From: Tomocerus qinae
Taxonomy: Eukaryota > Arthropoda > Collembola > Entomobryomorpha > Tomoceridae
Length of the DNA: 64,000 bases
Direction of reading: 5' to 3'
Assembly: GCA_020055645.1 (NCBI GenBank)
Contig: CM034546.1
Span: 64,542,001-64,606,000 of the forward strand
Part shown: in pieces, positions 1-64,000 of the stretch
Layout: every line of letters begins with the position of its first letter
Numbering within the stretch: the stretch's first letter is position 1
Position numbers and translations under genes: made by a program
The notes under the pieces: model-generated
What the model saw: only the letters and a program-made list of their open reading frames with translations
What the model was told of the DNA's origin: nothing
The model's database searches: none

Positions 1-1045
1 GAATTCATCCAAAAGGACTTTTCTTTTTTTGATTTCTTCCTTTGACTGACTTCCAATTGGTTTTGGCGATGGTAATTTGGCAGTGCAGTCGTTCAAGGAT
101 TTTAACCAGTACTTGGCAACGGAGAGTGAAGTCACTGCTGCTTGTATGTAGAGGAGTACGACAAATAAGCAGAAAACATATCCGTGGTATGTCAATACAA
201 TGGCCAATAAATATGAAAACCACCATTCTACCAGGATGGTTGGTAGGCATTCTTTCATGAATCGATTGACAGGTCCCATTTTGTGTAGAACGGCAAATGG
301 AGCGACAACAAAGCCCGACAGTATTGTTGTAGGTAGGTAGGTTGCTAGCCAGCAGCCCAATAAATCAAATTTTGGCTCCTTCCACTGCTTGAATTTGCGG
401 AATACTTCTACAACCAGATATCAAATTATTACTATTTACTCGGAGCATAATGCTTCAAGGTTCAATTATTAACACTTAAAATCGAAAATCCTTTATAAGT
501 TCGTTACTTATTTTTATTAATTTATTTCGTGATTGAATTATTAATTTGCATGGACGAAAAATAAAATAATTTTATACCTGGAGAATTATTTTGATGCCAT
601 TATTTTGATATTTAGGGCATGTATCTTTAAATAGTAACCAATTTTCTCTAGTACTAAAATATAAAGTGAAAACTGTACCTTTGTTCCTGTCGTCCATCTT
701 AAACAACCCATTATTTAGCTCCGCAATTACTTTTCCTTTCCATATCAAGTTAAGATTGAAGATATCCGTAATCACTGTTACCAAGAGAAATATCAGATGC
801 AGAAATATCTGAGGTATCGTGAATGTTGGGTCCGGATGAAAATATTCATGGATGAGTCGTGCACCCAAGAATAATGTCACCGAAAGGATTCCGAAAGACA
901 GCCCTAGCCAATTGTAATACGATAGCTTGCTTTTTGTGAAGGAAATCAGGTACGAATTCTTTTTACAATCGAAAGGAAGATATTTAAATTTTGAAGTGTA
1001 CCAATAATTCAATGCGAAAACATTTTTCACTAGCTTAGATGTCAT
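1..1045 (-). CDS. Gustatory-receptor-like 7TM protein, copy A (3' end outside window)
   Basis: The gene is split into exon 1 at 1045-679 (367 nt) and exon 2 from 407 down to the window edge. Intron 1 is GT-AG and phase 1, at the same place as in its neighbours B and C. The visible product starts MTSKLVKNVFALNYWYTSKF and has membrane segments near residues 46-66 and 78-99. A third and a fourth follow in exon 2, after a PWKEP-like motif (here QWKEPK). Exon 2 is open to the edge and closely resembles copy B, so nothing seen suggests a pseudogene. From the family layout I infer an odorant or tastant receptor in sensory neurons, with ligand unknown. The last 130 or so residues, including the family's C-terminal motif, lie outside this window. 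I chose the start because B and C begin with the same MTSK sequence. Confidence 0.75.
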
Positions 1046-3129
1046 TTTGAATGAGTACTTTCAATGTGGTCATAACTGGCATTGAATTAAAATGAAATGG
1101 AATAAGCCATGTTACACAACAAATGTCATTTATTATTTAATAAAGGAGGAAGGAATTATTTGTTTCCTGGTTCACAAAATGTGACTTTTGCTAGTTTCTT
1201 TCACTTTTGACAGAGAACTTTTATTTATGTTCCGTCTATATATTTAGGAATTACGAATTACTCAAATACAATAAATAGTCAAAAACGGGATCGTCTACAT
1301 AGTAAATCATAAAACTTTACTCTGGGTTAGTATCTTTCGAAATGAAAGGAAAGCAATATTTATACCTGAACAAGAATTCAATTACAGTTCTAAGAACCTG
1401 GCATTATCTGTTTGTATATTTTTATACAAAAGAAAAGAAATATCCCTTACGCAGTATATTTACGGAAATATGTTAAAGGAAAGGATATGTATTTACATAA
1501 GGAAGAAATTATTCGTTTCCTTGTACGACTACGCCTTCTTTCACATTCCTGGATAATATATACCTGTTTGGCTCTAGATACAAATTACTATGCTGAATAC
1601 TGAATTCTTATCCTAAATACACAAGCAGTGGCGTAGTAATACATTACAATGACGTACACACATTTATATACATAAAAATTCTAAGAAAGAAGTAATTATT
1701 TATTAAGGAACGACGATTGCCAATTCAAGATTATCTATTTACAGAACCTAGATCCTGTAACTATTAAAACTAAGTCAGCTATAATGAAAAAGTATTTATA
1801 AGTATAGTGATCTGTAATACACCGTAATATATTTCGGAATTGGGGGAAGGTCGCTTCCTTAACAATATTAGACTTTTCTACCTAATCACATTTCGTTATT
1901 AGTTCTCCGTAATTTTACAAATTAAATTGCCTCTGATTACAGTAGTATCATCAAAATCGCAAATTAAAATTTGTATCTGATTTATAATATTAGATAGATA
2001 GATGAATTGATATATATTCAAAGTTTCACTCGAGCCATTGGCCAATATATAAGTCCTAAATATAATAATAGATAATAATTCAGTTAGATAATAAGTATTC
2101 CATAGATAATTTAACATATATGCCGAAAACTGATAGTTTCCAAGAAAAATATCTTACTAGATAATAATATACTGAATTCCTTCTACTACCCGCATAAAGA
2201 AGGTTTGGCGTCCACTTCTAAAATAGGTACGACCCATCAGTACCTATCCCTCTATGAGATAGAAAATTACAATAACTCAGACACATATTCAGGAAACAAC
2301 AGTAATTATATGATAACATATAAAGCAATAACACGGTTAATGAAGACACAATGAGCCAAATAGCGGATTTATCTCGACGCGAAATATAAACGACAGATGA
2401 AATCAATCTATCTCATTATTGTATGTTTCCTAATTTAGTTTAACTAAATTCTATTTTAAATAGTATTCATCAATTTATCTATTGTATTAGAGCACATATA
2501 CAGAGGTAATATAAATTGAAATCATAAGTAAATAAATTAAGTTAGGTAGGTGTATAAAAATACCTGATTCGAATAATTATTAATAATAGTTTACCGCTTT
2601 ATCTTATTTTTCTATAATTGCTAGTTGATTTGTTTGTCATTGACCTTTTTCTATACCTTTGTTAAACATTTTATTGATTGAAAACAAACGTACAGTATCC
2701 AGTATTCTTATTCCTACACTGTAAGACAATTTTTATGAATATAGCGTATTCATAAACAATTTGGTCTATATTAAATTTTATACCTAGTACCTTATAACCT
2801 TTACATTATATCATTACGTTAGTAAATAATATAGTGTTCCATTTTAATATAGGTATTTGATATAATAATATACCCATTTTACTTAGCCTAGATCATGCAA
2901 TATGATTTATATAATATAATTATTTATGATTCGTTCAGCAAATGACTAACATTATCAGGATTTCAAAGTCAGATAAAAATAAGTAGAATACTGTATGGTA
3001 AAACAAATAGCATAGAGAAATATTATACACAATAGAGAGCTGTATACTTTAAATATATTATTGCTGAACCTTAATATCTATAATTGGTGCTTATATATCT
3101 ACACATTTTGGGGAACATTATAATATACC
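1046..3129. other. Intergenic spacer between receptor copies A and B
   Basis: AT-rich spacer with no convincing gene. The stretch from about 2310 to 3129 is recognisably related to the spacer downstream of copy C (about 5500-7185). An example is the shared block ending in CTCATTATTGTAT near 2400-2425 and again near 5565-5580. The tandem duplication that made the receptor copies therefore included flanking DNA. Short open frames here have no family features. Confidence 0.6.
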
Positions 3130-4420
3130 TTAAAACGTGAGGAGCAAATTTATTGAATTATCCAGAACGGCAGCCAGGAAAGTGAATGTGGTTGATCTTT
3201 CGAGATAGAAGAAGGGCCCAACCTCCACCCGAAGAGGTCGAAGTGATCTTGCCCATGTCTGCATATATCTAGTTTGCATCTTTCCTTTCACGAGATGAAT
3301 GAAGTGACGAGATTCTTCGTTTATCTTGCCTCCATCAGGGAGAAGTATCGACTCAGCTACAAATAAAAACACATTCAAACATGGAAAGAATAAGAAATAT
3401 GGCATAGGGATGACAGAATGAAGGCAGATGTTGGCATAGATTGTGAGCTGGGTGAGGAGGAATGCAATTCCCAAGAGAGTCGGAGCAATTAGAATTGCTT
3501 GATCATTGAGCATTGTAAATGTGAGGGTCATTGTGGTATACAAAGAGCTGACAATGTCATGGAATTCTTGCAATTCATCCATAAGGATTTTTCTTTTTTT
3601 GATTTCTTCCTTTGACTGACTTCCAATTGGTTTTGGCGATGGTAATTTGGCAGTGCAGTCGTTCAAGGATTTTAACCAGTACTTGCCAACAGAGAGTGTA
3701 GTCACTGCAGCTTGTATGTAGACGAGGACGACAAATAAGCAGAAAATGTATCCGTGATATGTCAGCACAATGGCTATCAAATGTGATGGCCACCATTGGT
3801 AAAGAGCGGTTGGAATGCATTCCTTCATGAATCGATTACCTGGCCCGATTTTATGGAGAACTGCAAATGGAGCGACAACAAAGCCTGCTGCAAATGTTAT
3901 AGGTATGTATGTTCCCAGCCACAAGGCGATCAAATCCACTTTAGGCTCCTTCCACGGCTTGAATTTTTGGAATTTTTCTAAGTATTAAAAATTATAAATT
4001 CCAATACATATTTTCCATAGATATTTTCAATACAATTAAAAATGGTTAGCTACCTTTGTTTAGGTCATCCAGGATGAACAATCCATTACTCATTGCCGCA
4101 ATTTCTTTTCCTTTCCATATCAAGTTGAAATTGAAGACATCCGTAATCCCCGTTATCAAGAAGAATATCAGATAAAGAAATATCTGAGGTATTGTGAATT
4201 TTGGATCCGGGTGAAAATATTCGTAGAGGAGTCGTCCACCTAAGTATATTGTAACCGAAAGTATCACGAATGATAATCCCAGCCAATTGTAAAAGGAGAG
4301 TTTGCTTTTTGTGAAGGAAATCAGGTACGTCTTCTTTTCACAATCAAAGGGAAGATATTTAAATCTTGAAGTGTACCAATAATTGAACGCAAAAACTTTC
4401 TGGAGTTGTTTAGAAGTCAT
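3130..4420 (-). CDS. Gustatory-receptor-like 7TM protein, copy B (intact)
   Basis: Exon 1 is 4420-4054 (367 nt) and exon 2 is 3977-3130 (848 nt). They join in phase 1, with donor AAAG/GTAGC and acceptor TTAG, to give 404 residues. Hydrophobic segments are seen at about 46-66, 78-99, 137-160, 188-212, 280-305, 313-333 and 385-404, seven in all. The C-terminus reads GPFFYLERSTTF and then a last helix. That resembles the end of insect gustatory receptors, but the usual TY/QF signature is not present: the position corresponding to TY reads DN. The expected role is a plasma-membrane chemoreceptor or ligand-gated channel subunit, with ligand unknown. It lies between copies A and C in the same orientation. 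The MTSK start is conserved in all three. The family call rests on layout and C-terminal pattern, not on a search. Confidence 0.82.
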
Positions 4421-5719
4421 TTTTGTTTGACGAGCAAAGACAGACTCAATTTTTATGATTTATATTTAGGATATACATTTACGTTGATAACTAATTCTAG
4501 GAAGGAGAGTAAGGTTTATAGCGTGTGTTTATAGTAATAAATAAAGATAATATCTGCTCAATTTATTTGTTTACGACAACGAAAAAGACTATTTGTTTGT
4601 ATAAGTTTACTAATCCTTAAGATAACAATTAATAACTTTTATTGGGTATTTGTATTTAAATTGTGGTAGTAGTAAAGTTGTAGTCTAATAAACTGATAAT
4701 TCCATTTCAGTTAAAATTTGATTTAATTTTACAACAAATAGGACGGCCGGTCTTTCGCAAATAGGTTAGATAAAACGTTGACCTGATTGTAATTATCCAC
4801 CGAATTAAACTACCTGTCTAGATATACGATACAAGATGATTATACATAGTCTAGGCAGTGTATACAGTATATATTTAGCAAATCAGGTAAACACGTTGCT
4901 CTAAATTGAACTCCTAATTCAAATTAAGGCTGTTTCTCCAATTATTTATATCTAGTTTAAATATCATAAATATTTACTGGCTATCCAACATTGCTACATA
5001 AGCTACTAATACCTTTTAATTATAGATTTTAATTAAATTGAACGTGTGTATGTATGTACAATATATTATAGGAACATATACCTACTTCAAGTTAATTTCT
5101 TAGAATGCGTTTGATATTAATCGTGGATTAACTGGATTTTATTGTAGTTGCTAAATTAGTGTAAACTTATATACTTACTACGAAGAATAAAGCCACCTTA
5201 TACATAACATAACAATTTTATTTGATTTTCGATTATAAGCTCATAATGTATCCTTACTAGTACAGTTCCGATAAATAGTCAATCAAACAACAGAACAGAT
5301 TGCATTTCAATTTACAGTATGAGACTAATAAGTATACTAATAATATGGATAACATTATAGTGTGTTTACATGACTTGAATTGAAGGCGCTGACCATGACA
5401 TTTTCTTAACTTTTGAGTGAAGATGTTTTAATGGTGTTTGGCTTTCTGCTTTAGTAACTAATGTTTACATTACAATTACTACTTAATACATTATTAATGG
5501 CAAACAATGAGTTAATTAAAGGATTTATATCGACGAGAAATATATATGACAGATGAAGTCAAACTATCTCATTATTGTATCCTATTTTCCTAATTTAGTT
5601 TAACTAATTTCTATTTTAAATAGTATTCATCAATTCAAAATCTATTGTGTTAGCACATATACAGAGGTGATGAAATCATAAATTGAAATCAAGTTAACAA
5701 ATTAACTTAGGTATATATA
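4421..5719. other. Spacer upstream of copy B, duplicated near 15-18 kb
   Basis: No gene seen. The first 120 bases match the region just upstream of copy C (8473-8590), so a duplicated promoter region is likely. The part from about 5070 to 5495 is paralogous to 15064-15161 plus 17746-18070, including the run AGAATAAAGCCACC. It lacks the 2.58-kb Helitron that separates those two blocks, and so serves as an empty-site reference. Confidence 0.6.
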
Positions 5720-5958
5720 TGTGACGTTCTCAGCAATATTTAACCTTAAGGTGATGACCAAAAATTTGAAAATGTTTTCCAAATCATTGGAAATAATTGT
5801 AATTACTTCGTAAAATGATTTGTAGGACGTTTACATAACTGTTAGGTTTATAAATTTTTATTTTACTGAGAGGTTAGAATAAAGGGGTTGGTTTGTATCC
5901 CCTTTTACTCGATACTATAGTTTTCACCTTAAGGTTTAATATTGCTGAGAACGTCACA
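5720..5958. mobile_element. Tc1/mariner-type MITE, 239 bp
   Basis: Terminal inverted repeats of about 35 bp begin TGTGACGTTCTCAGCAATAT and recur in reverse at the right end with one or two changes. TA dinucleotides at 5718-5719 and 5959-5960 fit a TA target duplication. The left TA lies in a TATATATA run, so the exact edge could shift by two bases. There is no coding capacity. Confidence 0.7.
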
Positions 5959-7185
5959 TATGCATATAAAATTTATGTATACGTACGATGGGATTTGATA
6001 ATTATTAGGATCGAAGTTAACGTAATATCCTTATAAATTTGTCGGAATCACTCTGCCGACCGTCTGGTCGTCTGATCGTCGACTAGTTTTATTAGTACTT
6101 ATATCTTTGTAACGACTTAACTTATTCCAAATCTGTTTTTTGCATATGGTAGCATCTATATCCAGAAGCAACCAGTTTAAACCATCATTAGAATTCAAAT
6201 TCGCCGTATCCCCTGGTTTGTGGAAATAATATATTATATTATACAGCAAGTGAGGCATTCAGTAATTGAACAGGAGGTAGTAGTAAAAGACTATGAATAT
6301 GATTGTGCTATCTAAGAGACTACACACCGCGCTGGTATTAACTTGCTCTGATACTGCGAGTAGACAAATACAATATAAAAACACACATAATTATTGGCAT
6401 GGATCACATGTGTACCTCGCTGATTACGAGAGCAGCTAGGATAACCTGTCTTTGTTGGGCTAGTAGACTTCCGATAACAGTCCCACAACAGTGACTCGTT
6501 AAATGACAGCCTTAAGCTTCTTGGGTATTAATTAACAACAATACCAGTATTGAAGGAGTTGGCAATAGGCCCATAATTGAGGCCTGTGCCTAGTACTATC
6601 GCTTTGCAGTGCGGAAGTATACCCCATATAACATACATATAACACAAATACTTTTGATAAACAAGTTATTGATGGAAATTAAACGTATAGTATGCAGTAT
6701 TCATAATATTGTAAACCTACTGTTTACGCATATATGATATTTATAATCAATTTTGTCTATATTAAATGTTATACCTATGACCTAGTATCATACTATAACT
6801 TTTAAATTATATTATTATCATTTAATAAATTTTGTGTTAGTAAATATACTACTCCATTTTAATACAATATATTAAAATGGAATACTATAGTATTATTCCT
6901 TACCTTAATTATACAATTACCTTAATTATTTACTACAATACTGCCCATTTTACTTAGCTATACATTGTGATTTATAATAAATATACAATTATTTATAATC
7001 CGTTTGGTAAATAAATATCAGTATTGGGATTTCAAAGTAAGATAAAAATCAGTAGAAACCTGTATTGTTAAACCTATAGAGAGACATGGAGAAACATAAC
7101 CGTATACTCAAAATATATTATTATTAAATGGAAATACATCATTGGTGCCTATGACTATATAATTTGGGGAACAGTATATTATACC
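5959..7185. other. Spacer downstream of copy C
   Basis: AT-rich and apparently non-coding apart from the dispersed repeat at 6420-6590. A 12-bp perfect palindrome with a 5-base spacer sits at 6853-6881 (arms TCCATTTTAATA). The equivalent spacer below copy B has only one of the arms, so this arose after the duplication. The region from about 6655 to 7185 is paralogous to 2640-3129. Confidence 0.5.
6420..6590 (+). repeat. Dispersed repeat copy related to the SINE at 63.6-63.9 kb
   Basis: The sequence containing TAACCTGTCTTTGTTGGGCT and the following 110 bases recurs in reverse orientation at about 63660-63775, including AATGACAGCCTTA and the terminal AGGCCC. This copy lacks the tRNA-like head seen in the other, so it is probably 5'-truncated. 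Confidence 0.6.
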
Positions 7186-8472
7186 TTAAAACGTGAGAAG
7201 CAAATTTATTGAATTGTCCAGAACGGCAGACAGGAAAGTGAATGTGGTTGATCTTTCTAGGTAGAAGAAAGGTCCAATCTGAACCCGAAGAGGTCGTAAT
7301 GATCTTGCCCATTTCTGCATGTATCTAGTTTGCACCTTTCCTTTTACGAGATGAATGAAATGACGAGATTCTTCGTTTATCTCGGCTCCATCAGGGAGGA
7401 GAATCGACTCAGCCACAAATAAAAAAAATTCAAAAATGGAAAGAAAAAGAAATATGGCATAGGGATGACGGCGTGAAGGCAGATGTTGGCATAGATTGTG
7501 AGCTGGGTGAGGAGGAACGCAATTCCCAAGAGAGTTGGAGCAATAATCATTGCTTGATCATTGACCTTGGTAAATGTGAGGGTCATTGTGGTATAGATCG
7601 AGCTAACAATGTCGAGGAATTCATGCAACTCATCCTGGAGGATTTTTCTTCTTTTGATTTCTTCCTTTGAAAGCTTCCCGAGCGGGCTTGGCGATGGTAT
7701 GTTAAAAGTGCACTTGGTCAAGGATTTTAACCAGTACTTGCCAAAGGCGAGTGAAATCACTGCAGCTTGTATGTAGACGAGGACGACAAGTAAGCAGAAA
7801 ACGTATCCGTGGTATATCACAATAATGGCCAGCAAATGTGATGGCCACCATTGGTAATAAGCGGTTGGAATGCATTCCTTCATGAATCGATAGATTGGCC
7901 CGATTTCATGGAGAACTGCAAATGGAGCGACAACAAAGCCTGCTGAAAACGTTATAGGTATGTATGTTCCCAGCCACAAGGCGATCAAATCCACTTTAGG
8001 CTCCTTCCACGGCTTGAATTTTTTGAACTTTTCTAAGTATTAAATATTATAAATTTCCTCAAGATTACTTCAATACTACAATTAAATTAAAAGATGGTTA
8101 ACTACCTTTGTTTAGGTCATGCAGGATGAACAATCCATTAATGATTGTGGCAGTTTCTTTTCCTTTCCATATCAAGTTAAAATTGAAGACATCCGTAATC
8201 ACCATTACCAAGAAGAATACCAAGTACAGAAATATCTGAGGTATATTGAAATTTGGGTCCGGGTGAAAATATTCGTAGAGGAGTCGTCCACCAAAGAATA
8301 TTGTAACCAGAAGTACCAGGAAAGATAATACCAACCAATTGTAAAAGCATAGCTTGCTTTTCGTGAAGGAAATCAGTTGCGTCTTCTTTTCACAATCGAA
8401 GGGAAGATATTTAAATTTTGAGGTGTACCAATAATTGAGCGCATAAACTTTCTGGATTAGTTTAGAGGTCAT
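7186..8472 (-). pseudogene. Gustatory-receptor-like 7TM protein, copy C (one frameshift)
   Basis: Exon 1 is 8472-8106 (367 nt) and exon 2 is 8032-7186 (847 nt, one base shorter than in copy B). Splice sites and phase match copies A and B. Exon 1 is open, and exon 2 is open to residue 320 or so. There a run of eight A on the plus strand (7421-7428) replaces a nine-base AAAAACACA-type stretch in B, and the frame shifts. Beyond it the other frame continues in full family sequence (AESILLPDGAEINEESRHF to the last helix). All seven helices are otherwise preserved. The change is a single base in a homopolymer, so this is either a very young pseudogene or a sequencing or assembly error. If it is an error, the product is 404 residues like copy B. 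Confidence 0.75.
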
Positions 8473-8756
8473 TTTTGTTTGACGACCAAAGACAGACTCA
8501 ATTTATAAGACTTATATTTAGGATATATATTTACGTTGATACCTAATTCTAGGATGGAGAGTAAGGTTTGTAGCGTGTATTCGTAGTAATAAATAAAGTC
8601 TTTATAATATAGCACATAATAAGGCAAATGCAATAAACAAGTGTGGAAAGTCATGCATTGGAAAAACCCCCGAAGTTCCCTTGTATGTGTTTGTGTACGT
8701 GCAAGCAGGCTGGATTCTGTTTTCCTATTTCGAGGATTTTGGACTGCTTTATTTTT
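8473..8756. other. Upstream region of copy C
   Basis: The first 120 bases match the upstream region of copy B, with TTTGTTTGACGA next to the start codon. The duplicated homology fades near 8600, shortly before the large palindrome. A stretch with GCACATAATAAGGCAAATGC around 8613-8632 loosely resembles the Helitron interior near 15268 (GCACATAATGAGGCAAATTC), which may be coincidence or a remnant. Confidence 0.4.
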
Positions 8757-9886
8757 GTGTATGAATTTAAGAGATGTGTATGAAAAAAAATTTGAAATTC
8801 GATATTGAATCTCAACTAATGATAACCTATGCAGATAGAGGAATGTAAAAAACAGTTTCTTTCCGATTTTTGATGCACCGCCCCCTTCCCTCAGGACACA
8901 CCCCCCGAAGGTGGAAAAGCATATACAAAAAATCTCGGTAACTACTTGACCGATTTGGATGAAATTTTTTTTAAATTGAATAAAACAATATTTGCCCCAG
9001 GGGTTCTGCGATTCATTTCAAAATTCAAACTCCATCATTCAAAATAAATTTCAAAATTTTGAAAAAAGTCGTTTTTTTGAAATTTAACGCTTATAGAGCA
9101 AATCTTACTGTAATATCTATAGAAACAGCCAGTTATCATATTACATCAATTTGACCTCTGAAAATGTCAAAGGTCAACTTTTAGAAACGCTCCAATATAT
9201 CTTGTGTGACCTATCAATCAGCATCTAAATAACTCGAGCAGAACGATTATGATGTAAAATGACACAAATTTTGTACCAGTAATAGGTCAAAGGTTCAATT
9301 TCTATAAAATAACAAAACTAACATTGTCACAAATTGGTACTTGGTTGGCACAAATTGGTACAAACTGGTACAAAATTTGTGTCATTTTACATCATAATCG
9401 TTCTGCTCGAGTTATTTAGATGCTGATTGATAGGTCACACAAGATATATTGGAGCGTTTCTAAAAGTTGACCTTTGACATTTTCAGAGGTCAAATTGATG
9501 TAATATGATAACTGGCTGTTTCTATAGATATTACAGTAAGATTTGCTCTATAAGCGTTAAATTTCAAAAAAACGACTTTTTTCAAAATTTTGAAATTTAT
9601 TTTGAATGATGGAGTTTGAATTTTGAAATGAATCGCAGAACCCCTGGGGCAAATATTGTTTTATTCAATTTAAAAAAAATTCATCCAAATCGGTCAAGTA
9701 GTTACCGAGATTTTTTGTATACGCTTTTCCACCTTCGGGGGGTGTGTCCTGAGGGAAGGGGGCGGTGCATCAAAAATCGGAAAGAAACTGTTTTTTACAT
9801 TCCTCTATCTGCATAGGTTATCATTAGTTGAGATTCAATATCGAATTTCAAATTTTTTTTCATACACATCTCTTAAATTCATACAC
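8757..9886. mobile_element. Foldback-like palindromic element, 1130 bp
   Basis: The left arm (8757-9280, 524 bp) and right arm (9364-9886, 523 bp) are reverse complements over their full length. By eye I find one substitution (AAGCATATAC against AAGCGTATAC) and one length difference in an A/T run. The 83-base loop has short repeats of CAAATTGGTA. There are no long open frames. I cannot define a certain target duplication, since both flanks are T-rich. It could be a young foldback transposon or large MITE, an inverted duplication, or an assembly artefact. A transcript across it would form a very long hairpin. Confidence 0.8.
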
Positions 9887-10384
9887 TTTTGCGATGTCTT
9901 AATTATTCAGTTTAAGGATTCTACTTCGATTAGGGCAGCGGTAGTGGGTTTAACCCTAGTATGGATGACATTCCAAATCAACAGTAAAGAGTCTAGGCAC
10001 CAGAGGTGGGCAAATATTTTTTCGGCCCGGCCCGGCCCGGCCTGCCGCCATTTTTTTTTGAACACTCATCGGCCCGGCCTGGGCCGAATATGTACATTCA
10101 AAAATTTTAAAAATTTCGGCCGGCCTGCGGCCGGCATATAGCAAAAAAATTTCTGAGCGGCCGGCCTTCGGCCGGCCTGATACTATGTATACAACAGCGC
10201 GGCCGGCCTCCGGCCGGCCTACAAGTACTTTTTAAAAATTTCGGCCGGCCTTCGGCCGGCCTATACGTTGTTAATGTCAGGCCGCGCGATTTCGGCCCGG
10301 CCCGGCCCGGCCTGAGATTCATTTTATACAGTTTATGCTGATTACGATAAGTAATTATAATAACAATTGAACATGCCAGTTAAA

Positions 10385-11255
10385 AAAGTCACGTGATTAG
10401 ATATGCATTAGTCACGTGAGTATATATTATGTATACTAACCACGTGAGTATACATTATGTATACTAATCACGTGAGTATATATTATGTATACTAATCACG
10501 TGAGTATATATTATGTATACTAATCACGTGAGTATATATTATGTATACTAACCACGTGAGTATACATTATGTATACTAATCACGTGAGTATATATTATGT
10601 ATACTAATCACGTGAGTATATATTATGTATACTAACCACGTGAGTATACATATATATATACTAACCACGTGAGTATATATATATACTAACCACGTGAGTA
10701 TATATATACTATAACCACGTGAGTATATATATACTAACCACGTGAGTATATATATACTATAACCACGTGAGTATATATATACTAACCACGTGAGTATATA
10801 TATACTAACCACGTGAGTATATATATACTAACCACGTGAGTATATATATATACTAACCACGTGAGTATATATATATACTAACCACGTGAGTATACAGAGA
10901 TGTGCAAAAGTAACTAGGCCATAGGGCTTATGCATAGCAGTGTCCAAAAATACAATCCAAGGAGTGTTAGTATTGCCATGGTTCCCGGTATCCCGAACTG
11001 GAGTTAGATTGGTTACTAACACAGTATAAATCTCCTAGTTACTTTTGCCCATCTCCGTATATATATACTAACCACGTGAGCATATATACTAACCACGTGA
11101 GTATATATACTAACCACGTGCGTATATACTAACCACGTGCGTATATATATACTAACCACGTGCGTATATATATACTAATCACGTGAGCATATATATACTA
11201 ATCACATGAGTATATATATACTAATCACGTGAGTATATATATACTAATCACATGA
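10385..11255. repeat. CACGTG-containing minisatellite
   Basis: Tandem units of about 20-28 bp all contain CACGTG followed by AGTATATAT and ACTAA-type sequence. The left part uses 28-bp units with ATTATGTATACTAAT; the right part uses shorter ones. I count 27 CACGTG hexamers, 20 before and 7 after the inserted element at 10895-11057. A few rightmost units have decayed to CACATG. CACGTG is the canonical E-box bound by bHLH proteins, but whether any bind here is unknown. Confidence 0.85.
10895..11057. mobile_element. Small hAT-like MITE nested in the minisatellite
   Basis: 163 bp with terminal inverted repeats of about 23 bp starting CAGAGATGTGCAAAAGTAAC. The right end reads, inverted, CGGAGATGGGCAAAAGTAAC. 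The termini are similar in style to the host element. No clean 8-bp duplication is seen, but the flanks are AT-repeat units that could have changed. Confidence 0.65.
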
Positions 11256-12062
11256 GCAGCATTGATAAAGCGGCCGGCCTGGTAATATTTCGATAAAATC
11301 GGCCGGCCTTCGGCCGGCCTGGTACCATTAACATTAAAATACGGCCGGCCTTCGGCCGGCCTGTTATCAAGTACATCAAATACCGGCCGGCCTTCGGCCG
11401 GCCTGTTATCAAGTGCATTAGATACCGGCCGGCCTTCGGCCGGCCTGGATAGGAATATTAAAAATTTCGGCCGGCCTTCGGCCGGCCTTTTGTCGAAAAA
11501 TGTGCAGGCCGGCTGTTTCGGCCCGGCCCGGCCCGGCCTGCGGGCCGGGCCGCGCCCACCTCTGCTAGGCACACACTTTGCGTAGTCTGTCCGCAGACTA
11601 AAGGTTTCTGCTGGGCAGGAAATATTATTTCAGAATAATTACTTTATGGAAATTGTAGCTATTACAAGTATATTATACAACTTCTATAGTGTACTTTGCA
11701 TATGCATACGCACATTGCATTCCAATTTCACCATTTATACCACAAGAACTCACTGCACAATCACTACATTCATGGCATAGTCTTCCCACAGACTATAAAA
11801 TTACGAAACCTTGTTTAGGTCTGTGGGCAGCCTAGGTCATCCTTTAATAAGTAAAAAAGGTCCCATTTTCATATTTTGGCATTTTTTTCATACCCTAGAT
11901 ATTCGCCAAATAACTTCTCATTAAATAAGTAAGCCAAGAAACGCATTTGTGACAAATACAAAAAATCCCGAGGTTATACGACAAATCTATCGCTGCTTTA
12001 TTAGACACCAAAGTCAAAAATTTTGTAGACATTCTAGGTTATCCTATCCATACTAGGGTTAA

Positions 12063-14205
12063 CATTTACTGTGCTTTGGAATTTAAAATACATTTTTCTA
12101 TTAGTTTTAAATTACCTTTTGTTTACTGGATTGCACGAAAACTATCCTTAAGCTTGTTTTTTTTAATTGGGTTAGTTGACTCTAATATATTTTATATTAT
12201 ACTGGTATAAAACTTTCCTAAATTTAATAATTTAACCTTTCTCGGTTGTATTGAACTGCTTTCTGCTTTAAATAAAAATCCACATAGAATAATGTGGTGC
12301 AGTACAGCAGCATTAGTGGTTTTTAAATATACAAAGAATACACTTACACTTTGTCTATTAAATTGTTTACTATTAGAGAAATGGAATTTTAAATGACGGT
12401 GACTCAATGTAGATATTATACTAATGGGATATATGGGATAAGGAAAGGACGAGTCTCATCAAAAGCCTTTTTAAAACTACGATAACAATATTCTAAACTG
12501 CCACTGGAATTGTCATAATCTACACACAATATGATAAATGGTATACCTCATATTTGTGAAGAATTAGCATACCTGCAATTAGAAATAAATAATTACCGCT
12601 TCGTCTAGTCGTATAGAATAAAAATTTAGGCTCTAGTAATTAATAGTGTCCAATTCACCCTTATTAAGGGTGGCTAATAGTGGGGGTTTAGCTCCTCCCA
12701 CAAGTACATCAATGATAGCAAAAGCAAAGCTAACTGCACTGCACTAAAAATTAAATCCTTCCCTGGTATAAAGTAGTCCCTTTGGCACTCCAAATTCCGC
12801 CAACACAAAATTACATTTACCTTCGCACACAAACAACAGATTAGATAGGTGACAATTCATACTTTTATAGAATCCGGATATATTTTCAAACGGATCAAAA
12901 ATCTGTAAGAAAGACGGAACTAGGACAGAAAACAAATATCTAGTTTGTTTTGAGTGTGCACTGTAACCTGTAACTCTAGTTCCATACTTGTTTTGTGTAC
13001 TCTGCCACTCTAGATTTGTGGGTCGTTCTCTGATGGTTTTGCTTATACATTTTTTCAAATTACAGACCTTTATAATAGTGGACATAAATCAAAAAATAAT
13101 CAAACGATTTCATTTCGGTAAATTTTGTGTTGATCCTTCAGGATTTGTCTGGAATATGTGGCTCTCAGATTTTTAAATTATTTGATTGTAATAAAAATAC
13201 ATCACAATATTATCGCAGAAAATTTCCGCGCCCTTTTTCTATAAATTTTTTTTATTGAAACGCTAATTATGACCCACTTGGTTTGTTTTTGAAAATTCGG
13301 AGGGCCACAAGTTCCAGGGAAATGTTTAATCTTTCCAACAATAGTCACCAAAATCTTGTACGTGCAATATTACTTCAGATATTTTCACTTTCCTGAGATA
13401 GGAAATTAACATTACTGATACTCACCCTTAACCTGAAGATAGAATGTGTTGTCCAAACGTTTCGACATTATCAACCCTGCAATTTAACTAACAGTGGACA
13501 GGAAGACTAATATCAGCCATATTAAGACTAATAGAAATAGATAATGTTTAAAAAATAAAATTACGAAAAATGACAATACGTCATGAAAAATAAGAATTAA
13601 GACACAAAATTGGAATTAGGTTAAAGCCTATGATTCAAATAACGTGTAAACAATTTGCTGTAGATACATGTGTGAGTCTCGAATAAAAAAATTCAGAACG
13701 CCGCTTAGCATTGCATTGAATATGTGCGGAAGTTTTAAAAAATACGATAACGTTTTATGCACGACTAATAGCCCCCAGCATTCGCAATATGATTTAAAAA
13801 AGTATAGTTAATTAATAATTCCTCTTTGGATCAAAACAAATCTGCCCTACCATACATATAGGATGGTAAATTTTTCAAAGTCTGTGATTATATTATACAT
13901 ACTCTTGGCTCTTGAACTTCGACAAAATAATTATAACATACTTGAGGACTTCACAGCAAAAAAGGATTTATGCCTTGTCATTTTAAAAAATGTTTGAATC
14001 TTAATGCATATTATTATGTTTCACACAGCCGCAGAATGGGGCTCTGCCCACCCCCCGAAATCGAAGAAAATAAGGAATTTATTGCTTTAAAACCAAAAAT
14101 TTATAAAAAATGGTATATATTGTCACTTAAGTTCTCGGCCCCCATAAAAAAACCCTGATGTTGAATACTCCTCAACTTGTACTTATTATACAGGCAGATA
14201 ATAAT
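12063..14205. other. Gene-poor spacer
   Basis: I see no supported gene. A 113-codon minus-strand open frame (13085-12744) has a weakly receptor-like stretch but no start context, splice sites or clear family match. Otherwise the region is AT-rich with short decayed repeats. Confidence 0.4.
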
Positions 14206-14281
14206 TGGACGAAAAAAAATGCTGCGCCTCATTTTAGCCTATTTAACATGGAGCCTGAGGCGCAGCATTTTTTTTCGTCCA
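14206..14281. repeat. Perfect 26-bp inverted repeat with 24-base loop
   Basis: The left arm (14206-14231, starting TGGACGAAAAAAAATGCTGC) and the right arm (14256-14281) are exact reverse complements. The shape suits a tiny MITE or a hairpin precursor RNA. There is no clear target duplication and no duplicate elsewhere in the window. Confidence 0.75.
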
Positions 14282-14964
14282 GTTTTAATAAACCTCGAGT
14301 ATACTTAATTTATGGTAGCTTATTACTCCTTACCTTTAATTTGCCACACAGTTATTTCTTGTACATAACATAGGTAAAACAAGCGATGTCCGAAATAAAG
14401 TATAATAATCAGAAAACTAACCGCAAGACGGCCGTTTATGTCACATCAAGTTCACAAGGAATCCGACTGGACTGTAGATTCCTTTGTGTGAATCTATTCA
14501 CATTGTTGTTACGACTACGGTTATTCACTGGCTCGTAGATTATAGATTTAACTAAATTACGTACATACGTACAATACACAGTATAGTATATGAATCATGC
14601 CTATAATATAAACGTAATCGGAATGTTTGTATGTACGCCATATACATATATAAAAACTATACTATGAATAATCTATAAACAGCATTGTCTATACCGTAAA
14701 TGTTAAAAAATTTTCGTTCTTGTGATTGGAGGGAGTCATGAGAGGAGCCCTTTTCCGCAATCTTTTAAACTGAACTGCAATATATTTACCTACAGTGACT
14801 ACAACCGGTGACTAAAACCCCATCTTCATTGAACATTTAAATATTTCAGCCATGTCATATGATTTTGATTGTAGTTTTCTCAATGTTTCATATAGATTAT
14901 TTATATACCAAATACAAGCAAATAATCTGCTTCCCCTCACGCACCAGGTGGGTGAGAGGAAGAC

Positions 14965-15063
14965 GCTTCTCCTTCTGAAATACATTCTACCCATCTTACA
15001 TTATTGCCCCGGAATACACACTAGCTTTATTTATAACAGGGCCTGGGCCCTGTGACCGGCTAG
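14965..15063 (+). mobile_element. Helitron 3' end (older copy)
   Basis: The 100 bases ending CTAG at 15060-15063 match the near-3' part of the two full Helitrons in this window, including TACATTCTACCC and GCCCCGGAATA. They end with the hairpin ACAGGGCC-TG-GGCCCTGT, then GACCGGCTAG, then T. The hairpin plus CTAG/T is the defining Helitron 3' terminus. I could not identify the 5' end. Confidence 0.7.
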
Positions 15064-15161
15064 TATAAAATATACTTACTTCAGGTAACTTTTTTAGAAT
15101 GCCTTTGATATTAATCGCAGGTTAACTGGATTTTATTGGTTGCTAAATTGGTCTAAACTTA

Positions 15162-17745
15162 TCACTACTATTAGATAAACGGCAAAAGTCAGTCACGTGA
15201 CAATTCCGTTTGTATGTTTGTACTTCCGTGTGTTGATTTGCCGTAATTCTAACACGCAGCCAAGCACATAATAACGCACATAATGAGGCAAATTCCAACA
15301 CGTCCAAATTATGCACTGCGCGGTCTATAGTCTTCTACGACTTACAAGGCACAAAAAACTTCATAACAGGAACAATGCATGCATTCTGTATAAAAAAAAT
15401 TCCAGCTTTCAGTGCGCTCAAGGTTTCTATTACTTCATGTGCGGGAAAATTCAATTACATTGATGTTTTGAATTTTGAATTGGTTTAATAAAAGTTAGAT
15501 TCTCAAAAAAGTGAGTCAGTTTTCGATTCTGTTAAGCAAATTTTGCACCGTTTAAGGCAGTGGTGCAGATTTCAAAAGACTGTTTTTGCCACAAATGGGG
15601 ACGCTGCTAGGTAACCAGCAAAAATTATCATAGAGGGTAAATGGGAATGGCGAAAATTCGTACTTTTTTGGTTCCTAATGGATCTGAGATTACTGGTCCT
15701 ATACCCATGTAGTAAGTGTAAAAAAGATTCGTCAAAACTTATTCTAGAGGTTATACTTTGAAAACTTCACATTTTTGTCTCTGGCTTGACGATATCATCG
15801 TTTGAAACTTGAAATTGATACATAATCCTGTATTTGCATTTTGTGATCCGTTTTTCTTCCAATCAAAGACAAAATTGTGAAATTTTTAAAATATAACCTC
15901 TAGAATAAGTTCCGATGAATCTTTATTGAATATACTTTATGGGTGTTGGATCAGTAATCTCGGATCCTTTAGCACTTTCCCAAAAAAAGTTAATGAGGAG
16001 AATGATAGTCCAAAGATCATTAAAATTTACGTTTGTATGCACCAGGACTTTAAGCTCCCGGTACCTCAGATTTAGAAATCTCTGATGATCATCAAAATAC
16101 AAATACATGTAAAAATTGCTTTACAACTCTTGGAATTCTGTCTAAAGTTCTTACCCGATTTTCTTGTGAGGTACATTTTTGGAATCCTATGAATATAACG
16201 TCGACCATCACAATGTATAAAATATATGATATACATTAATGGTATAATAGTATGCTCAATCAGTTACTCCAACAGTCAAAAAATATTCTAAAATTTCATC
16301 TTACTACTACCTAGGGTCAATACGCATCGAAAAAATTTTAATTTCCAGTGTAATAGGCCCCGCTCACTGGCTAATTACCACACTTTAGCTCCGTCAATTA
16401 GCCACACTCCCGAATGGATCTTGACATTCTATTGGTTGAGAACAAGTAAGCTCCTATTACTTAGGGGGGGCGGGGCGAGGGCCGATTTCCACAGCAACCA
16501 TGCAGGTTGCAGGAGATTTTCGGTGCCTGAGTCAATATGTTTATATTAAATAGCATACTGGCAATTGGTAACATACTCTGGCCACCAACTAGGGTCACAT
16601 TTTTAACCTGGGGTATAAGGTAACGTTACTTTGAGAAGGGCGCTGCACCCCCTCCCCCACTGGGCACGTCCAAGCACGCACTCACGTTCAAATTTTACTC
16701 TTTTTCGAGTACAGGAGTAAACTAAAAGTAAACCTACAGCAAGCCGTAACAGAAGCTCGCCTGAGTAAAGGCGACCATGTGCACATTTTTGGTAGAATGA
16801 TAGTAGAAATAGGATTGATTACCAAGCACGTATCCAGTAGGGGGTGGAGGGGGAGCGCAGCGCCCCTTAAATCTGAGAAAAAGAGGATTTGTTATTTTTA
16901 ACATCATTTTTGGTTGCGCCCCCCCTGACCAAATTTCTAGATACGTATCTGTTGATTACTAAATTCTAAAGTAATTCAAATTAGATCAATATGGATCATA
17001 ATTGACTATCAAAATCAAAAAGTTTTAAAATAAGTTACATTTGACTACTTTGAACTACTTTGACTATCAAAATGGAACAAAGTGAGCGCGCGGTATCTCA
17101 GCAACCATGGACCGATTAGTCCCAAAATCAATAGGGACCGTCAGTGGTCCATATAGGCATCGTTTTTGCAAAGTTTGGTCAATATCCGTCTTTGTATTCG
17201 AAATTTATCGTGGGGACAGAAGGACGGACGTACGGACAGACTGTGCAGTTCTATCAGCTCGCTTCCTCAGGCGATGAGCTAAAATTACAATAAAAACACT
17301 CAATTTTCTAATTAATCGCTTGACGCTAACATTGCTAATTAAGGCTAACTCGGCCTTAAAATGGTCCATTGTCCAGTGATGGCAGTATGTATAATGGTGA
17401 TTAAAAGTATCCGAGTCAAAAATGTGGTGGGTAACCGGAGTGATTTGCCAATAGTCAAATTCTCTTTCTAAACAAAAGGTTGACCATAGAACGTACTAAG
17501 GCGAAATTTTGGAATATTTTTTGACTGTATCAAATACATTCTACCCAACGTACAATATTGCCCCGGAATAGGCACTAGCTTTATTTATAACAGGACTTGG
17601 GTCCTGTGACCGGTACATTATATTAGTAATGAACCCAATTGAATGCCGGTGTAATTGGTCTACTAGAAACCATAATTTTTTACAAAATTGTTTCAAGATG
17701 CACTAGCCCCATGTACTGCAGGGCCTGGGCCCTGTGACCGCCTAG
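15162..17745 (+). mobile_element. Non-autonomous Helitron, copy 1 (2584 bp)
   Basis: The element starts TCACTACTATTAGATAAACG directly after A (15161) and ends with hairpin CAGGGCC-TG-GGCCCTG, GACCGCCTAG and a following T (17746). A 5' TC, 3' CTAG and insertion between A and T with no duplication are the Helitron rules. No Rep/helicase frame is present. The 61-codon open frame near 15923-16108 is shared with copy 2 but has no features. An internal stretch near 17542-17618 repeats the 3' end with a compensated hairpin (ACAGGAC/GTCCTGT). A hAT-type MITE is nested at 16823-16951. The flanking host DNA is continuous in a paralogue near 5.16 kb. Confidence 0.88.
16823..16951. mobile_element. hAT-type MITE nested in Helitron copy 1
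   Basis: 129 bp with ends CAAGCACGTATCCAG and CTAGATACGTATCTG and a perfect 8-bp duplication TTGATTAC (16815-16822 and 16952-16959). A G-rich segment lies near one end and a C-rich one near the other. The same family occurs alone at 55765-55951. Confidence 0.82.
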
Positions 17746-19144
17746 TATAATATATTATACTTACTATGAAGAATAAAGCCACCTTTATACATAACATAAC
17801 AATTTTATTTGATTTTCATTTATAAGCTCATAATGTATACTTACTAATACAATTCCGATAAATTGCCAACCAAACAACTGAAAAGCGTTTTAATTTACTA
17901 TATAATGATACTCTAATAAGTATATACTAATAATACGGATAATATAGTGAGTTTATATGACTTAAAGGCGCTGACCCTGACGTTTTTATAACTTTTGAGT
18001 GAAACTGTTTTATTTTAATATGGTGTTTGGCTTTCTGCTTTAGTAACTAATTTTTACCTTACAATTACAACTTGATACTTCCATTTACCACATCTTTACA
18101 TAAATATTGCTCTAAAACGTATCGGCGTGACATTGCATTCTCCTAAATCTTGATGGATATACTATTACATATATCTATAGTAATTACATCTTACTTCATA
18201 GGTACTTCGGTTGCTTCAATTTTACAGGGACAGTCTTATCAGATCTAGTCTTCACATTTTAAGAGCCTGTTAAACTCCTAATAGATACTTTGACATCACA
18301 TTTACCTTAACGAATTACATTCGGTATGACTTGTCCTTAATAAAAGGTTTTTCGATGTAACACCAGACTAGACATTTCATAACTCATTTATCCACAACTA
18401 ATTTTATACGTATTAGTTAATAATTACATAAAAGTTGTCAAAATTGTTTTAAAGTACTAAACATTTAAATTCGATAATCAATTCTCCAAACGGAGAATTG
18501 TAGATTAGCTTAAAACAGTTGGAATTCTTTCATAAGATAATTATTGAAGTTTTGCTATTTAACAATTTTGAAAACAAATTTTCATACATAAATCAACTTA
18601 CACAGTCAACCGTTTTGTAAAATTCGTACAGGGAGCTGTGATAAACTTCTTATTTATATTGTAATCGTCAATGTGACACTGACATTAACAATAAATCATC
18701 AGCTCGAGCTTTCTAAAATAATTTGCATTGAGCTATTAATAGTTGCACTAAAAATTAGAGGACGTTACAATTAATTGTAACATCTTTAGACATTTAGTAT
18801 CTATAGTTATTAGTTTTACGAAGAAAAATAGTGTCGATGTAATCTACTTAATGAGTTCAGAAGAATAAGTTACAATATACAATGGAATGCACGCTTGCAG
18901 TCTTTAAGTTACAGGCTCAGATAGTGCAGAGTGATAGTCATTTCCATTTTGGCTACATATACAAATACAACACGGTGAATTATTGGGAATGACTACAATT
19001 ACAATTCAACCGACCATTTCATAAATTCTGTCTGTTTTGCTTATTCCGCAATAAAGATCAAATAATTGTTATCACAAGCTTTAAGTAGATACTGGAAGTC
19101 ATCTTTGTAACCATCGTTTAACTCTTCTTGTAATATCATTTTTC
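17746..19144. other. Spacer, first part paralogous to 5165-5495
   Basis: The first 330 bases continue the paralogy interrupted by Helitron copy 1 (AGAATAAAGCCACC, then GGTGTTTGGCTTTCTGCTTT). The rest shows no supported gene. A 9-bp hairpin (CAATTCTCC-AAAC-GGAGAATTG) lies at 18479-18500. Confidence 0.5.
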
Positions 19145-19459
19145 AAATTAGCCGCTGGCCAACAAAACATTTACCCGACAGCAACGCAATAAGTGAATTT
19201 ACACTGTATGAGAATCCGCACTCGACTCCCACCAAGTATTAGCCCACCGCCGATACCCGTTTTAGCGGGTAATAAACATTTAATAAAAACCGAATTTTTA
19301 CAATTTAATCCGAAAATTCAGATTTTGTTAAATGTTTATTACCCGTGTATGCGGGTATTATTTTTGAGCTATTACCTGGTGGGAGGGGATTCGGATGCAG
19401 TGTATATTCACTTATTGTGCTGCAGTCGGGTATGTTTAGTTTGCCGGAGGGTGATTTAA
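19145..19459. mobile_element. Palindromic MITE, about 315 bp, diverged
   Basis: The two halves are imperfect reverse complements along nearly the whole length. On the left are AATAAGTGAATTTACACTG and TACCCGAC; on the right, inverted, AATAAGTGAATATACACTGC and TACCCGAC. Mismatches are scattered, so it is older than the other palindromes here. An 88-codon open frame inside it is a by-product. Confidence 0.65.
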
Positions 19460-20408
19460 AAAAAGACATTAAAAGAAGAGTCAAATGATACTTGTAACTT
19501 TACATTTAGAATAAAATCTTTTGAGAATTAAATATTAGTTGTGGATTAGCATTAAAGTGTACTCGGAATATAAGCAAGTATAATTTAGGTATCTATGCTT
19601 AATGACGCAAAGTCGACTAGGATTTATGAACTAAGTCTAAGAGACAACACGAAATGTTGTGGGTTCCTTTCCATCATCCATAACACTTCCTCCGCCAAAT
19701 ATGGGTGAATCAATATAAAAATTAATCATTTTAGTTACACTATTATAATATCGTGGCTTCATCGTAATGGATAAAAGATTGTCTGATTCTATATTCTAAA
19801 TATTATTCAGGTAATAAGGATACTATGTACATTAGGCATATCCATAATCCATATTATCATAATTGTAAAAGGTAAAACTGATAAAATCCGTGGGAATATT
19901 TTGGTTTCTACAGTTACTGAAAATTGAGGTTTATTTTGGTGGTCAAAACAAATCTCGAAGGGGTATAATTTCTCCCTTTGAACATTATTTTTTAAAGAAT
20001 TTTGAGGTAGGTATGTAGTACTATAAATGTATCAGTACTATAAATAATACTGATACACGACAGTCAGCCACAAAGGACTGATATGGCAATAGCCTGTTTT
20101 ATAGATGTGTTCTAAGTAATTAAAATTTTAATTAAGAGAATAAGTTGGTAGCAATACAAACCATGGCTACTTGGTAATAACTATAATAATAGCCTGCAGA
20201 ACTCTTAATACAGCCATTGTAACATGTTTATAACAAATCTATGAATATTTTAAATTTTAGGATAAATATTAGAGGAAGAGTTAAAGATATCTGGAAACCC
20301 ACTTTTCGTGTCTTTTCTACCGCTTCTGGCCTTTTTTCGCTGATTTAGCACATTTTGAGTAGATGTACGGTATTTCATCCCTATAGATGTGTTTTCTACT
20401 GCAGAATT

Positions 20409-21976
20409 CTAAATTCGAGTCTTATCTGCCCCTTCGTGTTCTTTTCGTGCTTTCTCCGTTGATTCTCGCTGCTTCTTTATCTTATCGGCTGCATCCCGTT
20501 CTCTTTTAGCCTTTTCGGTCGCTTCGACTTCTTGTTCTTTCCGTACTTTTTCAGCTGCCTCCACTTCTCGTCCTTTTCGTACCTTTTGTGCCGCCTCCCT
20601 GTCTTTATGTGCCTTGTCGGCTGCATTGTGCTCTCTACGAGCTTTATCTAAAGCCTCCGTTTCCTGTCCCCTACGAGCCTTCTCTGCAGCTTCGGCTTCT
20701 CGGTCATGTCGCAACTTCTCCGCTGCTTCCCGTTCCTTTCGTGCCATTTCTGCCGCATCCTTCTCCTTCCGGGCTTTATCTGCCGCCTCCCTTTCTCGTC
20801 GATTTTTTTCCACGGATTCAGCTCGGCACTCTCTTTTATCTGATTGCGCCGCCTCGGACTCTCGTTCTTTTCGCGCTCTCTCCCCTGCGTCTACTTCTCG
20901 TTTGTGCCGGGCCTTGTCGGACATTTCCCGCTCTTTTTGTGACCTTTCCGCCGACTCTCTTTCCTTCTTTGCCTTTTCAGCAGCTTCTTTCTCCCGACGA
21001 GCCATTTCTGCAAGATCAGCTTTCTGTTCCCTGCGCACCTTATCAGTCTCTTCCTTATCTTTTCGAGTCTTTTCTGTGGCTTCGCGTTCTTTTCTTGACC
21101 TTTCCACACTCTCTCGATCTTTTCGTACCTTCAAGTTCAAGTTCATCTTTATTCAAGTGACAATAAAATAAGCAGAATAAATAAAATACCAAAAAAAGAT
21201 CTCTAAAAGTATAAAGCAGCAATTACCAAGGATTTTCATCAAAAGCAGCACCCAACTTAGAAATACGAGGCTTTGGCAAAATTAAAACCATGATTAAATC
21301 CACAAAAAATTGTGGATGACATAAGACATGAATAATAGTCAAATTACGTTACTTAAGGATAACTGTAATGCTATAACGGTTACTTTGGACCCCTTAAAAC
21401 TTAGACTTTTCTGACCCGAAGGTCATAATATTTTATCTCTTAATTTTTGCGTGAATTGTTTTTAGAGTTTTGTTAAGAGCTAGATATAATTACAATGGGC
21501 TGGTGTATTATGACTATAAGCTTTAAACCATAAATAATACATTTTGGGTTGCTTAGGTTTTTTTGTTTTACCTTTTCTGCTGCCATATTTTCCCTCCGGG
21601 CTTTATCATTAGCTTCGGATTCTCGTTCTCTTCGGGATTTTTCTGCGGCTTCCGCTTCTCGATTATGACGTCCTTTTTCTGCTGCTTCCTGCTCCTTTTT
21701 AGCTTTTTCTGCCGCTTCTCGCTGTTTTCGTTTTTTCTCAGCCGCTTCGGCCAGTCTGTCTTTTCGATCCTTTTCGGCTGCTTCCGCTTCCCGTTCTAGT
21801 CGTATTTTTTCCGAGGCTTCCCATTCCCGACGGACTTTAATAGCTGCCTCTTCCTCCCGTCGTTTATTTTCCGCTGCCTCCGCTTCTTGCCTACGCCGTA
21901 TTTTCTCTTCTGCTCTTGCTTCTCGTTCATAACGTGCCCTTTCCGCGGCTTCTGCCTCCCGTTCTTTTCGACCCAT
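20409..21976 (-). CDS. Charged Glu/Lys/Arg/Ala helical repeat protein
   Basis: Exon 1 is 21976-21572 (405 nt) and exon 2 is about 21128-20409, in phase 0, giving about 374 residues. An alternative acceptor at 21147 would add six. Except for the first residues, the whole product is a run of 10- or 12-residue units of the type AAEKARKERE, with no hydrophobic core and no signal peptide. Such E-R/K patterning forms stable single alpha-helices or coiled coils. I recognise no enzyme domain. Joining the exons at AEK/VRKDRE keeps the repeat in register, which supports the splice. An in-frame stop lies just upstream of the ATG. Helitron copy 2 lies 45 bases upstream, in the presumed promoter or 5' untranslated region. 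Function is unknown; a cytoplasmic spacer or scaffold is a guess. It could also be two separate frames. Confidence 0.55.
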
Positions 21977-22021
21977 ATTAAGTTTAATGAAGATCTATTT
22001 TCCTGTAAATATTAAGCATCA

Positions 22022-24606
22022 TCACTACTATTAGATAAACGGCAAAAGTCAGTCACGTGACAATTCCGTTTGTATGTTTGTACTTCCGTGTGTTGATTTG
22101 CCGTAATTCTAACACGCAGCCAAGCACATAATAACGCACATAATGAGGCAAATTCCAACACGTCCAAATTATGCACTGCGCGGTCTATAGTCTTCTACGA
22201 CTTACAAGGCACAAAAAACTTCATAACAGGAACAATGCATGCATTCTGTATAAAAAAAATTCCAGCTTTCAGTGCGCTCAAGGTTTCTATTACTTCATGT
22301 GCGGGAAAATTCAATTACATTGATGTTTTGAATTTTGAATTGGTTTAATAAAAGTTAGATTCTCAAAAAAGTGAGTCAGTTTTCGATTCTGTTAAGCAAA
22401 TTTTGCACCGTTTAAGGCAGTGGTGCAGATTTCAAAAGACTGTTTTTGCCACAAATGGGGACGCTGCTAGGTAACCAGCAAAAATTATCATAGAGGGTAA
22501 ATGGGAATGGCGAAAATTCGTACTTTTTTGGTTCCTAATGGATCTGAGATTACTGGTCCTATACCCATGTAGTAAGTGTAAAAAAGATTCGTCAAAACTT
22601 ATTCTAGAGGTTATACTTTGAAAACTTCACATTTTTGTCTCTGGCTTGACGATATCATCGTTTGAAACTTGAAATTGATACATAATCCTGTATTTGCATT
22701 TTGTGATCCGTTTTTCTTCCAATCAAAGACAAAATTGTGAAATTTTTAAAATATAACCTCTAGAATAAGTTCCGATGAATCTTTATTGAATATACTTTAT
22801 GGGTGTTGGATCAGTAATCTCGGATCCTTTAGCACTTTCCCAAAAAAAGTTAATGAGGAGAATGATAGTCCAAAGATCATTAAAATTTACGTTTGTATGC
22901 ACCAGGACTTTAAGCTCCCGGTACCTCAGATTTAGAAATCTCTGATGATCATCAAAATACAAATACATGTAAAAATTGCTTTACAACTCTTGGAATTCTG
23001 TCTAAAGTTCTTACCCGATTTTCTTGTGAGGTACATTTTTGGAATCCTATGAATATAACGTCGACCATCACAATGTATAAAATATATGATATACATTAAT
23101 GGTATAATAGTATGCTCAATCAGTTACTCCAACAGTCAAAAAATATTCTAAAATTTCATCTTACTACTACCTAGAGGTCAATACGCATCGAAAAAATTTT
23201 AATTTCCAGTGTAATAGGCCCCGCTCACTGGCTAATTACCACACTTTAGCTCCGTCAATTAGCCACACTCCCGAATGGATCTTGACATTCTATTGGTTGA
23301 GAACAAGTAAGCTCCTATTACTTAGGGGGGGCGGGGCGAGGGCCGATTTCCACAGCAACCATGCAGGTTGCAGGAGATTTTCGGTGCCTGAGTCAATATG
23401 TTTATATTAAATAGCATACTGGCAATTGGTAACATACTCTGGCCACCAACTAGGGTCACATTTTTAACCTGGGGTATAAGGTAACGTTACTTTGAGAAGG
23501 GCGCTGCACACCCTCCCCCACTGGGCACGTCCAAGCACGCACTCACGTTCAAATTTTACTCTTTTTCGAGTACAGGAGTAAACTAAAAGTAAACCTACAG
23601 CAAGCCGTAACAGAAGCTCGCCTGAGTAAAGGCGACCATGTGCACATTTTTGGTAGAATGATAGTAGAAATAGGATTGATTACCAAGCACGTATCCAGTA
23701 GGGGGTGGAGGGGGAGCGCAGCGCCCCTTAAATCTGAGAAAAAGAGGATTTGTTATTTTTAACATCATTTTTGGTTGCGCCCCCCCTGACCAAATTTCTA
23801 GATACGTATCTGTTGATTACTAAATTCTAAAGTAATTCAAATTAGATCAATATGGATCATAATTGACTATCAAAATCAAAAAGTTTTAAAATAAGTTACA
23901 TTTGACTACTTTGAACTACTTTGACTATCAAAATGGAACAAAGTGAGCGCGCGGTATCTCAGCAACCATGGACCGATTAGTCCCAAAATCAATAGGGACC
24001 GTCAGTGGTCCATATAGGCATCGTTTTTGCAAAGTTTGGTCAATATCCGTCTTTGTATTCGAAATTTATCGTGGGGACAGAAGGACGGACGTACGGACAG
24101 ACTGTGCAGTTCTATCAGCTCGCTTCCTCAGGCGATGAGCTAAAATTACAATAAAAACACTCAATTTTCTAATTAATCGCTTGACGCTAACATTGCTAAT
24201 TAAGGCTAACTCGGCCTTAAAATGGTCCATTGTCCAGTGATGGCAGTATGTATAATGGTGATTAAAAGTATCCGAGTCAAAAATGTGGTGGGTAACCGGA
24301 GTGATTTGCCAATAGTCAAATTCTCTTTCTAAACAAAAGGTTGACCATAGAACGTACTAAGGCGAAATTTTGGAATATTTTTTGACTGTATCAAATACAT
24401 TCTACCCAACGTACAATATTGCCCCGGAATAGGCACTAGCTTTATTTATAACAGGACTTGGGTCCTGTGACCGGTACATTATATTAGTAATGAACCCAAT
24501 TGAATGCCGGTGTAATTGGTCTACTAGAAACCATAATTTTTTACAAAATTGTTTCAAGATGCACTAGCCCCATGTACTGCAGGGCCTGGGCCCTGTGACC
24601 GCCTAG
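22022..24606 (+). mobile_element. Non-autonomous Helitron, copy 2 (2585 bp)
   Basis: The ends are identical to copy 1: TCACTACTATTAG after A (22021), and the hairpin and CTAG before T (24607). Over 2.58 kb I find only two differences from copy 1, an extra A near 23174 (CCTAGAGGTC against CCTAGGGTC) and CACACC against CACCCC near 23509. This is very young. The nested hAT MITE is at 23684-23812 with the same TTGATTAC duplication, so the MITE entered an ancestor of both copies. It lies just upstream of the charged repeat gene. Confidence 0.9.
23684..23812. mobile_element. hAT-type MITE nested in Helitron copy 2
   Basis: Same position, ends and duplication as the element in copy 1, inherited with the Helitron rather than independently inserted. 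Confidence 0.8.
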
Positions 24607-27600
24607 TAAATGTATAATAATATAATAATAATTAAGACACATTATAATACTCATAATATAAATTCAACAAAAATAATTCCTTCCACAATAGTATAACATG
24701 AGGCTGCCATGTTTTAGATTTATTTTGTTACACCTGATGAATTTCTACTTCAAAAATTTAATGATTTTTCTATTACCTTATTAAAATTTAGTATTTTTAA
24801 ACAAAGTTTCATTCGTTGTGCCAATACCTATTACCATTTAAAAAAAATTTTTATAATGAGAAAAAAACTGAAGTTTAGTTTGATTTTATGAGCTAATATA
24901 ATAATATGCATTAATAATTTCCACATAATATTTTTATTATAATCAATATTTTCTACTGTTGAGTGTGGATATAAAATGTATTATAGTTAATCCGACATTT
25001 TTTAAAGGTTAAAGAACATTTACAATTGACATTCCGTGACGTAAACAAATAAGAAGGAAATTCCCATTATTACCAAAATAATATAATCATTGGATTCATT
25101 GATCGACTGTAAATAAGATTGATTTCAACAAAATATTATTTACAATTAATTATTAAAGTAATTTATACTTTTACTAACTTTCCTTCATTAGATTCGGTTT
25201 AAATTTATATCCAGATTATATTTGTATTCTCTGTTAGGAAAGAATTCTATACAATTATAAAAATTTACACTTATAAAATCCAAACTAATTACACATTATA
25301 ATCGTTAAATTAGTACTTACCTTCCCTGTTGTCTTAAACACTGGTGATATAATAATATGAAAAAAAGTATTTGATTCACCGGAATGTAATTTAAATGAAG
25401 GCCATGATAAGCTCAAACAGCCACACCTCAATATATTTATAGCAAAGTTTGTCGCTCATTCTGTAGCAAACAGCAGAAGGAAAGGAAATGTATAGATTCT
25501 CAGAAGTATTGATTATTTAAGTAGATTCTGCGCCTGCAGAAAAAGCACCGCTTATACTAACTACATTGAACATTGAACTTGGGAAAGTCTGTTTGTCTCC
25601 GCAAACACAACGGCAGCTATGTTGAGACAGAACGGAAATTCCCAAAGGTATTCCGTCCGTGTGATATCACTCTCTCTCAATCACAATATATATAGAATGT
25701 ATAGTTATGCTTAGGTGTATTATCTACATTGTTTTTATCTAACTTTTAATGTTGTGTATAAATATTTGTATGTCTTGCTTTAACAATAATAGATAATTTT
25801 ATTGCATTTTAGATTCAATCTGTGCTAACTAATAATACAGCATAGAGTATAGATAGCCAAGTTATAATATAATGTTCAAATATACTAGGAACATCCAATA
25901 AGTAAGATCAATAAAATTAATGCAAGAAGTCGTTAAAATTATTTAAATACCCATGTCTATTTAAGCATGAATACACTGCCAGTAAATATCAGTGTAAATT
26001 CTGTAAAATTGGAAAAAATAAACAGCTGAACAAAATGACTCATTTGATTTTAAATTGTAAAAAATGGATATCATTTGAGTCGTCTTATGATTATAAAGCA
26101 CGCTATTATATTAGTCTCCGTCGCATTATATGTTTAAATATACGTTGTCAAATGCATGTAAAAAGTGGTGGAGGTAGGTATGGTTTGCGACTTTACATAG
26201 CATATTTTGACCTTTGCATTTTGCATTGTGGCCTAATGAGTAATCCTTACATAGACTATGTCCATGAAGTTTGAAATCTATCAAACTGTTTTTGGACGAG
26301 TTCTTTTAAGTTCTCTTAACATTTTCTTGGCTAAGGGTGCTATGATTTTTAATCCATGCTCCATATAGAATAGTTTGCAAACATTGTGGTTACTATAATC
26401 AAGAAGTACTGTACTGTATTTTAACCAAGATAATTTATTGAAACGGCCTAAATAGTGTACTGGAAGACAGTAAATAAATATTGTCCTTCGTAAACCCAGT
26501 ATAGCTTTGTTTATTACAGGTAGGATCTGGGTTTTGCGACCGGCAAGCTCATAGTAATATATACTATTCATACCATAATATATTTCTTATAGTTACTATA
26601 ATAGGATTATGAATTTTATTTGCTACTGAAACAAAAGTTGTTTTTGTTTGTCAGAATTGTTTTTCCTAGTCAACTTATATAAACTAGTATATAGTACCTG
26701 TGAAATGATTTTATTGAGTTAGCTATAATACAAAAGCGTTATTTATTATATATAGATAGGCAGTCTAAACACTTTTCTAATATGCTATTTATGCTACATA
26801 ATGTAAGTAATGGTATTATGAACTTCGCAATTGTTTTAAGTTATTAGAGTAGCCGAGGAAATATTAAGTTTAAATAATTGGTTATTCCTTCAACGTGTTT
26901 AGATTAATGGTTTCCGGATAGTATTGGAAGGATTTTAAATTACAGTCAATACCGAGAATTATCCTAAGTTGTACAAGTAATACTCAAGACGCAATAAACG
27001 TCACCTTAGCTATAAAACCGTGCATATGGAAAAACTATGTCACAAGGTATGGATTTCTACACGGTGTGCCGGAAGTATCACAACGAAATTACCATCGAAG
27101 CTGAAGAAATTGAGCGGAAGTAGAGTCAAATATTTTCTGCATACCACTCAATGCTACATTAATGAGGCTGAGGTGTGGCCAAGCCAACAATGAATTTACT
27201 ACAGCCATTAATCATTATACCTTAATACCCCTATTTTGTATAGTGGGAGATAATATGACCTACATAAAATATACTATTATACACATAGTTGAGTATTTTC
27301 ATGGAAAATGAGATGAATTGGAAATTAAGATTACTTAGAATATGATAGGTAATATGCAATCACTGCAGCTTAGCTGAAGTCACGATACTGTCATTTTAAT
27401 AAACATGTCTACCTCAGAAGGGGGTATTCAATCCAAACTACTTCTAAAACACCAGTGAAGTACAATTCTCAACCAGGAGTAATTAAGATACAAACAATAC
27501 GTGATACCATTACACAATACAATTTAGCGGACTGTATACAACTAAGAGGTATATACATAAAGTAGCAGTACAATTCAATTTTACGCGTTGTCTAATAAGA

Positions 27601-28823
27601 CTTCAAAAACCAAATTAGTGTAGGTAAATCGATTTTTGTGTACGAAAGTGCCACTGCCACAATTCTTTCTTCGAACGACTAATGGAAACAGACTACCGAT
27701 ATATGTAACTGAATATATTCTTAATAAAGTTTAATTTACTTTAATTTCCTTTATTTGACATATTATTACACTTTGCCATTTCTATTCATTTAAAAATATT
27801 TAGCAAAAAAGTAAAAAATTTAGCATTCGCCTTGAAACAATAATTGACCCTGTTGGTTTAAGTTGCTCCCCCGGGGTCATCTATTTATTTTTCGCATGAA
27901 TGGCATGGTTGAAACAATGGTCAACTAATTCGGAAAATACAGTATTTTTTAATTCCATGAAATGGTGTAACAAAAATTTGTGGCCATGAAAAATCTGTAA
28001 ATTATGACGACCATTTTTATATTTCTGATTTATTTACAAACCTTTTGCTATAATCATTGTATTACTTACTAAAACTAACACTTGTTGCTAACGGTTGTAA
28101 CAACTACAGTTTTTATTACTAGACATGTGTAATAACTGCCACTCATGGTACAAGAACTCAAAGATGAACAATTAAGTATTTAGGTATTTCCAAACATCTT
28201 TCTCGAAAGCGACCTTGGTCAAAATTCTTTAAAGGGCACGGTAATTTTTAAATCAAATAAAATATTTTTTACACTTTATTTTTAATTATTTCGAAACACA
28301 TTTAGTTAGATAGAACTAATTCAATCAGTATTTATTGTGTCTTTCAGATACGCACTGTAATACAAAGTCAGTATAGGAAATAACGCTTCAACTCACATTT
28401 AATACGATTTTACTAAGAATGTTTTCTTAATTCTAGTCAAATTATGATTTTGCCTGAGATAAGTTGGTTTAACTGTGTCGTGTATATACTGAGTAGGCAA
28501 TAAATAATAAAACCTCATGAGTCTAGCATCCTTTGACATTTTCCAAGTCAATTTAAATAACTGTAGAACAGCAGAAGTAAAGTATCAAGCTTAAGGTTTA
28601 AAAGTATTCCAAATGACTGGTTATTATAACAATAAATTCTCGATTTGTGTATTTGAATCGCGTTCTAAAGACCTAAATTACAGTCCAGACAGTTTAGAGG
28701 GCTCAAATCGATCATCTATCATTTATTGTTAGAAAAGGACTTTGGTGTATTGAACACTCAAAATTCAATGGCCTAAATACTATTATAATACGTTGTAGAC
28801 ATTCTATTAACTTTGACTTTACA
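24607..28823. other. Large gene-poor spacer
   Basis: AT-rich. A degraded Helitron 3' end lies near 26490-26556 (TAGCTTTGTTTATTACAG, then GCGACCGGCAAG), but the hairpin and CTAG are lost. A 28-codon frame at about 27037-27123 is non-repetitive but too short to call. I see no other supported feature. Confidence 0.45.
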
Positions 28824-30173
28824 ATGTCCTGTAGAAAGGAAGATAAGAAAAAAATACATTCAATACCAGAAGAGGCATTTAAGCAAATAGAATCCCTGGT
28901 TAATTTCGGAATTCGCTTAAGAGTATCGCCATATATTTGGGTTCAAACCGATTATACTCTAAAGAGGATAAACAAGAGAATCACATCTGCCGTTTCGTAT
29001 TTTTTCTTACTTGTACTTTTTGTATGTGCCACAGTTTTTACAATTCAACTGGTGAGATACTCGATAAAGGGTGACATTACACTCTCGTATGTCATTGCCT
29101 TGATATTCGGAGGGCTGTGCTGGGGTAGTCTATTTGTGAGCATAGTATTGATTTCATATGCATCGGACCTTGCTTACTTTTTCACCAGTTTGTTCCGCAT
29201 CCTTTGCGAATTTGAAAGTAAGTAAGTATAGATATTTTTTAATGTATAGTAAACAAAATGGTAACAAAAGTTTTTTGTTTAGAAAATTATATTCGGGAGG
29301 AAATAAAGCCCCATCAATTATTGGGTACGATATTGAAAATAATGAATACATGTCTGTACATGGTGCCATATATTATTTCCTTGGGTTACCTCGTTCTGCA
29401 CAGACTACCTGTATTCATCTACGTGGACCTGCCAACAGAATATCAGCATTTCTCGTTCGTGATTTTCATTGCAGTGATAGTGTTTTGGGTTACAACTACA
29501 ACTGTCAGCTTTATTGGTATTCCGTTGAATATGCTGGCATTTGGGTATGTAATTGTTGGTGCCGTAGAAAAGGAGTTAATGTAAGGCAATATATATTTAC
29601 AGTAATGATATTCTGGCTATTAATTTAATGCCGAGTTGTTATTACAGGTTGGGAGATAAAATGTACATTTCAGACGTTATTGTTCGCCAGGATCCAGCAA
29701 TTCTAGTCAAGTACAGCAATATTTTTAGAATATACCTGCAATGGATGCAAAATGTGTTTGGCCTAGTATTGGCACCTATCCAGTCATTGATTACAAGGTC
29801 AATAGTAATCGTAGTTGTCATCGTCATAAAATACACAAAGGCTTTACACCCTATTGTTATATTTGTGCTGTGTTATCTCTCTTTTGTCCTTTTTATTTTG
29901 TGGTTTGTACTTCTTACTGTCTTGTCTAATACTACACATAAGTACAACAACTTATTAATGAGCTATTCATTGTACTACACTTCGAGAAGCAATTACAATA
30001 TTCGGTATTTGAAAAAGTACCTCCGTTCCCAAAAAGAAATTCATTTCCAAATCGGTTTAGACGAGCCCGTTACTGTACAAAGCGTTCCTCGATTTGTGAT
30101 GAGTCTCAGCAGAGGGATGGTGAAACTGCTGATATCCTCTGGGGATGTTAGAGTACTGCTTGGTACGATCTAA
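28824..30173 (+). CDS. Divergent gustatory-receptor-like membrane protein G (three exons)
   Basis: The exons are 28824-29217, 29283-29580 and 29648-30173. The introns are GT-AG in phases 1 and 2, giving 405 residues. Hydrophobic segments lie near 54-77 and 87-112, with several more in exons 2 and 3 (LYMVPYIISLGYLVLHRL, FSFVIFIAVIVFWV, SIVIVVVIVIKY, PIVIFVLCYLSFVLFILW). Length, membrane pattern and a phase-1 first intron after the second helix match copies A-F, and the N-terminus has the same Y/PF-type element before helix 1. It lacks the GPFF..RST C-terminal motif; the end reads RFVMSLSRGMVKLL. It is therefore a distant paralogue or another subfamily. It stands alone between the two receptor arrays. 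A possible polyadenylation signal AATAAA lies near 30486. Confidence 0.7.
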
Positions 30174-32129
30174 ATATATTATAGATATTGTATAGATTCA
30201 GAGAAATCAATGTGCTAGTTTGCTTTTATCATGTTCATGTATAATCTAACTATATTTGTACTACCTACCTATGTCAATGCGGCAACAATATATGTATATA
30301 AAAGTTAATGTAACTTAATATATTCACTTATATTATATCATGTGAAAGTGTTCAACTGCAATATCTTCATTTGTCTTTATTGATCGTAAGCAAGCAAATG
30401 TAATGCCATGATTCAACCAACTTTAACTTATGGACTGTACTAATTACACAAATCTTTGTTAGATTCTGTTTTCAACACATAATTCATAATAAAAATTTCA
30501 CAACCTTTTATTATTGGCCTTTATGTGACGTGTAATTTTTATTTAGTGTTTTTGCAAACATTTTACATGAAAGTAACTCTGCTTGACTTCCCATAGAGTT
30601 TGACCAAATCTTGTTTTTGACTTTTGACAAGCTTTATTTTATGCAGTCACAGATTTTGCTCATCTTTCCACTTTTATGCACACATGCACTAACTAGGGTT
30701 TGTATTGCATTGCAACGTATCTATATGCTTTACTTATGCCGATCTATTCATTAATTACACGTATTTCTGCATTTTAGAATAACTACATTATTAGAAAAAC
30801 TCAAACAGAACATACAATTCATCTCTACAATTTTCGTTATTTAGCAGGCAAAAATAATTTTCCCCAGCTAGCTGGTTAAAATGGCTAGCGGCTAAAATCT
30901 TGATTTTTTTAAAACTTTCCAAATCAACGATACTTTCTTATTTCACATAGCCTCATTTTAACCATTTAACCACCGGCTAATATGGGTTTTAACCAACACG
31001 GGTTCGATCATTTAAAGTACAACGTTTGCAAATTGAAAAACCTTAATACAAAATAAATCAAAATAATGACTTCACTCGTTGAGGTTAAAAACTACCATAA
31101 TATGCGTCTATACTGTTCATCGCTCGGCTCACTGCTTATAAGCTGATGTATACTAAAAGCTTATAATATTATTCATACCATAAAATTGCTATAAGCAGAA
31201 AAGTCATCTCAATTATTCAACCGCAATGCGCAATAGGAGCAATAATAATATTTCTAGGGAATCTGGATTGACCTATAAAATATTCCAAACTAACTGTATT
31301 ATTACTCCTTTACCCATACGTACTTTTGAATAGCTTCCTTTTTGCAAGAATTTTATTTTTGCACAAATCTGCTTACACAATATATTATGAGACATTTATT
31401 ATGTATAATATTATAATATTTGTTGTTGAAATAAGAGACTTTAGTAGCGGTAGCCGTAGCCCCTCCTTCCAAACACAGAATTAATTTCATATTTCAGGAA
31501 TATTTCTTGGAGTATGAAATTTTTGAAATAATTGAAATCTTTGAAATTTTCGAAATAAAGTATATTTTTTAAATTAATAAAATTATTAAAATATTTAAAA
31601 TAAAAGAAATTTAAAAATTTTTTGAAATCAATGAAATTTTTGAAATGAAGACAATGCAGATGTGCACACTAATACGGAGTTAATTTATTTCAAGTGAAAT
31701 GAATTGAAATAAATTGCCGTGTACCATATTTATTGTTTCATTTATTTCAAATATTTCACCTTTCAGAAATGCGTAATTGAAATATTTCAAAAATGTCATT
31801 TATTTATTTCCGCGAAATATTTCAAGTGCCATATCAGCCTCTTTTAGTTTAACTAACTTTCAAATAAACGACTGAATACTAAGGCTAGAATATAATACAT
31901 TATATATTATTGAGTACATCAACTTAATTTGCTTAAAGTGTTTATATATGTTTCTTAATCGATGTGCTTATATAAGACGTAGTCAGGCTAGGCAAACCAA
32001 TCCATATTAGTTGTTATGGAATGGAAAATTTAAAAGAAAGTGGAAACTCTTAGTGACAACAGCTACATTGCATTTACTCTGCGATCTATTTAAAAAGAAA
32101 AACTAGAAATAATATTTTAATTTGAGGAA
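30174..32129. other. Spacer upstream of copy D
   Basis: Non-coding as far as I can see. About 31490-31810 is a simple low-complexity region built from GAAATTTTT and TTTCAA-type words. From about 31070 onwards it is paralogous to the regions upstream of E (from about 35370) and F (from about 38865), sharing TTCACTCGTTGAGGT. Nearer the start, the block containing GACAACAGCTACA (about 32056) is conserved in all three and is probably promoter or 5' untranslated sequence. A TATATAAG lies at about 31970. Confidence 0.5.
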
Positions 32130-33426
32130 ATGGCCACTGACCATGCTTTGAAATCTTTCGAAAACTTTTTTGGTTTCTACAATGCAATAAATTGCACACC
32201 TTTTCAGTGGAACGAGAAAACGAAAAGATTAGCTGTGAACACCGACAAACTAACTTGGGCTAACATCTACTTTTGGTGGTTATTCGGTTGTGCTGTAAGT
32301 ATTTATGGAGTATATCGTCTTTTGAAAGAACTCTTTCTCCCAGATGAACATTTTAAAGCTTTCCAAGTCATCCTGTACGTGCTCTACATTCTACTTTTCA
32401 ACATTTCGAGCTTCACCAATGCCATTTTCGTACTCCAACCGAATATTTTTGCACATACCATATCTATGGCCATCCATTTCGATCGGTCACACAAAGGTAG
32501 CTCTTATTTTTGAATTTAATTTGAAATTATGAAAGACATCCATAACCTTTAAAAAAGGATTTACGCAATTTTTTAAAAATTATTTGATTACCCATTTCTT
32601 ATTTTCAGAAAAATATTGTCTGAAAGGAGAAGGTAAAAAGAAATCAAAGAAAACAATCATCGAAAAGGTCGTGCAGTTATTTTTGCCAGCACTATTGATC
32701 GGAAGTGTATGTGGAGGTTTGTTGGCAGTATCCCTGCCTGTTGATCCATTTCAGAGATTCATGTTAGATCATACTCCAGATTTTTATGAAGAACACAAAT
32801 TACTTGTGAAATGTCTCGTTTTCCTCATTATCACTGCCTGTGGAATCATCTTGCTGGGTCCTTTGGTTTTTGGATTCACAATAACACTGGTTTACACCAC
32901 AGGAATGCAATTCTGGCTCTCGGTTCTTGTGGAAAACAACGACACTGAAGAAGGAATGCTGGCGAGAGAAAATTTCAGGAATCGACCGTACAATGCCTTA
33001 ATATTCTACAAAAGCTGCATCGCCGTTAACAATCGAATCAACTTGCATATTGCATATTACGGGTTACCTATTGTTTGTGGATTTGCAACAATGGTTGTTA
33101 TCTTCAGCAATTTTGCTACTGTGAAAATGTACAATATTATCCCAATGCCTGCATATCTGCTAATGCCATTGATCTCAATTACTGTTCATACAGAGTCATT
33201 GCTGGCATTCCCCCTAGCCGCTAAATTCTACATTCATTCAGTCATTTACTTACAAAAAATGAAGAACATTGAAAATAATTACTTAAGGAGGCTGGCAAAA
33301 GGATGTAAACCCATTGCACTCGGAGTTGGACCATTCTTCAATTTGGTTCGCAGTACAACGCTGTCAATTAATGAATTTATCTTGAATAATACAATCAATT
33401 TAATCATATCCGTCGATTTAAATTAA
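32130..33426 (+). CDS. Gustatory-receptor-like 7TM protein, copy D (intact)
   Basis: Exon 1 is 32130-32496 (367 nt) and exon 2 is 32609-33426 (818 nt), phase 1, giving 394 residues. Predicted helices lie at about 45-65, 78-102, 146-165, 188-220, 270-298, 300-325 and 372-392. Motifs shared with the minus-strand copies are CTPFQW before helix 1, RFM after helix 3, PMP before helix 6 and GPFFNLVRSTT before the last helix. A long charged loop (VENNDTEEG) follows helix 4. It is probably a sensory-neuron receptor or channel subunit of the gustatory type, with ligand unknown. A poly(A)-type signal (CAATAAAATC) lies near 33556. It is the first of three plus-strand tandem copies, and E is highly similar along its whole length. 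Confidence 0.83.
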
Positions 33427-35068
33427 CTTACTGAAGATAGGACCTATATGGAATCAATTCAAACCTTCATACTGAAAGCAGAATTATTTTATACGTAGGT
33501 TTCATCCATTGTAATTCATCGTGACATTGGGTTCATTATCTGGTGATAGGGAGTGTCAATAAAATCAATCAACATATTGATAGATAAATGGTGGTTTATC
33601 ATAACTATCTAATCAAGTGAAACCTCTCCCAATTTACCTAACTGCATGAACTAATTTAACTATGTTCTTAGACTTGTGATTCTATGAGACATTTTGGGGT
33701 AAAATGGGAATGTAACTAGCAATATTATGTATAGAATCGTAAACCTTATGTTTTGTAAGTGTTTCAGTGTTGTCGTTAACTTATGGATCAGGCAATTTTA
33801 TACTATGTATATTAGATATGCATGAAGCCCCTAGTCTAAAATTTCTTCTAGGGGCGCATTGGCTTTGGCTCCAGCAAATAAATATTGAATTCATTAGTAT
33901 ATTAAATTGTAAAGTATAACTCCTCCTTTAGCATGTATTACTTTTTGACACTCTTTTCTTACGTACTAATATAGTATTAAAGTAGCGGTTGTATTTCTTT
34001 CGTTGCATGTTTTAACCAGGGAAATAAAGACGATATTTTATGGGGATTAGTAGTTACTACTAGAATTGTGATATTAGCATGCACTACTGAAACTACTGAT
34101 ACTTCAGCAATTAGTTAATGAAGTGAAGATATGCATTCGTTGTTTTCGTTTCTGTATAGCCATCTCTAAATGCTAAAAATTAATATTACTTTTGCTTAGA
34201 AATGAATATTGAGCATGGTCTTATTGTATGAATACATATTAGATCTGTGGTTTAATTTAGGATGGGGGTAAAAGGTGTCATTTATATAATAACAAATTTT
34301 GTACAGATGAATACATACTTTGAAAATATTCGGAATTCCAAGGTTATAACTTAAACACTTATTTTTCCTACAACCCTGCATTAACTGTATGTAACGTAAA
34401 TACTTGCATCCAACAAAACGCATGTGTTATATTGAACGCCACCATAGAGTGGCAAAGTGATTGATGATTCACCTGTGTCATAGTGCACTTGGTATTTCGT
34501 TCCAACGTCGTTCCCCGTCGTCCGCACTATAAGTATACATGAAATGCACATAGCGTATAATATTACACAGCATCAAATTTACAGTTACACGCCCCAATAT
34601 AGCTAGAACATCAAAGTTATAAATATATTGGTGTGTACAATATTATAATATAATACTAATCTGTACTGACATAAAAACAATAAGAAGCCACACGATGGCC
34701 ACACAATAATTTCAGACATTACATCAGTATGTTCTCTATAATAGGAAATAGGAAATTTGCCCATAACTTTCATAGAAGGTTAAACGTAACTTGGATGAGT
34801 TTTTGCATACTGTAAGGTGATATCATCACTACCTGTCTGATGGGATGAAGCTGTGAAATTTATTAAAAAAGAAACACCTTCACAACAGGCAACCAATTTT
34901 CATTTTAATATTCGTCGGTAAATAGTTTAAAGGAATAAAAGAGAAGGCTGAATTTAGGCAGAGGCAAGGCAGGGCATGAAATTCCCATCCTTTAATGTAA
35001 AGCTATGCAGAAGCAATAACTTACAATTTAGTGTGTAACTTACATGCATTATTACATGACATTTGGTC
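33427..35068. other. Spacer downstream of copy D
   Basis: No gene seen. Much of it is paralogous to 37203-38800 downstream of E. An 8-bp perfect hairpin (GCCCCTAG / CTAGGGGC) at 33827-33855, followed by AAATAAATA, recurs with one mismatch at 37416-37444 downstream of E. Confidence 0.5.
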
Positions 35069-35322
35069 GTATTATCATATTCATCTAACTTTTCCAGTTC
35101 ATTTTTAATCCTATTAATTGGTCTTGTGTTCTTTCCTGACGAAGCAGTGAGCTGCGAAGAAATCGTGATTGAAAATTAATAGACCACCCACCAAGCTAAT
35201 TGGGTGGATAATTCTTGTGCGTTCACGATTCCTTCAGAGCTCACTTCTTCGCCCGTTAAGAACAACAGATAAATTAATGGGATTAAAAATGAGCTGGAAA
35301 AGTTGGCTGAATAGGGTAATAC
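35069..35322. mobile_element. Palindromic MITE between copies D and E
   Basis: The two halves pair over more than 100 bp (left TTTTCCAGTTCATTTTTAAT; right inverted TTTTCCAGCTCATTTTTAAT). Possible TA duplications lie at 35070-35071 and 35320-35321. The paralogous spacer between E and F (around 38808-38818) runs straight through without it, so the insertion is supported by an empty site. Confidence 0.72.
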
Positions 35323-35907
35323 ACATAGTTATTTACCATCCATGCACGGGTTCGATAATTTACTTTATAAATCAATAAAAATGATTTCACTCGTTGAGGT
35401 AAAAAATTACGATGCATCTATAATACCGCTGCCTGCTTATAATATGCTTAATGTACTCGAACTTTTCACGTTATTGTATTCATACTATAAAATCAGTAAG
35501 CAGAAAAGCCAGACCAAGTATTCAACTGCAAGAAGCAATAATATATAATAATGGGAGCGAAAAGTTTTGCAATTTCACCCATTTCCACGAAATATATCAA
35601 GTGCCATGTCTGTCTCTTTTTGTTTAATATTTAACTAACTTTCAAATAAGCGACGGAATTCTAAGGCCAGCGAACATTTATCCATGTATATTGGGCATGC
35701 ATTTCAAGTTTATTTATATGCCTTAAATGTTTATAAATATATGGTCCTTGAATCAATATACTTATACAAGACGTAGTCAGACTAGTCAAACGTGGTATGG
35801 AATGGAGCATTTAAAAGAAAGTGTTAACTGTAAGTGACAACAGCTACAATTAAATTCATTCTTCGATCTATTTAATAAGACATACTAATACAATTTTATT
35901 TGAGGAA

Positions 35908-37202
35908 ATGGCCACTGACCATGCTTTGAAATCTTTTGATAACTTTTTTGTTTTCTTCAATGCAATAAAATGCACACCATTTCAGTGGGACAAGAAAACA
36001 AAAAGATTGTCTGTTAATACCGACAAACTGACTTGGGCTAATATCTACTTTTGGTGGTTATTCGGTTGTGCTGTAAGTATTTATGGAGTATATCGTCTTT
36101 TGAAAGAACTCTTTCACCCAGATGAACATTTTAAAGCTTTCCAAGTCATCCTGTATGTGTTCTTCATTCTCATTTCCAACCTTTCGAGCTTCACAAATGC
36201 CATTTTCGTACTTCAACCGAATATCTTTGCACATACCATATCTACGGCCATCCATTTCGATCGATCACACAAAGGTAGCTCTTATTTTTGAATTTAATTT
36301 GAAATTATGAAAGACATCCAAAACCTTTGAAGAAATTTGCGAAAACATTTTTAATCATTTTGATCCTTCAATTCTCATTTTCAGAAAAATATTGTTGGAA
36401 AGGAGAAGGTAGAAAGAAATCAAAGAAAATAATAATCGAAAAGACCATGGATTTATTTTTCGCAGCACTACTGATCGGATCTGTATGTGGAGGTTTGCTT
36501 GCAGTATCCCTGCCTGTTGATCCATTTCAGAGATTCATGTTGGATCATACTCCAGACTTCTATGAAGAATACAAATTATTTGTGAAATGTCTCATTTTCC
36601 CGATTATCACTGCCTGTGGGATCATCTTGGTGGGTCCTTTGGTTTTTGGATTCTCGATAACACTAGTTTACACCTCAGGAATGCAATTCTGGCTCTCGGT
36701 TCTTGTGGAAAACAACGACACTGAAGAAGGAATGCAGGCGAGAGAAAATTTCAGGAATCGACCGTACAATGCCTTAATATTCTACAAAAGCTGCATCGCT
36801 GTTCACAATCGTGTTAACTTGCATATTGCATATTACGGGTTACCAATTTTTTGTGGATTTGCAATAATGATTGCCATCTTCAGCGATTTTGCTACTGTGA
36901 AAATGTACAATATTATCCCAATGCCTGCATATCTGATAATGCCATGGATCTCAATTATTATTCATGCAGAAACCATCCTGGCATTCCCACTGGCGGCTAA
37001 ATTCTACCTTCACTCAGTAAATTACTTACAAAAGATGAAGAACATTGAAAACAAGTACTTAAGAAAGCTAGCCAAAGGATGTAAACCCATTGCACTCGGA
37101 GTTGGACCATTCTTCAATTTGGTTCGCAGTACAACGCTATCAATTAATGAATTTATCTTAAATAATACAACCAATTTAATCCTATCCGTCGATTTAAATT
37201 AA
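35908..37202 (+). CDS. Gustatory-receptor-like 7TM protein, copy E (intact)
   Basis: Exon 1 is 35908-36274 (367 nt) and exon 2 is 36385-37202 (818 nt), phase 1, giving 394 residues. It has the same start (MATDHALKSF), the same seven-helix layout and the same C-terminal GPFFNLVRSTTLSINEFILN as D. Differences are scattered substitutions, for example KTMDLFFAALL for KVVQLFLPALL in helix 3 and more hydrophobic changes in helices 5-6. No stops or frameshifts are seen. Its close similarity to D and F shows recent tandem duplication. The upstream block with GACGTAGTCAG near 35770 is shared with D (about 31977). Confidence 0.84.
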
Positions 37203-39411
37203 CTTACTGAAGATAGGACCTATATGGAATCAATTCAAACCTTTATACTGAAGGCAGAGTTTTTTTATACGTAGGTTTCGTCCATTGCAATTCATTGATA
37301 CCATTAGTAGATGTTACATAGAGGTAATTTCCTATGAAACATTTTGGGGGAAAATGAGAACATAACTAGCAATTGTTCAGGAAATGTTGTACTATGTATA
37401 TTAGATAGGTATGAAGCCCCTACTTTAAAATTTCTTCTAGGGGCGCATTGGCTTTGGCTCCAGCAAATAAATATTGAATTCATTAGTATATTAAATTGTA
37501 AAGTATTACTCCTCCTTTAGGTTGTATTACTTTTTGACACTCTTTTCTTATGCGTACTAATATAGTATTAAAGTAGTGGTTGTATTTCTTTCGTTGAATT
37601 TTTTAACCAGGAAAACAAAGACGAAATTATTGGGACTGGTAACTACTACTAGGCTAGTAGCGTAGCATTGGCATGCACTACTGAAACTACTGATACTTCA
37701 GCAATTGTTTTCGTTTCTGTATAGCCATCTCTAAATGCTAAAAATTAATATAACTTTTGCTTTGAAATGAATGTTGGGCATGGTCTTATTGTATGAATAA
37801 ATATTAGATCTGTGGTTTTATTTAGGATGGGGGTAAAAGGTGTCATTTACATTATAACAAAATTTTGTACAGATGAATACATACTTTGAAAATATTCAGA
37901 ATTGCAAAGTGATGATTTAAACATTTATTTTTCCTACAACCCTACATTAACTGTATGTAATGTAAATACTTGCATCCAATAAAATGCATGTGTTTTGTTG
38001 AACGCCACTTTACGCTACCAAAGAGTGACAAAGTGACTGGTCTAACGGTCCAAGACCTGTTTTCCAGTGCACTTGTGACAGCGTTCCAACATCCTTCCAA
38101 GACGTCCATATACTATAAGTATACATAAAATGTACATAATGTAGAATATGAAACAGCAGTAATAGCACAGTTACGTATACTTAGCAGTCAGACATGGGAC
38201 ATCTACAGAATTGCTTGTCTACATCTCTACATTAAACGTCAAGCCTCTACAGATGTTAGAATAGAAAATATAATAAAGTTTCTGCAGTTTTTAGTGGAGT
38301 TATTAAAATGCCTAAAGGTCCGGTGGCATGATTTGTACTTATTAGTAATTGTTATTTTTTATATTTGCGGCTAGGTGTCACAGAGTACAGAGTATACGAA
38401 ATTAGATTCATTTTGATCTGCAAAAGCGGCTAGTTCCATTTCCATTCCCAAAGAACGGCAATAACTATCATCATCGCCCCAATATAGCTAGAACATCAAA
38501 GTTTATAGTTTCCATAGAAGGCAAAACGTGGATGAGTTTTTGCATACTGTAAGGTGATAGCATCACTACCTGTCTGGTGTGTGTGACGAAGCTGTGAAAT
38601 TTATTAAAAAAGAAACACCTTCTAAACAGGCAATTTAATTACATTTTAATATTTGTCGGTAAATAGTTTAAAGGAATAAAACAGAAGACTGAATTTAGGC
38701 AGAGGCAGGGCATGAAATTCCCATCCTTTAATGCAAAGCTATGCAGAATCAATAACTTACAATTTAGTGTAAACTTTACATGCATTATTATATTACATTT
38801 GGTCGTGCATAGTAGTTACTTACCATCCATGCACGGGTACGATACTTTACTTTATAAATCAATAAAAAATGATTTCACTCGTTGAGGTAAAAAACTACGA
38901 TACACCTATAATACCGCTCTCTGCTTGTAAGCTTAGTGTACTCAAAATTTTCACGCTATTGTATTCATACCATAAAATAGGTAAGTAGAAAAGTCAGACC
39001 AAGTATTCAACTGCAATAGAAGTAATAATAATATATAAATGGGAGTGAAATGTTTTGCAATTTCACCCAATTCCGTGAAATATTTCAAGTGCCATGGCCA
39101 TGGCCATGTCTGTCTCCATTTGTTTAATGTTTAATTAACTTTCAAAACGTGACTGAATTCTAAGTCCTGCGAACATTTATCCATATAATATGTTGGGTAC
39201 GTACGTCAACTTTATTTATTTCCTTTAAGTCTTTAAAAATATGATTCTTAAATCAATACACTTATACAAAACGTGGTCAGACTAGTCAAATGTAGTATGG
39301 AATGGAAAATTTAAAAGAAAGTGGAAACTCTTAGTGACAACAGCTACAATTGCATTTACTCTGCGATCTATTTAATAAGAAACACAAGAAATAATATTTC
39401 AATTTGAGGAA
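37203..39411. other. Spacer between copies E and F
   Basis: Paralogous to the D-E spacer but without the palindromic MITE. It includes the conserved hairpin at 37416-37444 and, near 38865, the TTCACTCGTTGAGGT block that marks the start of the duplicated upstream unit. I see no gene. Confidence 0.5.
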
Positions 39412-39730
39412 ATGGCCACTGACCATGCTTTGAAATCTTTCGAAAACTTTTTTGGTTTCTACAATGCAATAAAATGCACACCGTTTCAGTGGAACGAGAA
39501 AACGAAAAGATTGTCTGTTAATACCGACAAACTGACTTGGGCTAATATCTACTTTTGGTGGTTATTTGGTTGTGCTGTAAGTATTTATGGAGTATATCGA
39601 CTTTTGAAGGAACTCTTTCTCCCAGATGAACAATTTAAAGCGTTTCAAGTCATCCTGTACGTGTTCTTCATTCTACTTTTCAACATTTCAAGCTTCACCA
39701 ATGCTATCTTCGTACTTCAACCGAATATCT

Positions 39731-42700
39731 TGTTACGGGTATCATCACGTCTGTCTAAACCGTGCAATGCCAACAGCAGAGCACAGAGTGAGAAGGACCA
39801 CCAGTTTCAAATGGTAACTCAATGTGGTGGAACTCTCAGAAGGGAAAAACACCAAGCGGAACTAAGAAGCAAGTCAGTGAACATTCGGCCAGCAACCAGC
39901 AAGCAACTCGTGAGTCTCTACTACTCCATCGGTCGGACTGACCTCACTCAATTCGAAATACTTCGGTCAATTAGTTTATTTCTGTTCCCGACATTCATCT
40001 CTTACAAATACTGTTGTAACTAAAATACCATGAATTAAAACTACATTCACAAACATACATTGGATTTTGCATACAACTTGGATCGTACTATCGGCACTGG
40101 CTTTATAGGGAATGGTAAGGCGAGGAACCACTCTCCGATTAATATAATTGCAAAACATATTTCATTTATCTAACTAAACACTAACATAATATTGGCATTG
40201 ATTCATACTATTCTCACATATATACGTATGATACATATCACTCCTGTAATATATGGCGCTCAACGACTAATTACCTTTTCTATTTTTGAGTCTTAGTGCC
40301 AACGGTCTAAAAGTCTAAAGAATTACAATCAAAAAGACGTCTCTGCAAAAAAGACAAAATCTGCTACAAGATACAGCTGTAACGTCATCCAACGGGTTGG
40401 TATATATGAAGTTGACCGTAATACTTGGTCATCATCTTACCAATCCGACACAACACAAGACACACATTCCAACTCAATCAAAATATTGTCTACAATATTA
40501 AAACGTAAGCTACAAAACTATGTCAACATTTTAAAATATGAATCCTATCTCTCCTATTGATTTTATTTATCATAATTTCATTTGTTACGGATTCATAAAA
40601 ATCCTAAACACTTACCTGTTACCAACTTACAGTATATTATATGCACTAAAACGAAATTCCTTAAAAATATCCCTTCATTTTCCAGTCTCCTTTTTCACTG
40701 TAGCATTAACGGCTACAGATTTTACTCAATAAATATATCAAATTAATTTCAAAATTCTTACAGTGCCTGAAACAAACATTAAAATCACATTTGGTATATG
40801 AGTTTCAGATACGCCTACGTCATAGCATTACGGCTAAGGGTGACCGCGACAGTTGGTCATCCACATTAGTTCGTCTTTGCTTCTGCAATGTCAAGCGGTC
40901 AAGGACTTTCACATTCCAATCTCCTACAGTCTGCATATCTACATTCAAGCAATTACTATTCAACATTTCGGATTCTATACATCTAATATTGGCAATCAAC
41001 ATATCTTAACTACATTTGTATAACCAACTGACACTTCTGACCGTATGTTAATAATCCATTTACTTTAAACTAAACTAAATTACTACAGAAAGCTCTATTG
41101 CGTATTTTACCTACCTTCCTAACAATTATATTCATCATTGTCTGTCTCCTACCGACATTTTGGCTCTTGAATATTTAACCTTATCATACTTTTTAGATAA
41201 TTTCTTTATCTTAGAAGCAACTTTTTAGAAACTACGAAACACGTAGTAAAGTAAGTAAAAGACAGCAACTAATTATTTTTGTCTCAGACAGATAATTTAC
41301 ATAGTAGTTTCGTACAAGACTTAACATAGCATATTTAACTAGCAAGCACTGTAAACTTTAATTGCAATCATTCTAATTGTCTTAATATTTCTATTTATTC
41401 TAATACCATGGCCAATGCCAACGATAATTTATTTAACTTACCGTCTCTGATAACAACTATAATTTTTGAGGAATCTATTCCCTTAACTTTACAACTCCTA
41501 CAAAATGCCTTTCATGAAGTTCAAGGTAACCGTAATGTTGGTGACCCTGACTCTTCACTGTCTCCTAATTTACCTAATCAAACACAATTTACAAATACCA
41601 AACAAAATCCTACTCTAACTATTCCTACTTACATTCCAAACTATTTCTTAGCTAACAAACATTTAGTTGAAGTCTTAACCAAACATTTCTTAGGAAGTCG
41701 GCCCTCATAGGCGCCATTGCAGTAACATTCTATATGTTAGCTCCTTATTCAATAGTAAGTCATTACCATTTACTAGTAGGCCAGCACTGTTTGCACATAT
41801 ACATGCTAGCTAATCTTGGTCCTACTTAAACATTTTCAAGCATTTTGAATGCATCATACTATTTTACAACTATTGATAAATATTTTCCATCACAATCAAG
41901 TAAAGATTATGAATGCTAGTCTTTACAATAGTTTACATTCATAGTCTCTTACGACAATTTACTTACAGTCTCTTACGACAATTCAGTAATTATGGTCTCT
42001 CACGACAAATAATATATCAATAACCCCTCACGGCACCTTTACTTATCATTTCTTCTGATATTTTTTCGCTCATAATATAAATAGAAGTTATTCAGGTTAG
42101 TTTTTGGGAACTGCAAAAGTAGTTTTCGATAAAACCAGGAGCAGATGCGTCTCGCTCTGGTAGTGCAGCAGATATTAATCTCTCGCACATTGTAGAAGTC
42201 TTACAGCGGTTTAGCCCTCGTAAGCAGTGCAGCTGGTCAAATGCCACTCGCACAAATAGGGATAGGAATTGAATTCTGACCTCCCATGATAGAATTTTTT
42301 CAGGAAGAATGATTGTAGCCTCGCCTAAATCATTCACTATTTTTCATAGCAAAAAGTCTTAATTTACGTCTAATATTACATCAATAACTCTACTTATGTC
42401 TAATATCATATTAACCTATGTTGTTACGCTTCCAACAGCAAACAACCAATGTCAATCATACATCACATAGTTCATCTGATAGGTCCATTAATACCTAGTC
42501 AGGAAACTAATAATCTTGTACACATTTATTTATTCTTAAATTATAAAATGTTTTGGTCTAATTCTAAAATTGCTAAAAATGTTTCTAAAACTCACTACCA
42601 ACAAAAATTATATTATCATTCATCCTGATTACAGAGCAATTCATCACGGGAAACGCTCTTGAAATTCTTTCTATATTCCTATTTATGTATATACTATAAC

Positions 42701-43620
42701 TAATAAGCACTACTAACATTATATATTATTATTCTAATTGGTCATTCACTAATCTTTATTTTCTGTTATACAGTACAATATTAAAATCAAACAAATTGAA
42801 ATACAGAGAAGAGATACAACTAAAACTATTTGGATCCTAAAACTTCCCGAATTCTGCTGTCTCAGATTTGCAGTGAGCCGCAACAGCTGGCGCACATACG
42901 CATTTCTATAGACATCCAGAATTCACGACATAGATTTAACAACATACTGACATTGTTCTCTACTATCAAGCAGAATTTGACTCAAACTAAAAATTTCTAT
43001 AATTGACATTTAATTTTGCTTCAAATTTCAGAATATGACGTAACAAAATTTTCCAACTGCGGCAATCGTTCCACGATTACCTTGTTTGGGGGTGGAGCAT
43101 GTTACGGGTATCATCACGTCTGTCTAAACCGTGCAATGCCAACAGCAGAGCACAGAGTGAGAAGGACCACCAGTTTCAAATGGTAACTCAATGTGGTGGA
43201 ACTCTCAGAAGGGAAAAACACCAAGCGGAACTAAGAAGCAAGTCAGTGAACATTCGGCCAGCAACCAGCAAGCAACTCGTGAGTCTCTACTACTCCATCG
43301 GTCGGACTGACCTCACTCAATTCGAAATACTTCGGTCAATTAGTTTATTTCTGTTCCCGACATTCATCTCTTACAAATACTGTTGTAACTAAAATACCAT
43401 GAATTAAAACTACATTCACAAACATACATTGGATTTTGCATACAACTTGGATCGTACTATCGGCACTGGCTTTATAGGGAATGGTAAGGCGAGGAACCAC
43501 TCTCCGATTAATATAATTGCAAAACATATTTCATTTATCAAACTAAACACTAACATAATATTGGCATTGATTCATACTATTCTCACATATATACGTATGA
43601 TACATATCACTCCTGTAATA
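39731..43620 (+). mobile_element. Non-autonomous LTR retrotransposon, 3890 bp, inside gene F
   Basis: Two direct LTRs of 521 bp (39731-40251 and 43100-43620) differ at one position that I can find (ATCTAACT against ATCAAACT). The target duplication is ATCT (39727-39730 and 43621-43624). A primer-binding-site-like TGGCGCTCAACGAC starts two bases after the left LTR (40254), and a purine-rich tract GGGGGTGGAGCA precedes the right LTR. The 2848-bp interior has no gag, protease, reverse transcriptase or integrase frame. The longest is a 100-codon frame at 41408-41710 without recognised domains. The 4-bp duplication and TGTTAC start suggest the Gypsy group. The end GTAATA departs from the usual CA. 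Confidence 0.88.
41935..42035 (+). repeat. Short tandem motif in the LTR interior
   Basis: A motif of the type TCTCTTACGACAAT recurs about four times with decay (TCTCTCACGACA, CCCTCACGGCA). It may be a packaging or structural region of the element. No function can be assigned. Confidence 0.45.
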
Positions 43621-44810
43621 ATCTTTGCACATACAATATCTATGGCCATCCATTTCGATCGATCACACAAAGGTAGCTCTTATTTTTTAATTTAATTTGA
43701 AATTATGAAAGACATCCATAACCTTTGAAGAAATTCGCGAAAACATTTTTAATTATTTTAATCCTTCAATTCTCATTTTCAGAAAAATATTGTTGGAAAG
43801 AAGTAGGTAGAAAGAAATCAAAGAAAACCATCATCGAAAAGGTCGTGCAGTTATTTTTGCCAGCACTACTGATCGGATCTGTATGTGGAGGTTTGCTTGC
43901 AGTATCCCTGCCTGTTGATCCATTTCAGAGATTCATGTTGGATCATACTCCAGATTTCTATGAAGAACACAAATTATTTGTGAAATGTCTCATTTTCCTC
44001 ATTATCACTGCCTGTGGAATCATCTTGCTGGGTCCTGTTATTTTCACATTCACAATAACATTATTTTACACTACAGTAATGCAATTCTGGCTCTCGGTCC
44101 TCATGGAAAACAACGACACTGAAGAAGGAAGGCAGGCGAGAGAAAGTTTTAGAAATCAACCGTATAATGCCTTGGTATTTTACAAAAGCTGCATCGCCGT
44201 TCACAATCGTGTCAACTTGCATATTGCATATTACGGAATACCAATTGTTTGTGGATTTGCAACAATGGTTGCCATCTGCAGCGATTTCGCTACTGTGAAA
44301 ATGTACAATATTATCTCAATGCCTGCATATCTGGCAATGCCATTGATCTCAATTATTATTCATGCAGATTCAATCCTTGCATTCCCATTAGCCGCTAAAT
44401 TCTACCTTCACTCTGTAAATTACTTACAAAAGATGAAGAACATTGACAACAAATACTTAAGGAGGCTAGCAAAAGGATGTAAACCCATTGCACTCGGAGT
44501 TGGACCATTCTTCAAGGTGGTCCGCAGTACAACGCTGGCATTTAATGAATTTGTCTTGAATAATGCAACCAATTTAATCCTATCCGTCGATTTAAATTGA
44601 CCTACTGAAGATAGGACCAATATTGATTCAATGCAAACCTTTGTAAATCTTTTTTACGTAGGTTTCGTCCATTGCAATTCATCGCCACCATTATATTATG
44701 TTGCATAATATAATACTGATATATTTGTGATTGTCTATTAAGATTCTAACGTGATGTAGTACATAATATGGTGCTAGATAATGTACATTACTTTTAGTGG
44801 CACTTAATAG

Positions 44811-45016
44811 CAATCGTCTGCTGAATGCTACAATGTAACAAGCCATTTTATCAAGACTGCTACAAAGTAACAAGCCATTTTATCATGGCTGCGACAATGT
44901 GACAAGCCACATCTCCTAATACAGTGGTTTGTCACTGCATCAGGCGATGTGGCTTGTTACTTTGTCGCAGTCATGATAAAATGGTTTGTTACATTGTAAC
45001 ATTAAGCAGACGCAAT
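44811..45016. repeat. Palindromic repeat with GTAACAAGCC motif
   Basis: The left half has two tandem versions of GTAACAAGCCATTTTATCA, and the right half is a reverse complement of the outer pattern. The central arms carry GACAAGCCACATC and GATGTGGCTTGTTAC. The same motif appears again as two direct units at about 51630-51700, upstream of the second ionotropic-receptor-like gene. Confidence 0.7.
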
Positions 45017-45210
45017 GTAATTGGAAAATGGTTCTTGGTGTTGAGCATTGTAACTAAAACGATTTTTAAACTTTTATCATAATTGGCTAGGCAAATCAGT
45101 TGTAAAATATGTTGATGCTTCACCTTGTGTACCATGACGGAAGCACGTATAGCGACCTTCAATAAAATCAATTAATATACAGATATTATACCAAATAGTG
45201 TCTCATTTTA

Positions 45211-45259
45211 CCTACCACAATTATTGTGGTAGGTTGACTTGGTTGTGCACAACCAAGTC
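45211..45259. repeat. Two adjacent palindromes
   Basis: Palindrome 1 (45211-45233) has 11-bp arms CCTACCACAAT with a one-base spacer. Palindrome 2 (45236-45259) is a perfect 24-bp palindrome centred on TGTGCACA. They lie two bases apart, in the downstream flank of gene F. Confidence 0.7.
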
Positions 45260-46695
45260 TACAGTATATTTTGTAGAATAAATATCTTTTATGCTATGTA
45301 AGTATTTCAGTTTCAGTATTCTGGATACCTTACTTATATTAGGCAGGAAATTTTTTAACATGGATAATAGGTACGCATGGAACTCTTAAAGTTCTTCTGC
45401 GGGCCACTTTCGCTCCTGCTAATAAATAAATAATGCATTAATGTAAGAAACCAAATGCAAATTATTATTCCTCCTTTAACATGTATTATTTCTATTTGAG
45501 AGTTCTCTTTTCTTACCTATAATATCAACATAGTGGTAGCATTATTTGTTGCATGTTGAAAGAAGAGGTGAATATAGACGATTCCGCAATGCGGATATTG
45601 GGCAACAAACTTTATAGGGACATAGTACCTATTTTTATACACCACTCTCACCAGTACTAGTTAAGGATGCACAATAAATACCTTAGCTAATTTCTTTTCT
45701 TGTAAAACCATCTGTGTATGCTGAACATGAATATTATTTTTGCTTTGAAATGGATTTTAAGCATGCAAGTATTGTAAAAGTAAATATTAGAGTTGTGGTA
45801 GTCTATTACTACCAAACAATAATTACAAAGTACGTACATCAAAACTAAGTAAGCTTACAAAAGCCAAGGATGGTATGTATTCATAAAAAGGAGCAGGGCA
45901 AACCCAATAGTCAAGAAATATAGATAATTTTCTAAAAGCAGGACATGACTTAATTTTAATGTTACCAGTACAACAGAAATTAAAAATGATGCAGAGATAT
46001 TCCCATCGATGTCACATTATAGTACATTATTAAGCTGACTAGTATTTCTACGTTTTTACTGATGACTTCGAATTAAAAATGTATTTCCCTACAAAAAGAA
46101 ACCATCTTAATCTACTGCAAAGTTTTTCATATCATACATTTGGGAATTATTCAATTGCAACACAATAGAACTGATACTACTTTAATGTTCGCTAGTTTGT
46201 ACACCTTTTTTGTAAAATTATAGCAGTATAGTTAAGGTCTAACAGTATTGAGGTCTATTAGAGTATAATATTATAATTGAAAGTTATACTCTTCGGCTCC
46301 GAGTCCGATTTAAATTGTGTTTGAACATTTTCCTACTAGCACTTTATTCTGTGTTCAGTTTGTCTTTCTCTCCACACGATCAGCATTTTCCGTCACCAGA
46401 TAATCGATACATTCACCTACGTGACTTCTTAACAAGCCATCTAAAAAATTTATACATCTATGTTTGTAGTTGGCTCTATTCATGCAGTGAAATATTAAAC
46501 AGAATGGGCACAGTGGCAAACAACTGGCGCTTTATTGTCGACTTCATTTCATACTACTCATAATATCTGGGTAGGAAATTACATTGATGAGTATATAAAT
46601 AGTTACATTTAGTGTTGTCCTGCAGGCTGGATCTAAAACCGCGTTCTTTTATCTGTAGTGTATTTAAATACATCTATAAGGTTAATATCCTGAAA
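45260..46695. other. Spacer upstream of first ionotropic-receptor-like gene
   Basis: The first part is a decayed paralogue of the downstream flanks of D and E (TTCTTCTGCGGGCCACTTTCG, then CTGCTAATAAATA near 45420). An 82-codon open frame at 46315-46563 has no recognised features. No promoter can be assigned with confidence. Confidence 0.4.
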
Positions 46696-48837
46696 ATGTC
46701 ATCGTCATTTAGATCGTATTACATGATATTAAATAAATTATATTTAATACTGTTATTTACAGAAACACAATCGATTATTAATTTCTCTCAGTCTTCTCCA
46801 CTGATCGTCTACCTCAGACAGTACAAACATTGCAATTTTTATTTAACATTTTCCCAAAAATATAAGTCCCACTTGTCAGTAACCCAGCTTTTGATCGAAA
46901 GTCAATTTCAACAACCTTGGTTGATATATCTTACCCGTATAAACGTTAATACGATAATGGAATACAGTACAGACGTAATAAACAACAAATATCGGATAAC
47001 TAAAGAAACTTGCAACATCAACATCATCATCGAACTAAAGAATAGTGAGATATTGGCACTCCTAAATTCAGAGAGAGGATATCGAAAAACAAGTTTGTTT
47101 TTCATTATTTATTTAAGCAGTACACAACTAAATACTCTTTATGATGACAAAATGTTACGATTCAGTACAAAAATATTTATATTGTTCCCATCGCAAAATA
47201 AAACTGAAACGTCAATTAATGCAGTGATGATATATGGGGATGTAATTCAAGATCCGGCGAATTTTAATTACGAATTAAAATCAAATAAATTTCAAGGAAA
47301 CCATCAAAAAATTTTTCCGGAAAAGAGAATAACCAGGATAATAGTGGATACTCATAATTGGGCAAGAAAAAATAAACTAATACGCCATTGTGAACTTTCT
47401 CTAAATATTTTCAAGCATAAGTGTACCAAAGATGAGTTGATAATTTCCCATTTCACCCACTATTTCAATTTCACTCCTGTCAACAGTCACCTTAACAATA
47501 CAGTTTTTGAAGCACCAAATTGTGGATATTTAAGTGTGGAGGCAAATATTGATCCGTTTGAATTGATTTGGAATCATACTATGTACATGGCAAGTAGTAA
47601 AATGAAATTGCTCTATTTTACAAACAAAAATCAATTTGAAGATAAAACAATAATTATTGAATGGGTTACACGCACTTTTGATTTGGAAACTTGGTTCCTC
47701 CTTTTACTTTCCATCTGTGCGACAGTTTGTTGCTTGATAATGAAAATATGGCTAAAGGAACAAAATGGTATTGCAACAATAGTTAAAAGCAAAATAACTG
47801 AAACATTCTTCTACGTTCTAGCTATATTTGCGGGGCAATTAAACCACTCGGATGTAAAATCGAAAGCTCCTTTACTTTTTGCTACTGTCGGACTCCTTTT
47901 TGGATTCTTTTATGAAACTCTAATGTGCTCTGAAGTAATTGTACCTCCACGTCAATTAATTATTCAAGATTTCCAAGAGTTAATAGCGAAGGATTATAAT
48001 TTCTTATACAGAGAGGAAATTTTAGATAAAAATTCCCAAATTAAAAAAACGAGTGTGGAATATAAAATGTTCGAAAAACATAAATTAATGGATCGATTAA
48101 AATCTTCATTCTTGAAATATGACATGAATGAACGCTCTGCTGATTGGTGGTATAATATATTGATGAGATATTTTAATATGCAATCAGTTTTGACACTGTA
48201 TATGAAAGACATGGAGAAACTCTTTGCTCTTATTGATAGAGAGAGGGAAAATGTTGTTCCAATTCTCAAAAAACGAATTCCAACTACTACTTTGGACCAG
48301 TTTGTTGCAATTTTTATGAAGACTGAAAACATTGTGTATCCATTGCCTGAAGCATCGACTATGCGAACACTTGGAATCATGAATTTGTGGAAACTGGAAA
48401 ATCGGGTGGCCAATGTAGTCAAAAATTCTCAACATACTACAAGATTGTACTCAAGATTTAATGGATGCTACTCTGATACATTTGCAGATTTTATGACTCA
48501 TTTATTATGTTCAGGCTTATACTCAGAAATAAGTCATATGCTTGCGTTTACAGTCAATATTGGTGTTTGGAATAATGAAGCATTAATTCAATTTGAAGAA
48601 AGTCGCCCGAAACAATTTAATTCATTTGATTTTAAATCAATTTCGGATTTGTATTTAGTGTTTATGGCATTTAGCATCGTGATATTTTTCACAGAATGTT
48701 TTTGGCGTAAAATTTACTACTGTTGTAAAACTTTAATTTCGTTTATGAAAAACTATATTCAATTAAGGCTAAGAAAAAAATCAAAAATTGTTGTAAAAAC
48801 ATTAATTGTTAAAAGCATGTCTAAAGAGTCTAATTGA
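46696..48837 (+). CDS. Ionotropic-receptor-like protein 1 (intronless)
   Basis: A single exon of 713 residues from the ATG at 46696. The frame is open back to 46612, but 46696 gives a length and signal-like N-terminus matching the paralogue at 52.7 kb. Motifs run in order: N-terminal hydrophobic signal; extracellular part with HFTHYFNFTPVN; RTFDLETWFLLLLS leading into helix 1 (about 328-353); a pore-side hydrophobic stretch; helix 3 with FGFFYETLMCSEVIVPP (about 389-412), then IIQDFQELIAKDY; a second extracellular lobe; and a last helix near 649-674. This is the layout of ionotropic receptors, the variant glutamate-receptor channels used in arthropod chemosensation. I cannot identify glutamate-binding residues, so it is a divergent type. 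AATAAA lies at 48898. Confidence 0.8.
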   Translation: MSSSFRSYYMILNKLYLILLFTETQSIINFSQSSPLIVYLRQYKHCNFYLTFSQKYKSHLSVTQLLIESQFQQPWLIYLTRINVNTIMEYSTDVINNKYRITKETCNINIIIELKNSEILALLNSERGYRKTSLFFIIYLSSTQLNTLYDDKMLRFSTKIFILFPSQNKTETSINAVMIYGDVIQDPANFNYELKSNKFQGNHQKIFPEKRITRIIVDTHNWARKNKLIRHCELSLNIFKHKCTKDELIISHFTHYFNFTPVNSHLNNTVFEAPNCGYLSVEANIDPFELIWNHTMYMASSKMKLLYFTNKNQFEDKTIIIEWVTRTFDLETWFLLLLSICATVCCLIMKIWLKEQNGIATIVKSKITETFFYVLAIFAGQLNHSDVKSKAPLLFATVGLLFGFFYETLMCSEVIVPPRQLIIQDFQELIAKDYNFLYREEILDKNSQIKKTSVEYKMFEKHKLMDRLKSSFLKYDMNERSADWWYNILMRYFNMQSVLTLYMKDMEKLFALIDRERENVVPILKKRIPTTTLDQFVAIFMKTENIVYPLPEASTMRTLGIMNLWKLENRVANVVKNSQHTTRLYSRFNGCYSDTFADFMTHLLCSGLYSEISHMLAFTVNIGVWNNEALIQFEESRPKQFNSFDFKSISDLYLVFMAFSIVIFFTECFWRKIYYCCKTLISFMKNYIQLRLRKKSKIVVKTLIVKSMSKESN

Positions 48838-49008
48838 TAAACATCCTTTCCATTTTACATAGCAATGCGTGTAAGTGTAATTTTAGATTCATTGTCCAAT
48901 AAACTAATTCGTTTACATTCCAGTAAAATTATAAAGAGTTAAGATTTTCCAAATTTCCTTAAGAGTAGCAAACTATTGGAGTTCACCTTTTTTATTCATA
49001 TCAAATTA

Positions 49009-50985
49009 TTACTTTTGGATAGCATTAACCCCAGAAGTTTTGGGAAAGGGGGCCAAAAATAGTTCTTCTTCAGATTTTCTCTTGATCCATTCAGTGTAAC
49101 AGGATACATCGGTGTAAACACTAGGAAATGACTTAGAACTGGATAAAAGGGATAATATGCCGCAGCCATTCTTGTTTCCTCTATCATTGCAAACGAGTGC
49201 ACTTCCTGGGTCTGCTTTACATGTTGGATGCCAAGCATCGCTGGTGACACACAAACTACAATGTCCACATGCCCGACCCCCATATATTCTAACAGTTGTT
49301 GACTGTAGGGAAAGGCGTGGACTTCCGTTGGAATTTAATGTCTCCGATTCAGGCCATCCGGCAACTGATCCAAATCCAGCTATAGAAATACAAAACGTAT
49401 TTCAATTGTAAATAAATAATACTTATGAAGTACTAATTATTTACAATTCAAATACGATTATTAAAATAAAATAAAATAGACTTTATTTTAACCTCTTGAA
49501 GCATCGAAATCGTTTCTAGGCAATGATAATGGAGAGACCCATTCATTGCAATCATCGTGATTGCCAGTTATCAATAAAGGATTTGCCAACTTTAATAGAG
49601 CTATATCATTTTCGTGAGAAATTGGTTGATAGTCTTCGTGAATTATTATCTTCTCAACATAGATTGTTTGTTCCGTTCCATCAAAGCTGTATAAATAATT
49701 AATAACATAGTTGTTATCGATTTTCTGAATGTGTGCACACTGAAAATACATTATTGTCGTTGTTTTGTGGTAAACAAGTATTTCACTCCAAAACGACTGT
49801 ACTCTATTGTCTTTTGCTGTTTACATTTTTGACAGCAAAAACTTTAGATAATATAGTGCTATTCGTAGAGGAAATTAATAATGACATCGACAATTGAGAT
49901 ACTCCAAAACACGGAACTCCGCTCTACTTTTTCAAAATCCAAATTGAGTTATCCTTTGTATCTTCATTTTAAAAAAATTATTGGACACGAACCTGTTTAA
50001 ATTAGTATCTCCAGCCAGTGCAATAATATTCGTGGGTCTGATTGACAAATCTTCATTCTCAACACAATTGGCTGCAAAAGGAACATAATTATGTGCAGTA
50101 ATACAATCATGTTGATGTGTCTTTCTAATAGTAAGTACGGCATAGCTAGTGCATACATAATATTATGTATGCTTAATAATAACGATATCATGTTATATTA
50201 AATGAAACAATTGGCAACTCGCTCATAAATATTTCAATTAGCAAATTTTCCGCATAAGGAAATTAGATAGGACTGTCAGCGCCAAAAACGTGACGTTACC
50301 ATCATAATAATATATTTCCAATGCATTGTCATAAAATGCACAAAAGTGTTTTTCCAATAAGCACTTCTTTGTGCACTTATATTCCGAATTTTTTCATTTT
50401 ATTGCTTGCGTCCTCAGTGATTGAAATAAATATAGTTTTATGACAACTTAAACCCATTTAGGAAGCTATATAATTTCTTAAAACTTATTAATGCTACATA
50501 AAATTTTTATTTTGTAAGAAAATGATTAGGGTCAATTGGTTAGTAAAGATATTAAAAATGAATATAAAATTTTATTTAATACCTGTTGTAACGACAAAGT
50601 TTTCATCATAGATCATTCCAGAACAGAAAAACACATTTGTAGATCCATCAGCGGAATTCAGCCTAACAAGGGCAACCTGATGAGGAAATTCAGTGATATT
50701 CGTAAACCGACATTCATTGTTAGCACCTGAATATTTTCATAGAAATGAAAATGACACGAGCATATAAAATTGATTGTATTATATGTACAAATAAATTTAA
50801 TTTCTATTAAATAGCAAACAACTGAATTCAAAACAGTATCATTCGAAATCCAATGTAAATCTAAACCAACCTTGTTTTATGTTGATAGGGTGAAGTCTAT
50901 TTCTGCAATCCGAATTGAGACCAAAGGTCAAAAATAATGAAGAAAAGTGATAAAGAATTACAAGTGTGTACACAGATGTATCCAT
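49009..50985 (-). CDS. Secreted serine protease homologue, catalytically dead
   Basis: The five exons are 50985-50871, 50726-50583, 50071-49993, 49686-49493 and 49379-49009. All introns are GT-AG with matching phases, giving 300 residues. A signal peptide (MDTSVYTLVILYHFSS) comes first. Trypsin-fold landmarks follow: FPHQVALVR, FFCSGMIYDENFVVTT, NIIALAGDTN, HENDIALLKL, GFGSVAGW, and PSVYTDVSCYTEWI at the end. The His motif (normally TAAHC) reads TTANC, Asp is kept in DIALL, and the Ser motif (normally GDSGGPL) reads ADPGSAL. Both His and Ser are therefore lost, and proteolysis is not expected. I infer a binding or regulatory pseudoprotease. The gene lies between two ionotropic-receptor-like genes on the opposite strand. 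I found no clip domain or RIVGG-like activation site. Confidence 0.85.
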
Positions 50986-52705
50986 TTTGATATCTGTAAG
51001 GCATATCACAATCAGTGCTTGAAAACATATTTAGTGACTATCAAAATTAACCTTTTTTATGATTAAAACTACCCCAAAAACAAAGCAGCACTCTTTTGTT
51101 TTTATTACTCAATATACAAAAATGACAATTATATTGTATTGTGATTACAAGGGAAGCTTCATTTACAATATTCCAAATATGATTTTTATCCTGAAAATCA
51201 ATGCTGTAGGTTTTCTTCAATATTGAAGACTGGTCTGTCTAGGCACCAGAATCTCAGAAGGTATACCTTTTAGGGAATAACTGATAATATTATGTAACAA
51301 TACACAATCCCGAAATAATTATATTCAACAATATTCCATGTCTAACTGAATAATTTTGAACGGCTAACAGTGTCTGTCAGTCATTACTACTCCGTATGCA
51401 AATACATTCTAATGAATTACATATTATACAAGATATTAACAATGTAATTATCGTTAGCCAAATGTGTGGAAATGGTCATATTCATGCATTCAATTATTCA
51501 TTGCACTTATTTAACAAAAAATGTAACAATAAGCGACAAATGTTATGGTAATTGTTAGCAGACGTACAGCTGCATAGTGAACTCTTTGCAATTTTCCAAT
51601 TTTTGAAATCCATCTATGGTATTGTTACTTTTATGATAGCAGTCATGATAAAATGGCTTGTTACTTTGTAGCAGCCATGATAAAATGGCTTGTTACGTTT
51701 TAATATTGAGCAAACGATATGTATATTTATTACATAGAATAGGAGCTCTCGATGGTTTGGTTTGTCTCCCTCCAGACATGAAAAATTTTGGATAAAAGAG
51801 AATTCATAAATATAATTTTAATAAATATGAATAATATTTTATTATGTATCAGTTCTCGAATGCCCAACGTTAGAGTTTTGCGAAACTTCATTATAGATGC
51901 TTAGTCATAATATGACTAGGAATCTACTAATGTTCGTGTATGTATTAAATAAATATTCCGTTTTTGGTTTAATAATGTTTCAGTTCTCAAGCGAAGTTAG
52001 AAGCACGTTAAGTTGGGAAATAAAGCTTGAAGTTACGGGTATATTGTGTATAGTATAATAAATAATTTATTTTAGTAGTTGGAGATAGTTTGGAGGTATC
52101 TCAACTCTGGATAAATGGATCGTTATTTTGTACGTATTAAAGTACTAGAATACTTAAAACTCGTCTTTTAGGGCTTATCAACCCTGGTTTGGTGATTTAC
52201 TTTTCCATGATTTCTTCCAAATCTCATTTTGTTTAAATTACACTACTTTTTCTGCGGTAGATGGCAGTTTTTTGATAATGATGGGGGCTCGAGAGACATG
52301 GCACTGACGTTAAGACTGGTATTAAATTTGAAGGAACGATTATTTCCTTCTCATTTGTACACCGAGAATATTATATTTACTCATTCTTGGCCTTCCGCCA
52401 ATCGATCACAAATTCATCATATAGCATGCAATGTGACCCTAGAAGACTATACAGAATTATCTAAACTGCCGCCGACTACTCATATCCTAAATTATTTAAT
52501 GCTACAGAATGTTGCAAGCTAACAAATGTTCCTATCAGTTACATCTACCATTTAATTTAACATACGTGTGCTACAATACCATTAGATATTTCCAACTGGA
52601 GTGAATTGTACAATCCGTAATTCCACTGAAAATAAATCGACAAATTTTGTCAATTCATATTTTATTTGCATTCAATAGTGTCATAGGTTTTTATGAATAA
52701 CTAAC
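50986..52705. other. Spacer between protease homologue and second receptor
   Basis: Contains the direct pair of GTAACAAGCC-type units at about 51630-51700. A 97-codon open frame (52229-52522) has no recognised domain and no similarity that I can see to the equivalent region of the first receptor. Otherwise AT-rich, with nothing supported. Confidence 0.4.
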
Positions 52706-54829
52706 GTGACAATGTTATCAGTGCCGATTGGTAAATTGTACATGATATTATGTGCCTTTGATTTGTTACTGATCTCGGAGAGAAGGTATTCAATAGCCTT
52801 GTCTCAATCCAATATAGTGGCAACTTATCTAAGACTAAGAAGGTACAAAGACTGTAACTGTTATTTGACGTTTTCCCATAAGTATAAATCCCATGTTGAT
52901 AAATTTTTGATAGAAAGTCAATTTCAGCAACCATGGTTAATTTACTCTACCAATAAAAATGACAGTTCCCTAAAAGAGTACAGTACAAAGATAATAAATA
53001 GTAAAACGCAGATAAAAAAAGAAATATGCAACATCAACATAATTATTGAACTAAAGAAAAAGGAAATCTTGACATTATTAACTACCGGGAGAGGAATCCG
53101 AGAACATAGTTTGTTTTTTATAATTTATTTAAAATACAGACAGCTAAATTCTACTTATAATGAGAAAATGTTACATTTTAGTACCAAAATATTTATAACA
53201 GTTCCATCACAGAACAAGAAAAATTCCTTGAAGCCTACAAGCATTATAATTTATGGTACCACAATTTTCACTTCCGTGAATGATCATGAACTGAAACCAA
53301 ATGAGTTAGATCAGTTGAAAATTTCTATGGATAAAAGCAAAGCAAATATTTTAGTTAACACCTATGATTGGAATAAACCACAGAGTAAGTTTCCAAATTG
53401 TAAACTAACCTTAAATTGTGCAGATTACTGCGACTGTGACGAGGTCATACTCTCGCATTTCACCAATTACTTTAATTTCACTCCCAAGAATAATCAACGC
53501 AAATTGGCGGGAGAAAAATATTGTGGCTATTTGAATTTAAGAGAAAAAATCGACCGTTTTGAATTGGATTGGAGCAAGTATTTATACATAGGAAATAAGA
53601 AAATGCATTTAATGTATTTTAATAACAAAAATCAGTTTGAAGAGAAATCAATCGTCGAATGGATTACACGTACATTTGACACGGAATCCTGGTCCCTGTT
53701 ATTACTTTCTTTTTGTGCGACGGTCATTTGTTTAAAACTTCGATTATTAGCCAAGAAACAAAAAAATAGTTCATCGGTAATTAAAAGCAAAATTGGAGAG
53801 ATAGCTTTTGACATGCTATCAGTTTTATTTCGACAAAATCATGCGGATTTAAAAACTAACTTTTCTGTACTGTTTGCTTTTGCTGCTTTACTTTTTGGAT
53901 TCTTTTACGAGACTCTAATGTGTTCGGAAGTAATTGTTCCCCCTCGTCAATTAGTTATTCAAGATTTTAAAGAATTAATAGCAAAAGATTACAAATTCAT
54001 ATATAAAACCGACGCTTTGAATAAGAGTTTGCAGAGTATAATTAGCAATGATAGCGTGGAGTACCAAATGTTTGCAAAGTTTAAATTGCTGCATAGAATG
54101 AATTCATCGTTAATTCCAAGTAACATGAAAGATCGTTCTGGAGATTGGTGGTATAAATTATTCAGGAAATACTTGAACCAAATGGCTACATCTAAAGAGT
54201 ATGAGAAAGACATTGAAAGCTTTTTCGCATATCTTGATGCAACAAGCAAAGAAAACATTTTTGAACATGCTGAAAAACTTCTTCCGACTTATATCACTTT
54301 AATTACTGCAACGTTTATGAAACGTGAAAAAGTTGTCTTAGTGGTATCTCGAGAATTAAACGACCGATGGCCTGGCCTTGTAAACTTGTGGAGACTTGAA
54401 GAACGAGTAGTAAATACCGTCAAAAATTCACATCATGTTGTAAAAACGTTTTCTAAATTTCGAGGATGTTATTCAAACAAACTTTTACAATTCACGATTC
54501 GTTTGAAAGATTCAGGAATAATTGATGAAATAATTCGCTTAACCATATTGCAAATGAATGTTGCCATTGAACATGGAAATTCGTTAGTGAAATTCGAACA
54601 ACGTCAGCCAACAGCATTTGATTTGCAATCTTTACAATTGATTTCCAATTTATATTTCATTTTTCTTTCAGTTAGTATTATTGTATTTTGTATAGAAATC
54701 TACAGCAATTCTTCAGTTAATATTTTCCCAACAATTGTAAAATGTATTTCATCACCAACACAAAATAGGAAAAATGACGATGTTGTGGAAATAGATACTA
54801 TCATTGTCCAAAGTCAATTGAAAAATTAA
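52706..54829 (+). CDS. Ionotropic-receptor-like protein 2 (intronless)
   Basis: A single exon of 707 residues, a clear paralogue of the gene at 46.7 kb over its full length. Shared blocks include ESQFQQPWLIY, ICNINIIIEL, SHFTNYFNFTP, a W-TRTFD-E-W element before helix 1 (about 325-350), and FGFFYETLMCSEVIVPPRQL at helix 3 (about 385-411). A last helix follows near 645-668. The extracellular lobes differ much more than the channel part, which would suit different ligands. It probably acts as a ligand-gated channel subunit in sensory dendrites. Whether it pairs with its neighbour or with a co-receptor is not visible. It starts with MTMLSVPIGKLYMILCAF, a signal-like sequence. No frameshifts are seen. 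Confidence 0.8.
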   Translation: MTMLSVPIGKLYMILCAFDLLLISERRYSIALSQSNIVATYLRLRRYKDCNCYLTFSHKYKSHVDKFLIESQFQQPWLIYSTNKNDSSLKEYSTKIINSKTQIKKEICNINIIIELKKKEILTLLTTGRGIREHSLFFIIYLKYRQLNSTYNEKMLHFSTKIFITVPSQNKKNSLKPTSIIIYGTTIFTSVNDHELKPNELDQLKISMDKSKANILVNTYDWNKPQSKFPNCKLTLNCADYCDCDEVILSHFTNYFNFTPKNNQRKLAGEKYCGYLNLREKIDRFELDWSKYLYIGNKKMHLMYFNNKNQFEEKSIVEWITRTFDTESWSLLLLSFCATVICLKLRLLAKKQKNSSSVIKSKIGEIAFDMLSVLFRQNHADLKTNFSVLFAFAALLFGFFYETLMCSEVIVPPRQLVIQDFKELIAKDYKFIYKTDALNKSLQSIISNDSVEYQMFAKFKLLHRMNSSLIPSNMKDRSGDWWYKLFRKYLNQMATSKEYEKDIESFFAYLDATSKENIFEHAEKLLPTYITLITATFMKREKVVLVVSRELNDRWPGLVNLWRLEERVVNTVKNSHHVVKTFSKFRGCYSNKLLQFTIRLKDSGIIDEIIRLTILQMNVAIEHGNSLVKFEQRQPTAFDLQSLQLISNLYFIFLSVSIIVFCIEIYSNSSVNIFPTIVKCISSPTQNRKNDDVVEIDTIIVQSQLKN

Positions 54830-54873
54830 TCTTAAAAATTTCGGTATTTTAAGGTAGGCAGGCATTCTTAAAA

Positions 54874-55153
54874 GCATAGGCGTCGGAACGTAATTTATCT
54901 AGGGGGGACAAAATGGCTTCTTCAGAAAGGGTGGGGGCACCAAAATAATAAAATATTGCTAAAACGAAAAGATTTTCGCGCGGAGCGCGAAAATTTTTTG
55001 GATTGTTAACCTTTTTTGACAAAAAAATCGCCTTGCTGGTGCTTATGTAATTTTTGTTTGGTTTTTGGAACATTTTTAAGGGAACATGCCCCTCCTGGCC
55101 TTATTCTAGGGGGGACATTGTCCCCCCTGTCCCCCCGGTTCCGACGCCTATGC
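54874..55153. mobile_element. MITE with GCATAGGCG ends and TTAAAA duplication, 280 bp
   Basis: The termini GCATAGGCGTCGGAAC and GTTCCGACGCCTATGC are perfect inverted repeats. They are flanked by TTAAAA at 54868-54873 and 55154-55159. Inside are G-rich (GGGGGGACA) and C-rich (TGTCCCCCC) arms and a small palindrome TTTTCGCGCGGAGCGCGAAAA. There is no coding capacity. The superfamily is uncertain. Confidence 0.75.
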
Positions 55154-55212
55154 TTAAAAGAATATTAATATTAGAAAAAGGTATCTCAAAATATTAACAA
55201 AATAAAACGCGA

Positions 55213-56110
55213 AGTCGGACTAGGGCTTGTAAACCCGGTTCTGGACGGTTCTGAAAACCGGGTAAAAACCCGGGTTTCGGGTACCCGGTAACCGGGTTTT
55301 GTCATTGACCAACCCGGGTTTTCACTAATTAAACACTAAATTCAGACAACAGGTGTTATGCGTGTTTCAAATATTAAAACTGGAAATAATATCAAAAAAT
55401 GTATTCTCTTAGTAAGTAGCGCATCGTCAAATTCCATTTCTCATTGTGTGCAACAGAAAACTTTTATATCAGACCTCAACGTCTACTTGAATTTTGTTAA
55501 ATAGCAAAAATTGCAAAATATTCTAATCCTTTAATTTTACACTTACAACTTTTCGGAATTATTTTGGTAATTAATAAAAGCGTACCTTGATTAGAAATAT
55601 GGGCACCCAAAGCCACACCTACACTTACATTGTCCAAATGGATTAAAAAACTAATGAGTTATCCTTGATAAGCCACTAGGAAAACATGCAATAATATTAT
55701 GTTCGATTACACCCTGTCTTTATATAAACTGACTGAAAATACTGAAATTGATGACTAATGTGATCAAGCACGTATTTAGTAAGGGGGCGGGGGGGGCGCA
55801 GCGCCCCCCCTAAATCTAAGAAAAAGAGAATTTTTTTCTCAAAAATGGCCTAAAATTGAAAAATTTTTTCGCGCTTCGCGCGAATATGTCTTATTTGTAG
55901 TATAATTTTTGCTTCCGCCCCCCCTTGAACAAATTTCTAGATACGTGCCTGAATGTGATGTCTGATGTATTTCATTAAAGAAAGATTGTTTTGGTTAAAA
56001 AATATCATTCTAATTTGACGGTGTACGCCATAATTACACGTAAAAAATAAACATGTTCAAAACCCGGTTCCCAACCCGGTTCTGAGCCTTCAAAACCCGG
56101 TTTTACCCTC
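55213..56110. repeat. AACCCGG-rich repeat pair
   Basis: Two clusters of AACCCGG/CCGGGTT words lie at about 55228-55320 and 56050-56106. The left one begins TAGGGCTTGTAAACCCGG. They could be the ends of a decayed transposon that was later hit by the MITE at 55765, but I cannot match its termini. Confidence 0.35.
55765..55951. mobile_element. hAT-type MITE, 187 bp
   Basis: The ends are CAAGCACGTATTTAG and CTAGATACGTGCCTG, with a perfect 8-bp duplication AATGTGAT (55757-55764 and 55952-55959). It belongs to the same family as the MITEs nested in the two Helitrons. It is longer because of an extra segment with TCGCGCTTCGCGCGA. Confidence 0.85.
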
Positions 56111-56669
56111 CATACTCCTAATACGCCCATCAAAACAGGTTTCTTTACATACTCACTACAGGTGAACATAAAATTGTAATTAAGAAAATCACAAATCAGA
56201 GTACCAAGAACCAATGTTCCGTTCCCCGTCCTTTATACAAAATCACAGGTCAAAAATTAGCGATCAATTGTTAAAATTGCCCAATATCCGCCAAAAAGTT
56301 GCTTGATTGTGTTCAAAATGATTCTATTTGATATCTACTGCGTTATTCAAGTGAATTTTACAGCAGTAACACATTTTTAGGGTGTCACGTAAACTGGTCT
56401 TTACAAACTGGTCTTCGAGCATTAGTAAACTGGTCTTCCCGAAAAACCAACTGGTCTTCCCGTAAAAGTAAACTGGTCTTCCCGAAAAACCAACTGGTCT
56501 TCCCGTAAAAGTAAACTGGTCTTCCCGAAAAACCAACTGGTCTTCCCGTAAAAGTAAACTGGTCTTCCCGTAAAACCAACTGGTCTTCCCGTAAAAGTAA
56601 ACTCGTCTTATGAGTCTGACTATGCAAAATAATTCACATGTGATATAAACTTTTACATGTTTATTAGGG

Positions 56670-56770
56670 AAGAACCCCTAATTGTCAACACCTTTTTGTC
56701 AACCCTCTTTTGTCAACAACATTTTTTACGGTTTTTTCGTCAACACCAATACTCTTTTTGTCAACACGTT
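56670..56770 (+). repeat. TTTGTCAACAC short tandem repeat
   Basis: Five or so spaced units of the form TTGTCAACACC lie within the Mutator-like element, just beyond the end of its zinc-finger frame. Confidence 0.55.
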
Positions 56771-56787
56771 ATAAGGAAATGTACTCC

Positions 56788-57123
56788 TTATAAATGTGGG
56801 CAGTTTACGTTATACAGTTCATGTATTATGAGTCTGCCGCTTGTATCAGGCGTATGTGAATGTTCAATGGTGATTTCTGCTCCTGATCCTTTGCGGTACG
56901 TCAACCGGCCATGGCAATTTTTTCTATTTTCACACCTCCAAATACTCCTCCCATCTTTCGTGTTTGCTGTAAATGTATATGCGAAGCCTTCCTGCACTAA
57001 CTTATCTTTACCTCTTTGGGATTTTACGAATGTTACAGCCATAGTATACAACTCTAAGTTCTGCAGAAGACTGAAGTGATGGCTTCGAAAGTTGTATGTT
57101 GTATTCCGTACGAGTAAAGACAA
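56788..57123 (-). CDS. FLYWCH-type zinc finger protein of the MULE
   Basis: A 111-codon frame whose likely start is the internal Met at 57042 (MAVTFVKSQRGKDKLV), giving 84 residues. The FLYWCH pattern is complete: F32, Y49, W62, C64, C70, H88 and H90 in the long-frame numbering, reading IWRCENRKNC and then EHSHTPD. FLYWCH fingers bind DNA or proteins. They are known in chromatin proteins and at the N-terminus of Mutator-like transposases. The location inside an element with a 9-bp duplication favours a leftover N-terminal part of a transposase. The frame stops right after the finger and the catalytic domain is absent. It may still be expressed and compete with a full-length transposase, which is inference. 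Confidence 0.65.
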   Translation of the reverse strand: MSLLVRNTTYNFRSHHFSLLQNLELYTMAVTFVKSQRGKDKLVQEGFAYTFTANTKDGRSIWRCENRKNCHGRLTYRKGSGAEITIEHSHTPDTSGRLIIHELYNVNCPHL

Positions 57124-57439
57124 TGAGATAAGAATATGATTGCATAAATTAGTTTTGTATAATCATTTAACATACAGTATACATCATATCTATCCTATCT
57201 ATAGTTGTCATGGCTTACAGTAAGACCAGTTTACTTATACGGGAGGACCAGTTTACTTTTACGGGAGGACCAGTTTGTTTTGCGGGAGGACCAGTTTACT
57301 TTTGCGGGAGGACCAGTTTGTTTTTCGGGAGGACCAGTTTACTTTTACGGGAGGACCAGTTTGTTTTTCGGGAGGACCAGTTTACTTATGCCCAAAAGAC
57401 CAGTTTACTAAGACCAATTTACATACGACCCATTTTTAG

Positions 57440-59732
57440 TGAATAGTTTTTGCCATCAAACACTCAAACAATATGCTCAATGTGTTCCTTGCTCTTATTC
57501 GTAATTCTTGGTAAATTCTGATTAAGTAAGTTACGACCTATCACAAACTAAACCTGGTATCATTATAAACTATTTTGAAGTAGTTGCCTCTGTATAATAA
57601 TAAAATGTCGGCTATTTGGGTGTACTACCAACTTCAATTTTATCTATTTTAAAAATTGGGAAAAGTACTAGCAAACATTTTCTGGCTACAATTGTCCTTT
57701 CGAAAAATGTCAACTATTAAATGTATACAAATATTATGTAAAAATGGATTATTTCAAAAATAATGGTTAGTATTAAAGTACCGAATTCGTACATTCATGG
57801 AAATTAATCAGCAACATACAGATCCTGTTTATTGGCAATATAATATATCTCTAGGCCAAAGGCTACGTTTCGAGTCTAATATTATCCCAAAAATGCTTAA
57901 AATTATTTTTTTGTACTAAAATATTAATTAAAAATGTTCATTTGAATGTTCCACCCAAAATCCTTCTAGATCTTCTTTAGCGTTATAACCTGATCATCGT
58001 CGAAAGTTTTCATGCAATTCTGGGGTGGACGCCAATGATATAATACTAATCTTTCATTTAGACAGAATTTTCAAATTTTCTTTAATTGATTCAAATCTTT
58101 TTTTAATTGGGAAGCATAAGAGCCAACATTTTTGTCTACAAAATTGTCTTTGTCTGAATGTCAAATATTAAGTGCATACAAATAGTATGTAAAAATATGC
58201 ATTAGTTAGAAAAATAATGGTTGTTCTGCTACCGAGTTGTTACCTTTATGGAAACATATTGGCACCTAACGCGATCTGTTGGTGGTTATTGGAACTCTCT
58301 AGGCCAAAGTTTAAGTTTTAGGTCTCCAATTACTCCAAAACAAATAAAAAATGTATTTATTGATTTTCTTATTTCCTAGCCACCACCAATTGTTTCAATA
58401 GTTTTTAATGATATAATGATAATTGGATTTCAGCCACTTTAACCAATCAGCATTTTGCCACAATATCTGTCAAACGTCAAACCTATCAATCGGCAAGTAA
58501 TTTTTATGCTGTTTTATATGAATAAATGCCATTTAAATGATTTCGTCTCATTTCGCTTTCACTGAATATTTAGATATAAATTTTAATTCGATGTATTTTA
58601 GATAAAATAGAATATTAAAACTTAGTTCAATGTGCCTTGGTGTAATTGTGTGAATGAATTGTCATAATTTACCATTTCTATTATTAAGTGCATTTTACTG
58701 TTGTGGTCGCGGTGGTAGTTGCAATTGTAAATTATCCTAAACAGTTGTAATGTTGTAAATTTTGTACATAACTGACATAATGATGTGATATGATTTCTGT
58801 GCGCGGAATTGATAACAGACTTTTGCCAACTCTAAATCAGAGTGTGGAATTACTGGGGAAAATTTAAAATGCGACTCAGTGTTCAGTCTGTTCAGTTTAG
58901 TTATTGGGAAGTGGATGGCAGTGTTGTGCCGTTAATGCAAGGCGGGGCTATGAAGACAACCATTTTATAATACATAGAATATAAAAATGGTTTGCATTGG
59001 AAAATATAGAAAGTGCAAAATCAAGAAAACATTTGGCCTAATGTCCTTACGGGAGCGGCAATGGCAAATAAATGGACAATGTTTAAATGCATCTTTTTGA
59101 GCTGAAACTGATGACTGATGACACCCCTTATCGAAAAATGATTATGTACTGGAAATAAGCTTTTAATCATTGCCGTTTGTCAACTCACTAGTTTTGGTAA
59201 TAACAGAACCTGGGTCTAGTTACCGGCTAGTTGTTAATAAAATGCAGACATTTTTATTTCATTTCCATATAGATGGAATTTATACTAGAGTTATATATAA
59301 AAATGTTTTATAAAGGCGGTCACAAAAATTGTAAAAATCAATAAAATATTTTGTAGAATATTGGTGTACAATGTACTATAATATTATGTATACTATACTG
59401 GCGACTTTTTCTTGCAGCAGATTGATAGACTATACTTAATTCTGCAAAATTTTAGAAAATCCCAGCACATCATCTTGAAATTTTTTACGCTCATTAAGCA
59501 GCCGTAAAGGTATTTAGTTAATAAAGACGCAAGATTCAATTGTTTGCTTGTATATTTTGTGAAAATGTGAAAAATCTATAAACTAGTATGATAATAAAAT
59601 GTGAAAAATCTATAAACTAGTATGATAATAAAATGTGAAAAATGCCATTTTATTTATGACACAATTCTCCTCACCATGAATGCACGACTCAACGTTCCAG
59701 ACTATGCAAGCTTAACTCTGCATTTCGCAAGC
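57440..59732. other. Spacer with a diverged direct repeat and short repeats
   Basis: About 57640-57890 and 58095-58325 are diverged direct repeats (shared AATGTCAA, TATGTAAAAAT and CTCTAGGCCAAAG). A 34-bp unit GTGAAAAATCTATAAACTAG... is repeated twice and a bit from 59567. A weak Helitron 3' end (CCTGGGTCTAGTTACCGGCTAG) lies near 59208-59230. I see no gene. Confidence 0.5.
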
Positions 59733-62294
59733 TTACCTTCTTTCGCTAAACTGAATTACCTGGGTTAACCGGTTCCGTCGTTTACCTTCAATTTTACTTA
59801 ATTCCACAACACAAGGGCTAACTTGATTTATACGAATATTTCTAATGCGATTCGGTAGCCTAATATTACAATGACTACAGTTAACCATCTTCAACTTAAT
59901 TTTGCACCGCATACTTTTACATGCTTTCCAGATTCCGAAGACAAATTTAATTATCTTGCACTTGATAGTCATTCTGCTTTCCCTCAAAAAAGCCACAATG
60001 GATGTCAGTGCTATGCACGATCCTATATAAAAGATGGTGGCAATATTTGAATTGTAAAATGTTAAAGGCCGTGGGGGACTTCTTGTCCAGCATGTTCTAC
60101 ATTTTGTAAAATTATGCGCCTTGAAATAGTCCAGCCATGCCTGAATAATTCCAGAGTGACTGAGAGCATTAAGCCTCCTCTTCAAAATTGCAGTAAGCAT
60201 TGGCAACCTGCGATTGTCTATACCGGAGAAAACGGGTGTTAACAAAAATGGAGTTTCATCCGATCCTATATATAATTTATTAATAGGTTCCACACCTCCA
60301 CTCTGTGGATTCCAGCGCGAGTCATTCAGCATTTGGTGCAAACTGGGAGTTTCTAGAATTAATACAGAATTGTTACATTGCGAAATCCACTGTTCAGCAC
60401 TTTGATAAGGATATTCAGGAGGAATTCGAATAATTTTTTCCAGTTTTTTTACTAATATAGGTTTATCTCTCTGATTCTTCTCGATATGAGGCGCGTACAT
60501 TTTATCGATCAACCATATAAGTTTAAATGGTCGATAATGTCGATAATCGAAATCTTCCGATAACTGGTAATTTTGAAGTGCTTCTAAAACCGTACTTCTA
60601 TTTTCATTTTTAAATAAACAGGGAGGGTTACTAGCACTGTGCCAACGACATCTACGGTACTTGTTTCTGTACAAATTTGCAAGCGTCGGCTCGGTTACAT
60701 TCAAAGAAAGCCGATCATAATACTTTGCTATCCAATAGGTCTGAAAATACGCGTTGAAGAAGAAGGGTTCATATTTGTCGCTCAGATAGATAGAACTGAA
60801 GGCAGAAATTCCTGATAGATTTGCCAAATGTTCCATCGACTCGATTTGTTTATTAGGCCGAGGCTCCACTAAATCCGTAGTTACAATTCCTTTGTACCCG
60901 TTCGTAAGAACAATGAACATAAGCAATAATGGTCCAATGACCAATTTGATCCAGTGTGTTTTGTTTGTTTGTGCTGATAGTGAATAACTGACTTCTAACA
61001 AATATGCGTAGCAAATAAGAATAAATGGAATACTTTCGCCTTTTTTACAAAATAGTACACCATGAACGAAAGCAATTACGGGAACCATTGAAATAATGAA
61101 TGTCAGCCAAGCATAAAATTGAAAAGGTCGAATGTATCCATAGAAAGAGAGACTCTCGCCTTCCAAAACTACACAGGAAATAAAATTGTAATAGTATTCA
61201 TCTGTTTGAACAATGGCGTCATTAGGCTTACTTAGAAAAACCGACGAACTCCAAAAATCCTGTTCGAAAGCAAATATTAAAATATTCATTTTATGAAAAG
61301 TGAAATAATCAGCTGGCGGGAGCGTTTCTATCGTGGAGTTTGAAAATGTTTCAAAAACAAGGCAGGATATTGGCAGAGAAATTCTAATCTGGTAGCTGGA
61401 AAAATAATTTCTAAAGTAAGTATTTGCAAACGACATTCCACAGTAATGCGTCGTTAGCGATTTCTCGTGTTTATATTCGTCACTTATTACAACCGCGGAT
61501 GTCGTAGCCACTGTACTTTTCGTAATAAAAGTATCTATCGCCATGTTACGCAATTGCTGGTGGAAACAGTCGTTTCTGGAACACAGTGGCACTAAACTGT
61601 ATGTATATCTTGAATTAAGGGATTTCTTTATATTATCTACTTGGGGAAGGAGTAAATATACAACTAGTTCTTCGTCGTCTGACAAAGGTAACAAAAACCA
61701 GGGTTTTGACCACAATAGAAGATACACGATATTTGTTACCTTGACTTTTCTAATCTGGTCATTAAAAAAGAAGTTAATATTAGCTCTTGCCAAGTCCATA
61801 GTTTCTTTTCCTGCGAGCCAGTAAACGGAAGAATGCTTCCCATAATTATAAAATTCGGTGACATAATGAATTCGCATAATATCCATGAAATCTGTTGGAT
61901 CGACATTCACTATAATGTTCGCCACACAAACAGCACGGCTAAGTAGACGTGGAGCTGATATCTTTAAGTTTTTTCCTTTCAGTGTCTCTACACATTTCCC
62001 GATGCCTATCCCAGTTTCACTGTGATATAAAAAAGTCTCAACAAGGGCTACAATCGGGCTACAATCGCCTTCAAGCCCATCAAATCTTAGATTTGTTAAT
62101 GCAAAAGGAGTTTCGATTTCCCTTAGTTCACTATTGAATGACTTTTCCCATGTTTTAGTATTAAAAGGATTTTGTTGGGTAATAAAGTTAATGTAGCAGT
62201 CTTTTTCAATTCCTATTACTTCTTTTAGTTTCCACCCAGCACAGAATGTTAATGTCATCAAAATTACAAACACCTTGAGGTAAACCATGTTCAA
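59733..62294 (-). CDS. Ionotropic-receptor-like protein 3 (intronless, 853 aa)
   Basis: A single exon of 853 residues. A signal peptide (MNMVYLKVFVILMTLTFCAG) precedes a long extracellular part of about 385 residues. Then come YIRPFQFYAWLTFIISMVPV (helix 1, about 390-410), a pore-side segment (IPFILICYAYLLEVSYSL) and helix 3 with NGYKGIVTTDLVEPRP (about 450-472). A second lobe of about 270 residues and a last helix near 750-770 follow, with a basic cytoplasmic tail. This is the ionotropic-receptor layout. The YxG/LxxP pattern after helix 3 is the family's usual one. It is not close to the pair at 46.7 and 52.7 kb and belongs to another lineage. No intron or frameshift is seen. The long cysteine-containing second lobe suggests a divergent, probably orphan receptor. 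Ligand unknown. Confidence 0.8.
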   Translation of the reverse strand: MNMVYLKVFVILMTLTFCAGWKLKEVIGIEKDCYINFITQQNPFNTKTWEKSFNSELREIETPFALTNLRFDGLEGDCSPIVALVETFLYHSETGIGIGKCVETLKGKNLKISAPRLLSRAVCVANIIVNVDPTDFMDIMRIHYVTEFYNYGKHSSVYWLAGKETMDLARANINFFFNDQIRKVKVTNIVYLLLWSKPWFLLPLSDDEELVVYLLLPQVDNIKKSLNSRYTYSLVPLCSRNDCFHQQLRNMAIDTFITKSTVATTSAVVISDEYKHEKSLTTHYCGMSFANTYFRNYFSSYQIRISLPISCLVFETFSNSTIETLPPADYFTFHKMNILIFAFEQDFWSSSVFLSKPNDAIVQTDEYYYNFISCVVLEGESLSFYGYIRPFQFYAWLTFIISMVPVIAFVHGVLFCKKGESIPFILICYAYLLEVSYSLSAQTNKTHWIKLVIGPLLLMFIVLTNGYKGIVTTDLVEPRPNKQIESMEHLANLSGISAFSSIYLSDKYEPFFFNAYFQTYWIAKYYDRLSLNVTEPTLANLYRNKYRRCRWHSASNPPCLFKNENRSTVLEALQNYQLSEDFDYRHYRPFKLIWLIDKMYAPHIEKNQRDKPILVKKLEKIIRIPPEYPYQSAEQWISQCNNSVLILETPSLHQMLNDSRWNPQSGGVEPINKLYIGSDETPFLLTPVFSGIDNRRLPMLTAILKRRLNALSHSGIIQAWLDYFKAHNFTKCRTCWTRSPPRPLTFYNSNIATIFYIGSCIALTSIVAFLRESRMTIKCKIIKFVFGIWKACKSMRCKIKLKMVNCSHCNIRLPNRIRNIRINQVSPCVVELSKIEGKRRNRLTQVIQFSERR

Positions 62295-63600
62295 AAGTAT
62301 ACCTGGGCTTATGTATTGGTAGTATATTTATAATTTTAATGTTTCTTACTTATTTGTCACTTTAAAACTTCTGAACTGTCTGTATAACTACTTATCTATA
62401 TTATATTGTGATAAAAGTTACTTGGCTTATTATTTTTTTATTTGATCAACTTATATACATGCAGTGTTAAATTTCCAACTCAATACCATCATAGAGATAG
62501 TCACCTGAAGTCACTTATCATTGTGCTATCATTGTGAAATGAAAGAATTTTGTGAACAGGTTATCATAAATGTATTTCTCACCAAAAGTTTCTTATATTA
62601 TAGCTGGAAGTAGGTTAGTATTCCTGCGGAGACTTACTGAATAATTTAATCAGTGTTTTGTCATATACGCTGAAGCTATTCTTGTCATTCTATAGAATTC
62701 ATTGGATATGCAATGTTTTCACCAATGTTACCTTAGAGTTTCGATTATAAGCTATATATATCAACTCTTACAGAGGTATTTTAATACTTCTGCACTGTAT
62801 GTCTACCCGACTCATTTAAATATGAATATACTGTCTATAGTACACTATAAGGCTAAAATAAGCTGACTAAGTATCACGAATATTGTAGTATCTATCCATT
62901 TTTATATACTGGTAGTTTAATGTTCTGAAGTAATGTTAAGCAGGAATATTTTTAATCGACAACTAATAGATAAATTGGATTGCGCAAAGTACAGGATGGT
63001 TTGTATTGTATCAGTATCATCATAACGACCCCCTACACCTCATATACATATAGGGAGTCAATCTATAACGAAAATAAACCGTCATATATCATGAAACTAA
63101 CTTTGTATTTAGACTTACAATTTGCTACTTGTTTTAATGATAATACCTAAACATTATACTTATATGTCTACTTTTCTTAGTTTGCTTTATTCTATTTATA
63201 TATCAAATATATATTATGGCCGACTAAAGAAAATCAATACTCACCAAAGAAACGTTTACTGCTCCTATGTAAGTTCAAAAGTTATATTAAATAAGCGTCA
63301 CTCTCTTATTAGATACCTCTTATTAGATATCCAGTAGAGAAACCGGTACCAAACTTGCAAAGGAAGAAAATTAAATCGAAAATGAACAATGTAATATTAT
63401 ACAGATACTTTGAATATGAATTTATTTTACTGTCATAGAAGAGATAATTAATATTTAGGCTTTTGGTATTCCATTGCTGCTATTTCGTTATTTGACTTTT
63501 GACCATGGTTTCTCGACGAAAAACTTATTTATTTCAATAAAATGTTGCTCCATGCACCAAACCATTAACGTTAACGCACAATCTGTTTGGAATTTGGGCT
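62295..63600. other. Spacer upstream of third receptor
   Basis: AT-rich and without a supported gene. The promoter of the minus-strand receptor should lie near its left end, but I see no convincing core element. Confidence 0.4.
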
Positions 63601-63945
63601 GTTTAGTACTTGGGCTGTTTGGTATAAGGGCCTAATGCAAACTCACTCAACACTCAACAGTGGCATTATATTTGTTAGTTAATGCCCGAGAAGTCTAAGG
63701 CTGTCATTTACGAGTCACTGTAGTGGGACTGGACTGTCGGAAGTCTACTAGCCCAACAAAGACAGGTTATGCAAGCTACTCTCGCATGAATACAGTATTC
63801 CACATTTACAACTCAAACATTCGCCTTTAAACAACCCTCTCGGCAATTTCACCCAGCCAAAGACTCGAACTGGCAGTAGTGGAAGCACACATTGAATAGT
63901 CATGTGACGACTGAGTGCTCCACCAAGCCAATGTGGCTGGGTATG
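63600..63945 (-). mobile_element. tRNA-derived SINE
   Basis: On the minus strand, a tRNA-like head has an A box TGGCTTGGTGG (63930-63920) seven bases after its presumed start and a B box GTTCGAGTC (63870-63862). Between them is an anticodon-arm-like AGTC-loop-GACT. The body continues to about 63620, and about 110 bases of it recur at 6420-6590. Repeats of GGGCTGTTT surround it. The exact ends are uncertain, as no target duplication is identified. Confidence 0.6.
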
Positions 63946-64000
63946 GGCTGTTTGACACATGGGCCTGGGCTGATTGGTAGTACCCCTGGACACTTCATTT

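Follow-up and report, generated by a model that had tools for sequence, protein, structure and literature searches.

Young LTR-retrotransposon insertions are known to knock out members of multigene families, and LARD and TRIM-like are the terms in use for LTR elements that are non-autonomous. An extra gene is found in the LTR elements Juno and Vesta of bdelloid rotifers, whose ORF3 encodes a DEDDy exonuclease (PMC5408684). What ORF3 enzymes do for the bdelloid elements is left open in the sections of that paper available to us, and the word HRDC is absent from its main text. Within the accessible literature on transposon-broken chemoreceptor genes, springtail and other arthropod genomes, and exonuclease-bearing LTR elements, the bdelloid work alone is directly relevant.

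The locus we describe lies in a 64-kb stretch of DNA (the window), where copy F of a gene family carries an LTR element in its first exon. It is like other young insertions in multigene families in its target duplication, its near-identical LTRs and its one broken exon among open paralogues, and differs from them in no structural respect. The break is an ordinary, known kind of event. The lineage from which the element came is more interesting. The other family copies in the window are these:

1..1045, minus strand: copy A, exon 1 at 679-1045; exon 2 from 407, extending past the window edge
3130..4420, minus strand: copy B, exon 1 at 4054-4420, exon 2 at 3130-3977; open throughout, 24% identity to D over exon 2
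7186..8472, minus strand: copy C, exon 1 at 8106-8472; exon 2 loses its frame through a 1-nt deletion where the sequence is T-rich
32130..33426, plus strand: copy D, exon 1 at 32130-32496, exon 2 at 32609-33426; open throughout
35908..37202, plus strand: copy E, exon 1 at 35908-36274, exon 2 at 36385-37202; open throughout

Exon 1 is 367 nt long in all five. The same length recurs among 27 further family loci in the genome: a full-length exon-1 match is present in 22, and in 21 of them a donor GT falls precisely at 367 nt (four of these also have a second candidate donor). The six misses comprise four loci with no exon-1 match, one with a partial match elsewhere and one with a full match and no qualifying donor. 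The deletion in copy C, absent from an earlier sequence-only reading of this DNA, may be an assembly error.

What the family encodes is a large set of membrane proteins, plausibly chemoreceptors. Like the insect gustatory and odorant receptor superfamily (7tm_7, PF08395), the proteins are about 400 aa long and belong to a large tandem family. For copy B, hydropathy suggests some seven hydrophobic segments (overlapping peaks merged by eye), the last at the C-terminus; the pattern is less clear in D, E and F. Unlike that superfamily, they gave no match that holds in Pfam or PDB searches, the weak output consisting of five chlorophyll-binding chains (E 1.2-1.6) and ten scattered families, each in one or two of 22 members. 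Neither the 7tm_7 nor the 7tm_6 profile matched any family protein scanned. Genes of the 7tm_7 type do occur elsewhere in the host genome, where the PF08395 profile finds at least 79 places, none of those listed overlapping the at least 142 family rows in a by-eye comparison.

Copy F and the element within it are laid out as follows:

39412..39730, plus strand: initial 319 nt of copy F exon 1, closing with ATCT (39727-39730), the earlier of the two target-duplication copies; homologous to exon 1 of D (32130-32496) and of E (35908-36274)
39731..40251, plus strand: 5' LTR, 521 nt, TGTTACGG...CTGTAATA; T at 40171
40252..40265, plus strand: primer binding site, TATGGCGCTCAACG; in the same place in 13 other full-length copies (in L022 and L030 once their boundaries were corrected), with 1-2 base differences in some
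41279..41710, plus strand: gag-region remnant containing a 123-aa open frame (41339-41710); 38% identity to frame g3 of element locus L035, E 3e-13, internal stops
42141..42335, plus strand: pol remnant, between RNase H and the integrase zinc-binding domain; 45% identity to the L034 pol frame, aa 289-354, E 2e-8, internal stop
42615..42659, plus strand: pol C-terminus remnant, aa 740-754, 80% identity, E 0.003
42718..42816, plus strand: remnant of the exonuclease gene N-terminus, 60% identity over 35 aa, E 2e-4
43082..43099, plus strand: polypurine tract, TTGTTTGGGGGTGGAGCA; all 18 nt recur unchanged in 11 of the 13 other full-length copies, L021 being one G short and L033 differing as delimited
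43100..43620, plus strand: 3' LTR, 521 nt, differing from the 5' LTR at one site (T40171 / A43540)
43621..43672, plus strand: second ATCT (43621-43624), then the remaining 48 nt of copy F exon 1 (43625-43672), as far as the donor GTAGCT
43783..44600, plus strand: copy F exon 2, 818 nt including the stop; open

The sequence-only reading had described an exon split with a perfect ATCT duplication, in pieces adding up to the 367 nt of the other five copies, with the rest of the gene intact and LTRs that differ at one position in 521. All of this holds. The pieces of 319 and 48 nt are separated by 3,890 bp, and behind them a 110-nt intron, its splice sites and exon 2 are in place. Joined, the pieces give a 394-aa frame with a single terminal stop, the same as in D and E. 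The element lies in the sense direction within codon 107 of 394. Reading through from exon 1 meets a stop within the 5' LTR, after 106 native residues and 97 others, and the length of the insert, not being a multiple of 3, shifts the frame too. Copy F is, in consequence, a gene with a very young disruption, and its function has presumably been lost.

The insert is an LTR retrotransposon by its near-identical direct LTRs with target duplication, its primer binding site, which may be tRNA-Lys-like, and its polypurine tract. It has no working pol (RT-RNase H-integrase), only remnants of the gag region, pol and the exonuclease gene, so we rejected the idea of an autonomous element in copy F. A 5-bp duplication (ATCTT), which could be read from F alone, was also rejected, since the 13 other full-length copies all have 4-bp duplications. 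Frame g3 of L035, the source of the gag-region match, sits upstream of that locus's gag domain. A search of the whole 64-kb window against Rfam at gathering thresholds gave no match.

The 334-Mb host assembly holds at least 45 rows matching the LTR and at least 14 full-length copies of this pol-less family, F included, all 14 with 4-bp duplications. The 13 others start with TGTTACGG and end with GTRATA (L022 once its boundary was corrected), and their interiors are about 87-99.8% identical to that of F in the longest pieces. No receptor-family piece lies beside 20 other element loci (L021-L040) at E 1e-3. The two LTRs of a copy have no mismatch in five of the 14, one in three (F among them) and 3-17 in six. 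Several copies of one pol-less structure, some of them very young, make this a non-autonomous LTR family. It is like LARD and TRIM-like elements in keeping LTRs, primer site and polypurine tract while having no working pol, and in its several copies with near-identical LTRs; it is unlike them in that remnants of the gag region, of pol and of an exonuclease gene can still be recognised, and because of these its parent clade can be named.

How young is the insertion? Its LTRs differ at 1 of 1,042 sites, and the mismatch is derived in F's 5' LTR, where T at 40171 stands against A in the other LTRs aligned there (the two LTRs of L032 are gapped at that position in one alignment and, poorly aligned, read T in another). 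A different contig carries a near-identical sister (C5:6864983-6868871), which is separated from the F insert by 5 substitutions and 2 indels. The four F-derived substitutions in 3,890, some of which may predate insertion, amount to 0.9% (95% 0.25-2.4%) of F's per-lineage silent divergence from D and E, which dates the insertion to about the final 1% of the period since D, E and F diverged. The claim that a young element had "just" broken one copy thus stands as to youth and insertional break; "just" has to be read as about 1e-3 substitutions per site, which need not be recent on a population scale, because several other copies are as young as the F insert.

The element's origin is indicated by a relative of about 9.9 kb, with LTRs 93% identical over the last 412 LTR positions. 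Domains of gag, RNase H, integrase and exonuclease are all present in this relative, although its own frames are broken. In this longer relative RNase H and then integrase lie in one 754-aa frame, with no RT domain among the pieces scanned. The F remnants come in the same order: gag region, two pol stretches, exonuclease N-terminus. The shared LTR and ordered remnants tie the insert to Ty3/Gypsy; we say derived from Gypsy, not an autonomous member, because its pol is in remnants and the relative's scanned pieces have no RT domain. The F element descends, in decayed form, from a Ty3/Gypsy clade that carries an Rrp6-like exonuclease and HRDC gene behind its integrase.

The exonuclease marks this clade. 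Counting all 92 exonuclease rows and applying a single identity limit (42%), it sits beside 49 of 54 integrase matches at or above the limit and none of the 78 below. Pfam finds DNA_pol_A_exo1 followed by HRDC in L071 and L072, the arrangement of an Rrp6/EXOSC10-like enzyme, and the PDB matches of the L034 pieces fit the same type. The D-E, D and Y-D motifs, presumably the catalytic residues, are present in the frames of L071, L072, L074 and L075; the L034 copy is frame-broken and has Y instead of D in the last motif. The same ORF holds a C-x2-C...H...C motif with its HRDC domain, and an acceptor-like TTTTCTGTTATGCAG stands in front of the frame. In relatives that lost most of pol the gene is still open, with dN/dS of 0.05-0.23. 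Like the ORF3 of Juno and Vesta, as far as the text available to us describes it, this is an RNase D/Rrp6-type 3'-5' exonuclease serving as an extra LTR-retrotransposon gene; unlike it, the ORF here adds the HRDC domain and C-x2-C...H...C motif, marks one Gypsy clade in an animal that has 7tm_7 genes, and is open in copies without most of pol (PMC5408684).

We put about 90% on the reading that a pol-less Gypsy-derived element, mobilised in trans, inserted into exon 1 of copy F and left a very young disrupted gene. The roughly 3.9-kb element was copied, with reverse transcriptase and integrase most likely supplied by a related autonomous element, and it entered exon 1 in the sense direction, duplicating its target ATCT. 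Shared LTR, primer site and remnants suggest the exonuclease-bearing Gypsy clade as the source of that help.

An unlikely alternative, the best of those we weighed, is that F was already dead or dispensable and the element landed in a pseudogene. Losses are frequent in the family: a by-eye count puts a stop in 26 of at least 142 exon-2 rows, and the frame of copy C is shifted. The sequence-only reading had asked for further inactivating changes as a sign of earlier death, and in F the 1,185 coding nt show no second lesion. A pseudogene already long dead was rejected as the target, there being no decay beyond the insert. F's private codon changes are 23 replacement to 23 silent, against 46:35 in D and E together (p=0.47, leaving out 8 codons at which no two of the three agree), and it departs from conserved columns at 6 of 73, compared with 3 of 72 for D and 7 of 73 for E. 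F thus resembles its open neighbours, a comparison with little power over death shortly before insertion; such a death, or a regulatory lesion, may have occurred.

Slightly less probable again is a tolerated insertion, with part of the insert spliced out or the 3' LTR driving an N-truncated protein of 282 residues from ATG 43642, some function being kept. That ATG is in frame just behind the insert, and from 43408 onward the 3' LTR has no stop in that frame. Some weak splices also keep a frame on paper: nine GT donors can be joined to the exon-2 acceptor without loss of frame, the best agreeing with the consensus at 6 of 9 positions, and splicing between any of 18 donor/acceptor pairs would take out most of the insert and keep the frame, the acceptors of these pairs having no clear pyrimidine tract. 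None of the listed splices, however, restores the native 394 aa, and the truncated form would miss the first two hydrophobic segments. A mis-join in the assembly is very improbable, because the duplication is exact and the same in kind in 13 other copies; the 367-nt arithmetic and the derived base private to F's 5' LTR also speak against it. The sequence-only reading suggested that the loss may be polymorphic; the host assembly has a single F copy, and no insert-free one was found there.

With young insertion as the preferred reading, the break of copy F is a dated, PCR-testable loss within a large gene family. For the parent clade we offer a tentative suggestion, at rather less than even odds: the Rrp6-like exonuclease has become a lasting third gene of these elements, and certain members, having shed most of pol, retain it under purifying selection. 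If so, the exonuclease would serve the element's own replication or its escape from RNA surveillance, even in elements mobilised by others, and the element that broke copy F would represent a further step, in which the exonuclease was lost as well. A host Gypsy clade that keeps an RNA-exosome-type exonuclease across much divergence gives a handle on what ORF3 enzymes do for a retrotransposon.

For one copy of a multigene family to be broken by an LTR element is a known kind of event, and copy F, one of six two-exon copies (A to F) in the window, is a case of it. The sequence-only reading had exon 1 of F split by 3,890 bp with an ATCT duplication, and the LTRs differing at one position in 521; the coordinates of LTRs and flanks bear out both.

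39731-43620, sense relative to copy F: LTR element, 3,890 bp
39731-40251 and 43100-43620: its LTRs, 521 nt each, 1 mismatch

The insert sits within exon 1 in the sense orientation, with ATCT on each flank as its target duplication. The exon pieces sum to 367 nt (319 + 48), the exon-1 length in the five other window copies, just as had been claimed, and loci elsewhere agree. At 22 of 27 further family loci from the host genome (L044-L070) the exon-1 match is full-length, and in 21 of these 22 a GT donor falls precisely at 367 nt, with an additional candidate donor in four of them; at the remaining loci the match is absent (four) or partial and elsewhere (one). Because 319 + 48 equals the family length in the window and at these loci, the arithmetic is strong evidence that F had an ordinary exon 1 before insertion.

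Was the gene dead already? The rest of F was said to be intact, and exon 2, the intron and the splice sites are indeed in order. Leaving out eight codons that differ in all three copies, private changes (replacement, then silent) number 23 and 23 for F, 20 and 21 for D, and 26 and 14 for E, the last two being its nearest, open paralogues (replacement to silent, F versus D plus E, p=0.47). Measured against columns with 90% or more conservation in the other 20 of 21 exon-2 proteins, departures number 6 of 73 for F, 3 of 72 for D and 7 of 73 for E. Further inactivating changes were looked for as marks of an earlier death; with exon 2 and the splice sites intact, and codon changes and conserved columns like those of D and E, nothing suggests that F had died long before the insertion. 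Its predicted read-through product has 106 native residues and 97 others, then a stop; the nearest in-frame ATG downstream of the insert is at 43642.

Our best guess for the gene family is a chemoreceptor. Pfam and PDB searches, with single proteins and a 22-member profile, gave no credible match. Hydropathy, with overlapping peaks merged by eye, gives about seven hydrophobic segments for copy B, the last at the C terminus; the pattern is less distinct in D, E and F. The host genome holds 7tm_7 genes in at least 79 places (best E 5e-12), none of which, among the matches listed and compared by eye, overlaps the family. Exon 2 of the family itself gives at least 142 match rows, from the 142 scored among 1,304 candidates. 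By-eye counts among the matches listed put a stop inside 26 of the 142 and place 137 on contig C1, which makes up 42% of the assembly; four small contigs carry the remaining five rows, two of which have scores identical to those of C1 rows and may be duplicates. In exon 2 of copy C (7186-8472, minus strand) the frame is broken by a 1-nt deletion within a T-rich stretch, either a real lesion or a homopolymer error. Close upstream of this copy lies a near-perfect foldback (8757-9886; 524-nt arms, 99.6% identical inverted, 83-nt spacer).

The window holds other features too.

46603-48837, plus: long open frame, 744 aa
49488-49820, minus: trypsin-domain fragment, E 1.6e-8
52697-54829, plus: long open frame, 710 aa
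56788-57162, minus: FLYWCH zinc-finger frame, E 1.2e-11
59733-62327, minus: long open frame, 864 aa

The three long frames resemble divergent ionotropic receptors; in Pfam the 744-aa frame has no match and the 864-aa frame none above its cut-off. Two direct repeats of 2.6 kb each (15161-17759 and 22021-24619) are 99.8% identical; their ends seem to follow the Helitron pattern, TC...CTAG with A and T on either side. Between them lie charged, repetitive minus-strand frames (20409-21152 and 21473-21994).

The LTR of the F insert has at least 45 match rows in the host assembly (334 Mb, 115 contigs), from which 13 more full-length copies were extracted, along with several that are solo, partial or longer. 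Each of the 13 is flanked by a perfect 4-bp duplication, and their LTR ends are identical (L022 after boundary correction); two of four solo LTRs also have a perfect duplication. Counting F, five of the 14 full-length copies have no LTR mismatch (among them L021, with a 1-nt indel), three have one (F, L024 and L026), and six have 3, 3, 4, 7, 8 and 17, the 8 being L030 with corrected boundaries.

At F's one differing LTR position, 40171, the other LTRs carry A, save both of copy L032 (gapped in one alignment, T in a second, poor one), and T40171 is most likely derived for that reason, having arisen after insertion. The closest copy to the insert, on contig C5, is five substitutions and two single-base indels away. 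F's base is private at three of the five (among copies with a base there) and, apart from L032, at 40171; the fifth, 41840, is of ambiguous polarity, with gaps in the alignment. Four F-derived substitutions in 3,890 amount to 0.9% (95% 0.25-2.4%) of F's per-lineage silent divergence, and the LTR pair gives 0.86% (0.02-4.8%). By these divergences the insertion, claimed to be young, is young relative to the gene family: presumably some 0.35 million generations at the fly rate of 2.8e-9 per site and generation, which may not be the host's. That it is polymorphic in the population is only possible. With exon 2 of F as query, the host assembly yields no second copy of F (itself 100%, D and E 85%, next 58%, partial, and 54%).

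The insert has no working pol. Where did it come from? A longer relative suggests an answer.

C1:21636493 to about 21646435: longer relative of the F element, LTR identity 93% across the final 412 LTR positions

Broken frames hold its gag domain, RNase H and integrase and, past the integrase but before the 3' LTR, an exonuclease domain and HRDC; a zinc knuckle is weak, under its cut-off, and no reverse transcriptase domain was found in the scanned pieces. Against PDB the exonuclease piece matches RRP6 chains (best E 1.5e-8) and EXOSC10 (1.7e-4), and the HRDC piece EXOSC10 (6e-4). The F insert has remnants that run in matching order: gag region (E 3e-13), pol (2e-8), pol C terminus (0.003) and exonuclease N terminus (2e-4). 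Because of this shared order the F family is a decayed derivative of an exonuclease-bearing Gypsy lineage, presumably mobilised in trans.

That lineage is a clade of Gypsy elements (the longer relative, L034/L035, with L071-L075 and L077) with an Rrp6-like exonuclease and HRDC gene behind the integrase; in some relatives just a pol remnant stands upstream of the gene, which is open. In the host genome 92 rows match the exonuclease piece, 53 of them in frames of 400 aa or more, and at least 132 match the integrase piece (131 scored of 649 candidates); a row is not an element, and two can come from one. Among the matches listed, 49 of 54 integrase rows of at least 42% identity have a same-strand exonuclease row within 3 kb downstream, versus none of 78 below 42%, at 3 kb or 6 kb. 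The five exceptions include two partial matches and one for which an exonuclease row lies 6.1 kb downstream. Of the 53 exonuclease rows in frames of 400 aa or more, twenty sit downstream of a pol frame of 1,000 aa or longer. In L073, a distant relative, a 674-aa exonuclease and HRDC frame comes after the integrase. At least 50 of the 92 exonuclease rows pair with such an integrase row, a lower bound because one of the 42 unpaired (C1:42306472, L077) has integrase-end sequence upstream on direct reading; the 42 also include four open copies (L071, L072, L074 and L075), as well as decayed remnants within F-type elements. LTR elements of bdelloid rotifers carry DEDDy exonuclease ORF3s (PMC5408684). 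Among the open-licence papers searched, none turned up that describes such an ORF with HRDC.

The four open copies have exonuclease frames of 580, 579, 579 and 496 aa, respectively, which hold the residues expected of a DEDDy exonuclease. L071 and L072 pack a gag-region match, a short pol remnant and the exonuclease, in that order, into 3.9 kb, which leaves no room between them for most of pol; L074 and L075 have a pol remnant upstream of the exonuclease, and no gag match within 3-kb stretches. Pairwise dN/dS among the four is 0.05-0.23 (six comparisons). Ratios this low between copies show constraint in the lineages from which these exonuclease copies came, not selection on each copy.
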